Shown piece by piece: positions 1 to 40,817 of a stretch of DNA of 40,817 bases; position 1 is the stretch's first letter; each line of letters opens with the position of its first letter. This stretch comes from a virus. The stretch spans positions 1-40,817 of the IMG/VR virus record IMGVR_UViG_3300046425_000473, one strand, 5' to 3'. Both the position numbers and the translations under genes were made by a program. Below the pieces are notes generated by a model. The model ran no database searches and was not told where the DNA came from. It worked only from the letters and a program-made list of their open reading frames with translations.

Positions 1-560
1 ATAAAACCTTGGCCAACTGACCATGGCTCTTCCGCCCATACATTTATTGCAATTGCTCCTCTTTTTCCTTCAATTACAGTGTCAACTCCGTGAACAACTT
101 CACCTGGGTTAAAAATAACTAATCTATTTGGTCTTGTTTTAATAACCTCTGGTGTGTTTTCTTCTCCGTCTGTATAAATGTGTAAATCTCCTCCTTTAAA
201 ATCAAAACCAGGTGGATAGTAAACACATCCTAAAACTGGAAACATTCTATTTCCCGTTTTTTGTCTATACTGTACGTCATCGTCAAAGTGTAGTTCTAAA
301 TAATTTCTTCTACCATCTTCTGCTGCGGTTTGTAAACCCGTCCAATATTCAAATCCATTAACTTCCATGTTTAATTTAACTGGAAGATTATCTTTCCAGA
401 TATATTCTGCCAATCTTTGCTTAATATTTGCGGCAGGTTTATTCCACCATCCTTTCCAATATTTATAATCCCCTGTTGGAACATAAAAGTTATCTCCTTC
501 TTTTAAAATGTCTTTTAATAATTGTTCGTCTTGTATAAAATCATCAAATACTGCTATCAT
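1..560 (-). CDS. 2OG-Fe(II) oxygenase (partial, C-terminus outside window)
   Basis: Read directly from the minus strand: the ATG is at 558-560 and the frame is open to the window edge for 186 codons, so the C-terminal end is missing. The protein has the iron-binding pattern of 2-oxoglutarate/Fe(II) dioxygenases of the prolyl-4-hydroxylase type. H91 and D93 lie in HFDDD, the distal H157 in PGEVVHG, and the 2OG-binding R167 in GKRGAIAIN. Such enzymes hydroxylate a substrate using O2 and 2-oxoglutarate. They are common in marine T4-like phages, where the substrate is usually unknown. It follows gp4 (19-base gap) in the same direction. A role in DNA-base or virion-protein modification is possible but not shown. 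Confidence 0.8.
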   Translation of the reverse strand, partial: MIAVFDDFIQDEQLLKDILKEGDNFYVPTGDYKYWKGWWNKPAANIKQRLAEYIWKDNLPVKLNMEVNGFEYWTGLQTAAEDGRRNYLELHFDDDVQYRQKTGNRMFPVLGCVYYPPGFDFKGGDLHIYTDGEENTPEVIKTRPNRLVIFNPGEVVHGVDTVIEGKRGAIAINVWAEEPWSVGQGF

Positions 561-578
561 GTTTTAAAATTTATATGT

Positions 579-1067
579 TTAATGTAATCCATTGATTATT
601 GTTTCTTCTGTTAATACTATAAAATTCCAATTTCGCTGAGAACAGAATTCTTTAGCTGCATTATATTTATCCATATTTTTAACGTATTGCTCAGCCAAAA
701 ACTTATAAGATTTTAGTGCTTTTTTAGAATTTACCTTAGGTGGTTCAGGCTTCTGAATTTGTTGTTTTGGTTTAATTTCTACTAAATATTCTTTAACACT
801 GTCATCGGGTTGAATTGCTTTAAAATAAAAATCAGGATAATATTTTCTTTTAGTAGAATCTTGCCTTGACCAATAGGGTATTTCAACTGGTTCACTTGAC
901 CACATACTTACTTTTTCATTTTTGTCACACCACATCATAAACTTACGTTCCCAGGAACTTCTATATATGATAGGAGTAGGTCCTGCATATTTAGAAGGAT
1001 TATTAGGTTTAAAATAACCTTGATTAAATCCTGAATTTTTAGTTGGTTTAACATTCTTTATTGACAT
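579..1067 (-). CDS. 4: Head completion protein, T4 gp4 family
   Basis: 162 aa, close to T4 gp4 in length. The protein has a TnsA/PD-(D/E)xK nuclease-like core: E40 in SSWERKFMMWCD, D79 in YYPDF, and E97-x-K99 in YLVEIKP. In T4, gp4 is needed with gp50 and gp65 to complete filled heads before tail joining. It is thought to act on or protect the DNA end at the portal. Its ATG overlaps the gp55 stop (TAATG), so the two are probably translationally coupled. The catalytic-looking triad is visible. Whether it is an active nuclease is not known from sequence. Confidence 0.85.
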   Translation of the reverse strand: MSIKNVKPTKNSGFNQGYFKPNNPSKYAGPTPIIYRSSWERKFMMWCDKNEKVSMWSSEPVEIPYWSRQDSTKRKYYPDFYFKAIQPDDSVKEYLVEIKPKQQIQKPEPPKVNSKKALKSYKFLAEQYVKNMDKYNAAKEFCSQRNWNFIVLTEETIINGLH

Positions 1068-1450
1068 TAGATACTGTAAATTCCTGTTTGATTTTCAGAG
1101 TTACCTGATCCCTTGTCTATGGATAAAGTTCCTTTATATTTTTGAGGGTGAATCTTATTCCATCCCTTTGCATAACCTCTTTTTGCTATTTCCGTAAAAT
1201 AGGCAAATGCGTTTGGATATTTTGGATTAAAATTTCTCCAATATTTTAAAAGATCTAAAATAGCAAACTGTAGACAATCGTTTCTGTCGTCTTCGCTTAC
1301 ATATTTCATACGGTTAATTGCCTTTTCTGCGAGAAGAATTAACATTTTTTCTGCGTCTCTGGTTAATTTATCTTGCTCTTTAGAAAGAACCATTTGATCG
1401 TAAAGATCTCTATTATTTAGATAGTTTTTTGATTTTCTTCTTTTAGCCAC
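1067..1450 (-). CDS. 55: RNA polymerase sigma factor for late transcription, gp55-like
   Basis: 127 aa, shorter than T4 gp55 (185 aa). The segment around residues 57-100 (DCLQFAILDLLKYWRNF, then NAFAYFTEIAKRG) matches the sigma region 2-like core that reads TATAAATA late promoters. The start is GTG at 1448-1450. An ATG 9 bases upstream is in another frame and hits a stop after four codons. The usual T4 clamp-binding hydrophobic C-terminal tail is not obvious: the protein ends in GIYSI. A perfect TATAAATA lies just upstream. Family assignment rests on the core motif and its position next to gp4. Confidence 0.72.
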   Translation of the reverse strand: MAKRRKSKNYLNNRDLYDQMVLSKEQDKLTRDAEKMLILLAEKAINRMKYVSEDDRNDCLQFAILDLLKYWRNFNPKYPNAFAYFTEIAKRGYAKGWNKIHPQKYKGTLSIDKGSGNSENQTGIYSI

Positions 1451-1463
1451 AATGCATATTGTT

Positions 1464-1471
1464 TATTTATA
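1464..1471 (-). promoter_or_regulatory. Candidate T4-type late promoter (TATAAATA)
   Basis: On the minus strand the octamer TATAAATA lies 13 bases before the gp55 start codon. It is the exact late-promoter -10 box read by T4 gp55. It would give a transcript with a very short leader covering gp55, gp4 and the oxygenase. I found no other perfect copy correctly placed before a minus-strand gene in the window, so chance occurrence in AT-rich DNA remains possible. Confidence 0.35.
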
Positions 1472-1508
1472 GAGATTATACTCTCAAATGTTAAAAAGTT
1501 TATTACCT

Positions 1509-1533
1509 AAAAAAGGGACCGATGGTCCCTTCT
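1509..1533 (-). terminator. Rho-independent terminator
   Basis: Minus-strand hairpin AAGGGACC-ATC-GGTCCCTT followed by a T run. It lies 20 bases past the stop of the 250-aa gene and separates it from the gp55-gp4 unit. Confidence 0.85.
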
Positions 1534-1553
1534 TTATAATTCGATGATACGTA

Positions 1554-2306
1554 TTATGCCTTTAATGCTTCAATCTTTTCTTCCCAAGATTTAATTTCAG
1601 AATTGATTAAAGAATCAGCTTCTTTAATTTCTTCAATTGATTTATCAGCTTCAGCTAATAAACCTCTTTGGTCTTTTAAGAAAGAAATCATATCTTCATA
1701 TTTAGAAATCTCTTCAGATTTTTTTGCTTCTTCTGCTAATTCTCCTTCTAACATTTCCATTACGACCGGAGATGCATCTTCAGATGTTTCATCTTTAATA
1801 TATTCTACGGCTTCATTAGCAGATGCTGAGAAAAATTTAGATAATTTGGTGTCTTCGTTGTATCTTGAAATAAACAGATTTTCATCTAATTTAAATAAAT
1901 CAACGGTGACACCTCCTTTCTTGTATGTAGTAGCGAAATCTACTATCATAAAGTTTTCCATGATAGAGGAAAGACTTTCAAATAACTTAGCTTTATTTTT
2001 ATTTTCGTATCTAACTAAACCGCTAGTTAATGCGAAGTTAGAAAAAGATTCTAAAATCTCAGTGTTATTGTTGTAAAATTTACCTTCTTCAATGTTGTAA
2101 ATAAATTTAGAAGATCCGTGATACCATCTTACGGTTTCGTTTAAAAACTCAAAGCTTTCAAATGCAGAAATAGCAGATAGCAAATTTGAATTTTTAGGAT
2201 TTTCAATAATTTCAACGTTATTTTCTTTTATTTCGTAAGTTCTACCATTTAAATAGAATTGAAAAGATTCTTCAATTTTTACGAAAGGAGCTAATATGTT
2301 TGCCAT
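1554..2306 (-). CDS. Hypothetical protein with C-terminal coiled coil
   Basis: 250 aa, not recognised. The first two thirds are mixed with many aromatic residues (RWYHGSSKFIYNIEEG). The last ~65 residues are Glu/Lys-rich with heptad-like spacing and probably form a coiled coil. It is acidic overall and has no signal peptide or membrane segment. It lies downstream of the gp15 gene (44-base gap) and is followed by a terminator, so it is the last gene of that unit. A virion or assembly role is plausible from position only. Confidence 0.6.
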   Translation of the reverse strand: MANILAPFVKIEESFQFYLNGRTYEIKENNVEIIENPKNSNLLSAISAFESFEFLNETVRWYHGSSKFIYNIEEGKFYNNNTEILESFSNFALTSGLVRYENKNKAKLFESLSSIMENFMIVDFATTYKKGGVTVDLFKLDENLFISRYNEDTKLSKFFSASANEAVEYIKDETSEDASPVVMEMLEGELAEEAKKSEEISKYEDMISFLKDQRGLLAEADKSIEEIKEADSLINSEIKSWEEKIEALKA

Positions 2307-2350
2307 TTTATTATTTATTTAATTTTTTATTATTTATGTATATATCTGTA

Positions 2351-3256
2351 TTATATGTCGTTTTCGTCAATTATGTTAGGGTCGTCTTCTTTTGCTTGAA
2401 TTTGCTTGTTCTGAGATTCTCCCCGGTTGGAAGTAATAGACTTTTGTTTAATTTCAAACATTCTATTACCTGAATGAAATTCAGAGTTTCCACCTCCACC
2501 ATAGTGTCTAGCTCCATTTGGCCCATAAGATACACTTCCTCCTGTTCCTGCTTCGCCTCCAGTTCCAGCTCCTCCATCAGGTGTGTTTGAGAATGAAGGA
2601 ATAAATGAGTTAACTTCAATTGGAAACGTAATGTTATACTTATCTTTATCGTCAAATCCAAAATCAATAGGACTTTCAACAGTATAGTCGTCTGGAAGAG
2701 CATAATAAGATGCTAGTCTATATGTTCCTTCGTCTAGATGTCCAACTTCAACATTAAAGTAATTAGATTTGTATAATCTTTTGATTATCATTTCAGTGAT
2801 CTTTAATGCGTCTAATGTCGAAGACACTAAGACTTCAATGTCAAAGTTTAGTGTTATAGGTATCATTTCAAATTCAGAAGAATATGACTGAAGAGATCCT
2901 TCTTGATCTAGTCTTGTGTATTCTCCCATAATTCTTCTATTTACAAGCTTAGAAGAATCTATAGAAATAGAAGATATTCTTGCAACTCCTCTTGGAACTA
3001 CATCGTAATTTCCATCTGCAAACCCAGGATCTGGGTAACAGTCTTCTCCGGTTGGAGTCGTAAATAAAAAATTATCTCTTAGAAATTGATCGTCTCCTGT
3101 AATTGAATAATAGAAAGGAACGTCTATGTCTTTTCTAGTATCTTTATCTACTTGTCGCTGGAACCAGACCTTATTATTTAAATCAGCTAAAAGACCGATT
3201 ATAATGTGTCTAATTATCGCGTCGTCAGAATTATATTTAAGATTATATGTTGCCAT
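2351..3256 (-). CDS. 15: Tail sheath stabiliser and completion protein, gp15-like
   Basis: 301 aa (T4 gp15: 272). The order of motifs follows T4 gp15: an N-terminal AIIRHIIIGLLADLNN region followed by DVPFYYSITGDDQFLRDN, a central PRGVARISSISID, then MIPITLNFDIEVLVSSTLD and a late FPIEVNSFIPSF. gp15 caps the tail tube and sheath end and joins the tail to the head. The C-terminal ~80 residues are Gly/Ser-rich, then polar and charged, and are probably disordered. It starts 3 bases after the stop of the upstream AAA+ gene. Identity is by pattern from memory of T4 gp15, not by alignment. Confidence 0.72.
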   Translation of the reverse strand: MATYNLKYNSDDAIIRHIIIGLLADLNNKVWFQRQVDKDTRKDIDVPFYYSITGDDQFLRDNFLFTTPTGEDCYPDPGFADGNYDVVPRGVARISSISIDSSKLVNRRIMGEYTRLDQEGSLQSYSSEFEMIPITLNFDIEVLVSSTLDALKITEMIIKRLYKSNYFNVEVGHLDEGTYRLASYYALPDDYTVESPIDFGFDDKDKYNITFPIEVNSFIPSFSNTPDGGAGTGGEAGTGGSVSYGPNGARHYGGGGNSEFHSGNRMFEIKQKSITSNRGESQNKQIQAKEDDPNIIDENDI

Positions 3257-3259
3257 TTA

Positions 3260-4615
3260 TTATAGGTATCTTCTTGCTGCTCTTTCCCAATTTGGTAGAC
3301 CTGACATTTTTAAACCAGCCGCTTTAACAAATGTTCTCATAGAAACATCATTTGCATTTTTCATAAATTCATATATTTCTCTTTTCTCCTCAAGTGGCAT
3401 TTCTGTAGGTTCTAAGTGAGGTAATAATCTTTCCATTCTTTCCATCAAGGTTGCATCATCTGGATTAACGTCAACTAAAATTGACCTTGATCTGATTGCT
3501 CCATCTGGATCTGCTTTATCTTTTGCTAAGTTTGAAATAAATATCACTCTTCCTGAGAATTCAAATGAATTAGGAACAATTCCATTTTCTTCTAAATTAA
3601 ATGCTTCTTCAGGGCTTACGTCTTTAGGATCGTATACTGCTTTAGTCTTTTTTAAATAAGAAATCTTTCTTATTTTCTTTGTATCTAAAGCTGCTTTCAT
3701 TAGGTTTCTACCGTTTTCATCTCTAAATACTGCGTCACAATCATCAAAGATTAATGTTTTATTTCTATATTGGTAAAATTTCTTATACATCATAATTACA
3801 GATGCAGCACCAGATACTAGTACATAGTCTTCTTCATCGACAAGACCTTCATCTTTCATTGCTCTTTCTACATTATATGTTTTACCCGTACCCGCTCTAC
3901 CTGAAATAAATAGAGAGTTAAATGCACCAGCCGCAACTCTTCTTGATATTTCGTAAATATCTTCCATAGTCTCTTCTAGATATTTTACTTTATCGTCAAG
4001 TGTCGCTTCATTTTTTGTCTCCATTGGAGAAGGCTTAACTTTAACCTGCTGTCCTTTCTTAATGTTCATGATAGAAGAGTAAGGAACTTCTAATTCATCT
4101 GCTATTTTATTTACTGCGATACCAGATGATAATTTAGCTTCAATCATTTTAATCTCTTCTTTAGAAAAAGCTCTATTTTTTCTTCTTTCTAATAACATTG
4201 ACTCCTGTATAGATGCAGCGTATTTTTTATCCATTAATCTAACAAATTCTCCAACTAATTTGACAATTGGAAATGTTTCAGATGAAATAGAAAAGTCAGA
4301 TTGAATATTTGCAGCATCTGAAAAATAAACTATAGAACCTACAATACCTGGATTCTTAGCAGTTGCTGATGTTACCATAAAGGACTCTGTTCCTTTACTA
4401 GAATAAAACATAATTCCTTGTTTTTCTTCTCCACCAACCTCACTAAACATCGTGTATGGAAATTTCTTAAAGTCTTTCTTTGTCTTTTTATTTACAAATT
4501 TTGCAATTAAAAGAGCTGCTCTATTTAATGAAGGATTAGTAATGGATGGATCTACTGAATCGGCTTTTGTAGCTTCTACTAAATAGTCATCATATTTTAA
4601 TATCTTATGTCTCAT
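3260..4615 (-). CDS. AAA+ ATPase with central helix-turn-helix
   Basis: 451 aa. Walker A GRAGTGKT is at 239-246, Walker B LIFDD at 288-292, then a sensor-like FISNL and an IRSRS arginine-finger-like motif. Residues ~150-187 look like a helix-turn-helix (SGIAVNKIADELEVPYSSI). The first 15 residues (ILKYDDYLVE then A) resemble the capsid-targeting leaders of the accessory block, and ESMLLE at 138-143 resembles the module-boundary motif there. It sits between gp46 and gp15. I do not recognise a T4 counterpart. It could be a remodeller acting on DNA or on assembly intermediates. The ATPase fold is well supported; the function is not. Confidence 0.8.
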   Translation of the reverse strand: MRHKILKYDDYLVEATKADSVDPSITNPSLNRAALLIAKFVNKKTKKDFKKFPYTMFSEVGGEEKQGIMFYSSKGTESFMVTSATAKNPGIVGSIVYFSDAANIQSDFSISSETFPIVKLVGEFVRLMDKKYAASIQESMLLERRKNRAFSKEEIKMIEAKLSSGIAVNKIADELEVPYSSIMNIKKGQQVKVKPSPMETKNEATLDDKVKYLEETMEDIYEISRRVAAGAFNSLFISGRAGTGKTYNVERAMKDEGLVDEEDYVLVSGAASVIMMYKKFYQYRNKTLIFDDCDAVFRDENGRNLMKAALDTKKIRKISYLKKTKAVYDPKDVSPEEAFNLEENGIVPNSFEFSGRVIFISNLAKDKADPDGAIRSRSILVDVNPDDATLMERMERLLPHLEPTEMPLEEKREIYEFMKNANDVSMRTFVKAAGLKMSGLPNWERAARRYL

Positions 4616-4657
4616 ATCGGGACTTCTGTTTTTTTATAATATTTAGACTATATATCT

Positions 4658-6331
4658 TTATTCTATAACTTCTATATCTAGTTTGGAAAATCCGTTCTCT
4701 CTATAAATTTGTATTTTTTTATCGAATAGTTCATGAGGAAGAACTGTGTGATTAATTACAAACGTATTAATCTTGCTATCTTTGATAACTTGTGATAAAA
4801 TTTTAAGAATATTATGAACTCCATCTGCGTCTACTGAAGATAATAGCTCGTCTAAAAATAATAGATTTAATTGTGGAAACCTTAACTTAAGTATTTTTAT
4901 AATAGCTATTATAATTATAAAGTCTGCTTTTTTTCTTTCACCAGTTGAAAGCGTAAGTGGATTAATTTCTTCACCTAAGTGATTTATTAAACAATTGAAT
5001 TTTTCGTCAAATCTAATATGAAATGGAAGGTGCATCGTTTGTCCCATTGCTGCAATATTAGCGTTAAGGCCTGGAAGAATAGTTTTTACAGCTAAATTCT
5101 TAACACCATCTTCTCCTAAAACTTCTTCTAAGATTTCTAAGAAATTATAACTTCCAGATGTTTCATCCTTTTTATTAGCTTTTTCTTTTTCTTGAGTTTC
5201 AAAATCTTCAATGATTTGTCTTAGATGAGAAAAGTCTTTGTTAGATCCTAAAGAATCCTTAATTTTAATAAGTTCTCCTTTAAGATTTCTAATATTAGTA
5301 TTAATTGTAGAAACTTTATCGTTAATAGCCCTGTCTTTAATTCTTAAATCTGCAATATCGTCTTTAATGGAAGTTACAGATTTTTCTGCTTTTTCAATTT
5401 CAGAAGGAAGAGTATTGGCTTTATTTTCAATTTCCTTTTTTCTTTCTTGGTGAAAAGAAGATGTCAATTCACCTTCACATGTTGGGCATTTATCGCTTTC
5501 ATATAACGCTAGTTTTTTCTTCAATTCGTCTAATTCATATTTTAGCTTTGAATAATTAGATTGTTTTTCTTGAAGAGTTTCTTGATTGCTTGATATTTTT
5601 TCAGAAACTTTAGAACTTGCTTCTTCTAATTTAATCCTATTAGCGTCATATCTTTTTAAGCTTTCTTTTAAAGCTTCTATTTCTTCTTTATTCTTAGTAT
5701 CTGCTTCTGCTAATAACTGATTTAACTTCATATTAACTGAGACGATATTTTCACTAAGCTGATTTAGTTCTTTTTCATAAGAATCTAATTCTATTTTAAG
5801 GTCTCTTCTTTCTTCTTTAATTTGCTTTTGCATATCGTTAAGAATAGAAAAACCAAACATTTTATCTATGATCTGTCTTTTGTCATGATTTGTCATGGTT
5901 AAAAAAGACTTAAAATCATTTACAGATAGAATAATTATATTTTTAAATACATGGTATGGAATTCCAAATATTTCTTCTTCTAAATAATCTTGAACTGACT
6001 TTTTACCCGCTTTATCAAATTCTACACCATTTAAAAGAACCTTAAATCTATTTGGCATTAAACCTCTTTCAATCTCTACCTTAGTCCCTTTGCAATAAAG
6101 TTCTATTCTTACCCATAATTCTTTATTGATTCTATTGGGAAGATCTGCCATTTTAACACCTTCTACTTTTCCATACAGGGCATATACTATCGCATTCGCG
6201 ATTGTAGTTTTACCTTCGCCATTCTTTCCAAGTGTTAAAAGTAATTCTGCCTTATTATCTTCAAACTCTATTTTTTGAATAGAGTTTCCATAAGATGCAA
6301 AATTTTTAAATTCTATAGACTTAATCTTCAT
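4658..6331 (-). CDS. 46: Recombination endonuclease subunit gp46 (SbcC/Rad50-like)
   Basis: 557 aa, the expected length. Walker A GKNGEGKT is at 35-42. Long coiled coils flank a zinc hook CPTC (C282, C285). The ABC signature LSTGERKKAD and Walker B NLLFLDELLSSVD are near the C-terminus. With gp47 it forms the Mre11/Rad50-type nuclease that resects double-strand ends for recombination-dependent replication. Its ATG overlaps the gp47 stop (ATGA), which supports coupled, balanced synthesis. Confidence 0.95.
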   Translation of the reverse strand: MKIKSIEFKNFASYGNSIQKIEFEDNKAELLLTLGKNGEGKTTIANAIVYALYGKVEGVKMADLPNRINKELWVRIELYCKGTKVEIERGLMPNRFKVLLNGVEFDKAGKKSVQDYLEEEIFGIPYHVFKNIIILSVNDFKSFLTMTNHDKRQIIDKMFGFSILNDMQKQIKEERRDLKIELDSYEKELNQLSENIVSVNMKLNQLLAEADTKNKEEIEALKESLKRYDANRIKLEEASSKVSEKISSNQETLQEKQSNYSKLKYELDELKKKLALYESDKCPTCEGELTSSFHQERKKEIENKANTLPSEIEKAEKSVTSIKDDIADLRIKDRAINDKVSTINTNIRNLKGELIKIKDSLGSNKDFSHLRQIIEDFETQEKEKANKKDETSGSYNFLEILEEVLGEDGVKNLAVKTILPGLNANIAAMGQTMHLPFHIRFDEKFNCLINHLGEEINPLTLSTGERKKADFIIIIAIIKILKLRFPQLNLLFLDELLSSVDADGVHNILKILSQVIKDSKINTFVINHTVLPHELFDKKIQIYRENGFSKLDIEVIE

Positions 6332-7443
6332 ACTTCGTTGTCATAATTATATGCACACTTATCGTGTAGGTTCTTTAAACTTTCTTTGACTCTTTCTCTT
6401 GTTTCGTCATCGTGTGGTAAACCATCAACGTATGTGTTACATAGGTGCAAGATGTTGTAATTTTTATAGAGATCTTCTATTTCATCCATATCATACAAAT
6501 CTTTATCTAAGAAAGAATCTTGCTCATATATGTTAGGTTCTATTTTTCTACCTATTTTTTGTATTTTGTTTATTAATCTAGAAAGTGCACTTGTAGTTGC
6601 AATGTTAGAAGGAACGTATAAATCTACGAAGTTATTTCTAATCTTATCTTTAAATTCACCTAGAGGAACATTGTAAAGACCTGTGAGATAGTATTTTACA
6701 AACTTTGGTGATATAGTATTCTCATAGAAAGTCTCTTCCATTGTTCCTAGATCAACCATATCAAATCCCTTTGTATTGCCAGAATCAGAGCGTGTTAATT
6801 CATACGGTGTTCCTACTAATCTTAATTTTCCTTTAGTTTGTCTATAATGAATATGTCCAGAATAAACGGCATCATAATTCTTATATGAAACTGTATCTGT
6901 TCCGTGGTGATTTTTTACTTTAGAATTTAAAGAAACTCCCGAAACCTCTGAATGGCAAAATACAATTTGAGAATTAGGGAACTGTGCTAGGGTTTCTGCC
7001 TCATGCGCAGAATCTCTTCTCCACGGCATTAATAAAACTTTCTTTCCACCCCAATTAAATTCCTTAGGTTCTTTATATACTGCTACATTTGGAATCCATT
7101 TTAAAGAATCAATAGAACTTACTTCATTTGATTTTTTAGCCCATATATCATGATTACCGCATATAACATGAACGGGTAAAATTTCACCTAATCTTTCGAA
7201 AAGATCTACTGCATAGTGAAGAACTCTTAGATTTATACTTTGTCTATTATCGAATGCATCTCCAACCTGAACTAAAATATCCCCGGGTTTAACATCTCTT
7301 TTTAAAGTTGGAATAAATTGGTTTTCGTAAAAATCCTTTTGAATTTCTAACCATTCAAGAGAATTAGAACGAACTCCAAGGTGCATGTCTCCGAGAATCC
7401 AGATTCTATTTACTGGTTTCTCTAATACCTTAGGCTCAATCAT
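6328..7443 (-). CDS. 47: Recombination endonuclease subunit gp47 (SbcD/Mre11-like)
   Basis: 371 aa (T4 gp47: 339). The metallophosphoesterase motifs are in order: GDMHLG (D19, H21), VGDAFDNR, CGNHDIW and YSGHIHYRQ. They supply the two-metal site for nuclease activity. The partner gp46 overlaps at the 3' end. The extra length lies in the C-terminal third, which would contact the gp46 coiled coil. Confidence 0.95.
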   Translation of the reverse strand: MIEPKVLEKPVNRIWILGDMHLGVRSNSLEWLEIQKDFYENQFIPTLKRDVKPGDILVQVGDAFDNRQSINLRVLHYAVDLFERLGEILPVHVICGNHDIWAKKSNEVSSIDSLKWIPNVAVYKEPKEFNWGGKKVLLMPWRRDSAHEAETLAQFPNSQIVFCHSEVSGVSLNSKVKNHHGTDTVSYKNYDAVYSGHIHYRQTKGKLRLVGTPYELTRSDSGNTKGFDMVDLGTMEETFYENTISPKFVKYYLTGLYNVPLGEFKDKIRNNFVDLYVPSNIATTSALSRLINKIQKIGRKIEPNIYEQDSFLDKDLYDMDEIEDLYKNYNILHLCNTYVDGLPHDDETRERVKESLKNLHDKCAYNYDNEV

Positions 7444-7445
7444 AA

Positions 7446-7892
7446 TTAAAAAAGTTTATTTATATTCTTTCTTTGTAGGACGTTAGTCTTTTTATCAAGT
7501 TCTTGAATGAGGTCTTCTTTATATTTGTTACTTAATGAAGAATAGAATTTGGTTGGATTAATGTTAAAGTAGTCACATAATTCTGAAAAAAGATCAATTA
7601 TAGAATATCTGTCGTGTAGCTCATCATACATAAACCCGTAAACTTCATTTATATCTAATTTTCTTAATTTAGTTATTTGTTGAAATTCATCTATTTCATT
7701 AAATTTTTTAAATCTAGAATTAGTAATTAGTTCGTGAATTTTATTTCTAATTTGCTCGCTTTCTATTTTTTCTTCTTCATCCCTATTATCAGTGTACTGT
7801 GGATTAAGATTAAATGAAATCGATCCGTTTAACTCAAAGTCACCGCCATCTTCGAAAGTATTGTCAAATATTTTATCTCTTTTTGTTCTCAT
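7446..7892 (-). CDS. Hypothetical protein; possible gp33-like late co-activator
   Basis: 148 aa, acidic. The C-terminal half (from ~residue 85: YGFMYDELHDRYSIIDLF, then INPTKF, then a short hydrophobic C-terminal tail NINKLF) follows the general layout of T4 gp33. T4 gp33 bridges RNA polymerase and the sliding clamp and ends in a clamp-binding hydrophobic tail. The N-terminal ~60 residues are polar and probably disordered. It lies between gp41 and gp47, packed within 1-3 bases of each. The gp33 assignment is weak and rests on pattern and tail; otherwise the gene is unknown. Confidence 0.65.
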   Translation of the reverse strand: MRTKRDKIFDNTFEDGGDFELNGSISFNLNPQYTDNRDEEEKIESEQIRNKIHELITNSRFKKFNEIDEFQQITKLRKLDINEVYGFMYDELHDRYSIIDLFSELCDYFNINPTKFYSSLSNKYKEDLIQELDKKTNVLQRKNINKLF

Positions 7893-7893
7893 A

Positions 7894-9207
7894 TTATAAA
7901 CTGTGTATATTAGAATTAGTAACTTCGTCAGTTTCAGTAAGCCTCATGTAATTATAGTTAATGCCTAATTTACATTTAGAACCTCTACCTTCACCGTCTC
8001 TTATTTTGAGTATTTTGAGCCAATACTCGTAGCTAGCTCTCATGATATCATCTTGAATAATACCTAGCATGATATCTGCCGTATGTGAAAGACCGGCTGA
8101 TTCTGCAACGTCTGTCATTGTGATATCACTGGAGTTATATCCGTTTCTTGTAATTTGAGTAGCTGTTACGATTAACCAACCGTTTCTTACGCCCATTGCT
8201 CTAAGATCTTCTGCTATTTGCTTGATCTTTAAATAGGTATTTTCAGAATTAGGATTTCTAAAATTAGAAAGAATGTTGATGTAGTCAATAACAACTGCTC
8301 CTAATTTTATTTTTCTTTCTTCTTCAATTTGTTTTAAATAGGCTTCAATATCTGGAACCGTCGCCTGTGAAGTTGGAAATTGTTTAACAAATAATTGGCC
8401 CGGTGGGGTAAATCCGTCTCCTACTGTTTCTAACTTTCTTTTAATTAAATCTGCGTTCTTAGATTTTTCTTCGTAATCAGATATATCAATTCCTAATAAA
8501 TTAGAACCTATTCTTTTCATAAATTTAGGAGCTGACATTTCCGCTGTTATAACTGCAGTGTTAGTTCCCATCTTAACAAAGTTTGCTGCATCATTTGCAA
8601 GATAAATCGATTTACCGATGTTCTGTTCACCTACATAAACTACTAAAGATCCATCTTTATCGTATCCTCCGTTAAGGGCTCTATCTAAAAAATTATATCC
8701 TGTGGAAACCTTTTCAGCATCTTCAAAGGAGTGGTCTTCGGGTTTAAAGAAGTCTAATCCGAGATCAGAATTAAATACGATTGAGTTTCTATCATTAATT
8801 AATGTTTTAACCTTAGAAATGATCGAGTCTGCATTATCCGGTGTTACTTCGGTAGTTTTAATATACTCTATTGTATCGATAAGAGTGTTATCAAAATTAC
8901 GCCATTTTATCCATGCTTCTGCCGTAGAAGTTAACCATTCTTCATCATATTGATCTAGGTCTACGTCGTATACTATATCTACTATTGATTCTTCTACTTT
9001 TCCAGCTATCTTATCATTTTTGATAAGTAGTTTCATTTGCTCATTAGTTGGAGTTTCGTGAAACTTATCGTAGAATTTAGTGGTTAAAAAATGAATTAAG
9101 TCTATATCTTCAGAGGTATAAAATCCTCTCTTAATATTGCCTAAATATTTAGGTTTTTGTAGAGATAACTTAAAGAATATTTTTTCAAAATCGGGTCCAA
9201 ACTTCAT
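7894..9207 (-). CDS. 41: Replicative DNA helicase gp41 (DnaB-like)
   Basis: 437 aa. An N-terminal domain is followed by a RecA-like core with Walker A GEQNIGKS at 193-200, Walker B VVIDYINIL and a late RDGEGRGSKCKLGINYNYMRL-type motif. As in other DnaB-family helicases it should form a hexamer on the lagging strand, moving 5' to 3' and partnering the primase encoded at 38 kb. It is followed 1 base later by the 148-aa gene. An ATG start with an A-rich leader fits its neighbours. Confidence 0.92.
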   Translation of the reverse strand: MKFGPDFEKIFFKLSLQKPKYLGNIKRGFYTSEDIDLIHFLTTKFYDKFHETPTNEQMKLLIKNDKIAGKVEESIVDIVYDVDLDQYDEEWLTSTAEAWIKWRNFDNTLIDTIEYIKTTEVTPDNADSIISKVKTLINDRNSIVFNSDLGLDFFKPEDHSFEDAEKVSTGYNFLDRALNGGYDKDGSLVVYVGEQNIGKSIYLANDAANFVKMGTNTAVITAEMSAPKFMKRIGSNLLGIDISDYEEKSKNADLIKRKLETVGDGFTPPGQLFVKQFPTSQATVPDIEAYLKQIEEERKIKLGAVVIDYINILSNFRNPNSENTYLKIKQIAEDLRAMGVRNGWLIVTATQITRNGYNSSDITMTDVAESAGLSHTADIMLGIIQDDIMRASYEYWLKILKIRDGEGRGSKCKLGINYNYMRLTETDEVTNSNIHSL

Positions 9208-9270
9208 ATTTGTTTTTTTATAGTTATTCTACTGTTAATTCTTTTTTTGTTTTTTTGACTTGGATAATCA

Positions 9271-9582
9271 TTATAGAAAAGGGTTTATTTTTATTTTATA
9301 TGCTTCCTTTCCTTCGTTTTCATTGGTCTGTTCTATAAGACCCATCCCTATCGCTTCTTGCAAACCTTTTTCTATATTCTCGTCTTTTCCTTTTGCAAAA
9401 TATTTTTTAAGAGCATGTTTAGTAAAACTTGCCTTTTGTCTATCTGGTTGCCTTACTGCTCTCGTAATAAATATATGTAATATGTCAAATGCGTCTGGAA
9501 AAGATTCGAGCTCTTCTTGAATACCTAGTACATATTTTATAGGTAACTTATCCTCATCTATCTTGTTTATATTTAACTCCAT
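9271..9582 (-). CDS. Hypothetical winged-helix-like protein between uvsX and 41
   Basis: 103 aa. From ~residue 50 on, the pattern KASFTKHALKKYF, IEKGLQEAIGMGLIEQ, AYKIKINPF reads as helix-helix-strand-strand of a winged helix. It occupies the place that gene 40 holds in T4 (uvsX-40-41), but I see no clear similarity to gp40. Its start abuts the uvsX stop. A DNA-binding accessory role in replication or recombination is inferred from fold and position only. Confidence 0.7.
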   Translation of the reverse strand: MELNINKIDEDKLPIKYVLGIQEELESFPDAFDILHIFITRAVRQPDRQKASFTKHALKKYFAKGKDENIEKGLQEAIGMGLIEQTNENEGKEAYKIKINPFL

Positions 9583-10691
9583 TATGCTTCACTGTCTTCT
9601 AACATTTCTTCAACATCGATTTGAGAAATCTCAGTATTGTAGTTAAATATTGGTTGAATGTGAGCTTCGATTTGCTCTAAGACTTCTTGTGTAAATACTA
9701 GATCTGAAAAGAAATCTTTGTTTGCAACTGTATGGTCTAGGTGTTTACATATCCATGTTCTTGCGGTTGCTTTTGGAATCTTTTCTCCTTTCACAATGTT
9801 TCCTCTTGTGATTCCACATATATCCCATGTTGCATATTGTTCTAATCCAACATAAGGATTCATACCTTCTGTAAAGTTTAAGTGAAACTTAATAGGATGT
9901 GGTTTTGCAAATCTATTTTTATCTGGCTTAGCAGTAACTATGATACCTACCTTTTCTGCTCCGTCTTTTAATTGCGCCTTATTTAACATCAATACAATTG
10001 ATGCCGCATACTGTGGTCCTGTTCCACCGCCTGCGATTTGCATTGGAATAAAGGATTGAGATTGGTATGTGTGGTTTGTAAATAAGAAAGGTATTTTAAG
10101 ATCTGCTAATGGGGTCATTATAATTCTAAAGATAGATTTTAAAACCTTAGATCTAGTCATATCTGATTTGTCAGAACCGCTTGCTGCGTCTGCTATTTCT
10201 TTCGCAGTTGCTAAGTTACCAGCTGAATCTAAAATAATCATTACTTTAGGAACTTCACCACCTGCTCTTTTAGCTTCTTGCATTTTCTTAGTAATCGTAG
10301 TTACAGAAGTTCTAAAATCTTGAACAGTGTTAGTTGGTTGATAATTTACCTTAGAAGTATCAATTCCGAACTTTTCCATTTGCTCTTTATCGACTGCTGC
10401 TTCTGAGTCATAGTAAATTACGCTATAACCTTTATCAATAGCTTCTCTTACTGTGTTTAGCATTAAAAAGGTTTTACCAGTTCCTGAAGGACCTGCAATA
10501 GAAGATGATCTATTATTGGGCCATCCCTTAAACAATGAACCTGATACGCATGCGTTTAAGTGGTAGTTTCCTGTGTGAATCCAATCTGTTACTTCTGAAA
10601 AGTTGGAACTTTCCATAATAGAACCTAAAGGATTTATATTAGCTAATTCGCTATTTAAATCGTCAAATGTAAAATCTTTATTTTTTGCCAT
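9582..10691 (-). CDS. uvsX: Recombinase UvsX (RecA-like)
   Basis: 369 aa (T4 UvsX: 391). Walker A GPSGTGKT is at 67-74, Walker B is VMIILDSAG, and the RecA-type loop region TNHTYQSQSF is followed by AGGGTGPQYAAS. The C-terminus is acidic (DVEEMLEDSEA), as in RecA/UvsX. It catalyses strand exchange. Its mediator UvsY and the branch-migration helicase UvsW are encoded at 37 kb. The start overlaps the end of the 62-aa gene upstream. Confidence 0.95.
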   Translation of the reverse strand: MAKNKDFTFDDLNSELANINPLGSIMESSNFSEVTDWIHTGNYHLNACVSGSLFKGWPNNRSSSIAGPSGTGKTFLMLNTVREAIDKGYSVIYYDSEAAVDKEQMEKFGIDTSKVNYQPTNTVQDFRTSVTTITKKMQEAKRAGGEVPKVMIILDSAGNLATAKEIADAASGSDKSDMTRSKVLKSIFRIIMTPLADLKIPFLFTNHTYQSQSFIPMQIAGGGTGPQYAASIVLMLNKAQLKDGAEKVGIIVTAKPDKNRFAKPHPIKFHLNFTEGMNPYVGLEQYATWDICGITRGNIVKGEKIPKATARTWICKHLDHTVANKDFFSDLVFTQEVLEQIEAHIQPIFNYNTEISQIDVEEMLEDSEA

Positions 10692-10866
10692 CTTTGAATA
10701 ATTTTTTTTCTTGTTTTCTTAGTGTTTCGAGTTCTTTTATTAGAACATCAGATTCTTTTTTTAAAGAATCCATTTTATCTTGTAGAGAAATTAACTTATC
10801 ATAAATAACTTTATACTTTACAACAAAAGCCTGTTGTTCTTCATTAAGTTTAGTTGGATCTAGCAT
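10678..10866 (-). CDS. Small coiled-coil protein
   Basis: 62 aa. Residues ~20-58 are Leu/Lys/Glu-rich with heptad spacing, predicting one long coiled coil with a basic end. It overlaps the upstream 61-aa gene by 17 bases and uvsX by 14 bases, so it belongs to the replication operon. No family recognised. Confidence 0.65.
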   Translation of the reverse strand: MLDPTKLNEEQQAFVVKYKVIYDKLISLQDKMDSLKKESDVLIKELETLRKQEKKLFKDGKK

Positions 10867-11035
10867 CTTCTCTTTCTTTTATTTCGTCAAATATACTAAT
10901 TTGATTTTTATCAGTTCTATTTGCTTCAAGTTCTTTAATAACTTCTGGCCAAACTAGGTTTCTAACCTTATTTCCTAATTCATAATTATTAGGATTTGTT
11001 TTTACCAATTCTATTATTTTACCTTTAAAATTCAT
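10850..11035 (-). CDS. Small protein with possible clamp-binding motif
   Basis: 61 aa, not recognised. It follows 43B by 10 bases and overlaps the next gene. Residues near 45-50 read QISIF, close to the bacterial beta-clamp-binding consensus QL(S/D)LF. The clamp and polymerase genes lie just upstream, so clamp binding is worth noting, but it is inference from a five-residue match. Confidence 0.6.
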   Translation of the reverse strand: MNFKGKIIELVKTNPNNYELGNKVRNLVWPEVIKELEANRTDKNQISIFDEIKEREDARSN

Positions 11036-11045
11036 TTTGTTTATT

Positions 11046-12242
11046 TTAGAATAATGATGTAGAGTAAATTAAGTTTCTATTTAGTCTTTGAAGACCCACT
11101 GAAGTTAAAACTCTATTGATCGGATCTATTACAGATTTTTCAAATTGAGTTTCATAATCTACTTGTGGAGCAATTTCATACGGATGAGCACCTGGCTGAT
11201 ACGCATACATTTCACATACATTATGGTTACAATGATATAGTTTTAGTTTTTCACCATTACCTATCATTTTATACTTATTTTTATATTTAGGATTCTGATT
11301 CATTAAGAAATTATAAAATCCTGCTGCTTTAACATTTGGAGGACATTTTAATCCATATTGAAATTCTATAGTGTCGTCTACGATATATTTTTCAATGTTA
11401 TTTGTTCTTTTATTGAAAGATATTTCGTCAACGTTAGCCATTTTAAATTCTTTCTTTGCAGTTTTCAAAAAAGAAACTAATCTACTTAACATGTCCGCAG
11501 TTGGTTTCTCAGAAAGAATTAATTTGAGAGCTTCGGTTAAATGCTTTCTCGCAAGTGTAGGAGTGGAAGACTGAATAGTATCAAATCCGATTGTCTTAAT
11601 TTTCTTAAGAGAAGGGTATCTGTCATCTATTTCTAATTTATCTTCCCATGCAATATCCTGTAAATACTTTTTCTTAGCTAGCCAAATTCCAGAATACGCT
11701 ATAGTTTCTAATTCGAAAAATAAGAAATTATCTGTATTGGTTGCTTCTGCATATTTTTTCATGGCGCCTGTTATATAATCTTTAATTCTAAAATTATATA
11801 GTTCCATGATAAATTTGTCAATAGGCATTTTTTCTTCGTGCCATTCAATAGATTCATACATTTCTTCAAATTGTACATAGCATGAATCTGTATCAATATA
11901 AACTACAGAAGGTCTTACTAATTTATTTTTAATAGAAATGTTAAAATGTTTGTGTACTTTCGAATCTTTAGGCCAAAATTCTTGAAAATATTTATTAAGA
12001 ATTTTTTCAGAATATAGAATTGCGTTTTGACCCTGTAATGTAATTGACTCTGCAATGTCTATGTTAAAAAAATGGAACCACTTATTACCAAATGCACCAT
12101 AAATAGAGTTCAGAGTTACCTTTACTGCTTGTTCATATGCAGTATACTTAGCGGACATAGTTTGATAATAGTCCGCTAAGTTTTGCATTTCATCCCTAGT
12201 AAGGTCTTCTTCGGGCTTGTTAATTAGTGTGTTTATATCCAT
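11046..12242 (-). CDS. 43B: DNA polymerase gp43, C-terminal half (43B)
   Basis: 398 aa. Family B polymerase motif B is KVTLNSIYGAFGN (from K41) and motif C is YIDTDS (D117, D119). A KKKY element follows at LAKKKYLQDI. The exonuclease domain and motif A are absent and lie in the separate gene at 16153-17550. The protein begins inside the fingers region, just before the helix carrying motif B, and ends in STSLF, a likely clamp-binding tail like those of T4/RB69 polymerases. It starts 3 bases after the clamp gene stop. Combined length with 43A is 863 aa, close to T4 gp43 (898), so nothing essential seems lost. Confidence 0.93.
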   Translation of the reverse strand: MDINTLINKPEEDLTRDEMQNLADYYQTMSAKYTAYEQAVKVTLNSIYGAFGNKWFHFFNIDIAESITLQGQNAILYSEKILNKYFQEFWPKDSKVHKHFNISIKNKLVRPSVVYIDTDSCYVQFEEMYESIEWHEEKMPIDKFIMELYNFRIKDYITGAMKKYAEATNTDNFLFFELETIAYSGIWLAKKKYLQDIAWEDKLEIDDRYPSLKKIKTIGFDTIQSSTPTLARKHLTEALKLILSEKPTADMLSRLVSFLKTAKKEFKMANVDEISFNKRTNNIEKYIVDDTIEFQYGLKCPPNVKAAGFYNFLMNQNPKYKNKYKMIGNGEKLKLYHCNHNVCEMYAYQPGAHPYEIAPQVDYETQFEKSVIDPINRVLTSVGLQRLNRNLIYSTSLF

Positions 12243-12245
12243 CTA

Positions 12246-13001
12246 TTACTCTGCTGTTTGGCAAGTTGCAATAGTTAAAAGTGTTTCAGAATCATTAGAT
12301 CTTAGAACAACTCTATTGTCTAAGACATGGGCTGTATAATCTTCTTTATCTAAAAGATTTAGGTATTTTTTGAAAAGAGTTACATTAGTTCCTGAATCAC
12401 CATCGTAATCAGGTGTTACTAGCATATTATAAGTTTTACCTAATAATTTAACTCCATTTCCATTCGCGTTAATTGAGAAGGTTTCTTCTTTATCTAATGA
12501 GAATAGGTTTCTCACTTTAGCAAGTGAAGTATAGTCTAAATCAAACTTGAAAGTAGACGCTTCGGTGTTAAAAATACCTTGAATTTGAGAATCCGTAAGG
12601 TCTTTATATCCTAATGATGGCTCAGAACATGCTAATGTGATTTCTAATTCATCATTAAAGATTTTAAATGTAGTTGCTACACAATCTTCTTCGTTTTCTA
12701 CAAATTCTATTTCTGCAGAAATTGCGTCATAGTCAAATTGCTTAAATGCATCTGTAATTTTAGAAGCGTCAAAGAATGCTATCTTTAATTCTTTTTCTGT
12801 TTTAATAGCATCATCTTCTAATTGAAATACTTGAGCGATTGGCATCCTGTGATGCTTAACTGCATCTCTTTGTGGCAAGTAAGCTGATGCTTGTACTACG
12901 CCATCCTTTAATTTAAAATAGACAAAAGAATCAATTACTTTAAGTCTATTTACGAAGCCGATGAAGTTGTTTGAATCGACCTTACTGATTGAAATTTTCA
13001 T
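12246..13001 (-). CDS. 45: Sliding clamp, gp45-like
   Basis: 251 aa (T4 gp45: 228). It shows the two-domain, strand-rich pattern of phage processivity factors: an N-terminal KISISKVDSNNF, FDASKITDAFKQFDYD in the middle, and FKFDLDYTSLAKVRNLFSL opening the second half. Sequence similarity to T4 gp45 is low, so the call relies on pattern, size, acidity and position directly upstream of 43B. It would form a trimeric ring tethering polymerase and, in late transcription, gp33/gp55. The leader contains the motif TAGAATAA at 13026-13033. Confidence 0.7.
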   Translation of the reverse strand: MKISISKVDSNNFIGFVNRLKVIDSFVYFKLKDGVVQASAYLPQRDAVKHHRMPIAQVFQLEDDAIKTEKELKIAFFDASKITDAFKQFDYDAISAEIEFVENEEDCVATTFKIFNDELEITLACSEPSLGYKDLTDSQIQGIFNTEASTFKFDLDYTSLAKVRNLFSLDKEETFSINANGNGVKLLGKTYNMLVTPDYDGDSGTNVTLFKKYLNLLDKEDYTAHVLDNRVVLRSNDSETLLTIATCQTAE

Positions 13002-13058
13002 GAATGTATAATTTTTATTTGTTTATTATTCTACACAAAAATCATAAATTGTTTCAGT

Positions 13059-13097
13059 AAAAAAATCGAAGCCAGGAAGTAGCGAACTCCTGGCTTC
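13059..13097 (-). terminator. Strong rho-independent terminator after nrdA
   Basis: Minus-strand stem GAAGCCAGGA / TCCTGGCTTC (10 perfect pairs, loop of 10) at 13068-13097, followed by GA then seven T. It lies between the nrdA stop and the clamp start, so 45-43B may need their own promoter in the ~58 bases left, or read-through. Confidence 0.88.
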
Positions 13098-13103
13098 TAA
13101 AAT

Positions 13104-13119
13104 CCGAGAACTATCTCGG
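13104..13119 (-). other. Hairpin between nrdA and terminator
   Basis: Perfect 6-bp stem CCGAGA-TAGT-TCTCGG. Together with the next hairpin and the terminator it makes three stem-loops in a row. Possible mRNA 3'-end stabiliser or processing site. Confidence 0.5.
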
Positions 13120-13128
13120 CCCTAAGAC

Positions 13129-13144
13129 GTGGTCTTCAAACCAC
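13129..13144 (-). other. Hairpin directly after the nrdA stop
   Basis: Stem GTGGT / ACCAC with loop TTGAAG on the minus strand, 4 bases past the nrdA stop codon. First of three tandem stem-loops. Confidence 0.45.
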
Positions 13145-13148
13145 ACCT

Positions 13149-14996
13149 TTATCCATCACAAGCCAAGCAATCATCCATTGCTCGCTGTGCAATATCTCCT
13201 CTCAATACTGATTCAGTTCTCATATAGTAGAGTGTTTTTATTCCTTGCTTATAAGCTTCTAAATGAACTTGATTAATATACTTAGGTTCTGCCTGAGTAG
13301 GAAATGCTAAGTTTAAAGAAACTGCTTGATCTACGTACTGTTGTCTAACTCCCGCTTGTTTTACTAATTCCATCTGATTAATTTCCTTAAATGTTCTAAA
13401 CACATCTTTAACTGAAATATAAAGATCTTTTTCATGATCAGTTAATTTGTCATAGGCAGTCTGTCTGATTGGAGCATCGTTACTTCCTTCTTTTACCCAA
13501 TATTCATCTAATATATCAACTCCTTGAACAGAACCTCCATCTTCTAATATTTTATCCCATACACTTTTCTTATTTTGTTTAATCTTAGCTAGCATGTCTT
13601 CAAGTGCAGGATTCTTTCTAATAAAAGTTCCCTTTGCTGTTTGCTCAGTAAATACATTTGCGGCCCATGGCTCTATACCTGGAGAAACGTTACCTGCTAA
13701 TTTAGAATTAGAAACCGTAGGGGCGATTGCTCTTAGGTGAGTGTTTCTCATTCCAGTTCCTACACACCATAGCGGTTCTCCAAATTCTGTAGCTAAATCT
13801 CTACTTGCTCTTTCACTTTCTACTTTAATTTGTGAAAATATTTTTCTAGTTTCAAATTGTGCAGACAATGAGTCGAATGGAATATTTCTATCTTGTAAAT
13901 ATGTATGCCATCCTAGAACTCCAAGGCCTAATGCTCTTCCTTTTTCAGCGGATCTAACTGCATTTTCAAACCCTCTCATGTATTTTGCCCTGTGAATAAA
14001 TTCTTGAAGTACGCCATCTAAAAAGTACGTTGCTGTATAAATTAAATCAGTGTCTTTCCACTCATCATATTTCTTAAGATTCACAGAAGATAGACAACAT
14101 ACAAATGAATGATTTTCATCAGTATGTAGAGTAATTTCCGAACAGATGTTAGTCATATAAACTTTTAAACCATTTTGTTTATATGCATCAGGATTCATTC
14201 TATTGATATTGCCCTTAAACATTATATATGGTTCTCCCGTTGCTCTTCTTTTTCTAATCACGGCGGCCCATCTTTTACGAGCTTCTTTATCTCCAGCCTC
14301 TATCTTTTGCATAAACCCGTCAGATACTACAATACACTGGTGTACGTTTAAACATTGTCTGTTTACGTCACCTTTAGGTTCTCTAACCTCTAACCATTCC
14401 CAAAAATCATCATGTTCTATATCTATATTGACTGACGCTGCACCTCTTCTTACTGAACCTTGATTAGTTGCTAAAATTGTAGAATCATAAATTTTTATAA
14501 AAGGGACTACTCCGTCCGAGGTACCGTTCCCTGTAATAGTTGCTCCAGCTGGTCTAATTTGATTTACACCAATTCCAACTCCTCCTCCATGTTTAGCAAG
14601 TAACATTAACTCTAAATTTTTAGAACCTATATCGTGAATTGAATCAGCAACGTCGATCCCGAAACATGAAATTGGAAGGCCTCTTTCTGAACCTGTATTT
14701 GAAAAAACAGGAGTTGCAAGATTTAACCATCCTTTCCACATATAATCGAAAAATTTACTTGCTAATTCTGGTTTTCCTAATCTATGTGCCACTGTTGTTG
14801 AAACTCTCCAATATGCGTCCTTTGGAGTTTCTCCTTCTAAAAGATAACCTTTAGATACGGTTTTAACATATACTTCTGTGTTTGCCCATACTGGAAAATC
14901 TATTCCTAGCTTCCATCCTTCTGATTCTCCGCAATTTCTTTCTTTTCCCTTTTCGTTATACTCCGGACTTGGAGCATCGTTATAATTTCTAATCAT
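13149..14996 (-). CDS. nrdA: Ribonucleotide reductase alpha subunit (class I)
   Basis: 615 aa, shorter than T4 NrdA (754). The active site is present: C111 in ISCFG, N283/C285/E287 in TNICSEI, the partner Cys at C300/C301 in VCCLSS, the Tyr pair in LYYMRTES and the redox pair C610/C613 in CLACDG. The N-terminus begins close to the catalytic barrel (residue ~27 on), with no room for the ATP-cone that gives overall activity control. The phage enzyme is therefore probably not inhibited by dATP. With NrdB it makes deoxynucleotides for replication. nrdB lies 18 bases upstream. Both sit between the two halves of the split polymerase gene. Confidence 0.95.
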   Translation of the reverse strand: MIRNYNDAPSPEYNEKGKERNCGESEGWKLGIDFPVWANTEVYVKTVSKGYLLEGETPKDAYWRVSTTVAHRLGKPELASKFFDYMWKGWLNLATPVFSNTGSERGLPISCFGIDVADSIHDIGSKNLELMLLAKHGGGVGIGVNQIRPAGATITGNGTSDGVVPFIKIYDSTILATNQGSVRRGAASVNIDIEHDDFWEWLEVREPKGDVNRQCLNVHQCIVVSDGFMQKIEAGDKEARKRWAAVIRKRRATGEPYIMFKGNINRMNPDAYKQNGLKVYMTNICSEITLHTDENHSFVCCLSSVNLKKYDEWKDTDLIYTATYFLDGVLQEFIHRAKYMRGFENAVRSAEKGRALGLGVLGWHTYLQDRNIPFDSLSAQFETRKIFSQIKVESERASRDLATEFGEPLWCVGTGMRNTHLRAIAPTVSNSKLAGNVSPGIEPWAANVFTEQTAKGTFIRKNPALEDMLAKIKQNKKSVWDKILEDGGSVQGVDILDEYWVKEGSNDAPIRQTAYDKLTDHEKDLYISVKDVFRTFKEINQMELVKQAGVRQQYVDQAVSLNLAFPTQAEPKYINQVHLEAYKQGIKTLYYMRTESVLRGDIAQRAMDDCLACDG

Positions 14997-15014
14997 CTTT
15001 AGTTATATTATCTT

Positions 15015-16019
15015 TTAAAATAAATCATCTTCGTCCCAGTTTTCATCTTCTCCTGCTTTAGAATAGTCAGTTGGCCTAATTGCAAAAAAGTCAGTATGTG
15101 TGTGTCCTCCTGTGAGGTGATAAAACCAATCTAATTCAGAAGCAGATTCTTTATTATATTCAAATGCAGAAGAATAACCTAATTCTGCGAGCTTTTCGTT
15201 ACCTCTTTTCTTAATAAACTCCTTTAAATTAGAAGCTTTTAGGTTTTCAAGATCTCCCATTTCAAACATCTTATCAATAAATTGCATTTCCATGTCTATC
15301 ATAAGCTTTGCTGCCTCTTTAACTTCCGTTTCTACCTCGTCTCTTAGTGTAGGATATTCTTCGCACATGTGATTAAATAATTGGCATCCCATCTTTGAGT
15401 GTAAAGATTCGTCTCTTACTGACCACTTCATTTGTTGGCCAATACCCTTAAGAAGGTTTCTCATTTGAAAGGAATAAAGGACTGCGAAAGAAGAGTAAAG
15501 AGCTACTCCTTCTGCAAATGCTGAAAAAATAGCTAAAGATCTAGCAACCTCTTTCCTTGCCTCTGAGTTATGTTCAAGATCACTGTGCTTATATTCAGAA
15601 GTAGTATTCATCAAGAACTCAAATCTTTCAGCGGTAGAAGGTTCGTGTAAAAATCCTGAAAAATCATCTAATCCTAAAGTTTCATTTAAATAAGAATATG
15701 CAGTCGCATGTATAGTTTCTTGTGAACCAAACATCATAGCCATTTGTCTAATTTCATGCTTAGGAAACCAATCTGTAACCATATTAGTCCAATAATCAGA
15801 AACCGCACATTCAGTTTGTGCAAACCCCAAAAGAATATTACCAACTAAGTTTTTTTCAGAAGGAGAAAGATTCTCATTCCAATCCTTTACGTCTCCTTGC
15901 ATGGAGATTTCGGTATGTAACCAAAACGCTTGTGCCTGTTTTAACCATCCTTCTGTATAATATATTGGATATTCAAAAGGCTTAAATTCTACTCTTTCTT
16001 TAAAAATTGATGGATTCAT
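15015..16019 (-). CDS. nrdB: Ribonucleotide reductase beta subunit (class I)
   Basis: 334 aa. Metal ligands are visible as E101/H104 in QETIHATAY, E170 in FAEGVALYS and E204/H207 in RDESLHSK. The first acidic ligand lies in the TECAVSDYW helix. The radical Tyr is Y108, seven residues after E101 as in the E. coli enzyme. The C-terminal tail is acidic and ends DEDDLF; it should dock into NrdA. It lies after the terminator that follows 43A and before nrdA. Confidence 0.95.
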   Translation of the reverse strand: MNPSIFKERVEFKPFEYPIYYTEGWLKQAQAFWLHTEISMQGDVKDWNENLSPSEKNLVGNILLGFAQTECAVSDYWTNMVTDWFPKHEIRQMAMMFGSQETIHATAYSYLNETLGLDDFSGFLHEPSTAERFEFLMNTTSEYKHSDLEHNSEARKEVARSLAIFSAFAEGVALYSSFAVLYSFQMRNLLKGIGQQMKWSVRDESLHSKMGCQLFNHMCEEYPTLRDEVETEVKEAAKLMIDMEMQFIDKMFEMGDLENLKASNLKEFIKKRGNEKLAELGYSSAFEYNKESASELDWFYHLTGGHTHTDFFAIRPTDYSKAGEDENWDEDDLF

Positions 16020-16061
16020 AATTTACGTTTTCTTAATTTTTTACACAATAGACCTAAGTCT

Positions 16062-16090
16062 AAAAAAGACCACACTGATAACAGTTGGTC
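16062..16090 (-). terminator. Rho-independent terminator after 43A
   Basis: Minus-strand hairpin GACCA-ACTG-TTAT-CAGT-(G)-TGGTC, nine pairs with one bulged G, then six T. It would end the transcript of 43A and upstream genes before nrdB. Confidence 0.8.
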
Positions 16091-16144
16091 TCGGGTTGAT
16101 AGGTGTTATATATTCGAGTACATATGTTAACTACCATCCCGAGA
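16089..16144 (-). other. Wide inverted repeat flanking the 43A terminator
   Basis: Arms TCTCGGG (16089-16095 on +) and CCCGAGA (16138-16144 on +) are exact complements separated by 42 bases. They lie between the 43A stop and the terminator and overlap the edges of two other structures, so alternative folds are possible. Confidence 0.4.
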
Positions 16145-16170
16145 GAAAAAGATTAACTTAATCTTTTTCT
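16144..16170. repeat. 27-base palindrome over the 43A stop codon
   Basis: Perfect 13-base arms (AGAAAAAGATTAA and its complement) around one central base at 16157. It contains the last codons and the stop (16153-16155) of 43A. As RNA it can fold into an A-U-rich stem. It marks exactly where the polymerase reading frame was cut. Confidence 0.7.
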
Positions 16171-17550
16171 AAGTTTATCAGCTTTTGTAAAATACTCATA
16201 AGAAGTATTCTTATAAGCTTTACGCTGATCATACAGGTCTGCTAATATTTTTTTTAACATTGAAGTTTCTTGCTTGTATACAACTCCGTTCTCACATACA
16301 ATAACTTCTTTGTCATTTCTTCTTTCTTTTATCTCACTAGAATCTATTTTTTCTATAAAGGAATCTGGTGAAATATTAAATTGTCTCATAATAGAGGGAT
16401 ATAGAGAAGCAAAGTCAAAGGCGCTTACACCTTCATAATACCCTGTGATAGGTTCTTTTACAAAAGCTCCGGCATATTGTCCATTCTTTTCTCCATCTTC
16501 TTTAGGTTCTGATCCAATTCTTTTACCTTCTTCTGAAAGTTTTCTTGCAATCAATGATTCTGTTACAGCAACCGGAGATGCAGCTTTATAGAGAGGCATT
16601 TTTGTAATGTTTGCAAGAGTTAATAGAACTTCCATTGACTTTAATTGTTGATCGATATAATATACAAGAACCGAGTCAACTACATTATAATAAATGTATT
16701 TAGTAAAATCATCTCTATAAAGGTCTTGGAGTGAACCTGTAAACTTAATCTTATTTACATTTAGAACTTGTCCTGCTACATAATCAAGTGCATTAGATTC
16801 TTTTACCTTTACAGATCTATCATACTTATCATAAAGTTGCATGTAATCTAAGATTCCAATGTGCAAAGGTCTACTATCATTTCTATCTAAAGATTGAGTC
16901 ATAGAAACTTCTGCAACATCTATTTGAAGTCTTTTACATCTGTTTACAATATATTGCCAGTCATAGTTAATAAAGTTCCAGCCTGTCATCATTGGAAACT
17001 TAGGTAGAAATTTCATTAAGAAGGTGTAGACCATATCATATTCAGTTTCAAACTTATGATACCTAAATTCCCAATCTTGATCAAAGTTCTTAAAATAGTT
17101 ATTAGTATCTTCTTCAATCTTTTGAATATTAGAAGAAGACATATCTTCTAATCCAAGAACAATTGCTTTATGATCAGGTGTGATAATAGAAAAAGATAGA
17201 ATTCTACTTTTTGCTTCTTCTGCTTTTGGAAAACCATCAACAATTTCTGTCTCAATATCGACAAAATATGTTTTAGGCATATTATATGCAAAAATTTCTT
17301 CTTTATCTTTTTCAGGTAAAGAGTCTAGAAAATAAGTTAAAGAAAATTTATTGTATCTTCTTGCGTTACCGAGCTTCACTGATCTTCCGTCCCAGTTTTT
17401 ATGGTCTAAACTTCTACCCCTATCTTTACCGTCACATACATACCAATTCTGATATTGCTGAACTGGATATTGTTTAAAAGCTACTTTACCCTCGGTGTCG
17501 TAATACGATATAATTACATCCTTGTCTCTTTGTTCAATGTCTAATATCAT
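16153..17550 (-). CDS. 43A: DNA polymerase gp43, N-terminal half (43A)
   Basis: 465 aa. It holds the 3'-5' exonuclease motifs (Exo I D98/E100 in FVDIETE, Exo II in WNFINYDWQYI with D197, Exo III Y288/D292 in YYNVVDS) and polymerase motif A DFASLYPSIMRQ (D379). It ends at KADKLRKRLS, shortly after DQRKAYKN, which in T4 gp43 lies on the ascending helix of the fingers. Motifs B and C are in 43B, 3.9 kb downstream. The two chains would have to assemble to give an active enzyme. The ATG overlaps the gp56 stop (TAATG). Split gp43 genes are known in some Aeromonas T4-like phages; here the spacer is core genes, not a homing endonuclease. Confidence 0.95.
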   Translation of the reverse strand: MILDIEQRDKDVIISYYDTEGKVAFKQYPVQQYQNWYVCDGKDRGRSLDHKNWDGRSVKLGNARRYNKFSLTYFLDSLPEKDKEEIFAYNMPKTYFVDIETEIVDGFPKAEEAKSRILSFSIITPDHKAIVLGLEDMSSSNIQKIEEDTNNYFKNFDQDWEFRYHKFETEYDMVYTFLMKFLPKFPMMTGWNFINYDWQYIVNRCKRLQIDVAEVSMTQSLDRNDSRPLHIGILDYMQLYDKYDRSVKVKESNALDYVAGQVLNVNKIKFTGSLQDLYRDDFTKYIYYNVVDSVLVYYIDQQLKSMEVLLTLANITKMPLYKAASPVAVTESLIARKLSEEGKRIGSEPKEDGEKNGQYAGAFVKEPITGYYEGVSAFDFASLYPSIMRQFNISPDSFIEKIDSSEIKERRNDKEVIVCENGVVYKQETSMLKKILADLYDQRKAYKNTSYEYFTKADKLRKRLS

Positions 17551-18017
17551 TAATAGCCTCTTTTTTGACGTTGAACATTTTCTTCTGCTTTTGCGAAATA
17601 ATAGTTGTATGCTGTTTTAGCATCGAGGCCAATTGATGCCGCATAATTAATAAAGAAGTGTAGAATATCTACCCATTCCATATATAGTTCTTTCTTATCA
17701 TTTTCAGAAAGATCTGAAACTTTAAGATTATCAAACTTCGTGAAATCTTTTTTCCAATATTTCCAGATAGCATTTCCGCTACCGTCTTTAATACCTCCTA
17801 AGGCATCTGTCATTTCATGAATTTCATCAATAACTGCATGGGTGTTACAGTGCCAAAAATTCATAACTTCCCTAAGTGTCATGTCTTCAAAATTAAAACC
17901 ATAAGTCTGCTCTTGCATTTTCTTTTGGTTTTCCATGATATCTGCCAGGTGAGTGGTAGATTCTGCATAGAAGTCTTTAACTTCTAAGTCTTTGCATTCG
18001 TTGTCTATGTTTGCCAT
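17550..18017 (-). CDS. 56: dCTPase/dUTPase, T4 gp56 family
   Basis: 155 aa (T4 gp56: 171). All-alpha NTP pyrophosphatase with the metal-binding pairs E65/E68 in DEIHEM and E114/D117 in MEWVDILHF. The start (NECKDL) and end (AKAEENVQRQKRGY) follow T4 gp56 closely. gp56 cleaves dCTP and dUTP to monophosphates. This keeps unmodified C out of phage DNA and feeds dCMP to the hydroxymethylase (gp42, not in this window). Its neighbour is the alpha-glucosyltransferase homologue, so the pair forms a DNA-modification unit. Confidence 0.88.
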   Translation of the reverse strand: MANIDNECKDLEVKDFYAESTTHLADIMENQKKMQEQTYGFNFEDMTLREVMNFWHCNTHAVIDEIHEMTDALGGIKDGSGNAIWKYWKKDFTKFDNLKVSDLSENDKKELYMEWVDILHFFINYAASIGLDAKTAYNYYFAKAEENVQRQKRGY

Positions 18018-18041
18018 TTTTTCGCTACTTTATTATAATAC

Positions 18042-19265
18042 TTAAAACAATGAATTTGTTTTTAATTCTACTGGTCTTTCTACAGATCTTTTATTAACAT
18101 TGTTAATAGCTTCGAAGAGATCAGTGTTAACAACTTCTGGGGCGTTATGTAATTTAGCCAATCTTAGTGAGTTTTTTCTGAACTTATCTCTTCTTTCATG
18201 ATCGTTTGCTAATTCTAACATCAACGGAATAGAGGCTTCGATGTTATCTCTATCTACAAAGATTGCAAAATCTTCTAATTGAATGAATGGAACTCCTTCT
18301 GTTCTGTGAATTACATGTTCTCCCCAGTGTTTATCGAAAAGAGGAATAGTTCCTGCTGCGATTACCTCGCACATTGCATATTCTATCATAGAACCGTAAA
18401 GTCTTTCAGGAAGATTAAAGAACTCTGCGCCAAACATTGATTTTCCTAGTTCTCCCATTCCTTCAGCTAGATTATAAGGTCCGTGAATGTATAGTTTATT
18501 AGTCTCCTGTGGATATGTGATTGGATTCTTTTTTTCGTTTACTTCAAAGATGTCTGGTCTTAGTGTTTTTCTATCTTCTTGAAGAAACATAGGAAGAGCT
18601 CCCATTGATCTTTCAACTCCTCTACATTCTGTTACAAAATTATGATCTTTCATTAATTCCATAATATCGAACATTCTAAAAGGATCTTTAAATCCTGCAA
18701 ATCTACCAAAATAAGTAGTTCTTCTTTCTTGCTCTTCAACTGGAACTACAACATGATTCCAAGCATCATAGTCATAAGGATTAAGATTCATTTCAATAAG
18801 TGGAGTATCAGGTGCATGTTCTCTTAATTTATTTGCAAAATTAGATCTTGCTGAATAATTAAACATTGCATCCATAGATTTCATAATCTCCCAATATTTA
18901 TAATTCTTTGCGAGATTTGCAGTATTGTGGTCAAGGCAATTTCCTATTTTAATAGGATTTTCAAGACCATAAATACAGTGTTCGATAAAGTCTTCGTTAA
19001 ACTCATCTCCAACTGATTTGTGTGGATATGATGTGTAATAAACTACATCATTTTTTTCAAGTTCTTTTGCGATATTAGGGATATCTTTTCTTTTGAATTC
19101 GGTTGCTACGATGTCTGTCATTTTGTGACGAGGCCATCTTTTTTCGATAGCTGCATAAATGGTTGCATCATGACCTTCTTTAATAAGCCAATTATAAAAT
19201 TCGATTGTGTGTCTTGTGAGTCCACAGCCTTCGACTCCTTTTGCTAATACTAGTGCTATTTTCAT
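18042..19265 (-). CDS. agt: DNA alpha-glucosyltransferase homologue (GT-B fold)
   Basis: 407 aa (T4 AGT: 400). Similarity to T4 AGT runs the whole length: N-terminal LAKGVEGCGLTRHTIEF (T4: ARGLEGCGVTKFSLEQ), the central GFKDPFRMFD followed by ECRGVERS, and the C-terminal MCEVIAAGTIPLFDKHWGE with late acidic and basic residues. T4 AGT moves glucose from UDP-glucose to 5-hydroxymethylcytosine in DNA and protects it from restriction. gp56 lies 24 bases downstream. The C-terminus NSLF resembles that of 43B, suggesting binding to the sliding clamp. Seen: the similarity. Inferred: the same base substrate. Confidence 0.85.
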   Translation of the reverse strand: MKIALVLAKGVEGCGLTRHTIEFYNWLIKEGHDATIYAAIEKRWPRHKMTDIVATEFKRKDIPNIAKELEKNDVVYYTSYPHKSVGDEFNEDFIEHCIYGLENPIKIGNCLDHNTANLAKNYKYWEIMKSMDAMFNYSARSNFANKLREHAPDTPLIEMNLNPYDYDAWNHVVVPVEEQERRTTYFGRFAGFKDPFRMFDIMELMKDHNFVTECRGVERSMGALPMFLQEDRKTLRPDIFEVNEKKNPITYPQETNKLYIHGPYNLAEGMGELGKSMFGAEFFNLPERLYGSMIEYAMCEVIAAGTIPLFDKHWGEHVIHRTEGVPFIQLEDFAIFVDRDNIEASIPLMLELANDHERRDKFRKNSLRLAKLHNAPEVVNTDLFEAINNVNKRSVERPVELKTNSLF

Positions 19266-19615
19266 ATTTGTGATCCGTGTTTTATATTAAATCCTCCATG
19301 CTTTCTCCAAGATTCATCTTCTTCTCCTATCTGTATTTCTCCTTCATATCCTTTTTCAGAAGAGTCAGAATATATGTCCATTTCTGAATATACTAAATCT
19401 GCCAGGGCTTCGTGCGTTTCTTCGTCAGTTACTCCAATATCTGAACCTACAAGTTCATCCATTCCTTCTAAATCCCAATAGTTCTCTGCGAGATATTCTA
19501 CAAACTCTTCTTCAGTCGTTCCTTTAAAATTTGGAAATTTTTCAGTTTCTAAAGTTACAATTGGAGTTGCCTCTGCAATGTAACGATACTCTGTTCTTCT
19601 TACCTGAACTTTCAT
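19262..19615 (-). CDS. Hypothetical acidic protein
   Basis: 117 aa, strongly acidic, not recognised. A short basic strand (KVQVRRTEYRYIAEA) is followed by a Glu/Asp-rich helical region with many aromatic residues. The stop overlaps the agt start (ATGA), so the two are probably co-translated. Its charge would suit a DNA-mimic or an inhibitor, but nothing shows this. Confidence 0.65.
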   Translation of the reverse strand: MKVQVRRTEYRYIAEATPIVTLETEKFPNFKGTTEEEFVEYLAENYWDLEGMDELVGSDIGVTDEETHEALADLVYSEMDIYSDSSEKGYEGEIQIGEEDESWRKHGGFNIKHGSQI

Positions 19616-19616
19616 A

Positions 19617-19883
19617 TTATTTATTATTTACATAGTTATCTAAACCTTGAATATATGCAACCGCATCTAAGAGATTGTCTCTCTTATGATTGTAACTTTC
19701 TCTTGAAAATTTAAGTGCAACTAGTGCCTTAAACATATCTGCGCCTGTTACGTCATGGCCTGTCATACCCTTAAAGATTAAAGCTGCTCTGTCCATGCCT
19801 TCTGAAAAAGGACCATAATTACGGTCCGCTTCTTCACTCCTGTTATTTACAATTTCATTTGCTTCTTCTAGAATACTTTTCAT
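19617..19883 (-). CDS. Phage protein of the DUF6378 type
   Basis: 88 aa. The pattern ILEEANEIVNNR, DRNYGPF, then LKFSRESYNHKRDNLLDAVAY matches a small helical family common in phages of many hosts (DUF6378 from memory). Function unknown; the helical layout with conserved Lys/Arg-Asp-Asn is reminiscent of NTP pyrophosphatase-like proteins. It lies 1 base upstream of the acidic gene. TATAATAA lies 14 bases before its ATG. Confidence 0.65.
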   Translation of the reverse strand: MKSILEEANEIVNNRSEEADRNYGPFSEGMDRAALIFKGMTGHDVTGADMFKALVALKFSRESYNHKRDNLLDAVAYIQGLDNYVNNK

Positions 19884-19907
19884 AAGAATGTGTTTAGTTA
19901 TTATACT

Positions 19908-20075
19908 CTATATATGTGTTTTGTTTACGGATAGTTCTTCTAATTTTTCTTCTATCTTTATAGCAACGTCTTCTGCTCCTTCATTGTATGCAAACTGTGT
20001 TTCGTGATCAGGATCAGAAAACTTAATTTCTTCTAACGAAATTTCTATGATTTTTAAAATTATTTCTTTATTCAT
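19908..20075 (-). CDS. Small acidic protein, 55 aa
   Basis: Short frame: ATG at 20073-20075, stop at 19908-19910. It begins MNKEIILKIIEIS and is predicted to be two helices rich in Glu/Lys. It starts 1 base after the stop of the nuclease-like gene and fills what would otherwise be a 190-base gap. The tight packing and coding-like composition support it; no family recognised. Confidence 0.6.
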   Translation of the reverse strand: MNKEIILKIIEISLEEIKFSDPDHETQFAYNEGAEDVAIKIEEKLEELSVNKTHI

Positions 20076-20076
20076 T

Positions 20077-20544
20077 TTAATTAGATATAAAATTATTTAG
20101 GCTGGTTGTAATGTCTTCTGCGAGATGAGATGTTTTATGTAAATTAGACATTGTGAATTTACCTCTCTTATTTAAATTTTCTTTAACAACCTTATTTGGA
20201 AATATATATGCGTATTCTGCATTTAAATTAGAACCATATTCCCATTTAACAAACACGATATGTTTGGCATCTTTACTTTCTAAGTTTCCATAATGATACG
20301 CAGAAACGGTTGTATTGGTATGTTTAACTTCGTACGTATCTTTAAATTTTTCACAGGTGACATCATATCCTTTTTGATTTCCTCCTATACAAAGATATTG
20401 TGTTTCTTTTGTTTTTGTTAACCACCTTGTTATGACTTCTTCAGTGATCGCTCCCATGACGTTGGCATTATTTTGCCCAAAAGCTTTCTTTACTTTTTCT
20501 TCTAATTCTAATTTTAATTTTACAATTTCTAGAATATCTTTCAT
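20077..20544 (-). CDS. PD-(D/E)xK nuclease-like protein
   Basis: 155 aa. The core reads E35/E36 in GAITEEVITRWL, D61 in KGYDV and E72-x-K74 in YEVKHT, the spacing of restriction-endonuclease-fold proteins. The rest (AKHIVFVKW, then AEYAYIFP) fits the alternating strands of that fold. It may be a nuclease that degrades host DNA or acts on modified or branched DNA; the target is unknown. It sits 2 bases after the 125-aa gene in the operon leading to agt. Confidence 0.65.
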   Translation of the reverse strand: MKDILEIVKLKLELEEKVKKAFGQNNANVMGAITEEVITRWLTKTKETQYLCIGGNQKGYDVTCEKFKDTYEVKHTNTTVSAYHYGNLESKDAKHIVFVKWEYGSNLNAEYAYIFPNKVVKENLNKRGKFTMSNLHKTSHLAEDITTSLNNFISN

Positions 20545-20546
20545 TC

Positions 20547-20924
20547 TTATTTTATTTTTACTTCGTAATTTTTATCCCACTTACCTATTTGAACCCATGT
20601 GTAATAGTCAGGAACGTGACCATAATCACTGTCTTCAAATCCTTCTCCCATTCCTTCGTTTAGAATAGGCATAATAACCTCCATTACATCTGCAATTACG
20701 GGTTGGCTTTCCCATTCTCCCGTATCTGAGTTGTATCTTTCTTCTCTATAATTTCTATAAGGACTTAGTTGTGTATATCCAGTGCCAAAGTCAGTTGGTC
20801 CATTCATAATTGCGACCTTGATTCCACTGTAATGTTCAGTGGTAATAGATAATTTATACTGTGGCAGGGCTTTTTTAAGTTGCTTTCTTTTTTCTGAAAC
20901 TTGTTCTTTTGTTATGTAAGGCAT
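20547..20924 (-). CDS. LPD29-like protein of unknown function
   Basis: 125 aa. The segment LSITTEHYSGIKVAIMNGP with an N-terminal YITKEQVSEKRKQLKKALP recalls the LPD29 (large polyvalent-protein-associated) domain found in mobile-element proteins. The assignment is from memory and only moderately sure. The middle is rich in Tyr/Arg. It is the first gene after the bidirectional terminator and so probably starts a transcription unit. Confidence 0.6.
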   Translation of the reverse strand: MPYITKEQVSEKRKQLKKALPQYKLSITTEHYSGIKVAIMNGPTDFGTGYTQLSPYRNYREERYNSDTGEWESQPVIADVMEVIMPILNEGMGEGFEDSDYGHVPDYYTWVQIGKWDKNYEVKIK

Positions 20925-20957
20925 ATCTTTAATTAATTATTACTCTATAAATATAAC

Positions 20958-20998
20958 AAAAAAACCCGAGATAAAAAAATCCCGGGCTGTTTTTTTTC
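20958..20998. terminator. Bidirectional rho-independent terminator
   Basis: Stem CCCGAGAT / ATCCCGGG (8 pairs, one G-U) at 20965-20986 with a 6-base loop. T runs follow it on the minus strand (from 20964 down) and on the plus strand (20990-20998). It ends the mgsA-rmlB operon. Confidence 0.85.
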
Positions 20999-21013
20999 AA
21001 AAAAAGTGCATTT

Positions 21014-21229
21014 TTATACGTCTTGTGGAAAATACTTATCTAAAGCTTCTAATTTATCATCTGCATCGACTAACATAGTTAATGCCTCATCTGCATTTTC
21101 ATAAAAGTCTTTAGTGGAGTGGTCTCCAATACCTGATCCTTTATTACCTAAAAGGTCTAAAGTTAAAAGTGCTTTTGCTTTTTGTGCTAGAGCGTCTGCT
21201 CTTAACATTTCGATTAATTTTGCATTCAT
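21014..21229 (-). CDS. Hypothetical protein, 71 aa
   Basis: Mostly helical and acidic, not recognised. Its ATG overlaps the rmlB stop (ATGA) and it is the last gene before the terminator. Confidence 0.6.
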   Translation of the reverse strand: MNAKLIEMLRADALAQKAKALLTLDLLGNKGSGIGDHSTKDFYENADEALTMLVDADDKLEALDKYFPQDV

Positions 21230-22155
21230 AATTGAGTTTCTAATAATTTAATAGTTTCTTCTTTTAAAAATTCTTCAAAGGAAAGGGGAATCATTTCTCC
21301 TAAAATAGCATTTACCTTTGAGCTATTAAGCGCGTATCTTCTATCGTGTCCCAGTCTATCTGGTACGAATTCATATTCTGGAGTTCTACCCATAATTTTT
21401 CCGATCATTTCAATAACCTCTAAATTAGTGTATCTCTCTTCAGAACCAATATTAAATACTTCGTTAATTCTATCTGACATCATTAAGTTATAAATAACTA
21501 GCGTATTGTCTGTTACGTCCATCCATTCTCTAACCTGCTTTCCATCTCCATATACTGGAATTTTCTTTCCTTCTTTAATGGATCTCATAATGGTTGGGAT
21601 AAATTTTTCTTTATGTTGATGGGCACCATAGTTATTACATGTTCTTGTAATAATATATGGTAAATCAAATGTTCTATGTGCAGATAAAACTAACATATCA
21701 GAAGACGCTTTAGTTGCGGAATAATAGGAGGATGCAACTAAAGGAAACTGCTCGTCAGCGGTTACGTCTTTACTGATATCGTCCATATCTCCGTAAACTT
21801 CATCAGTTGAGATATGAATAAATTTCTTAAGGTTTTTATTTTGTCTTGCACATTCTAATAAATTAAAAGTTCCTTCTACGTTTGTTCTAACAAAAGGTCT
21901 TCCGTTTGCAATAGAATTATCTACATGGCTTTCTGCTGCAAAGTGAACTAGATAATCATATTCTCCAAGGTCTTCTATTGTTACGTCACAAATATCTTTT
22001 TGTATTAGAGTAACTTTAGTTTTAATATTATTAGGATCAGCGGCGTATGTCATTTTATCTACTACGACGATTTCTGCTGTTGGGTTTTTTCTTCCGATTG
22101 TGTTAACGAATTCAGATCCTATAAATCCAAATCCTCCGGTTACAATTATTCTCAT
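21226..22155 (-). CDS. rmlB: dTDP-glucose 4,6-dehydratase-like (RmlB family)
   Basis: 309 aa extended short-chain dehydrogenase. The NAD-binding GGFGFIG has its Gly at 7, 10 and 13. TDEVYG at 117-122 gives the Asp-Glu pair typical of dehydratases, and Y145xxxK149 is in YYSATK. RmlB turns dTDP-glucose into the 4-keto-6-deoxy sugar nucleotide. No matching RmlA, C or D is in the window, so the product or substrate may differ (CDP- or UDP-sugar). Its ATG overlaps the cytidylyltransferase stop. It may modify glycans, virion proteins or DNA, or alter the host surface. Confidence 0.88.
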   Translation of the reverse strand: MRIIVTGGFGFIGSEFVNTIGRKNPTAEIVVVDKMTYAADPNNIKTKVTLIQKDICDVTIEDLGEYDYLVHFAAESHVDNSIANGRPFVRTNVEGTFNLLECARQNKNLKKFIHISTDEVYGDMDDISKDVTADEQFPLVASSYYSATKASSDMLVLSAHRTFDLPYIITRTCNNYGAHQHKEKFIPTIMRSIKEGKKIPVYGDGKQVREWMDVTDNTLVIYNLMMSDRINEVFNIGSEERYTNLEVIEMIGKIMGRTPEYEFVPDRLGHDRRYALNSSKVNAILGEMIPLSFEEFLKEETIKLLETQL

Positions 22156-22649
22156 TTCTTTTTATTAATTATTGAAGCAGCTTCTTCAGCTGTTACGGAT
22201 TTTACATTTTCTTCTATGATTGAAGGATTCTGTAGAATAGTCTGTTTAGTGATAAGGTCTTTAATTCTGGTTGTTGACCAATTGTGAGACCTGGTTGTAT
22301 AAATAACCTCGATTGGCATGTGATCTCCGGTGAATCTTTTACCGATGTAATCATCTCCTAAAATTCTAACATCTGGTTTATAAAACTCGATTAAGTTTAA
22401 AAGGTCTTCTTCTGTTTGATACGTAACCACCTCGTCTACGTATTTGATTGCCATTAAAGTTTTATATCTTTCATAAAGAGGAATTACTGGCTTATATTTA
22501 GTATACCTTGTTTCTGACGGATCTCTTTGTAGAAATACCATAAAGTAATCACAGTGTTCTTTTGCTGTTTCAAATGTGTAAATATACCCAGGATGGAGAA
22601 GATCGAAATTCCCTGCTGTAAATCCTATTTTACCTTTATTTTGATCCAT
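22152..22649 (-). CDS. Cytidylyltransferase-like protein with altered HxGH
   Basis: 165 aa. TagD/RfaE-type nucleotidyltransferase: GNFDLLHPGY at 13-22, RILGDDYIG in the middle, and STTRIK, the conserved ISTTxIK element. The usual HxGH signature reads HPGY here, with the second His replaced by Tyr (Y22), so activity may be changed. The family joins CTP to glycerol-3-phosphate or a sugar phosphate. It lies between the 81-aa gene (14-base overlap) and rmlB, which suggests a nucleotide-activated sugar or polyol pathway. Confidence 0.85.
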   Translation of the reverse strand: MDQNKGKIGFTAGNFDLLHPGYIYTFETAKEHCDYFMVFLQRDPSETRYTKYKPVIPLYERYKTLMAIKYVDEVVTYQTEEDLLNLIEFYKPDVRILGDDYIGKRFTGDHMPIEVIYTTRSHNWSTTRIKDLITKQTILQNPSIIEENVKSVTAEEAASIINKKK

Positions 22650-22881
22650 TTATTTTATTTTCTTGTAACTTAATTCTAAGCCACAATTGGTGAATAATTA
22701 TTTCAATAGATTTTTCATCATCCTGTTCAAGCGCAGTAATAATAGAAAACTGATCAACTAATTTTTTAGCAGAATCTAGATGATCGACGGTGACACATGA
22801 ATCAATGACAGCTTCGATTTTCTCTATCGCTTTAATTGACCATGTTTTATAATTTCCGGGCCTGAAGATAATGTTATCCAT
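22636..22881 (-). CDS. Hypothetical protein, 81 aa
   Basis: Mainly helical, not recognised; a C-terminal LWLRIKLQEN helix. It overlaps the cytidylyltransferase gene and follows mgsA by 32 bases. TATAATAA lies 5 bases before the ATG. Confidence 0.6.
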   Translation of the reverse strand: MDNIIFRPGNYKTWSIKAIEKIEAVIDSCVTVDHLDSAKKLVDQFSIITALEQDDEKSIEIIIHQLWLRIKLQENKINGSK

Positions 22882-22913
22882 ATTGTTTATTATACTGTTA
22901 AATTAAAAATTGT

Positions 22914-23306
22914 TTATATTTTATATTTAGAACGATACCATTTAATTAAGATGCTAGCCGTTTTATAATTAGTAGCCAAGGGGACATCGTGGACGTCACA
23001 TAACCTCATTAACATTGAAATATCTACATCATGTGGATGTTTATCCAGGGGATCTCTCATGAATATCACGCCAGTAACCTCACCTCTTACCACCATTGCA
23101 GCTATTTCGGCATCTCCTCCTAAAGGCCCACTTTGAACAGTGGTAACTCTATTGATTCCGGCATGCTTTACCTTCTTACCCGTAGTTCCTGTGGTAATAA
23201 TATCAACAGCTTCATTATTAAAAAAATCAAGTCTTTTAGAAACAAAAGCTACCATGTCTGCTTTTTTGTTATCATGTGCGATTAATGCGAATCTCATCTT
23301 GTCCAT
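22914..23306 (-). CDS. mgsA: Methylglyoxal synthase
   Basis: 130 aa (E. coli MgsA: 152). All key residues are present: H11/D12 in AHDNKK, TGTTG at 39-43, SGPLGGD with the catalytic D65 (E. coli D71), D85 in RDPLD, and H92/D95 in HPHDVD. The enzyme converts dihydroxyacetone phosphate to methylglyoxal plus phosphate, bypassing lower glycolysis and freeing phosphate. This is unusual cargo for a T4-like phage. It is the first gene after a terminator and heads the sugar-nucleotide operon. A MGS-like regulatory domain of CarB/PurH is unlikely because the catalytic set is complete. Confidence 0.93.
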   Translation of the reverse strand: MDKMRFALIAHDNKKADMVAFVSKRLDFFNNEAVDIITTGTTGKKVKHAGINRVTTVQSGPLGGDAEIAAMVVRGEVTGVIFMRDPLDKHPHDVDISMLMRLCDVHDVPLATNYKTASILIKWYRSKYKI

Positions 23307-23315
23307 ACTATATAA

Positions 23316-23347
23316 ATAAAAAATGCTTTGTAGTTATACAAAGCATT
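23316..23347 (-). terminator. Rho-independent terminator
   Basis: Minus-strand stem AATGCTTTGTA / TACAAAGCATT (11 perfect pairs, loop TAAC) followed by a T-rich run. It ends the accessory block that begins at 33.9 kb. Confidence 0.88.
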
Positions 23348-23376
23348 CTAAAATTGTTTAAAACTAATGAGTAGAG

Positions 23377-24519
23377 TTATATTTCCCAGATCATTACAGT
23401 TCCTGCATCATACCATTCGCTGTACCATCCTCTTTTATTTAACTCTTTTTCCCACTTTATATTTACACCTAATTCGTATGATTTACCAGATGTATAGTAA
23501 TCATAGATTGTTACTCCTTTATATTCATCTCCATCTTCACCTGAAACCCATATACCACCCTGAGAACCATTAAATTCTTCAGTGGTTTTTACAAATCTCA
23601 TGTATTTCTTTATGAATTTTATAGTATCTTCTCTATCATGTTTCTTTTCGGTAACCAATGATTCGAATGCAGCATCTTTATCAACTATTTCAAAGCTAAC
23701 TGTATCATGAATACTTGTTTTTCTCTTTCCTTCTTTTCCTTTCTTTATTTCAACGAAAGCTTCTTGTCCTCCAACTTTACCGTCGACTCTTTTATAGAAA
23801 TAACCGTATTGGGTTTTGATATATTCTCCTACCTTTACACTTTCAGCTTCAATAACTACTGATTCTGCGTAACCTTCAATATCCCATTGAATTCTTTGCA
23901 TTACGTCTTCACCTCTAAATTCTTTCTTAGCCCATTGTAATAGACCTGGTTCATGTTTAGCGTTTTGTGCCATATCAAATGCATTCTTCCAACCATCATT
24001 AGAAGCTACATCTTCAATCCATTGATCGTATTTCTTTCTATTCCATCTTACTTTCTTAACGGCTTTCTTATGTGGACCATCGCCTAATATAGAAGTAGCG
24101 GCCATATAACTGCCAGGTTTAAATACACCAAGATCTTCTCCAGTCTCATCGTATTTAATCTCTTTTCTAAATCTTCTTAGTGAATATTCACCACCTTCAA
24201 TTTGCTTTCTTCTTGAAACTTCACCTTGTCTTTTACCTAGTTCGATTTTCTTTTCTTCTGCGGTTTTAGGATCTGTTTCAAAATGTAAAGATTTAACTAA
24301 ATCTCCAATACCTTCAAATGCTTCATTAGTTGGTTTACCTTGAAAAGATTCAAATGATTCTAAGTGTTTCATTTTCTTTTTCTTCTTCTTTTTATATTCT
24401 TCTTCAGCATCTCCTCTTCCGGCTGGAATATCCCCTGATCCAACTGATGTTTCAGTTGGTAAAGAGACTTCTCCCATTCCGGCCATATCGCCAAGTGATA
24501 AGTTTTCGTTTAATTCCAT
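23377..24519 (-). CDS. Modular protein, candidate capsid-internal
   Basis: 380 aa. The N-terminal 49 residues end in a run of seven Lys (K43-K49). M50 then begins MKHLESFESF, itself a leader-like sequence preceded by an A-rich tract, so an internal start is possible. Motifs resembling prohead-protease sites occur at PTNE66, ESVVIE224 and ESLVTE291. They divide the chain into a basic domain (67-224), a small strand-rich domain (225-291) and a C-terminal aromatic domain with IWVSGEDGDE. No enzyme motif seen. It is the last gene before a terminator and lies 3 bases from its neighbour. A packaged structural or DNA-binding role is inferred. Confidence 0.6.
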   Translation of the reverse strand: MELNENLSLGDMAGMGEVSLPTETSVGSGDIPAGRGDAEEEYKKKKKKKMKHLESFESFQGKPTNEAFEGIGDLVKSLHFETDPKTAEEKKIELGKRQGEVSRRKQIEGGEYSLRRFRKEIKYDETGEDLGVFKPGSYMAATSILGDGPHKKAVKKVRWNRKKYDQWIEDVASNDGWKNAFDMAQNAKHEPGLLQWAKKEFRGEDVMQRIQWDIEGYAESVVIEAESVKVGEYIKTQYGYFYKRVDGKVGGQEAFVEIKKGKEGKRKTSIHDTVSFEIVDKDAAFESLVTEKKHDREDTIKFIKKYMRFVKTTEEFNGSQGGIWVSGEDGDEYKGVTIYDYYTSGKSYELGVNIKWEKELNKRGWYSEWYDAGTVMIWEI

Positions 24520-24522
24520 ATC

Positions 24523-24840
24523 TTAATATTCAAATGGAGGTGTTCCATAATCATCCTGTTCGATGCCATACCAAACATTTCCTACTTGAAAATACCACCA
24601 TCCGTATTTTGTGTCGTCTACTATTTTAAATTTCTTGGGTAATTTGACAGATTTTTTTGGAGCTCTAGCAATATACTTTAAAACTGGAACACCATCGTCC
24701 CATGTTTTTTTAGTAGATCTTGCGTCAACAGAACCTCCATCCGAAACAGCATCATAAACTTTAGCATCATCAATTTCAGTAGCTAAAGTATCAATTGCTG
24801 ATTCATTTATAAATTGCTCATATAGTTTTACTTGTTTCAT
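24523..24840 (-). CDS. Small protein with capsid-targeting-like leader
   Basis: 105 aa. It begins MKQVKLYEQFINE then S, very close to the T4 internal-protein capsid-targeting sequence MKTYQEFIAEA, which is cut after Glu by gp21. Removal after E13 would leave a 92-aa protein with a basic centre (KKSVKLPKKFK) and an aromatic C-terminus. The same 11 residues QVKLYEQFINE occur inside the upstream gene's product, encoded by different codons. Likely an injected internal protein; function unknown. Confidence 0.65.
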   Translation of the reverse strand: MKQVKLYEQFINESAIDTLATEIDDAKVYDAVSDGGSVDARSTKKTWDDGVPVLKYIARAPKKSVKLPKKFKIVDDTKYGWWYFQVGNVWYGIEQDDYGTPPFEY

Positions 24841-24856
24841 AGTTCTTGTTTTTTAA

Positions 24857-25579
24857 TTATGACCAGCCTTCTGCTGTTTCCATAGTTTCTGCAAATTGTT
24901 CTGCAGTAGTTACTTCTCCCATCCATTCTGTTTCAGCTTCTTCTGATTCACACCAGACTGTTTCACCATTCCAAAAGAAAGTGTAACTCTGTTCTGAACC
25001 AAATGGATTTTCATAAGAGCCCGTTTCAACTGAAATTTCGTTTCCACTAGCATCAACGTTCTTAAAGCCAAAACCTTCTAGTTCTTTCTTTACTTTTCTA
25101 GCGTTAAATCTTTCGTTAATAAACTGTTCATACAATTTTACTTGTTCAAACTGTTTTTGAAAGGCTTGTCTCTTATGAACTTTATAGCCTCTGTTTCCTG
25201 TTCTTCCAGCCTCTGCTTCCATGTGAACTTGCCAAATAGTTGATAAATTTCTAGTGAATGTATTTAATTGACCTCTCCATGCAGTATTTGTAGTAACATG
25301 TTTAAATGCTTTTTGAGCAGCTTTCATCCAATCTGCATGTATTTTATTACTAGCTCCATAGTCTCTATCGTCCTTTGCCTTAAAAAAAGAATCAGAATCT
25401 TTTACAAATTTCTTTAATAATTTATCTAAGTCTTTATCAAAGTCGTTAAGATCGTATTTAGCAGGTTTAATATCTCCGTAAATTAATTTAGTTCTTTGAA
25501 CTAAACCTGTTAAGAACTCTCTATCATCCTTGTCGCCAGTAGTTTCCCACTTAAATTTTTCTTCTATTTTATTATTCAT
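24857..25579 (-). CDS. Two-part protein with an internal leader motif
   Basis: 240 aa. Residues 1-143 form a Lys/Asp-rich helical domain. At 146-156 comes QVKLYEQFINE, identical to the leader of the downstream gene, followed by a ~84-aa acidic domain (FFWNGETVWCESEE). It looks like an ordinary internal protein fused behind another one, or a precursor cut at E156 into two products. The frame is open without an extra start at the junction, and no sequencing error is needed to explain it. No family recognised. Confidence 0.6.
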   Translation of the reverse strand: MNNKIEEKFKWETTGDKDDREFLTGLVQRTKLIYGDIKPAKYDLNDFDKDLDKLLKKFVKDSDSFFKAKDDRDYGASNKIHADWMKAAQKAFKHVTTNTAWRGQLNTFTRNLSTIWQVHMEAEAGRTGNRGYKVHKRQAFQKQFEQVKLYEQFINERFNARKVKKELEGFGFKNVDASGNEISVETGSYENPFGSEQSYTFFWNGETVWCESEEAETEWMGEVTTAEQFAETMETAEGWS

Positions 25580-25596
25580 AATTTTTAAGTCTTATT

Positions 25597-26943
25597 TTAC
25601 CAAACTATGTTCTTGTTATCCCATTTAGCCATTCGCTGCTTAAGCTCTAGAGCTTTACGTTTAGCATCTCTTTTATACCAATCGCTTGAAGTTCCATATT
25701 TTTCTTCTTCAGTTTTTGCATTAACGTATGCCGAAACATATCCTTGATAATCTGACAATATATTTGAAATATAATTGGTTAAATCTCTAGGTTTAATATC
25801 TCTTCCTTTAGGATCTTTTCCTATTGATAATTCGTTATAGTCTCCCATTTCTTTTTTAGCTAAACCGGCCATTAAGAATTGATGAGCATCTTCAATAATT
25901 TCTTTAACTTGTTTGTCTATTTTATCTGGATTATCTGCTCTTTGTGCTAAAATTGATTGATATTTAGTGATGTTTGCTTGTTTAATATCTTTTGGATTAT
26001 CAAACGCGGTAGCATCGGCTTTTTGAGAAAATCTTTGCGATACTTTATTACTTGTAGAAAGTCTATCTCTAACAGCGTCTAAATTAATAATGTAACATTC
26101 GTCTGAAACCTCTGCGATTCTTTTAATATTTCCTAAGCCTGTTCCACTCCATGAACTATGAGATTTATCTATCCCGACAGTGTCTTTAGAACCAGGGTAT
26201 CTTCCTCTATTCTTTAAAGATCTTGTAGTTTTATGTCTTTGTTTTCCATCCACATACTCTCTAGTATATGCAGCATGATTGTCAAACATTTCGTTTTTAC
26301 CATTTGAGACTGCTAATAGGGTGTTTCCTGGAATAATATCTTTTCCACCATAACTATTTCTAGGTGTGTAAGGATTTTCCTTTTCGTTTCTAGAAATCCA
26401 AAATACTAATACATTTCCGTATGTTTTTGCTTTCTTATAAACTTCAACTGGATTTGAATTAGTGATAACCATGTCGTCGGTTACTTTATCTAATGCTACT
26501 TTAGCAAGACCATATATACCCTGTATTAGTTGCTTACCACCCTGTCTGATGTCTATTAAGTTTCTTAGTTTAGAAGACTTAAGAGCTTCATTAAGTTCAA
26601 TATCTAATGATTCAGTTGCTCTGTATTTTGCAAATTTACCCTTTTTAATCTTTTTAACTAATTCAGCTTCACTGTCGTCCATGTGACCATATACGTCATT
26701 ACTTGTTGCTGCGTTTACTATTTCTCCAGCATCTCCAATAAAATAAGTTCCACCGGCGAATTCTTCTCCATCCATATCTAGATCCCATCCTCCAGCATCT
26801 AATGAATCTTTAGAAATTGTAAATTCTTTACCATCTGCCTTTGAAAGAGCCGATGCTAATTTTTGTGCTATTTTAGCAGTATCTTTCTGCTTCATAACCT
26901 TTGCTTCATTGATAAAATTATCGAAGTTAGTATATAGTTTCAT
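25597..26943 (-). CDS. Large protein with leader and internal site
   Basis: 448 aa. It begins MKLYTNFDNFINE then A14, a capsid-targeting-like leader. A second site-like stretch ESLDIELNE then A occurs at 111-119. Between them is a ~105-aa acidic domain. The C-terminal ~330 residues form a basic domain with conserved-looking FWISRNEKENPY, DKSHSSWSGTGLGNIKR and ECYIINLDAVRDR. I cannot assign the C-terminal domain. An enzymatic role such as transferase is possible, since T4 packages the ADP-ribosyltransferase Alt in the same way, but no ART motif is clear. Confidence 0.65.
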   Translation of the reverse strand: MKLYTNFDNFINEAKVMKQKDTAKIAQKLASALSKADGKEFTISKDSLDAGGWDLDMDGEEFAGGTYFIGDAGEIVNAATSNDVYGHMDDSEAELVKKIKKGKFAKYRATESLDIELNEALKSSKLRNLIDIRQGGKQLIQGIYGLAKVALDKVTDDMVITNSNPVEVYKKAKTYGNVLVFWISRNEKENPYTPRNSYGGKDIIPGNTLLAVSNGKNEMFDNHAAYTREYVDGKQRHKTTRSLKNRGRYPGSKDTVGIDKSHSSWSGTGLGNIKRIAEVSDECYIINLDAVRDRLSTSNKVSQRFSQKADATAFDNPKDIKQANITKYQSILAQRADNPDKIDKQVKEIIEDAHQFLMAGLAKKEMGDYNELSIGKDPKGRDIKPRDLTNYISNILSDYQGYVSAYVNAKTEEEKYGTSSDWYKRDAKRKALELKQRMAKWDNKNIVW

Positions 26944-26955
26944 TTTCTATAGTTT

Positions 26956-29583
26956 TTATTTATTGTATATATCCTTTATAAAAGATTCTAGGGTTAAGTT
27001 AACTACTTGCTTATTCGTAATTTCTTTAAAAATTCTTTTTCCATATTTAGAAAGCTTGATTCCTTCTTCACTTACCATAAAAAATCTAGAATTTCTTCTC
27101 ATCCATCTTTTACTGTCAATAGATTTTTCTTTTAAAATATTATTGAATTCTTCTTCTGTTAATATTCCATCCGAAAGAGCTTCTATCATTGCGTTTCTAA
27201 CCCTTGCAGATCTTCCAGCTGTTTTTGCTGGATGCTTGTCTGTATACTTTCTTTTTATTTGAATTTTAGATTCAGAAACTACAGATTCACCAATACCTGC
27301 AATATCTGAGTATTTAACCTCATGCTCTTCTCCGTCTTGATCGATTGCAAATACAACATCATCGTGCCACATTTCTGCATTGTCGTCATTGTTAGAATCT
27401 GGGTTATAAACTAGTAGTTGAGTACCGTCTCCTAATTGAATAAACATGTCGTCTTTATTCTTAATTGCTTTTAATAACTTTTTCTTGTTATATTTTTCTT
27501 CTACTTTTTCACCTGCTTTTAAAGGTGCCATATCTTTATACATGCCATATAACCAATCCATGAAGTCAGGTGTATTTTGAAATACTTTCTTATAATCTTT
27601 CTTAAACTTTTTTAAGAAATCATCCCAGTTTTTAGAATCGGATGCCATCAAATGAATATTTGACATTACACCTTCTGTTATAACTAATTTTACATCTTTG
27701 TTTTTTCCAGCTACGGCGTCGTCTAATTCTTTAGTTAAAGACTTTTTCTTTGCTGTTAAATCAATTAATTGTTGTCTTAATTTTGATTTTTCATCACTTC
27801 CTTCTTCAGCAGCAACATATACTTTAACTATATCTTTCATTTTATTAACTGTTTCTCCAAACTCCTTTGAAATCTTGTTAATAGAACGAGCTTCATTTAA
27901 GGTAGATTCTTCTAATTTTTTAGAAGCTAAATCTTTATCTTTTTTAGAAACATTATCTAAGTAAGACCCGTCTCCCCAGAATTTAACAACTAATTCAGTT
28001 TGAGTAGTTGAATGCATTCCTGGTTTGTAAACTGCAATATCTCTTAGTTTTTTATTAGAAGAGATAGTTTTCTTCATAAAGTCTAGTGCTTGTTTCTCGC
28101 TTCTAAACTTTTTCATAGCACTTACGCCATCGCTATAAATAACTTCGTAGTTTTCAGTAACTGATGATTCATCTAGTTTATCTAAACCCCAGTAGTTAGC
28201 CATGTCGTATTTTACTGGATAAATTGCTAAATCTCCAACATTACCTTCAGTCGCTTCTATGTTTTTAGCAAGATAGAAATCTCCAGCTCCTTCTTCGTAG
28301 CCCCAATCAGCTGCGTCTGCTTTCATTTCTTTCTTAAACATTTTAGCAATTTTCTTAAAATTACCAATAGCAATTATTTTTACAACATTATCATTATAAT
28401 CTATACCCTTATCTCCTACTTTTAAATCTCCTTTAGCTTCAGTAACTACTGACTCATAGCCATCATATTCATATACAACTTTCTTGTTTCCTAATGCTGA
28501 TGCCATAGCAGAAACTTCAATCCAATTTACTTTTTCGCCATCAGGTCCTTCCCACTTACCTTTACCAAGGCATGTGTAAGTGATACCATTGATTTCAATA
28601 GTTCTACCTGCTGGTGCCATCTTTATAGAGTTGCCGGCAGCTTTACCCTTGATTTCTTTTTCATTGTAGAAATCATCATATTCATCTTCATAATCGTCAT
28701 ACTCAGGCTCTTGATACCATGATTGGTTTGGATCTGATTCTGCTTCTTGAGTAAAATCATGTCTTTTCCAATTATACCTAGGATCTGTGACTAAAGCTGG
28801 AAAAAGAGTTTTGCGCTTTTTATCTTTAGTTTTTATTTTACCAAACGCTAAATCGATACCAAGTTGTCTTAATTCTTTAAATGAACCTTTCATTGTTTTA
28901 ACGTCTTCTTCAGTATATCCGTTCATAGTTGCAACTAAGTCATAGTAATCCATACCGCCAAATTCTCCATAGCCTTCATAGTCTCTTTCTTTCCAAGAAT
29001 TACCTTGGTTGTCGTACATGTAAACGTCTATTTTATTTTGAGGTTCTGAACCAATCTGATCTCCAGTATCTTGTGTCATCCATGAGAATTGACCTTCAGC
29101 TATCATTTTTTCATGTAACATTTGAGCACCTGTTGTTACAATATTTAAATAGCTTTCAGGAATTCCATTTGCAAAGTTATGAAGTTCTGGTTCGAAATCT
29201 GGCATACCACATGCATATCTTGGATATGTTGCACCTTCAGTATTTACAAGAATTGACATTCCATAATACTCTCCTAATTCGCCCCTTTCAGTATTACAAT
29301 ATAGTACGAATACTTGAGGAACTTGAACCTTAAAATTTGATTGCATAGGATAATCTGGATGACATCCTAATTCTTTAGTAGTATAGACTTCTAATGAATC
29401 TAATTCAGAAGAATATTTACTTAATTCTTTTAACGGGATAGAAGCTCTTTGATTAAATAGATCTCCCCAATAAGAAGGTTTTCTTAAAGAGTATTTTCCA
29501 GAAACTCTTTTATATACTTTATATAAATCAACGTTTTCATTCATTGAATTTACAAAGCTTTCAAATGTTTTTTTAGTGCTCAT
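26956..29583 (-). CDS. Polyprotein-like modular protein, 875 aa
   Basis: The largest product here. It begins MSTKKTFESFVNSMNE, a leader-like start. Five boundary motifs follow: ESVVTE382, ESSVTE477, ESTLNE564, LVITE637 and ESVVSE771, each next to A, N, A, G or S. They split the chain into pieces of about 366, 95, 87, 73, 134 and 104 residues. The first piece has aromatic-rich strands and an acidic run near 290-305. The 565-637 piece is a coiled coil. The last piece is basic (RSARVRNAMIEAL, RWMRRNSRFF) and could bind DNA. No catalytic motif seen. I infer a precursor cut by the prohead protease into small internal proteins. Confidence 0.65.
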   Translation of the reverse strand: MSTKKTFESFVNSMNENVDLYKVYKRVSGKYSLRKPSYWGDLFNQRASIPLKELSKYSSELDSLEVYTTKELGCHPDYPMQSNFKVQVPQVFVLYCNTERGELGEYYGMSILVNTEGATYPRYACGMPDFEPELHNFANGIPESYLNIVTTGAQMLHEKMIAEGQFSWMTQDTGDQIGSEPQNKIDVYMYDNQGNSWKERDYEGYGEFGGMDYYDLVATMNGYTEEDVKTMKGSFKELRQLGIDLAFGKIKTKDKKRKTLFPALVTDPRYNWKRHDFTQEAESDPNQSWYQEPEYDDYEDEYDDFYNEKEIKGKAAGNSIKMAPAGRTIEINGITYTCLGKGKWEGPDGEKVNWIEVSAMASALGNKKVVYEYDGYESVVTEAKGDLKVGDKGIDYNDNVVKIIAIGNFKKIAKMFKKEMKADAADWGYEEGAGDFYLAKNIEATEGNVGDLAIYPVKYDMANYWGLDKLDESSVTENYEVIYSDGVSAMKKFRSEKQALDFMKKTISSNKKLRDIAVYKPGMHSTTQTELVVKFWGDGSYLDNVSKKDKDLASKKLEESTLNEARSINKISKEFGETVNKMKDIVKVYVAAEEGSDEKSKLRQQLIDLTAKKKSLTKELDDAVAGKNKDVKLVITEGVMSNIHLMASDSKNWDDFLKKFKKDYKKVFQNTPDFMDWLYGMYKDMAPLKAGEKVEEKYNKKKLLKAIKNKDDMFIQLGDGTQLLVYNPDSNNDDNAEMWHDDVVFAIDQDGEEHEVKYSDIAGIGESVVSESKIQIKRKYTDKHPAKTAGRSARVRNAMIEALSDGILTEEEFNNILKEKSIDSKRWMRRNSRFFMVSEEGIKLSKYGKRIFKEITNKQVVNLTLESFIKDIYNK

Positions 29584-29603
29584 TTTTATTTGTATTTGTT
29601 TAT

Positions 29604-30683
29604 TTAAACTCGGTTAGGCTTTATTTTATATTTAAATTTACCTTGTGTAATAGAATATATTTGTAATTCGCTAGTTTTTCCAGGTAATTTCTTGTAATAG
29701 TGAAAAGCTACTATTTCATGATCTTTAGACTCTATAAAAAGGAATGGAGTAGGTATATCTCCTACTGCTGAAATTACATCGTCTTGTATTTCAGTAAATG
29801 TTCTAACGGAAGGCTCAGTCTCTATTATACTTTTAATTTTTTCTGCAGTTTTAGAGTCACTTAGCTTTCCTAATTCTACGTCATTAAATTTAATTACTAA
29901 TGCGCCGTTATCTTTATCTCCAGGACCTATTTTAAAATCTCTTTCACTAGAAGAAAGGGCCTGAATATCTGTCTTAGTTAAATTTTGAATATGCTTAAAT
30001 CTTTTTCCACCTACAGTTCCCCATTCATTTATCCAACCTCCACCGGCAGCCATATCTTTACCATCTCCGTCCGGGTTGATTTCTTCAATATTATATTTTA
30101 CTGCGTCATATAATGCCGTTAACTCCGGTACATATGTACTATTAATTCCCTGGTGTTTTGCACCTGTTCTCCAATTTTGTAACATGCCCTTTGACATTTG
30201 AGCTTCTTTTAACTCACATTTACCAAGGGGTGGTTTAACTGGTGACCACCTTTCATTATATAATTCTAAGTCAGTATCGGCCGCACCTCCACCTATTTTT
30301 ATATTTTCTACAATATACGCTAGCATTATTTCTCCAGCACCAATTCCATTATCGTCTCTTCCAATATTAAACAATTCGTTTGCTTCGCTTTTATTTAACA
30401 TTAAATATTGAAAAACTACTCCGAATGTATTGTCATCCATTTTAGAAAGCCATAACCTACCATCAGGTTGCTGTTTAACATCCGATGTTGAAGTAAACTT
30501 AACACCTTGCCATGGACACTTATTCTTTTTAAATGTTCTATTAATTGAATTAAATAAATTCTGTTGGGCAGATTTACTTCCGGTCGTTGCAACTCCAATA
30601 TAGGATTCTATAATTAACGCTTCATTTTCAGCATTGGTTTTTGCAGCACTATGTAGTGCTCTTTCAAAATCGTACCTATCCAT
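29604..30683 (-). CDS. Hypothetical protein, 359 aa
   Basis: Not recognised. The N-terminus ALIIE26 then SYIG might be a processing site. The middle has GIGAGEIMLAYIVENIKIGGGAADTD and a Gly-rich GGGWINEWGTVGG; the C-terminus is strand-rich and basic (QGKFKYKIKPNRV). It overlaps the end of the ligase/NMNAT-like gene by 8 bases and so is made with it. Its location suggests the same packaged group. Confidence 0.55.
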   Translation of the reverse strand: MDRYDFERALHSAAKTNAENEALIIESYIGVATTGSKSAQQNLFNSINRTFKKNKCPWQGVKFTSTSDVKQQPDGRLWLSKMDDNTFGVVFQYLMLNKSEANELFNIGRDDNGIGAGEIMLAYIVENIKIGGGAADTDLELYNERWSPVKPPLGKCELKEAQMSKGMLQNWRTGAKHQGINSTYVPELTALYDAVKYNIEEINPDGDGKDMAAGGGWINEWGTVGGKRFKHIQNLTKTDIQALSSSERDFKIGPGDKDNGALVIKFNDVELGKLSDSKTAEKIKSIIETEPSVRTFTEIQDDVISAVGDIPTPFLFIESKDHEIVAFHYYKKLPGKTSELQIYSITQGKFKYKIKPNRV

Positions 30684-32550
30684 TGTTTTCTAAAAATTGT
30701 TTAAATGTTAATAATGATTCAGCAACTTCATTTGATTCTGAAGTACCTACTGAATCTTCTAATTTTTTCTTAAGTTCGCCATACATTTTATGTAATGCTT
30801 TGGGTGTTGTTGACTTAAATAATCCTTCATCTCCGTCTAGCATTGCGTTTCTAACCTGAGTCGCTGAAATATTATCATCTGTTCTTGGAATTTCAAATAA
30901 TCTAAAGTCGCTTCTAACTCCAAGATCTTCTCTATAAGAATCTTTATTTACTTGGAATCCGTAAGTTTTCATTCTATCACTTCCTGTTCCCCATAATACA
31001 GGTTCATATTTAGGTCTCATTGCATTGAACATAGTATCAATACCTCCTGTTGGAATTACAAAAATTTCTTTTAGGAATGGATATTGTTTTTGAACCGCCT
31101 TAAACATCTTAAGTTGCGTTTTTTCATCATAAGGTCTTTTAAAAGCGTCTTCTTTTTTCTTATTCTTTGCTTTGACTAATAATACTACAACAGGATATCC
31201 ATTTTCTTTGTGTATAGTTTCTAATACTTTAGCATGTCCAAGCGTAAATGGTTGGAATCTACCAACAAACATATTTACTAATTCTCCTCCTTGTTCAGGA
31301 TGATCTACCTTAAGCGCTTCATTTAAATTAACACTAGTCTTTACTTTGTTATGTAATATAAAATTGTTAAAGTCATATATTGAATTTTCGTCGGTGTTTT
31401 CAACGAATATCTTTTTATCTATTTCTTCTACTATATTATTTAAATGCTCTATCATTTCTTTATTTAGAATATCGCTTTCTTTATTTCTCTTTTTTCTAAA
31501 AGATCCGAGCGTTATTTTAAATAATTCTGAAAGTATTTCGTTTTCCACTAAAGAAAGTGTGGTTTCGTTTTTAATGTATTTACTATTTAGTTTAAATACA
31601 CTATGGCTTGCAAAGTCGGCTGATTCAAAGTTAACTCCTATAAATTTAGTAGAATTTTCATTTACATATTTATTAAATATAACGGACATTAATTCAATGT
31701 ACCTAAGATCTGCTGTTTCTTCGTTTAGTTGAACAGAGTTCATGTCAAATGAAGAAAGATATTCGATTAGATCAGCTATAGTAATCTGATACATGTGACT
31801 AGATTCCTTAGAGTTGCTCTCGTTGTTTCTAGTAAAGTCTTCTAATTTAAAAGATTTTACTTTCTTTCCGTCTATAAATGAAATTATTAGACCATCAATC
31901 TCAACCTCAAAATCTTCATTCAATATTGGTGAAGTTTGATTCGGATTAAAAATCTTTATTATTTTCTGTGTAAATGAAGTTTTAAAATCCGTAGATCTAT
32001 CATAGTCAAACGACTCTACAAATTCTTTATCTGACATAGATAAAAGATTTATTAATTCTGTTTTTTGATTTTGATTTAAAGTTCCATCAAATACTATGCT
32101 AGGTCCTTGAACTTCTAATTTTTTTGCCCATTTGTTTAAAACAGAAGGGTCATAAATAGTTTTTTTAACTTTACCTGATTCAGATAACGTTTGTATATGT
32201 GTTAATATTAAATTATTCTTAGGAAGTTTAGTATATTTGTATTGTGATATTTCTAATTCAGGAAGATAGTCAAATCCAAATTTCCAATCTGTTGGCATTT
32301 CTTCTTTAACTGAAGGATCTAAACTTTGAATATGTTTAACCCCTGTTTCGTATAGTCCTACGATAGTTCTATCTATCATATTCATACGAATATCTCCAGA
32401 TTTAAAATATTCAAACCTTTCTACGTTTCTTCTTACGTGAAAAGATGAACCTTGTATTTTTTCAGTAACTAAAATTCTATTTTTCAGAAGATCCTGAAAT
32501 GCATTAATGTTAGTTTCTTGAAATACTTGTCTTATTTTTTTAAGTGCCAT
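30676..32550 (-). CDS. Ligase-type nucleotidyltransferase fused to NMNAT-like domain
   Basis: 624 aa. Residues ~25-240 carry the pattern of covalent nucleotidyltransferases (RNA/DNA ligases, capping enzymes): motif I EKIQG with candidate nucleophile K31, motif III-like FGFDYLPE, motif IV EIDGLIISF and motif V VKSFKLEDF. After a helical middle and SVNLNE411 then ALK (a boundary-like site), residues ~427-600 form a Rossmann adenylyl/cytidylyltransferase: GRFQPFTLGH at 430-439 and ISATQVR at 561-567, as in NadM/NadR NMN adenylyltransferases. The C-terminus ESLLTFKQFLENNG resembles the leader motif. RNA end repair or NAD-linked chemistry is inferred. Confidence 0.72.
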   Translation of the reverse strand: MALKKIRQVFQETNINAFQDLLKNRILVTEKIQGSSFHVRRNVERFEYFKSGDIRMNMIDRTIVGLYETGVKHIQSLDPSVKEEMPTDWKFGFDYLPELEISQYKYTKLPKNNLILTHIQTLSESGKVKKTIYDPSVLNKWAKKLEVQGPSIVFDGTLNQNQKTELINLLSMSDKEFVESFDYDRSTDFKTSFTQKIIKIFNPNQTSPILNEDFEVEIDGLIISFIDGKKVKSFKLEDFTRNNESNSKESSHMYQITIADLIEYLSSFDMNSVQLNEETADLRYIELMSVIFNKYVNENSTKFIGVNFESADFASHSVFKLNSKYIKNETTLSLVENEILSELFKITLGSFRKKRNKESDILNKEMIEHLNNIVEEIDKKIFVENTDENSIYDFNNFILHNKVKTSVNLNEALKVDHPEQGGELVNMFVGRFQPFTLGHAKVLETIHKENGYPVVVLLVKAKNKKKEDAFKRPYDEKTQLKMFKAVQKQYPFLKEIFVIPTGGIDTMFNAMRPKYEPVLWGTGSDRMKTYGFQVNKDSYREDLGVRSDFRLFEIPRTDDNISATQVRNAMLDGDEGLFKSTTPKALHKMYGELKKKLEDSVGTSESNEVAESLLTFKQFLENNG

Positions 32551-32560
32551 ATCTTATTAT

Positions 32561-33934
32561 TTATCTTCCGTACTTTATAACGCCCATTAATTGATTAATA
32601 GCGGCAAATGTACCCGTTAATTTCATAGTTTTTCCTTTATATACGAAAACTATCCCTTCGGTTGGTATAATAGATTCTACTCCACCAATTCTATCTAATC
32701 TCTCTAATTCTTTCATTACCTTTTCGATCTGAGCAACGCTTCCGCCTTTCTTAATTTTATCAGCCTCTGTTCTAATCTGATTATGCAATCTTTGCATTTC
32801 TTTGTCAGGATTAGCTGCTACAAAATTGGACGCATTTTTAAGAATTATAGACCCTAATTCTAAAAATAAATCTTCGAAAGGTCTAATGTTTTCTTTATAT
32901 TTCTTTTTAACATCTTCTTTGTCGAATTTCTTAACCGCTGCTGCTTCATCTTTTCCTATTTCCTTTGCAAGACTTCTCATGTTAAGAGTTTTCTTATCTC
33001 CATAGGCCCATCTTAATAATAAACCTTCTTTATAGTCTTGTTGTAGATTAGGGAAATTTTCATCAATAGTTTCTCTCCACCACATTTCATGATACCTAGA
33101 AACCTCGTCACTATCTGTTAGATTGTAACGATCTCTTAGCGCTTCAATTTGTTTTATAAATTTAGCATGATTTTTTTCAAAATCAATATCTTTTCCTAGT
33201 TTTAATATTTGAGGGGGAATTATTGTAAATGTTTTTTGAACATCAGCATCAACTTCTTTTAATGCGGAAACAAGCTCTCCTGCTATTTTTTGCTCTCCAA
33301 TAATATTTCCATTTCCATCAGTTTCCTTAATATCATGGAATTGTAAAACATCTCTTTCGTAATAAATGACATTAGGATTCTTAGAGTAAATTAATTCCAT
33401 ATTAATAAAGTTCTTACCTTCATTGAATATAGACTGATCCTTCATCTTTGGAAGAGCTTCATTTAGGTCTTTAGCAGCAAACACATATGTTTCTCTTACT
33501 AAGGGAACTTCATGCTCTTCAAACATTTTTATAATCCCGTCTAAATCGACTGGGCTAATTAATTGGCCTTTATTTCTAGAAAATAGAGTAACTCCGTTTC
33601 TTACTGTGGCAAATAAATTTTGGCCGTCTGTTTTTTCTGTTGCAACTTCTTCAAAGTTTAATTCTCCTTGAAGACCTGATTTTACTATTGTTTTAAAATC
33701 TGCAAACGTTAAATCTTTCTCATCAAATGGATGTGACATATGTCCTGCAGCACCGCCTTCTAAGATTAAAGATTCTTGCAGATTAGAAAACTTCTCAACG
33801 ATAAATTCGTCAAATGTTAAAATTTTATTTTCGTATCTTTCTGATAAGAAATGAGCAACATATTCTTCTCTAGTCATACCTTGCATATCTGCATGATGCT
33901 GAATAAAGTCTACGAAGTTGTTATCTAGTTTCAT
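32561..33934 (-). CDS. Ligase-like nucleotidyltransferase with leader
   Basis: 457 aa. A leader-like LTFDEFIVE (39-47) and ESLILE59 precede GGAAGHMSHPFD, which would be the mature N-terminus. The ligase motifs are: motif I EKTDG with candidate nucleophile K101, SRNKGQ downstream, motif III-like FINMELIY, motif IV EGIVF (E426) and motif V MKLTG (K438). This is the nucleotidyltransferase core without an obvious OB or C-terminal nick-binding domain. I recall similar GHM-HPF proteins in marine T4-like phages, with no known function. It lies 10 bases upstream of the fused ligase/NMNAT-like gene. Confidence 0.7.
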   Translation of the reverse strand: MKLDNNFVDFIQHHADMQGMTREEYVAHFLSERYENKILTFDEFIVEKFSNLQESLILEGGAAGHMSHPFDEKDLTFADFKTIVKSGLQGELNFEEVATEKTDGQNLFATVRNGVTLFSRNKGQLISPVDLDGIIKMFEEHEVPLVRETYVFAAKDLNEALPKMKDQSIFNEGKNFINMELIYSKNPNVIYYERDVLQFHDIKETDGNGNIIGEQKIAGELVSALKEVDADVQKTFTIIPPQILKLGKDIDFEKNHAKFIKQIEALRDRYNLTDSDEVSRYHEMWWRETIDENFPNLQQDYKEGLLLRWAYGDKKTLNMRSLAKEIGKDEAAAVKKFDKEDVKKKYKENIRPFEDLFLELGSIILKNASNFVAANPDKEMQRLHNQIRTEADKIKKGGSVAQIEKVMKELERLDRIGGVESIIPTEGIVFVYKGKTMKLTGTFAAINQLMGVIKYGR

Positions 33935-33953
33935 TTATATTACTAATATAATT

Positions 33954-33993
33954 AAAAAAATCGACCTAGAAAAATTCTAAGCCAATTTTTTTT
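33954..33993. terminator. Terminator-like hairpin, both directions
   Basis: Hairpin at 33963-33983, nine pairs including G-U, with short loop. Minus-strand T run over 33954-33960; a plus-strand T run at 33985-33993. It separates the 67-aa gene from the ligase-like gene. Confidence 0.65.
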
Positions 33994-33997
33994 TAAT

Positions 33998-34201
33998 TTA
34001 TAATCCTTTTACCCAGGATTTAAATAGGTCCCAGTTACGAGTTGCAAATACGCCAAATGCAAATCCAGCATAGATTTTATAGCCAAACGCCCATAAAGCA
34101 AGTCCAGCAATAAGGCCTAAAACGCCTTCAACTCCGTTTGCAACAACCCAAGTCTTAACGGCATTAAATGCCTTTTTAATAAATTCAATTACTTTTTTCA
34201 T
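33998..34201 (-). CDS. Small membrane protein
   Basis: 67 aa. A basic amphipathic N-terminal helix (KKVIEFIKKAFNAVK) is followed by one or two hydrophobic stretches (GVLGLIAGLALWAFGY and IYAGFAFGVFA) and a basic tail. Topology resembles small phage membrane proteins such as holins or superinfection-exclusion proteins, but nothing specific identifies it. It follows the 528-aa gene by 12 bases and is followed by a terminator, so it is made with a presumed internal protein. Confidence 0.7.
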   Translation of the reverse strand: MKKVIEFIKKAFNAVKTWVVANGVEGVLGLIAGLALWAFGYKIYAGFAFGVFATRNWDLFKSWVKGL

Positions 34202-34213
34202 ATTATTGTATGT

Positions 34214-35800
34214 TTAGTTAGTAGATTCAGTAGACACAGATTCGTTACATAGTGAAACTAATTCTTTTGCAATCTTTTCTGCTTTAGAACCTTTATGTCC
34301 GTACGTTTCAACTGTATCTAAAGCATCTTCCATTTCCATGCCATGTAATTCTCCAATGTCTCCTCCTCTTTCGTCTAAAAGATCTTGTAAGATATTTTCA
34401 GCTTCTGATTCGTTAACTACAGATTCAAACGCTGGAACTAATCCAGTTTCTGCGTAAATATCTGCCATCATCCATTTTTTAGATTTTTCATCCCATAAAT
34501 AAATAAATTCTGCACCAGCTTCGTAATTTGCGTTTTTAATATAATCATTAATTTTATTAACGCTACCTGTCATTAAATTAGAATCTCCACCGTAGAAATT
34601 AATTTTCTTAATGTCTTTATCTAGACCTGAATTGTCTCCATTCTTAAGAACGAAATCTACATTCTTACCGCTTTTAAATGTTGATTTAATAATAGGTAAC
34701 ATATTTTCTGGGTAAGAATCGTAGTGAGTATAAACTGAAGTAATATTTCCTTTTCTGTCTATTTTACCAAATTGGCCTCTAGTTCCTTCATTAAGAACGA
34801 TTGCAACTGACTCTTCAATATAGTCTGCTAAACCTGCATCATCCCATCCTAATTCTCCATCTGCTAATACCGCTTCTAAATCCTCTCTTTTACCTTGCAT
34901 AGTAATTTCAGGGTGACCAGTTGGTCCTGATTTTACCATATCGATGATTTTAACGTTATTCTTCTTTAAGAATTTTAAGAAATCTTTATCTTTAGGATTC
35001 ATAGCGTCCATTGTGACGGTTGCTTCAAAAACAAGGTTAGACTCCTTTAATGATATTTCTTCTTCTGATAATTGGTATTCAACACTCTCATTAGCTGCAT
35101 TAAAACCTGCTAATAATTTTTCAGCGGTTGAACCTTCGCCAATAGATTCTAAATACATTGCTGTTCCTTCAGCAATTCCAGGACCTGACCATCCCGCTGC
35201 ATTTGAAATTCTAGAATAATATTCATCTAGAATTTTCATAATGTTTTTTGCACCAACGATAATTGCATGTTTTCCTAAAGATTCAGGAGAAACTGAAATA
35301 CTGTTTAATCTACCTTTGATAATTTTTTCAGTAGCTGATCTTGCTGAATGAAAGTTAGCGTCAGTTAGAGCTTCATTATATAAATATTTAATAGCTCCTA
35401 AATAAGTTACTTTATCTGCTGTTAGACTTCCCAACTCTGCAAAAATCTTTTTAAATTGAGTTACTACCTTTTTAGCATCTCTCTTATATCTAATATCTAA
35501 AGCTTCTGAAATTTGCTCTTCCGACTCTTCCGTTTCTTCAACTTCTTTTTCAACTTCAACTTCAATTTCTGCAATTTCTTCTTCAGAAACGTCTCCGAAT
35601 ATTTTTGAGATGATTGTTTCTTTTTGGTCTTCTTCTAAACCTTCAAAAGAAGTTAGTCCTAGTTCATCTAGGATAGTAGCTATTTTACCAACAGCTTCTT
35701 GTCTTTTTAAATTATTTTCTTCTCTAAGTTTATTAGCGTTTTTTTGTTTTCTAATTTCGGTAAAAGACTTAAAAGAAGAAATTTTGTTTATTTCTGCCAT
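34214..35800 (-). CDS. Modular protein with repeated site motifs, 528 aa
   Basis: It begins with SFKSFTE (9-15), leader-like. Boundary-like motifs are EEQISE99-A, ESNLVFE259-A, ESVAIVLNE338-G, ESVVNE464-S and LCNE520-S. The pieces are: an acidic coiled N-terminal part (15-99), a helical domain (100-259), an ~80-aa domain with MDAMNPKDKDFLKFLKK, a ~125-aa domain with GQFGKIDRKGNITSVYTHYD, and a short acidic end. The 339-464 piece resembles a small domain seen alone in other phages. Same design as the 875-aa protein. A cleavable packaged precursor is inferred. Confidence 0.65.
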   Translation of the reverse strand: MAEINKISSFKSFTEIRKQKNANKLREENNLKRQEAVGKIATILDELGLTSFEGLEEDQKETIISKIFGDVSEEEIAEIEVEVEKEVEETEESEEQISEALDIRYKRDAKKVVTQFKKIFAELGSLTADKVTYLGAIKYLYNEALTDANFHSARSATEKIIKGRLNSISVSPESLGKHAIIVGAKNIMKILDEYYSRISNAAGWSGPGIAEGTAMYLESIGEGSTAEKLLAGFNAANESVEYQLSEEEISLKESNLVFEATVTMDAMNPKDKDFLKFLKKNNVKIIDMVKSGPTGHPEITMQGKREDLEAVLADGELGWDDAGLADYIEESVAIVLNEGTRGQFGKIDRKGNITSVYTHYDSYPENMLPIIKSTFKSGKNVDFVLKNGDNSGLDKDIKKINFYGGDSNLMTGSVNKINDYIKNANYEAGAEFIYLWDEKSKKWMMADIYAETGLVPAFESVVNESEAENILQDLLDERGGDIGELHGMEMEDALDTVETYGHKGSKAEKIAKELVSLCNESVSTESTN

Positions 35801-35832
35801 TTTGTTGTATAATTTAATTTTGTTTCGTTATT

Positions 35833-37341
35833 CTATATATCTCCTTCAAATTTGACTTTCTTAATACTATACTCAAATTTCTCTTGTTTATATATTTTCT
35901 GCCTGGCTTTACTATGTTTATACAGATAATTGTCCCATTCGTCAGTTCTAATGTCATCTACGAAATCAACTATTAATACTGCTTCTTTAGATTCATGCTG
36001 CCTTAGGCCTCTACCTATGGACTGTCTGATGATTACCTCGGACTTAAAGGACTCTGTAAAGAAAATGTTGTGTATTTTCTTAATTGATATACCCGTCGAG
36101 AAGGTGCCGTAACTTGCCACGATAACAACTTCATCGCCTGCTTCCATTTTCTTCTTGTATTCTTCTCTAATATCTTTATCCGTTCCTCCGTCTACATAGT
36201 AAACTCTTTTGTCGGTGTTTTGCCTTAGGTGTTCATATATTTTTTTGCCATGTTCAATTCTATGAAATAGTACCAATGAATTCTTAGGAACTCTTCCTAT
36301 AACGCTACATATAAAGTTTAATCTACCAAATGAATTAATTATATAGTTTTGTTCCAGTTGAAAAACATCCTTTCTATCATACTTATTAAACGCCAATTCT
36401 TCAAATGCCTTTTTACTCGCTTCAGGAGCATAATCCATCTCGATGACCTTTACTTTACATTTAGCAATATGCCCTTCTCTTTGTAAAAAGTTTGCCTTTA
36501 CTTCGCTAATTACAGGGCCTGTTTGACTCATCAGAGTTAACTTGTCTAAAGATCCATCTTTAGGAATTGTACCTGATAAACCATACTTATATTTTGCGTT
36601 AGTACATTTTTGTAATATCGTCTTAATAGAATTGGACTTTGCTTTGTGTGTTTCATCTACAATAACTGCATCGAATTGTTGAAAGTATTCTTTGGATTTT
36701 TTAACTAGAGATTGATATGTACCTATTACTACATTTCGATCTGACTTTATTTTTTGACCTGCATATATCTGTTGTATTTTTAGTTTTATTCTATTCTTAT
36801 TATTGTATTCATGAAAATCTTCGTGAGCCTGTACAACTAAAGAAACATTAGGAACTATAAATAATATCTTTTCTGCTTTTTCTTTTTCTAACATGTATGC
36901 AACTGTTAAAAAGCTAATAAGTGTTTTTCCGGCTGAAGTCGCTAATTCAGCTAAGCACCTTCTAAATTTAAGAATGTTAAATGATGTTTCTACCTGATAG
37001 TCTCTTGGCGTAAATTTACTACCTTTAAAAAACTCTAAAGCCCATTCTTCAAAGGATTCTGCATTTATGTTTCTATCAAAAAGTCTTTGAATTCCATTGA
37101 GTTTTAGGTCAAACTTATACTCCTTACATATGAGCATAACATATCTCCAAAGACCAGCAGGAATCCACTTATCGTCTTTGATATATGAAACATATCCGTC
37201 CCATATTCCTTTTTTAACCAGAGGATTAAATCTCCAACTATCAATTCTTTTAGTTAAAGATATTTTAATCTGCTCTAATTCTAATTCCTCAGCTTCGTCT
37301 ATTCTAAGAAACTGATTGTCTTCCGTTAGAGTTAAAATCAA
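35833..37341 (-). CDS. uvsW: DNA/RNA helicase UvsW
   Basis: 502 aa (T4 UvsW: 503). Superfamily 2 helicase: Q-motif-like TPRDYQ, Walker A ATSAGKT (134-140), DETH (229-232), motif III SGT (256-258) and motif VI IRQSIGRGLRQHE. The N-terminal ~95 residues match the small UvsW DNA-binding domain. UvsW drives branch migration and fork regression and removes R-loops, moving T4 from origin- to recombination-dependent replication. uvsY lies just upstream, as in T4. Confidence 0.93.
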   Translation of the reverse strand: MILTLTEDNQFLRIDEAEELELEQIKISLTKRIDSWRFNPLVKKGIWDGYVSYIKDDKWIPAGLWRYVMLICKEYKFDLKLNGIQRLFDRNINAESFEEWALEFFKGSKFTPRDYQVETSFNILKFRRCLAELATSAGKTLISFLTVAYMLEKEKAEKILFIVPNVSLVVQAHEDFHEYNNKNRIKLKIQQIYAGQKIKSDRNVVIGTYQSLVKKSKEYFQQFDAVIVDETHKAKSNSIKTILQKCTNAKYKYGLSGTIPKDGSLDKLTLMSQTGPVISEVKANFLQREGHIAKCKVKVIEMDYAPEASKKAFEELAFNKYDRKDVFQLEQNYIINSFGRLNFICSVIGRVPKNSLVLFHRIEHGKKIYEHLRQNTDKRVYYVDGGTDKDIREEYKKKMEAGDEVVIVASYGTFSTGISIKKIHNIFFTESFKSEVIIRQSIGRGLRQHESKEAVLIVDFVDDIRTDEWDNYLYKHSKARQKIYKQEKFEYSIKKVKFEGDI

Positions 37342-37358
37342 TTTTCATTTAACTTTTT

Positions 37359-37793
37359 TTATAATCTTGAAATATCAAGGCGATTCTTTATTGCAAAGCC
37401 CATATTATCAAGAGTTTTTACTGAACCTTCGATGAAGGCCTTTTGGCTTTCAAGTAAATCCAAAATTTGCTTGTCGTCTGAAAGATCCGCTTCAATAAAC
37501 CTTTCTCTTTGTTTATCCGTAATCTTATAATCAAACTTATAATATTCAATCCATTTTTGTTTATACATCTTATCGACAGTTCCTTTTTGTGTTCTTATTT
37601 TACCTCCTATGGTTGCAAGGTTTTCAACTAAAATCTGCCTATAACTCAATGTATATGAGCTAACTTCTTCCAGGTTAATTCCTTCTTTTAAATTTTCGGT
37701 TAATTCCTTAATTTTAGAAGTCCATTCTGATCTTTGGTTTGCTAGATATTCGTCGAGTTGGACAATCTTAGATTTATTAGATTGTTCTGTCAT
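37359..37793 (-). CDS. uvsY: Recombination mediator UvsY
   Basis: 144 aa (T4 UvsY: 137). The C-terminal TLDNMGFAIKNRLDI corresponds to the T4 segment ending GFAIKHIQDMR, and the helical Lys-rich middle and length agree. UvsY loads UvsX onto gp32-coated single-stranded DNA. All three partners are encoded in the window. Position next to uvsW supports the call. Confidence 0.8.
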   Translation of the reverse strand: MTEQSNKSKIVQLDEYLANQRSEWTSKIKELTENLKEGINLEEVSSYTLSYRQILVENLATIGGKIRTQKGTVDKMYKQKWIEYYKFDYKITDKQRERFIEADLSDDKQILDLLESQKAFIEGSVKTLDNMGFAIKNRLDISRL

Positions 37794-37804
37794 ATTGTAT
37801 TATA

Positions 37805-38011
37805 TTAAAATAATGAATTATTAGAATTTCTTTTCACATATACTTCACTTTTAAATTTCTTTTTAAATTTAGGAGTGATTTTAATTTCTTTTTCTTTATG
37901 GTTAACGTCGGTAGAATCAAACCCTAAAATCATTTTAAGATTTTTATGTCTTTTACCATCTTCTTCGAATTTGTCAAGTTCGTCGTTTACCATATTAATA
38001 TAGTCTATCAT
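37805..38011 (-). CDS. Small basic protein ending in NSLF
   Basis: 68 aa, not recognised. An acidic N-terminal helix is followed by a Lys-rich part (KKKFKSEVYVKRNSNN). It ends NNSLF, like the ends of 43B (STSLF) and the glucosyltransferase (TNSLF), a possible clamp-binding tail. It overlaps the primase stop by 4 bases. Confidence 0.65.
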   Translation of the reverse strand: MIDYINMVNDELDKFEEDGKRHKNLKMILGFDSTDVNHKEKEIKITPKFKKKFKSEVYVKRNSNNSLF

Positions 38012-39087
38012 AAATAATAAGCATCTAGTCGTGAATCACTAAAATACTTATCTATATTTGATAGGCATTTGTTTTTTGTTTTCCATGCAGCAATTACAAG
38101 ATCGTTAAGATCCTTAATACTGCTAGGATATTTATCCATCTTTGTTTCTGACATAAATTTATCCCATGTAAACACTTGTTTTCCTCTTTTAAGCTTTTGC
38201 ATCATTTTATTTTTACCTGCTTCGTCATTATCAAACATGTATCTTATTGTAGGTATTTCATCTAATTCGTCAGTAGATCTAGTAACAGATGCCAACGCAA
38301 TAGAGTTGGGCATAAATAGAGAATCTAAAGGTCCTTCAAACACAGTACAGGGCATTTGAAAATTAACTGTCATAATTCCAAAGAGAGTAGATAATTTCTT
38401 AGCTGAAATAAGCTGCTCTTCTTCTAGTGGAATTTCCTTATTCATTTCTTGATATATTTTTTCTATATCATAAGTTAAATACCTTGAATTCTTAGATTTT
38501 CTAAGAGACCTACTCTGAAATCCTATTATCTTTCCTTCAGGCGCAAGATTTAAAACCAATATTCTTTTATCTCTAGGTGAATATAGGAAGTTATTTAATT
38601 TTTTATGTAGAAATCTATTCTTTAAATAAAAGAATGCAGGATCACCTGGTTCTATTTCTACAAGCTTAAAAGCTTTCTTTAATTCTTTTCTAGTAGGAGA
38701 TAAATCATATAGAGTTTTAAACACGCCATGCTGAAGGGTGTCAACTTCGTTCACAGATACTTTGTGTTCTTTAATATACTCAATGATCGTAATAGAATCT
38801 TGAGTATCTTTAAATTTTAGATGGTGATCTTTTAAAAACCCATAAAGATCAGAGTGCTGGCCGCAATTAAAACAGTGAAATTGTAATGTCGCCCAATATA
38901 AATTACCTCTTTTTTTATGCGTCTCACTATGTGAATCTCCACAATAAGGGCATGCCAGGTTTAAACGACCTGGCATTTCCTTAATCATGTGCTTGTTAGG
39001 ATCAGAATGTTCTTTTACACAAACTTGTTTAACTAAACTTCTGACCTTTTGCTTTAAATCTTCTGTGATTTTAGATTCCGATTTCAT
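38008..39087 (-). CDS. 61: DNA primase gp61
   Basis: 359 aa (T4 gp61: 342). An N-terminal zinc ribbon with C46/C49 in CPYCGDS and C72/C75 in CFNC is followed by a TOPRIM domain with E251 in FEGPLDSLF and D286/D288 in FDNDEAG. It makes RNA primers for the lagging strand together with gp41. Its start overlaps the gp32 stop region by 17 bases. Confidence 0.92.
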   Translation of the reverse strand: MKSESKITEDLKQKVRSLVKQVCVKEHSDPNKHMIKEMPGRLNLACPYCGDSHSETHKKRGNLYWATLQFHCFNCGQHSDLYGFLKDHHLKFKDTQDSITIIEYIKEHKVSVNEVDTLQHGVFKTLYDLSPTRKELKKAFKLVEIEPGDPAFFYLKNRFLHKKLNNFLYSPRDKRILVLNLAPEGKIIGFQSRSLRKSKNSRYLTYDIEKIYQEMNKEIPLEEEQLISAKKLSTLFGIMTVNFQMPCTVFEGPLDSLFMPNSIALASVTRSTDELDEIPTIRYMFDNDEAGKNKMMQKLKRGKQVFTWDKFMSETKMDKYPSSIKDLNDLVIAAWKTKNKCLSNIDKYFSDSRLDAYYL

Positions 39088-40018
39088 CTAAGAAAGAATC
39101 AAGATCATCACTATCCGATGTAGAAGTAGATGCTTCAGCTTTAGTAGGCTTAGATGTCATTGATTCTGGAAATTCAAAATCTGCATCGTTTCCTGTTGTA
39201 ACTGCTTCTTTAACCGCTGCTTTTTTAGCAGTAGGTTTTGGAGAAGAAATAACTGAGTCTATCGAAGAACCTGGGTTAAGGTATTGTCTTAAAATACCGT
39301 TAACAAAATCAAGAGTTTCAGCATCCCACTTTTTATATCCATAAGGATCTAATGAAGGTGCAGAATCTAATTCAGCCTTGATAGCTGTCATAGCTTCTTG
39401 ATTTCTTTCTGCAGGTTTACCATCTACTGCAATCGCTGATCTAGTCGCTGAGAATTTAGACTTATCATAGTTATTATATTCACCTTGGCGAGTAATAATA
39501 AGTTCAAAGTTCTTTCCTTCAAATAGGTCATAAATCTGAGTTGGTTCTCCAAATGCAGGCTTAGTTTCTTCCTCGATTTTTTCTTTAATTTTGTAACCGA
39601 ATTTAAATACTTTGTAAGTTCCTTCTAATTCGGGGTTTTGAGGATCTTTCACTACTTTAATAAGAGAGTAATACTGTTCTCTACGCTTAAGCTTGTCGCT
39701 CATTTTACGGTCTACTGCTGAATCACTCTTACGAAGTTTGAAGAATGCATCTGCAATTGGACATTTATCTCCTACCGTTGAAGGTGAATCAATAAGTCTT
39801 CCATCGCCGTTAGCGTCAGTTAGCCAGTGTACATACTTTTTAACTAATGAATTTCTTGGGTTTGTTGGGTTTGGAACAAAACGAATAAGTGCTTTGTAAG
39901 TTCCGTCTTTACCATCATCTGCGGATGGTTTGTAGATCTCATTTGTAGAGCTTGAGCTCTTTGTTTCATGAGTTTCAACGTCTGAGACGCTGAGGTTAAA
40001 AATGTCAAAATCTGCCAT
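39071..40018 (-). CDS. 32: Single-stranded DNA-binding protein gp32
   Basis: 315 aa (T4 gp32: 301). It has the N-terminal basic/aromatic core (YKALIRFVPNP, YVHWLTDANGDGR, KCPIADAFFKL), a central OB-fold region and a Ser/Thr/Asp-rich acidic tail ending DSDDLDSFLDEIGI. The tail is where T4 gp32 binds partner proteins. Only one Cys (in KCPIAD) is present in the whole chain, whereas T4 gp32 holds zinc with one His and three Cys, so the zinc site is lost or replaced. The 132-base gap upstream may hold its promoter and translational operator. Confidence 0.9.
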   Translation of the reverse strand: MADFDIFNLSVSDVETHETKSSSSTNEIYKPSADDGKDGTYKALIRFVPNPTNPRNSLVKKYVHWLTDANGDGRLIDSPSTVGDKCPIADAFFKLRKSDSAVDRKMSDKLKRREQYYSLIKVVKDPQNPELEGTYKVFKFGYKIKEKIEEETKPAFGEPTQIYDLFEGKNFELIITRQGEYNNYDKSKFSATRSAIAVDGKPAERNQEAMTAIKAELDSAPSLDPYGYKKWDAETLDFVNGILRQYLNPGSSIDSVISSPKPTAKKAAVKEAVTTGNDADFEFPESMTSKPTKAEASTSTSDSDDLDSFLDEIGI

Positions 40019-40150
40019 GTCTTTAATTACTTTAATTTACGTTAATGTCTTTAATCTTAAAAAACTTTCAATAGTTATATACGAGATTCCAAAAAGGTTT
40101 CACATAAATAACTAATCTATATATTCGTATTGTAGGGGTAAGGGGATGAA

Positions 40151-40342
40151 TTATGAATCAGAATACGTAGCGCCTGTTTCGTCAATCCACTTAGAAGATG
40201 AATTTGGAAGCCTTGCCAAACCAGCTTTTCTTAAAATATCTACCATTTCATTTTCAGATATTCTATTTTGATTTACCATATCACTTAAAATTTCTTTAAG
40301 CTTTAGCAAATAAACGGGTGGAATGTTATTTTCTTTACTCAT
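40151..40342 (-). CDS. Hypothetical protein, 63 aa
   Basis: Helical and polar, not recognised; the middle ISENEMVDILRKAGLARLP may be a small helix-turn-helix. It lies between the RuvC-like gene and gp32. The 132 bases after it (40019-40150) hold no frame I can support. Confidence 0.55.
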   Translation of the reverse strand: MSKENNIPPVYLLKLKEILSDMVNQNRISENEMVDILRKAGLARLPNSSSKWIDETGATYSDS

Positions 40343-40421
40343 GTTTTATATATCTTTTAAATTATGAAACTTTATGGGAGAAAGTAAGTATAACTTAAGC
40401 CTTTAAGCCTCAGTGGTAAAT

Positions 40422-40817
40422 CTAATCTTCAGTGGCCGACATCTTTGCTCTAACAAAATGAGTTAAAAAGTAAGCATCAACTAAATCGTCAAAAGGTTTT
40501 GGTATCTTTTTAGAAGGTCCAATTTCCTTCACACAAAAATCTAAAAGAGGGTGTTCTGCTAAAACTTGATCTCCTAATATATTACTTAAGAAGGCATCCC
40601 ACAATTGAGACTTATTCATGTTTCCTTTTCCAGCGTGTTTCTTAATTGTAGTGGGAGCAATGGTTTGAATGTCTAAGATTTCAAGTTGACTTAGCATTCT
40701 TTCTTTAAGTATTGCTGCTCCGGCCGCCATATCTATAATATTATTAGTTCCCATCTTTGAACCAAAAGAAGTTCCTTCAAAGGAAATAATATACTGCTTC
40801 TTTGTTTTTGTAATACC
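40422..40817 (-). CDS. RuvC-like Holliday-junction resolvase (partial, N-terminus outside window)
   Basis: The frame is open to the window edge, 21 codons beyond the first internal ATG (40752-40754), so the true start lies outside. Visible motifs follow the RuvC/RNase H fold: a strand with Glu (QYIISFEGTSFGSK), then NNIIDMAAGAAILKE, then KHAGKGNMNKSQLWDAF, and a final FDDLVDAYFLTHF with the last catalytic Asp pair. Such enzymes cut four-way junctions before packaging. T4 itself uses gp49 instead. The first catalytic Asp should be in the missing part. Confidence 0.7.
   Translation of the reverse strand, partial: GITKTKKQYIISFEGTSFGSKMGTNNIIDMAAGAAILKERMLSQLEILDIQTIAPTTIKKHAGKGNMNKSQLWDAFLSNILGDQVLAEHPLLDFCVKEIGPSKKIPKPFDDLVDAYFLTHFVRAKMSATED

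Follow-up and report, generated by a model that had tools for sequence, protein, structure and literature searches.

The gene block analysed here likely encodes precursors of T4-like internal head proteins that are made as polyproteins and cut by a prohead protease. The viruses concerned are uncultured T4-like sea phages, and the window, that is the whole stretch of DNA analysed, is a 40.8-kb fragment of one of them (IMG/VR record IMGVR_UViG_3300046425_000473, positions 1-40,817). The sites, the modularity of the proteins, the exchange of modules at the sites and a protease gene in a near-identical contig are visible in the sequences; cutting, packaging, ejection and function are inferred.

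In the proposed mechanism an N-terminal capsid-targeting-like peptide would carry the precursor into the prohead core, and a gp21-family prohead protease, fused to a scaffold-like part in this clade, would cleave after Glu at hydrophobic-x-Glu. Cleavage would release the targeting peptide and several modules per chain, mostly of 7 to 18 kDa, which would remain with the DNA in the head, then enter the next cell and there be expected to act like T4 IPI, IPII, IPIII and Alt (anti-restriction or takeover). Modules are acquired, dropped and traded as units at the seams. T4 gp21 cleaves after L/I-X-E, and T4 internal proteins bear targeting peptides of this kind (PMC9026906).

A recurrent motif separates modules in the block

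An initial annotation had proposed that six genes share a motif of the E-S-(V/L)-(V/L)-x-E type, mostly followed by A, S or G and spaced by about 70-160 residues, in capsid-packaged precursor polyproteins matured during head assembly. All motifs that it spelled out were present in their genes, on the minus strand, and the following residue was A, S or G in 8 of 10, the exceptions being ESLVTE (K) and ESSVTE (N). In the block (4083 aa) ES...E occurred 13 times versus 2.2 expected from 2000 residue shuffles (highest shuffle 10), and E-S-[VL]-[VL]-x-E occurred five times versus 0.04 expected. The remaining genes (9033 aa; 500 shuffles) had three ES...E versus 4.0 expected and no E-S-[VL]-[VL]-x-E versus 0.10, and enrichment of the ES...E motif is restricted to the block. 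Glu with a hydrophobic residue is unspecific by itself, since broad [VILMF].E[AGS] sites also exceeded shuffles in the non-block genes (53 versus 35).

The features are as follows, where a slash marks a proposed cut.

23377..24519 (-), polyprotein A, 380 aa; leader 1-66, modules 67-224, 225-291 and 292-380; proposed cuts ESFQGKPTNE/A, ESVVIE/A and ESLVTE/K
23848..23865 (-), A seam ESVVIE/A, GAATCAGTAGTTATTGAA
23647..23664 (-), A seam ESLVTE/K
24523..24840 (-), protein B, 105 aa; one module behind targeting-like peptide MKQVKLYEQFINE/S
24802-24825 (-), LYEQFINE of B
24857..25579 (-), protein C, 240 aa; internal targeting-like peptide QVKLYEQFINE/R
25112-25135 (-), internal LYEQFINE of C
25597..26943 (-), polyprotein D, 448 aa; targeting-like peptide, module 14-119 and module D2 120-448
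26587-26613 (-), D seam ESLDIELNE/A before D2; proposed cut at residue 119
26956..29583 (-), polyprotein E, 875 aa; targeting-like peptide FESFVNSMNE/N and six modules; proposed cuts at residues 16, 382, 477, 564, 637 and 771
28438..28455 (-), E seam ESVVTE/A
28153..28170 (-), E seam ESSVTE/N
27892..27909 (-), E seam ESTLNE/A
27673..27690 (-), E variant cut KLVITE/G, without ES
27271..27288 (-), E seam ESVVSE/S
26971..26988 (-), E altered seam ESFIKD, close to the C-terminus
30676..32550 (-), G, 624 aa; C-terminal domain NMN adenylyltransferase-like, N-terminal part unassigned, which we take to be ligase-like
30718-30738 (-), ESNEVAE/S of G, close to the C-terminus
32561..33934 (-), H, 457 aa; FDEFIVE/K, then ESLILE/G, then a conserved domain
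33758-33775 (-), ESLILE/G of H
34214..35800 (-), polyprotein J, 528 aa; leader 1-99 and four modules; proposed cuts at residues 99, 259, 338, 464 and possibly 525
35504..35527 (-), ESEEQISE/A of J
35024..35044 (-), ESNLVFE/A of J
34787..34813 (-), ESVAIVLNE/G of J, immediately before a phrog_1987 match (residues 339-449)
34409..34426 (-), J seam ESVVNE/S, GAATCTGTAGTTAACGAA
34226..34243 (-), ESVSTE/S of J, close to the C-terminus

The claimed spacing largely held, as the proposed cut-to-cut length was 64 to 160 residues in 14 of 17 modules, with three longer ones of 329 (D), 366 (E) and 398 (H) residues. Module masses were 7-18 kDa in 14 of the 17 and 37-45 kDa in the other three, and 13 of 17 had an acidic or neutral calculated pI, unlike the internal proteins of T4, which are basic. 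Protein F lacked an ES motif. What the initial annotation had missed were the variant sites without ES (KLVITE at residues 632-637 of E; FDEFIVE at residues 41-47 of H), the N-terminal targeting-like peptides of genes 24523, 25597 and 26956, the internal copy in gene 24857, the movement of modules between proteins and the DNA-level conservation of the seam.

Modules are exchanged at the seams

Comparison with related contigs (80 loci, gene maps drawn for 11 of them) showed A, D, E and J to be modular chains whose units have been added, removed or relocated at the motif, between genes as well as between phages, and modules turn up in other combinations in related phages. The D, E and J genes of G012, a contig of a near-identical virus, are 97-99% identical to the window in DNA except for a two-module insertion in D; locus L004 has a two-module insertion at the D seam, and its copy of A carries different modules between seams of this type. 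A relative of the part of C after its internal peptide stands alone in G007 behind MKYLKLFEQFVNE/K, while relatives of the module after ESVVSE of E directly follow an N-terminal targeting-like peptide in other phages (FIGE/GKITLKRRYTE). Near the altered seam of E, a 76-aa C-terminal stretch in L005 and L029 opens with ESFINE where E has ESFIKD.

Breakpoints were analysed in representative proteins (102 of 245). At ≥75% identity 52.6% of 293 breakpoints lay ≤12 aa from the motif, compared with 13.8% of random positions (highest of 300 trials 20.1%), and at ≥60% identity the figure was 36.4% of 651 versus 13.0%. The excess was weaker at ≥45% identity (25.9% of 1041 versus 13.0%), and for all matches 19.2% of 1275 breakpoints lay ≤10 aa from the motif versus 10.6%.

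Glu stood exactly before the module in 189 of 213 distinct upstream contexts, and 187 of these 189 had a hydrophobic P3. These contexts belong to the 17 modules of the window that start behind a proposed cut and were counted from hits reaching the first four residues of the module with ≥12 residues upstream; the leaders A0 (0/9) and J0 (0/1), for which no preceding cut is expected, are outside the 213. Glu was present in all contexts of D2 (35/35), J1 (22/22), J2 (25/25), J3 (28/28) and H1 (34/34), with a hydrophobic P3 in every D2 and H1 context, four module families had both features in 84 of 84 contexts, and family m3 had Glu in 4 of 4. In 24 of the 213 contexts Glu was missing from the exact register, some without any Glu nearby, and the contexts are not independent as they are drawn from related phages. 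P3 was often Val, whereas the published T4 rule is L/I-X-E.

In each of 30 contigs absent from this first set, [LIV]-x-E preceded D2; their upstream sequences comprised 25 distinct stretches. Three of 33 rows had been excluded as weak secondary alignments without Glu elsewhere in proteins of L196, L197 and L209, each of which also has a proper D2 row, and 11 alignments were left out because they stopped short of where the module starts or were too close to an end. This second set holds duplicate contigs, and L159 is 100% identical to the window in the D gene.

An alternative, which we consider unlikely, is that these are whole multi-domain 'polyvalent' proteins in which the motif is an uncut flexible linker or a recombination joint. 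In its favour, phage polyvalent proteins combine several domains in mosaic fashion and their packaging has been predicted (PMC5512222), and protein cutting alone does not require the synonymous conservation seen at the seam. Against it, P1 Glu and hydrophobic P3 persist behind unrelated upstream sequence, also at seams of non-ESVV form (LLCE, SYNE, LILE), and targeting-like peptides of identical ending precede some of these modules.

Targeting-like peptides, protease and prohead core

Under the favoured reading of head-protease precursors, a targeting peptide would be expected, and only part of the block proteins has one at the N-terminus. Targeting-like peptides ending in FINE/ lie directly on genes 24523 and 25597, that of gene 26956 ends in FVNSMNE/, and H has FDEFIVE/ after 40 extra residues. 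A has a targeting-like stretch only at residue 53 and no clear N-terminal peptide, and J likewise has none that is clear (MAEINKISSFKSFTE). The records examined held 56 distinct pattern matches to N-terminal targeting-like peptides, and some block modules follow such peptides in other phages.

The initial annotation had proposed looking for gp21 elsewhere in the genome, comparing its sites in scaffold and capsid proteins, and asking whether the motif stays in related phages; it would have been refuted by motifs inside folded domains. No gp21-family protease was matched in the 40.8-kb window, where control profiles also had no match; the same profile does detect the protease in relatives, above the curated cut-off (PF03420) in 13 of 15 related records, G012 included, where it is joined to a scaffold-like part. 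Conserved sites of the same type occur in scaffold-like and capsid proteins from this clade (RVNE/S, TVNE/A, KLYE/D), and in related phages the motif persists although entire modules on either side are replaced. Structure models of J and D placed the motifs within or adjoining low-confidence linkers, so the refuting case did not arise, albeit in models of modest quality. D was modelled instead of E because many fragments of the E alignment were only 20-31% identical. The claim of precursors matured during head assembly is thereby supported, with cutting and packaging still inferred.

Modules are also tied to the prohead core, as a polyprotein module of 28-32 aa was found within the scaffold-like part in 3 of 8 aligned proteins and in G012 a gp67-like core protein carries a 140-aa module as an in-frame fusion. 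Because T4 gp21 also breaks scaffold and core proteins down to small peptides, most of which are lost from the head, the tie to the core is no proof of retention. It is unlikely, in our view, that the block encodes prohead core (scaffold) proteins whose pieces exit the head, as most of T4 gp22, gp67 and gp68 does, and play no part in the next cell. This reading is favoured by the modules that recur in the scaffold-like part of the fused protease and in the gp67-like protein, and by the many acidic modules. However, the modules have the size of folded domains, whereas the T4 core is cut to small peptides before exit (PMC9958956, PMC9026906), and the conserved domain of H, with its KxDG and EGxV motifs, shows enzyme-like invariant residues; we take it to be ligase-like.

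Least plausible is that the polyproteins are cytoplasmic and processed by a protease of the host, or by another one of the phage, without any link to the head. The block of G012 is separated from the head genes by about 25 kb or more, and the window has no protease match, which would fit this reading. It is opposed by the targeting-like peptides, by the modules that recur in core proteins and by the occurrence of this type of site in gp23 and the scaffold-like part.

Searches for function and relatives

Searches of Pfam, PHROGs and NCBIfam gave the NMN adenylyltransferase-like match at the C-terminus of G, phrog_1987 in J and little else in the block. Gene 3260 had an AAA-like match and a match to phrog_1250. 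No peptidase domain was found in nine scanned block proteins (Pfam, NCBIfam, E ≤ 0.1), and Foldseek with the J and D models returned no match at E ≤ 0.001. PDB sequence searches found only NMN adenylyltransferases for G and nothing useful for H or D. A tblastn search with J and D gave no match in 50,697 phage records, so no virion data from isolates could be used, and a pattern scan with D across contigs of bacterial genomes found no relative.

Conservation of the seam in DNA

The seam is conserved at synonymous positions too, and may therefore also serve recombination. A dual use, in which an 18-nt linker (about GAATCAGTAGTTA[AC]TGAA) is both a head-protease site and a short homology for exchanging whole modules, is a tentative proposal that we rate slightly below an even chance. 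A palindrome kept for DNA pairing (TCAGTA-GT-TACTGA) was rejected, because Asn forms (AAT, AAC) break its arms and, at 30 of 67, are about as frequent as ACT at 26 of 67. Direct DNA-level descent of each seam from an N-terminal targeting peptide was unsupported, as codons and residues differ.

Comparison with known systems and implications

The proposed precursors resemble T4 IPI, IPII, IPIII and Alt in a short N-terminal peptide ending in hydrophobic-x-Glu with a proposed role in core targeting, in fast-changing mature parts and in a gp21-family protease in the genome. T4 internal proteins have one mature unit each; in A, D, E and J each chain would comprise two to six modules separated by internal cuts, and these proteins would therefore be a variant and not plain T4-type internal proteins. 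A further difference is that modules are exchanged at a seam whose DNA is conserved as well. Like polyvalent proteins, which Iyer and colleagues compared with viral polyproteins in 2017, they are multi-domain and mosaic, with proposed joint packaging and delivery (PMC5512222), but release of polyvalent proteins was ascribed to embedded peptidase domains (PMC5512222), whereas none was found in the chains scanned here and the sites fit a head protease. Head proteins of SPN3US cut by the prohead protease gp245 are similar in that many are cut after Glu, with several cuts per propeptide (PMC10052503); in that phage 13 of the 14 sites serve to remove N-terminal propeptides (PMC10052503), while the cuts proposed here would free several modules per chain. 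In eukaryotic RNA viruses one polyprotein chain yields many mature proteins through defined protease sites. The block shares this plan, but in a DNA phage, with proposed cutting in the assembling head and without fixed module order. Such polyproteins were unreported in the titles and abstract openings returned by searches of open-licence PMC literature.

If the proposed explanation is true, the injected proteins of a tailed phage are synthesised as polyproteins and freed by the head protease, and swapping links at a built-in joint alters the injected set. In silico cutting at the seams could then reveal, from sequence alone, which proteins uncultured phages inject, and so supply a defined set of anti-defence candidates. 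Should the more tentative dual-use seam also be true, the virion interior would be an array of interchangeable cassettes of delivered proteins that can be rearranged to counter host defences.

Motif recurrence and residues at the proposed cut sites

The initial annotation had claimed that a short ES...E motif recurs in genes of positions 23377-35800 (the block; minus strand), and this held, the motif being found as described. The 4083 aa of the block contained 13 copies against 2.2 expected from shuffles, in comparison to 3 copies against 4.0 expected in the other 9033 aa of the window. The strict peptide ES[VIL][VIL][NTSVI]E was also counted in two long related records, with 4 copies in 3 of the 203 proteins predicted for G003 (0.23 expected) and 5 copies in 2 of the 276 for G007 (0.24 expected).

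T4 gp21 cleaves after L/I-X-E (PMC9026906, PMC9958956). Residues at the proposed cuts (after Glu, marked below by a slash) were counted for 17 window modules starting behind such a cut, giving 213 distinct upstream contexts. Glu stood in exact register in 189 of these, 187 of which had a hydrophobic residue two positions before it. Among the 24 remaining contexts, all six of module A1 (gene A, 23377) were off by one residue, others were off by one or two, and at least one, before a D1-like match, lacked any nearby Glu. Module D2 (gene D, 25597) was preceded by [LIV]-x-Glu in 30/30 contigs outside the first set.

In the AlphaFold2 model of the gene J (34214) protein (mean pLDDT 68.5), Glu 99, 338, 464 and 525 fall in stretches with pLDDT below 50 (69-100, 319-339, 460-464 and 521-528), and Glu 259 lies three residues past stretch 239-256. 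In the D model (mean pLDDT 66.5), the motif at 111-119 ends a low stretch spanning 36-119. The underlying alignments held 38 (J) and 26 (D) sequences, and the quality of both models was modest.

Modular arrangement and module exchange

A scan with gene H (32561) returned 239 related stretches, from which the best 80 loci were retained and gene maps drawn for 11. Together with BLAST searches using the block proteins, these maps showed that A, D, E (26956) and J each consist of a string of modules, which turn up elsewhere in a different order and in different genes. Similarity breakpoints among 102 representative proteins (out of 245) were compared with random positions for their proximity to motifs. 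Breakpoints lay within 12 aa of a motif in 52.6% of 293 cases at ≥75% identity (13.8% random), 36.4% of 651 at ≥60% (13.0% random) and 25.9% of 1041 at ≥45% (13.0% random), with a weaker excess within 10 aa when all matches were included (19.2% of 1275; 10.6% random).

Gene D provides a single clear-cut event. The parts shared by the window and related locus L004 are 99% identical in DNA, while L004 carries 483 additional nt comprising two whole modules at a seam (a motif at its proposed cut); the two stretches of alignment share 10 nt at this point. One inserted module has counterparts at 91% identity in proteins of loci L036 and L049, where H matches that of L004 at only 78% and 76%. Between loci with H below 80%, 88 stretches of at least 40 aa matched at ≥90% identity, spread over 54 locus pairs and including some whole orthologous genes or N-terminal leaders. 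Modules are also common to a targeting-peptide protein of G003 and a polyprotein of L042 (96.6%), and to a G007 polyprotein and L004 (88.9%). A second cluster lies away from the block:

G007:55507-61117, second polyprotein cluster with seams present, including one polyprotein of at least 1271 aa (truncated by the end of the sequence piece)

Some modules also sit behind N-terminal peptides, as MKKFEEFIGE at the N-terminus in other phages occupies the place of the window's internal ESVVSE. Gene C (24857) contains a complete internal targeting-like peptide, followed by a part whose G007 relative stands alone behind such a peptide. Near the E C-terminus the window has ESFIKD, with the protein ending shortly after, in comparison to ESFINE and an additional stretch in loci L005 and L029.

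The seam at the DNA level

Codons were counted in 67 seams whose flanking sequence was unique on either side. The Val at position 3 was GTA in 51 cases and GTG in 1, and that at position 4 GTT in 51 and GTC in 2, while Val codons in motif-bearing ORFs were 55% GTT and 40% GTA. The VV pair was written GTAGTT in 59/68 cases within the motif and 80/372 outside. Allowing no more than one mismatch, the seam sequence was counted 168 times across 1.88 Mb, a total to which overlapping and near-identical records contribute repeatedly. All but one of these copies (167) are read in frame within an ORF of ≥100 aa, and the exception sits near a contig end. The in-frame seams and their codon bias therefore indicate translation of the seam into protein as well as its maintenance or copying at the DNA level. 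The simplest reading is that modules may be exchanged by short homology. The Thr form of the seam (window 28438-28455 and similar) contains the inverted repeat TCAGTA-GT-TACTGA, which Asn forms do not keep.

Prohead protease and core proteins

Matches to PF03420 (gp21 family) above the curated cut-off were found in 13/15 related records, one of which, G012, is almost identical in sequence to the window. The G012 protease forms the front of a 679-aa protein encoded between portal and gp23, and the portion behind it is considered scaffold-like by position and composition, with no family match. A fusion of this kind is located as follows:

L105:6635-8674, fusion of gp21-family protease and scaffold-like part, 679 aa

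The eight aligned fusion proteins measured 567 (truncated at a contig end) to 820 aa, and all carried RVNE behind the protease part. V[NT]E/[AS] was present near the C-terminus of all 6 clade proteins extending that far, and gp23 had KLYE/DA and TGINE/[AS] in 6/7; distant L134 lacked both sets. A 28-32 aa polyprotein module (GNAFG...) lies inside the scaffold-like part of 3/8 proteins (BLAST E 1e-4 to 8e-4). In G012, a 140-aa module known from other phages' polyproteins is fused in frame, with junction KVNE/S, ahead of a putative gp67-like core protein, named from its position. These modules, within the scaffold-like part and before the gp67-like protein, therefore tie the polyproteins to the prohead core.

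Enzyme-like proteins and genome setting

H (window 32561-33934) has invariant KxDG, E180, EGxV and a later Lys, the pattern of covalent nucleotidyltransferases such as ligases, a putative assignment without a PDB sequence match. In Microcystis phage Mel-JY01, its relative is part of a protein annotated as cytidylyltransferase-like. G (window 30676-32550) joins an NMN adenylyltransferase-like domain to a putatively ligase-like N-terminal part with no family assigned.

The 40.8-kb virus record is likely a fragment. PHROGs matches among the scanned genes (head-closure protein, late sigma factor, DNA polymerase part, DNA helicase and ssDNA-binding protein) mark a T4-like set. The C-terminal part of DNA polymerase is its own gene (11046-12242), and by eye we take 16153-17550 to be the N-terminal part, with other genes between. 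One further gene has a targeting-like start:

Window 3260-4615, AAA-like ATPase (phrog_1250), start MRHKILKYDDYLVE/A, also ESMLLE and METKNE sites

The host is not settled by the nearest matches of ribonucleotide reductase (Flavobacterium and Cellulophaga phages, 50-53%) or portal (a 462-kb uncultured phage, 57%); marine T4-like phages with Bacteroidetes hosts are a prediction of earlier work (PMC7198788).

Proposed relation to internal head proteins

T4 internal proteins carry targeting peptides of about 10 residues. Among them, IPI inhibits a type IV restriction enzyme (PMC9026906, PMC9958956), and Ip2 and Ip3 block distinct subtypes (PMC12373910). In SPN3US, 13 of 14 head-protease sites across nine proteins represent N-terminal propeptide removal (PMC10052503). 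The nearest concept is that of polyvalent proteins, which are multi-domain and predicted to be packaged (PMC5512222); in a survey of how protein fragments are shuffled in phages (PMC10684548), the words protease and linker do not occur in the text searched. Because A and J are without a clear N-terminal targeting peptide, our confidence that the block encodes precursors cut by a gp21-family protease is slightly lowered. The cutting, packaging and delivery of block proteins are inferred, in comparison to their arrangement and exchange, which are shown in sequence. Taken together, the block likely encodes internal head proteins of the T4-like type, made as multi-module precursors whose links can be exchanged.
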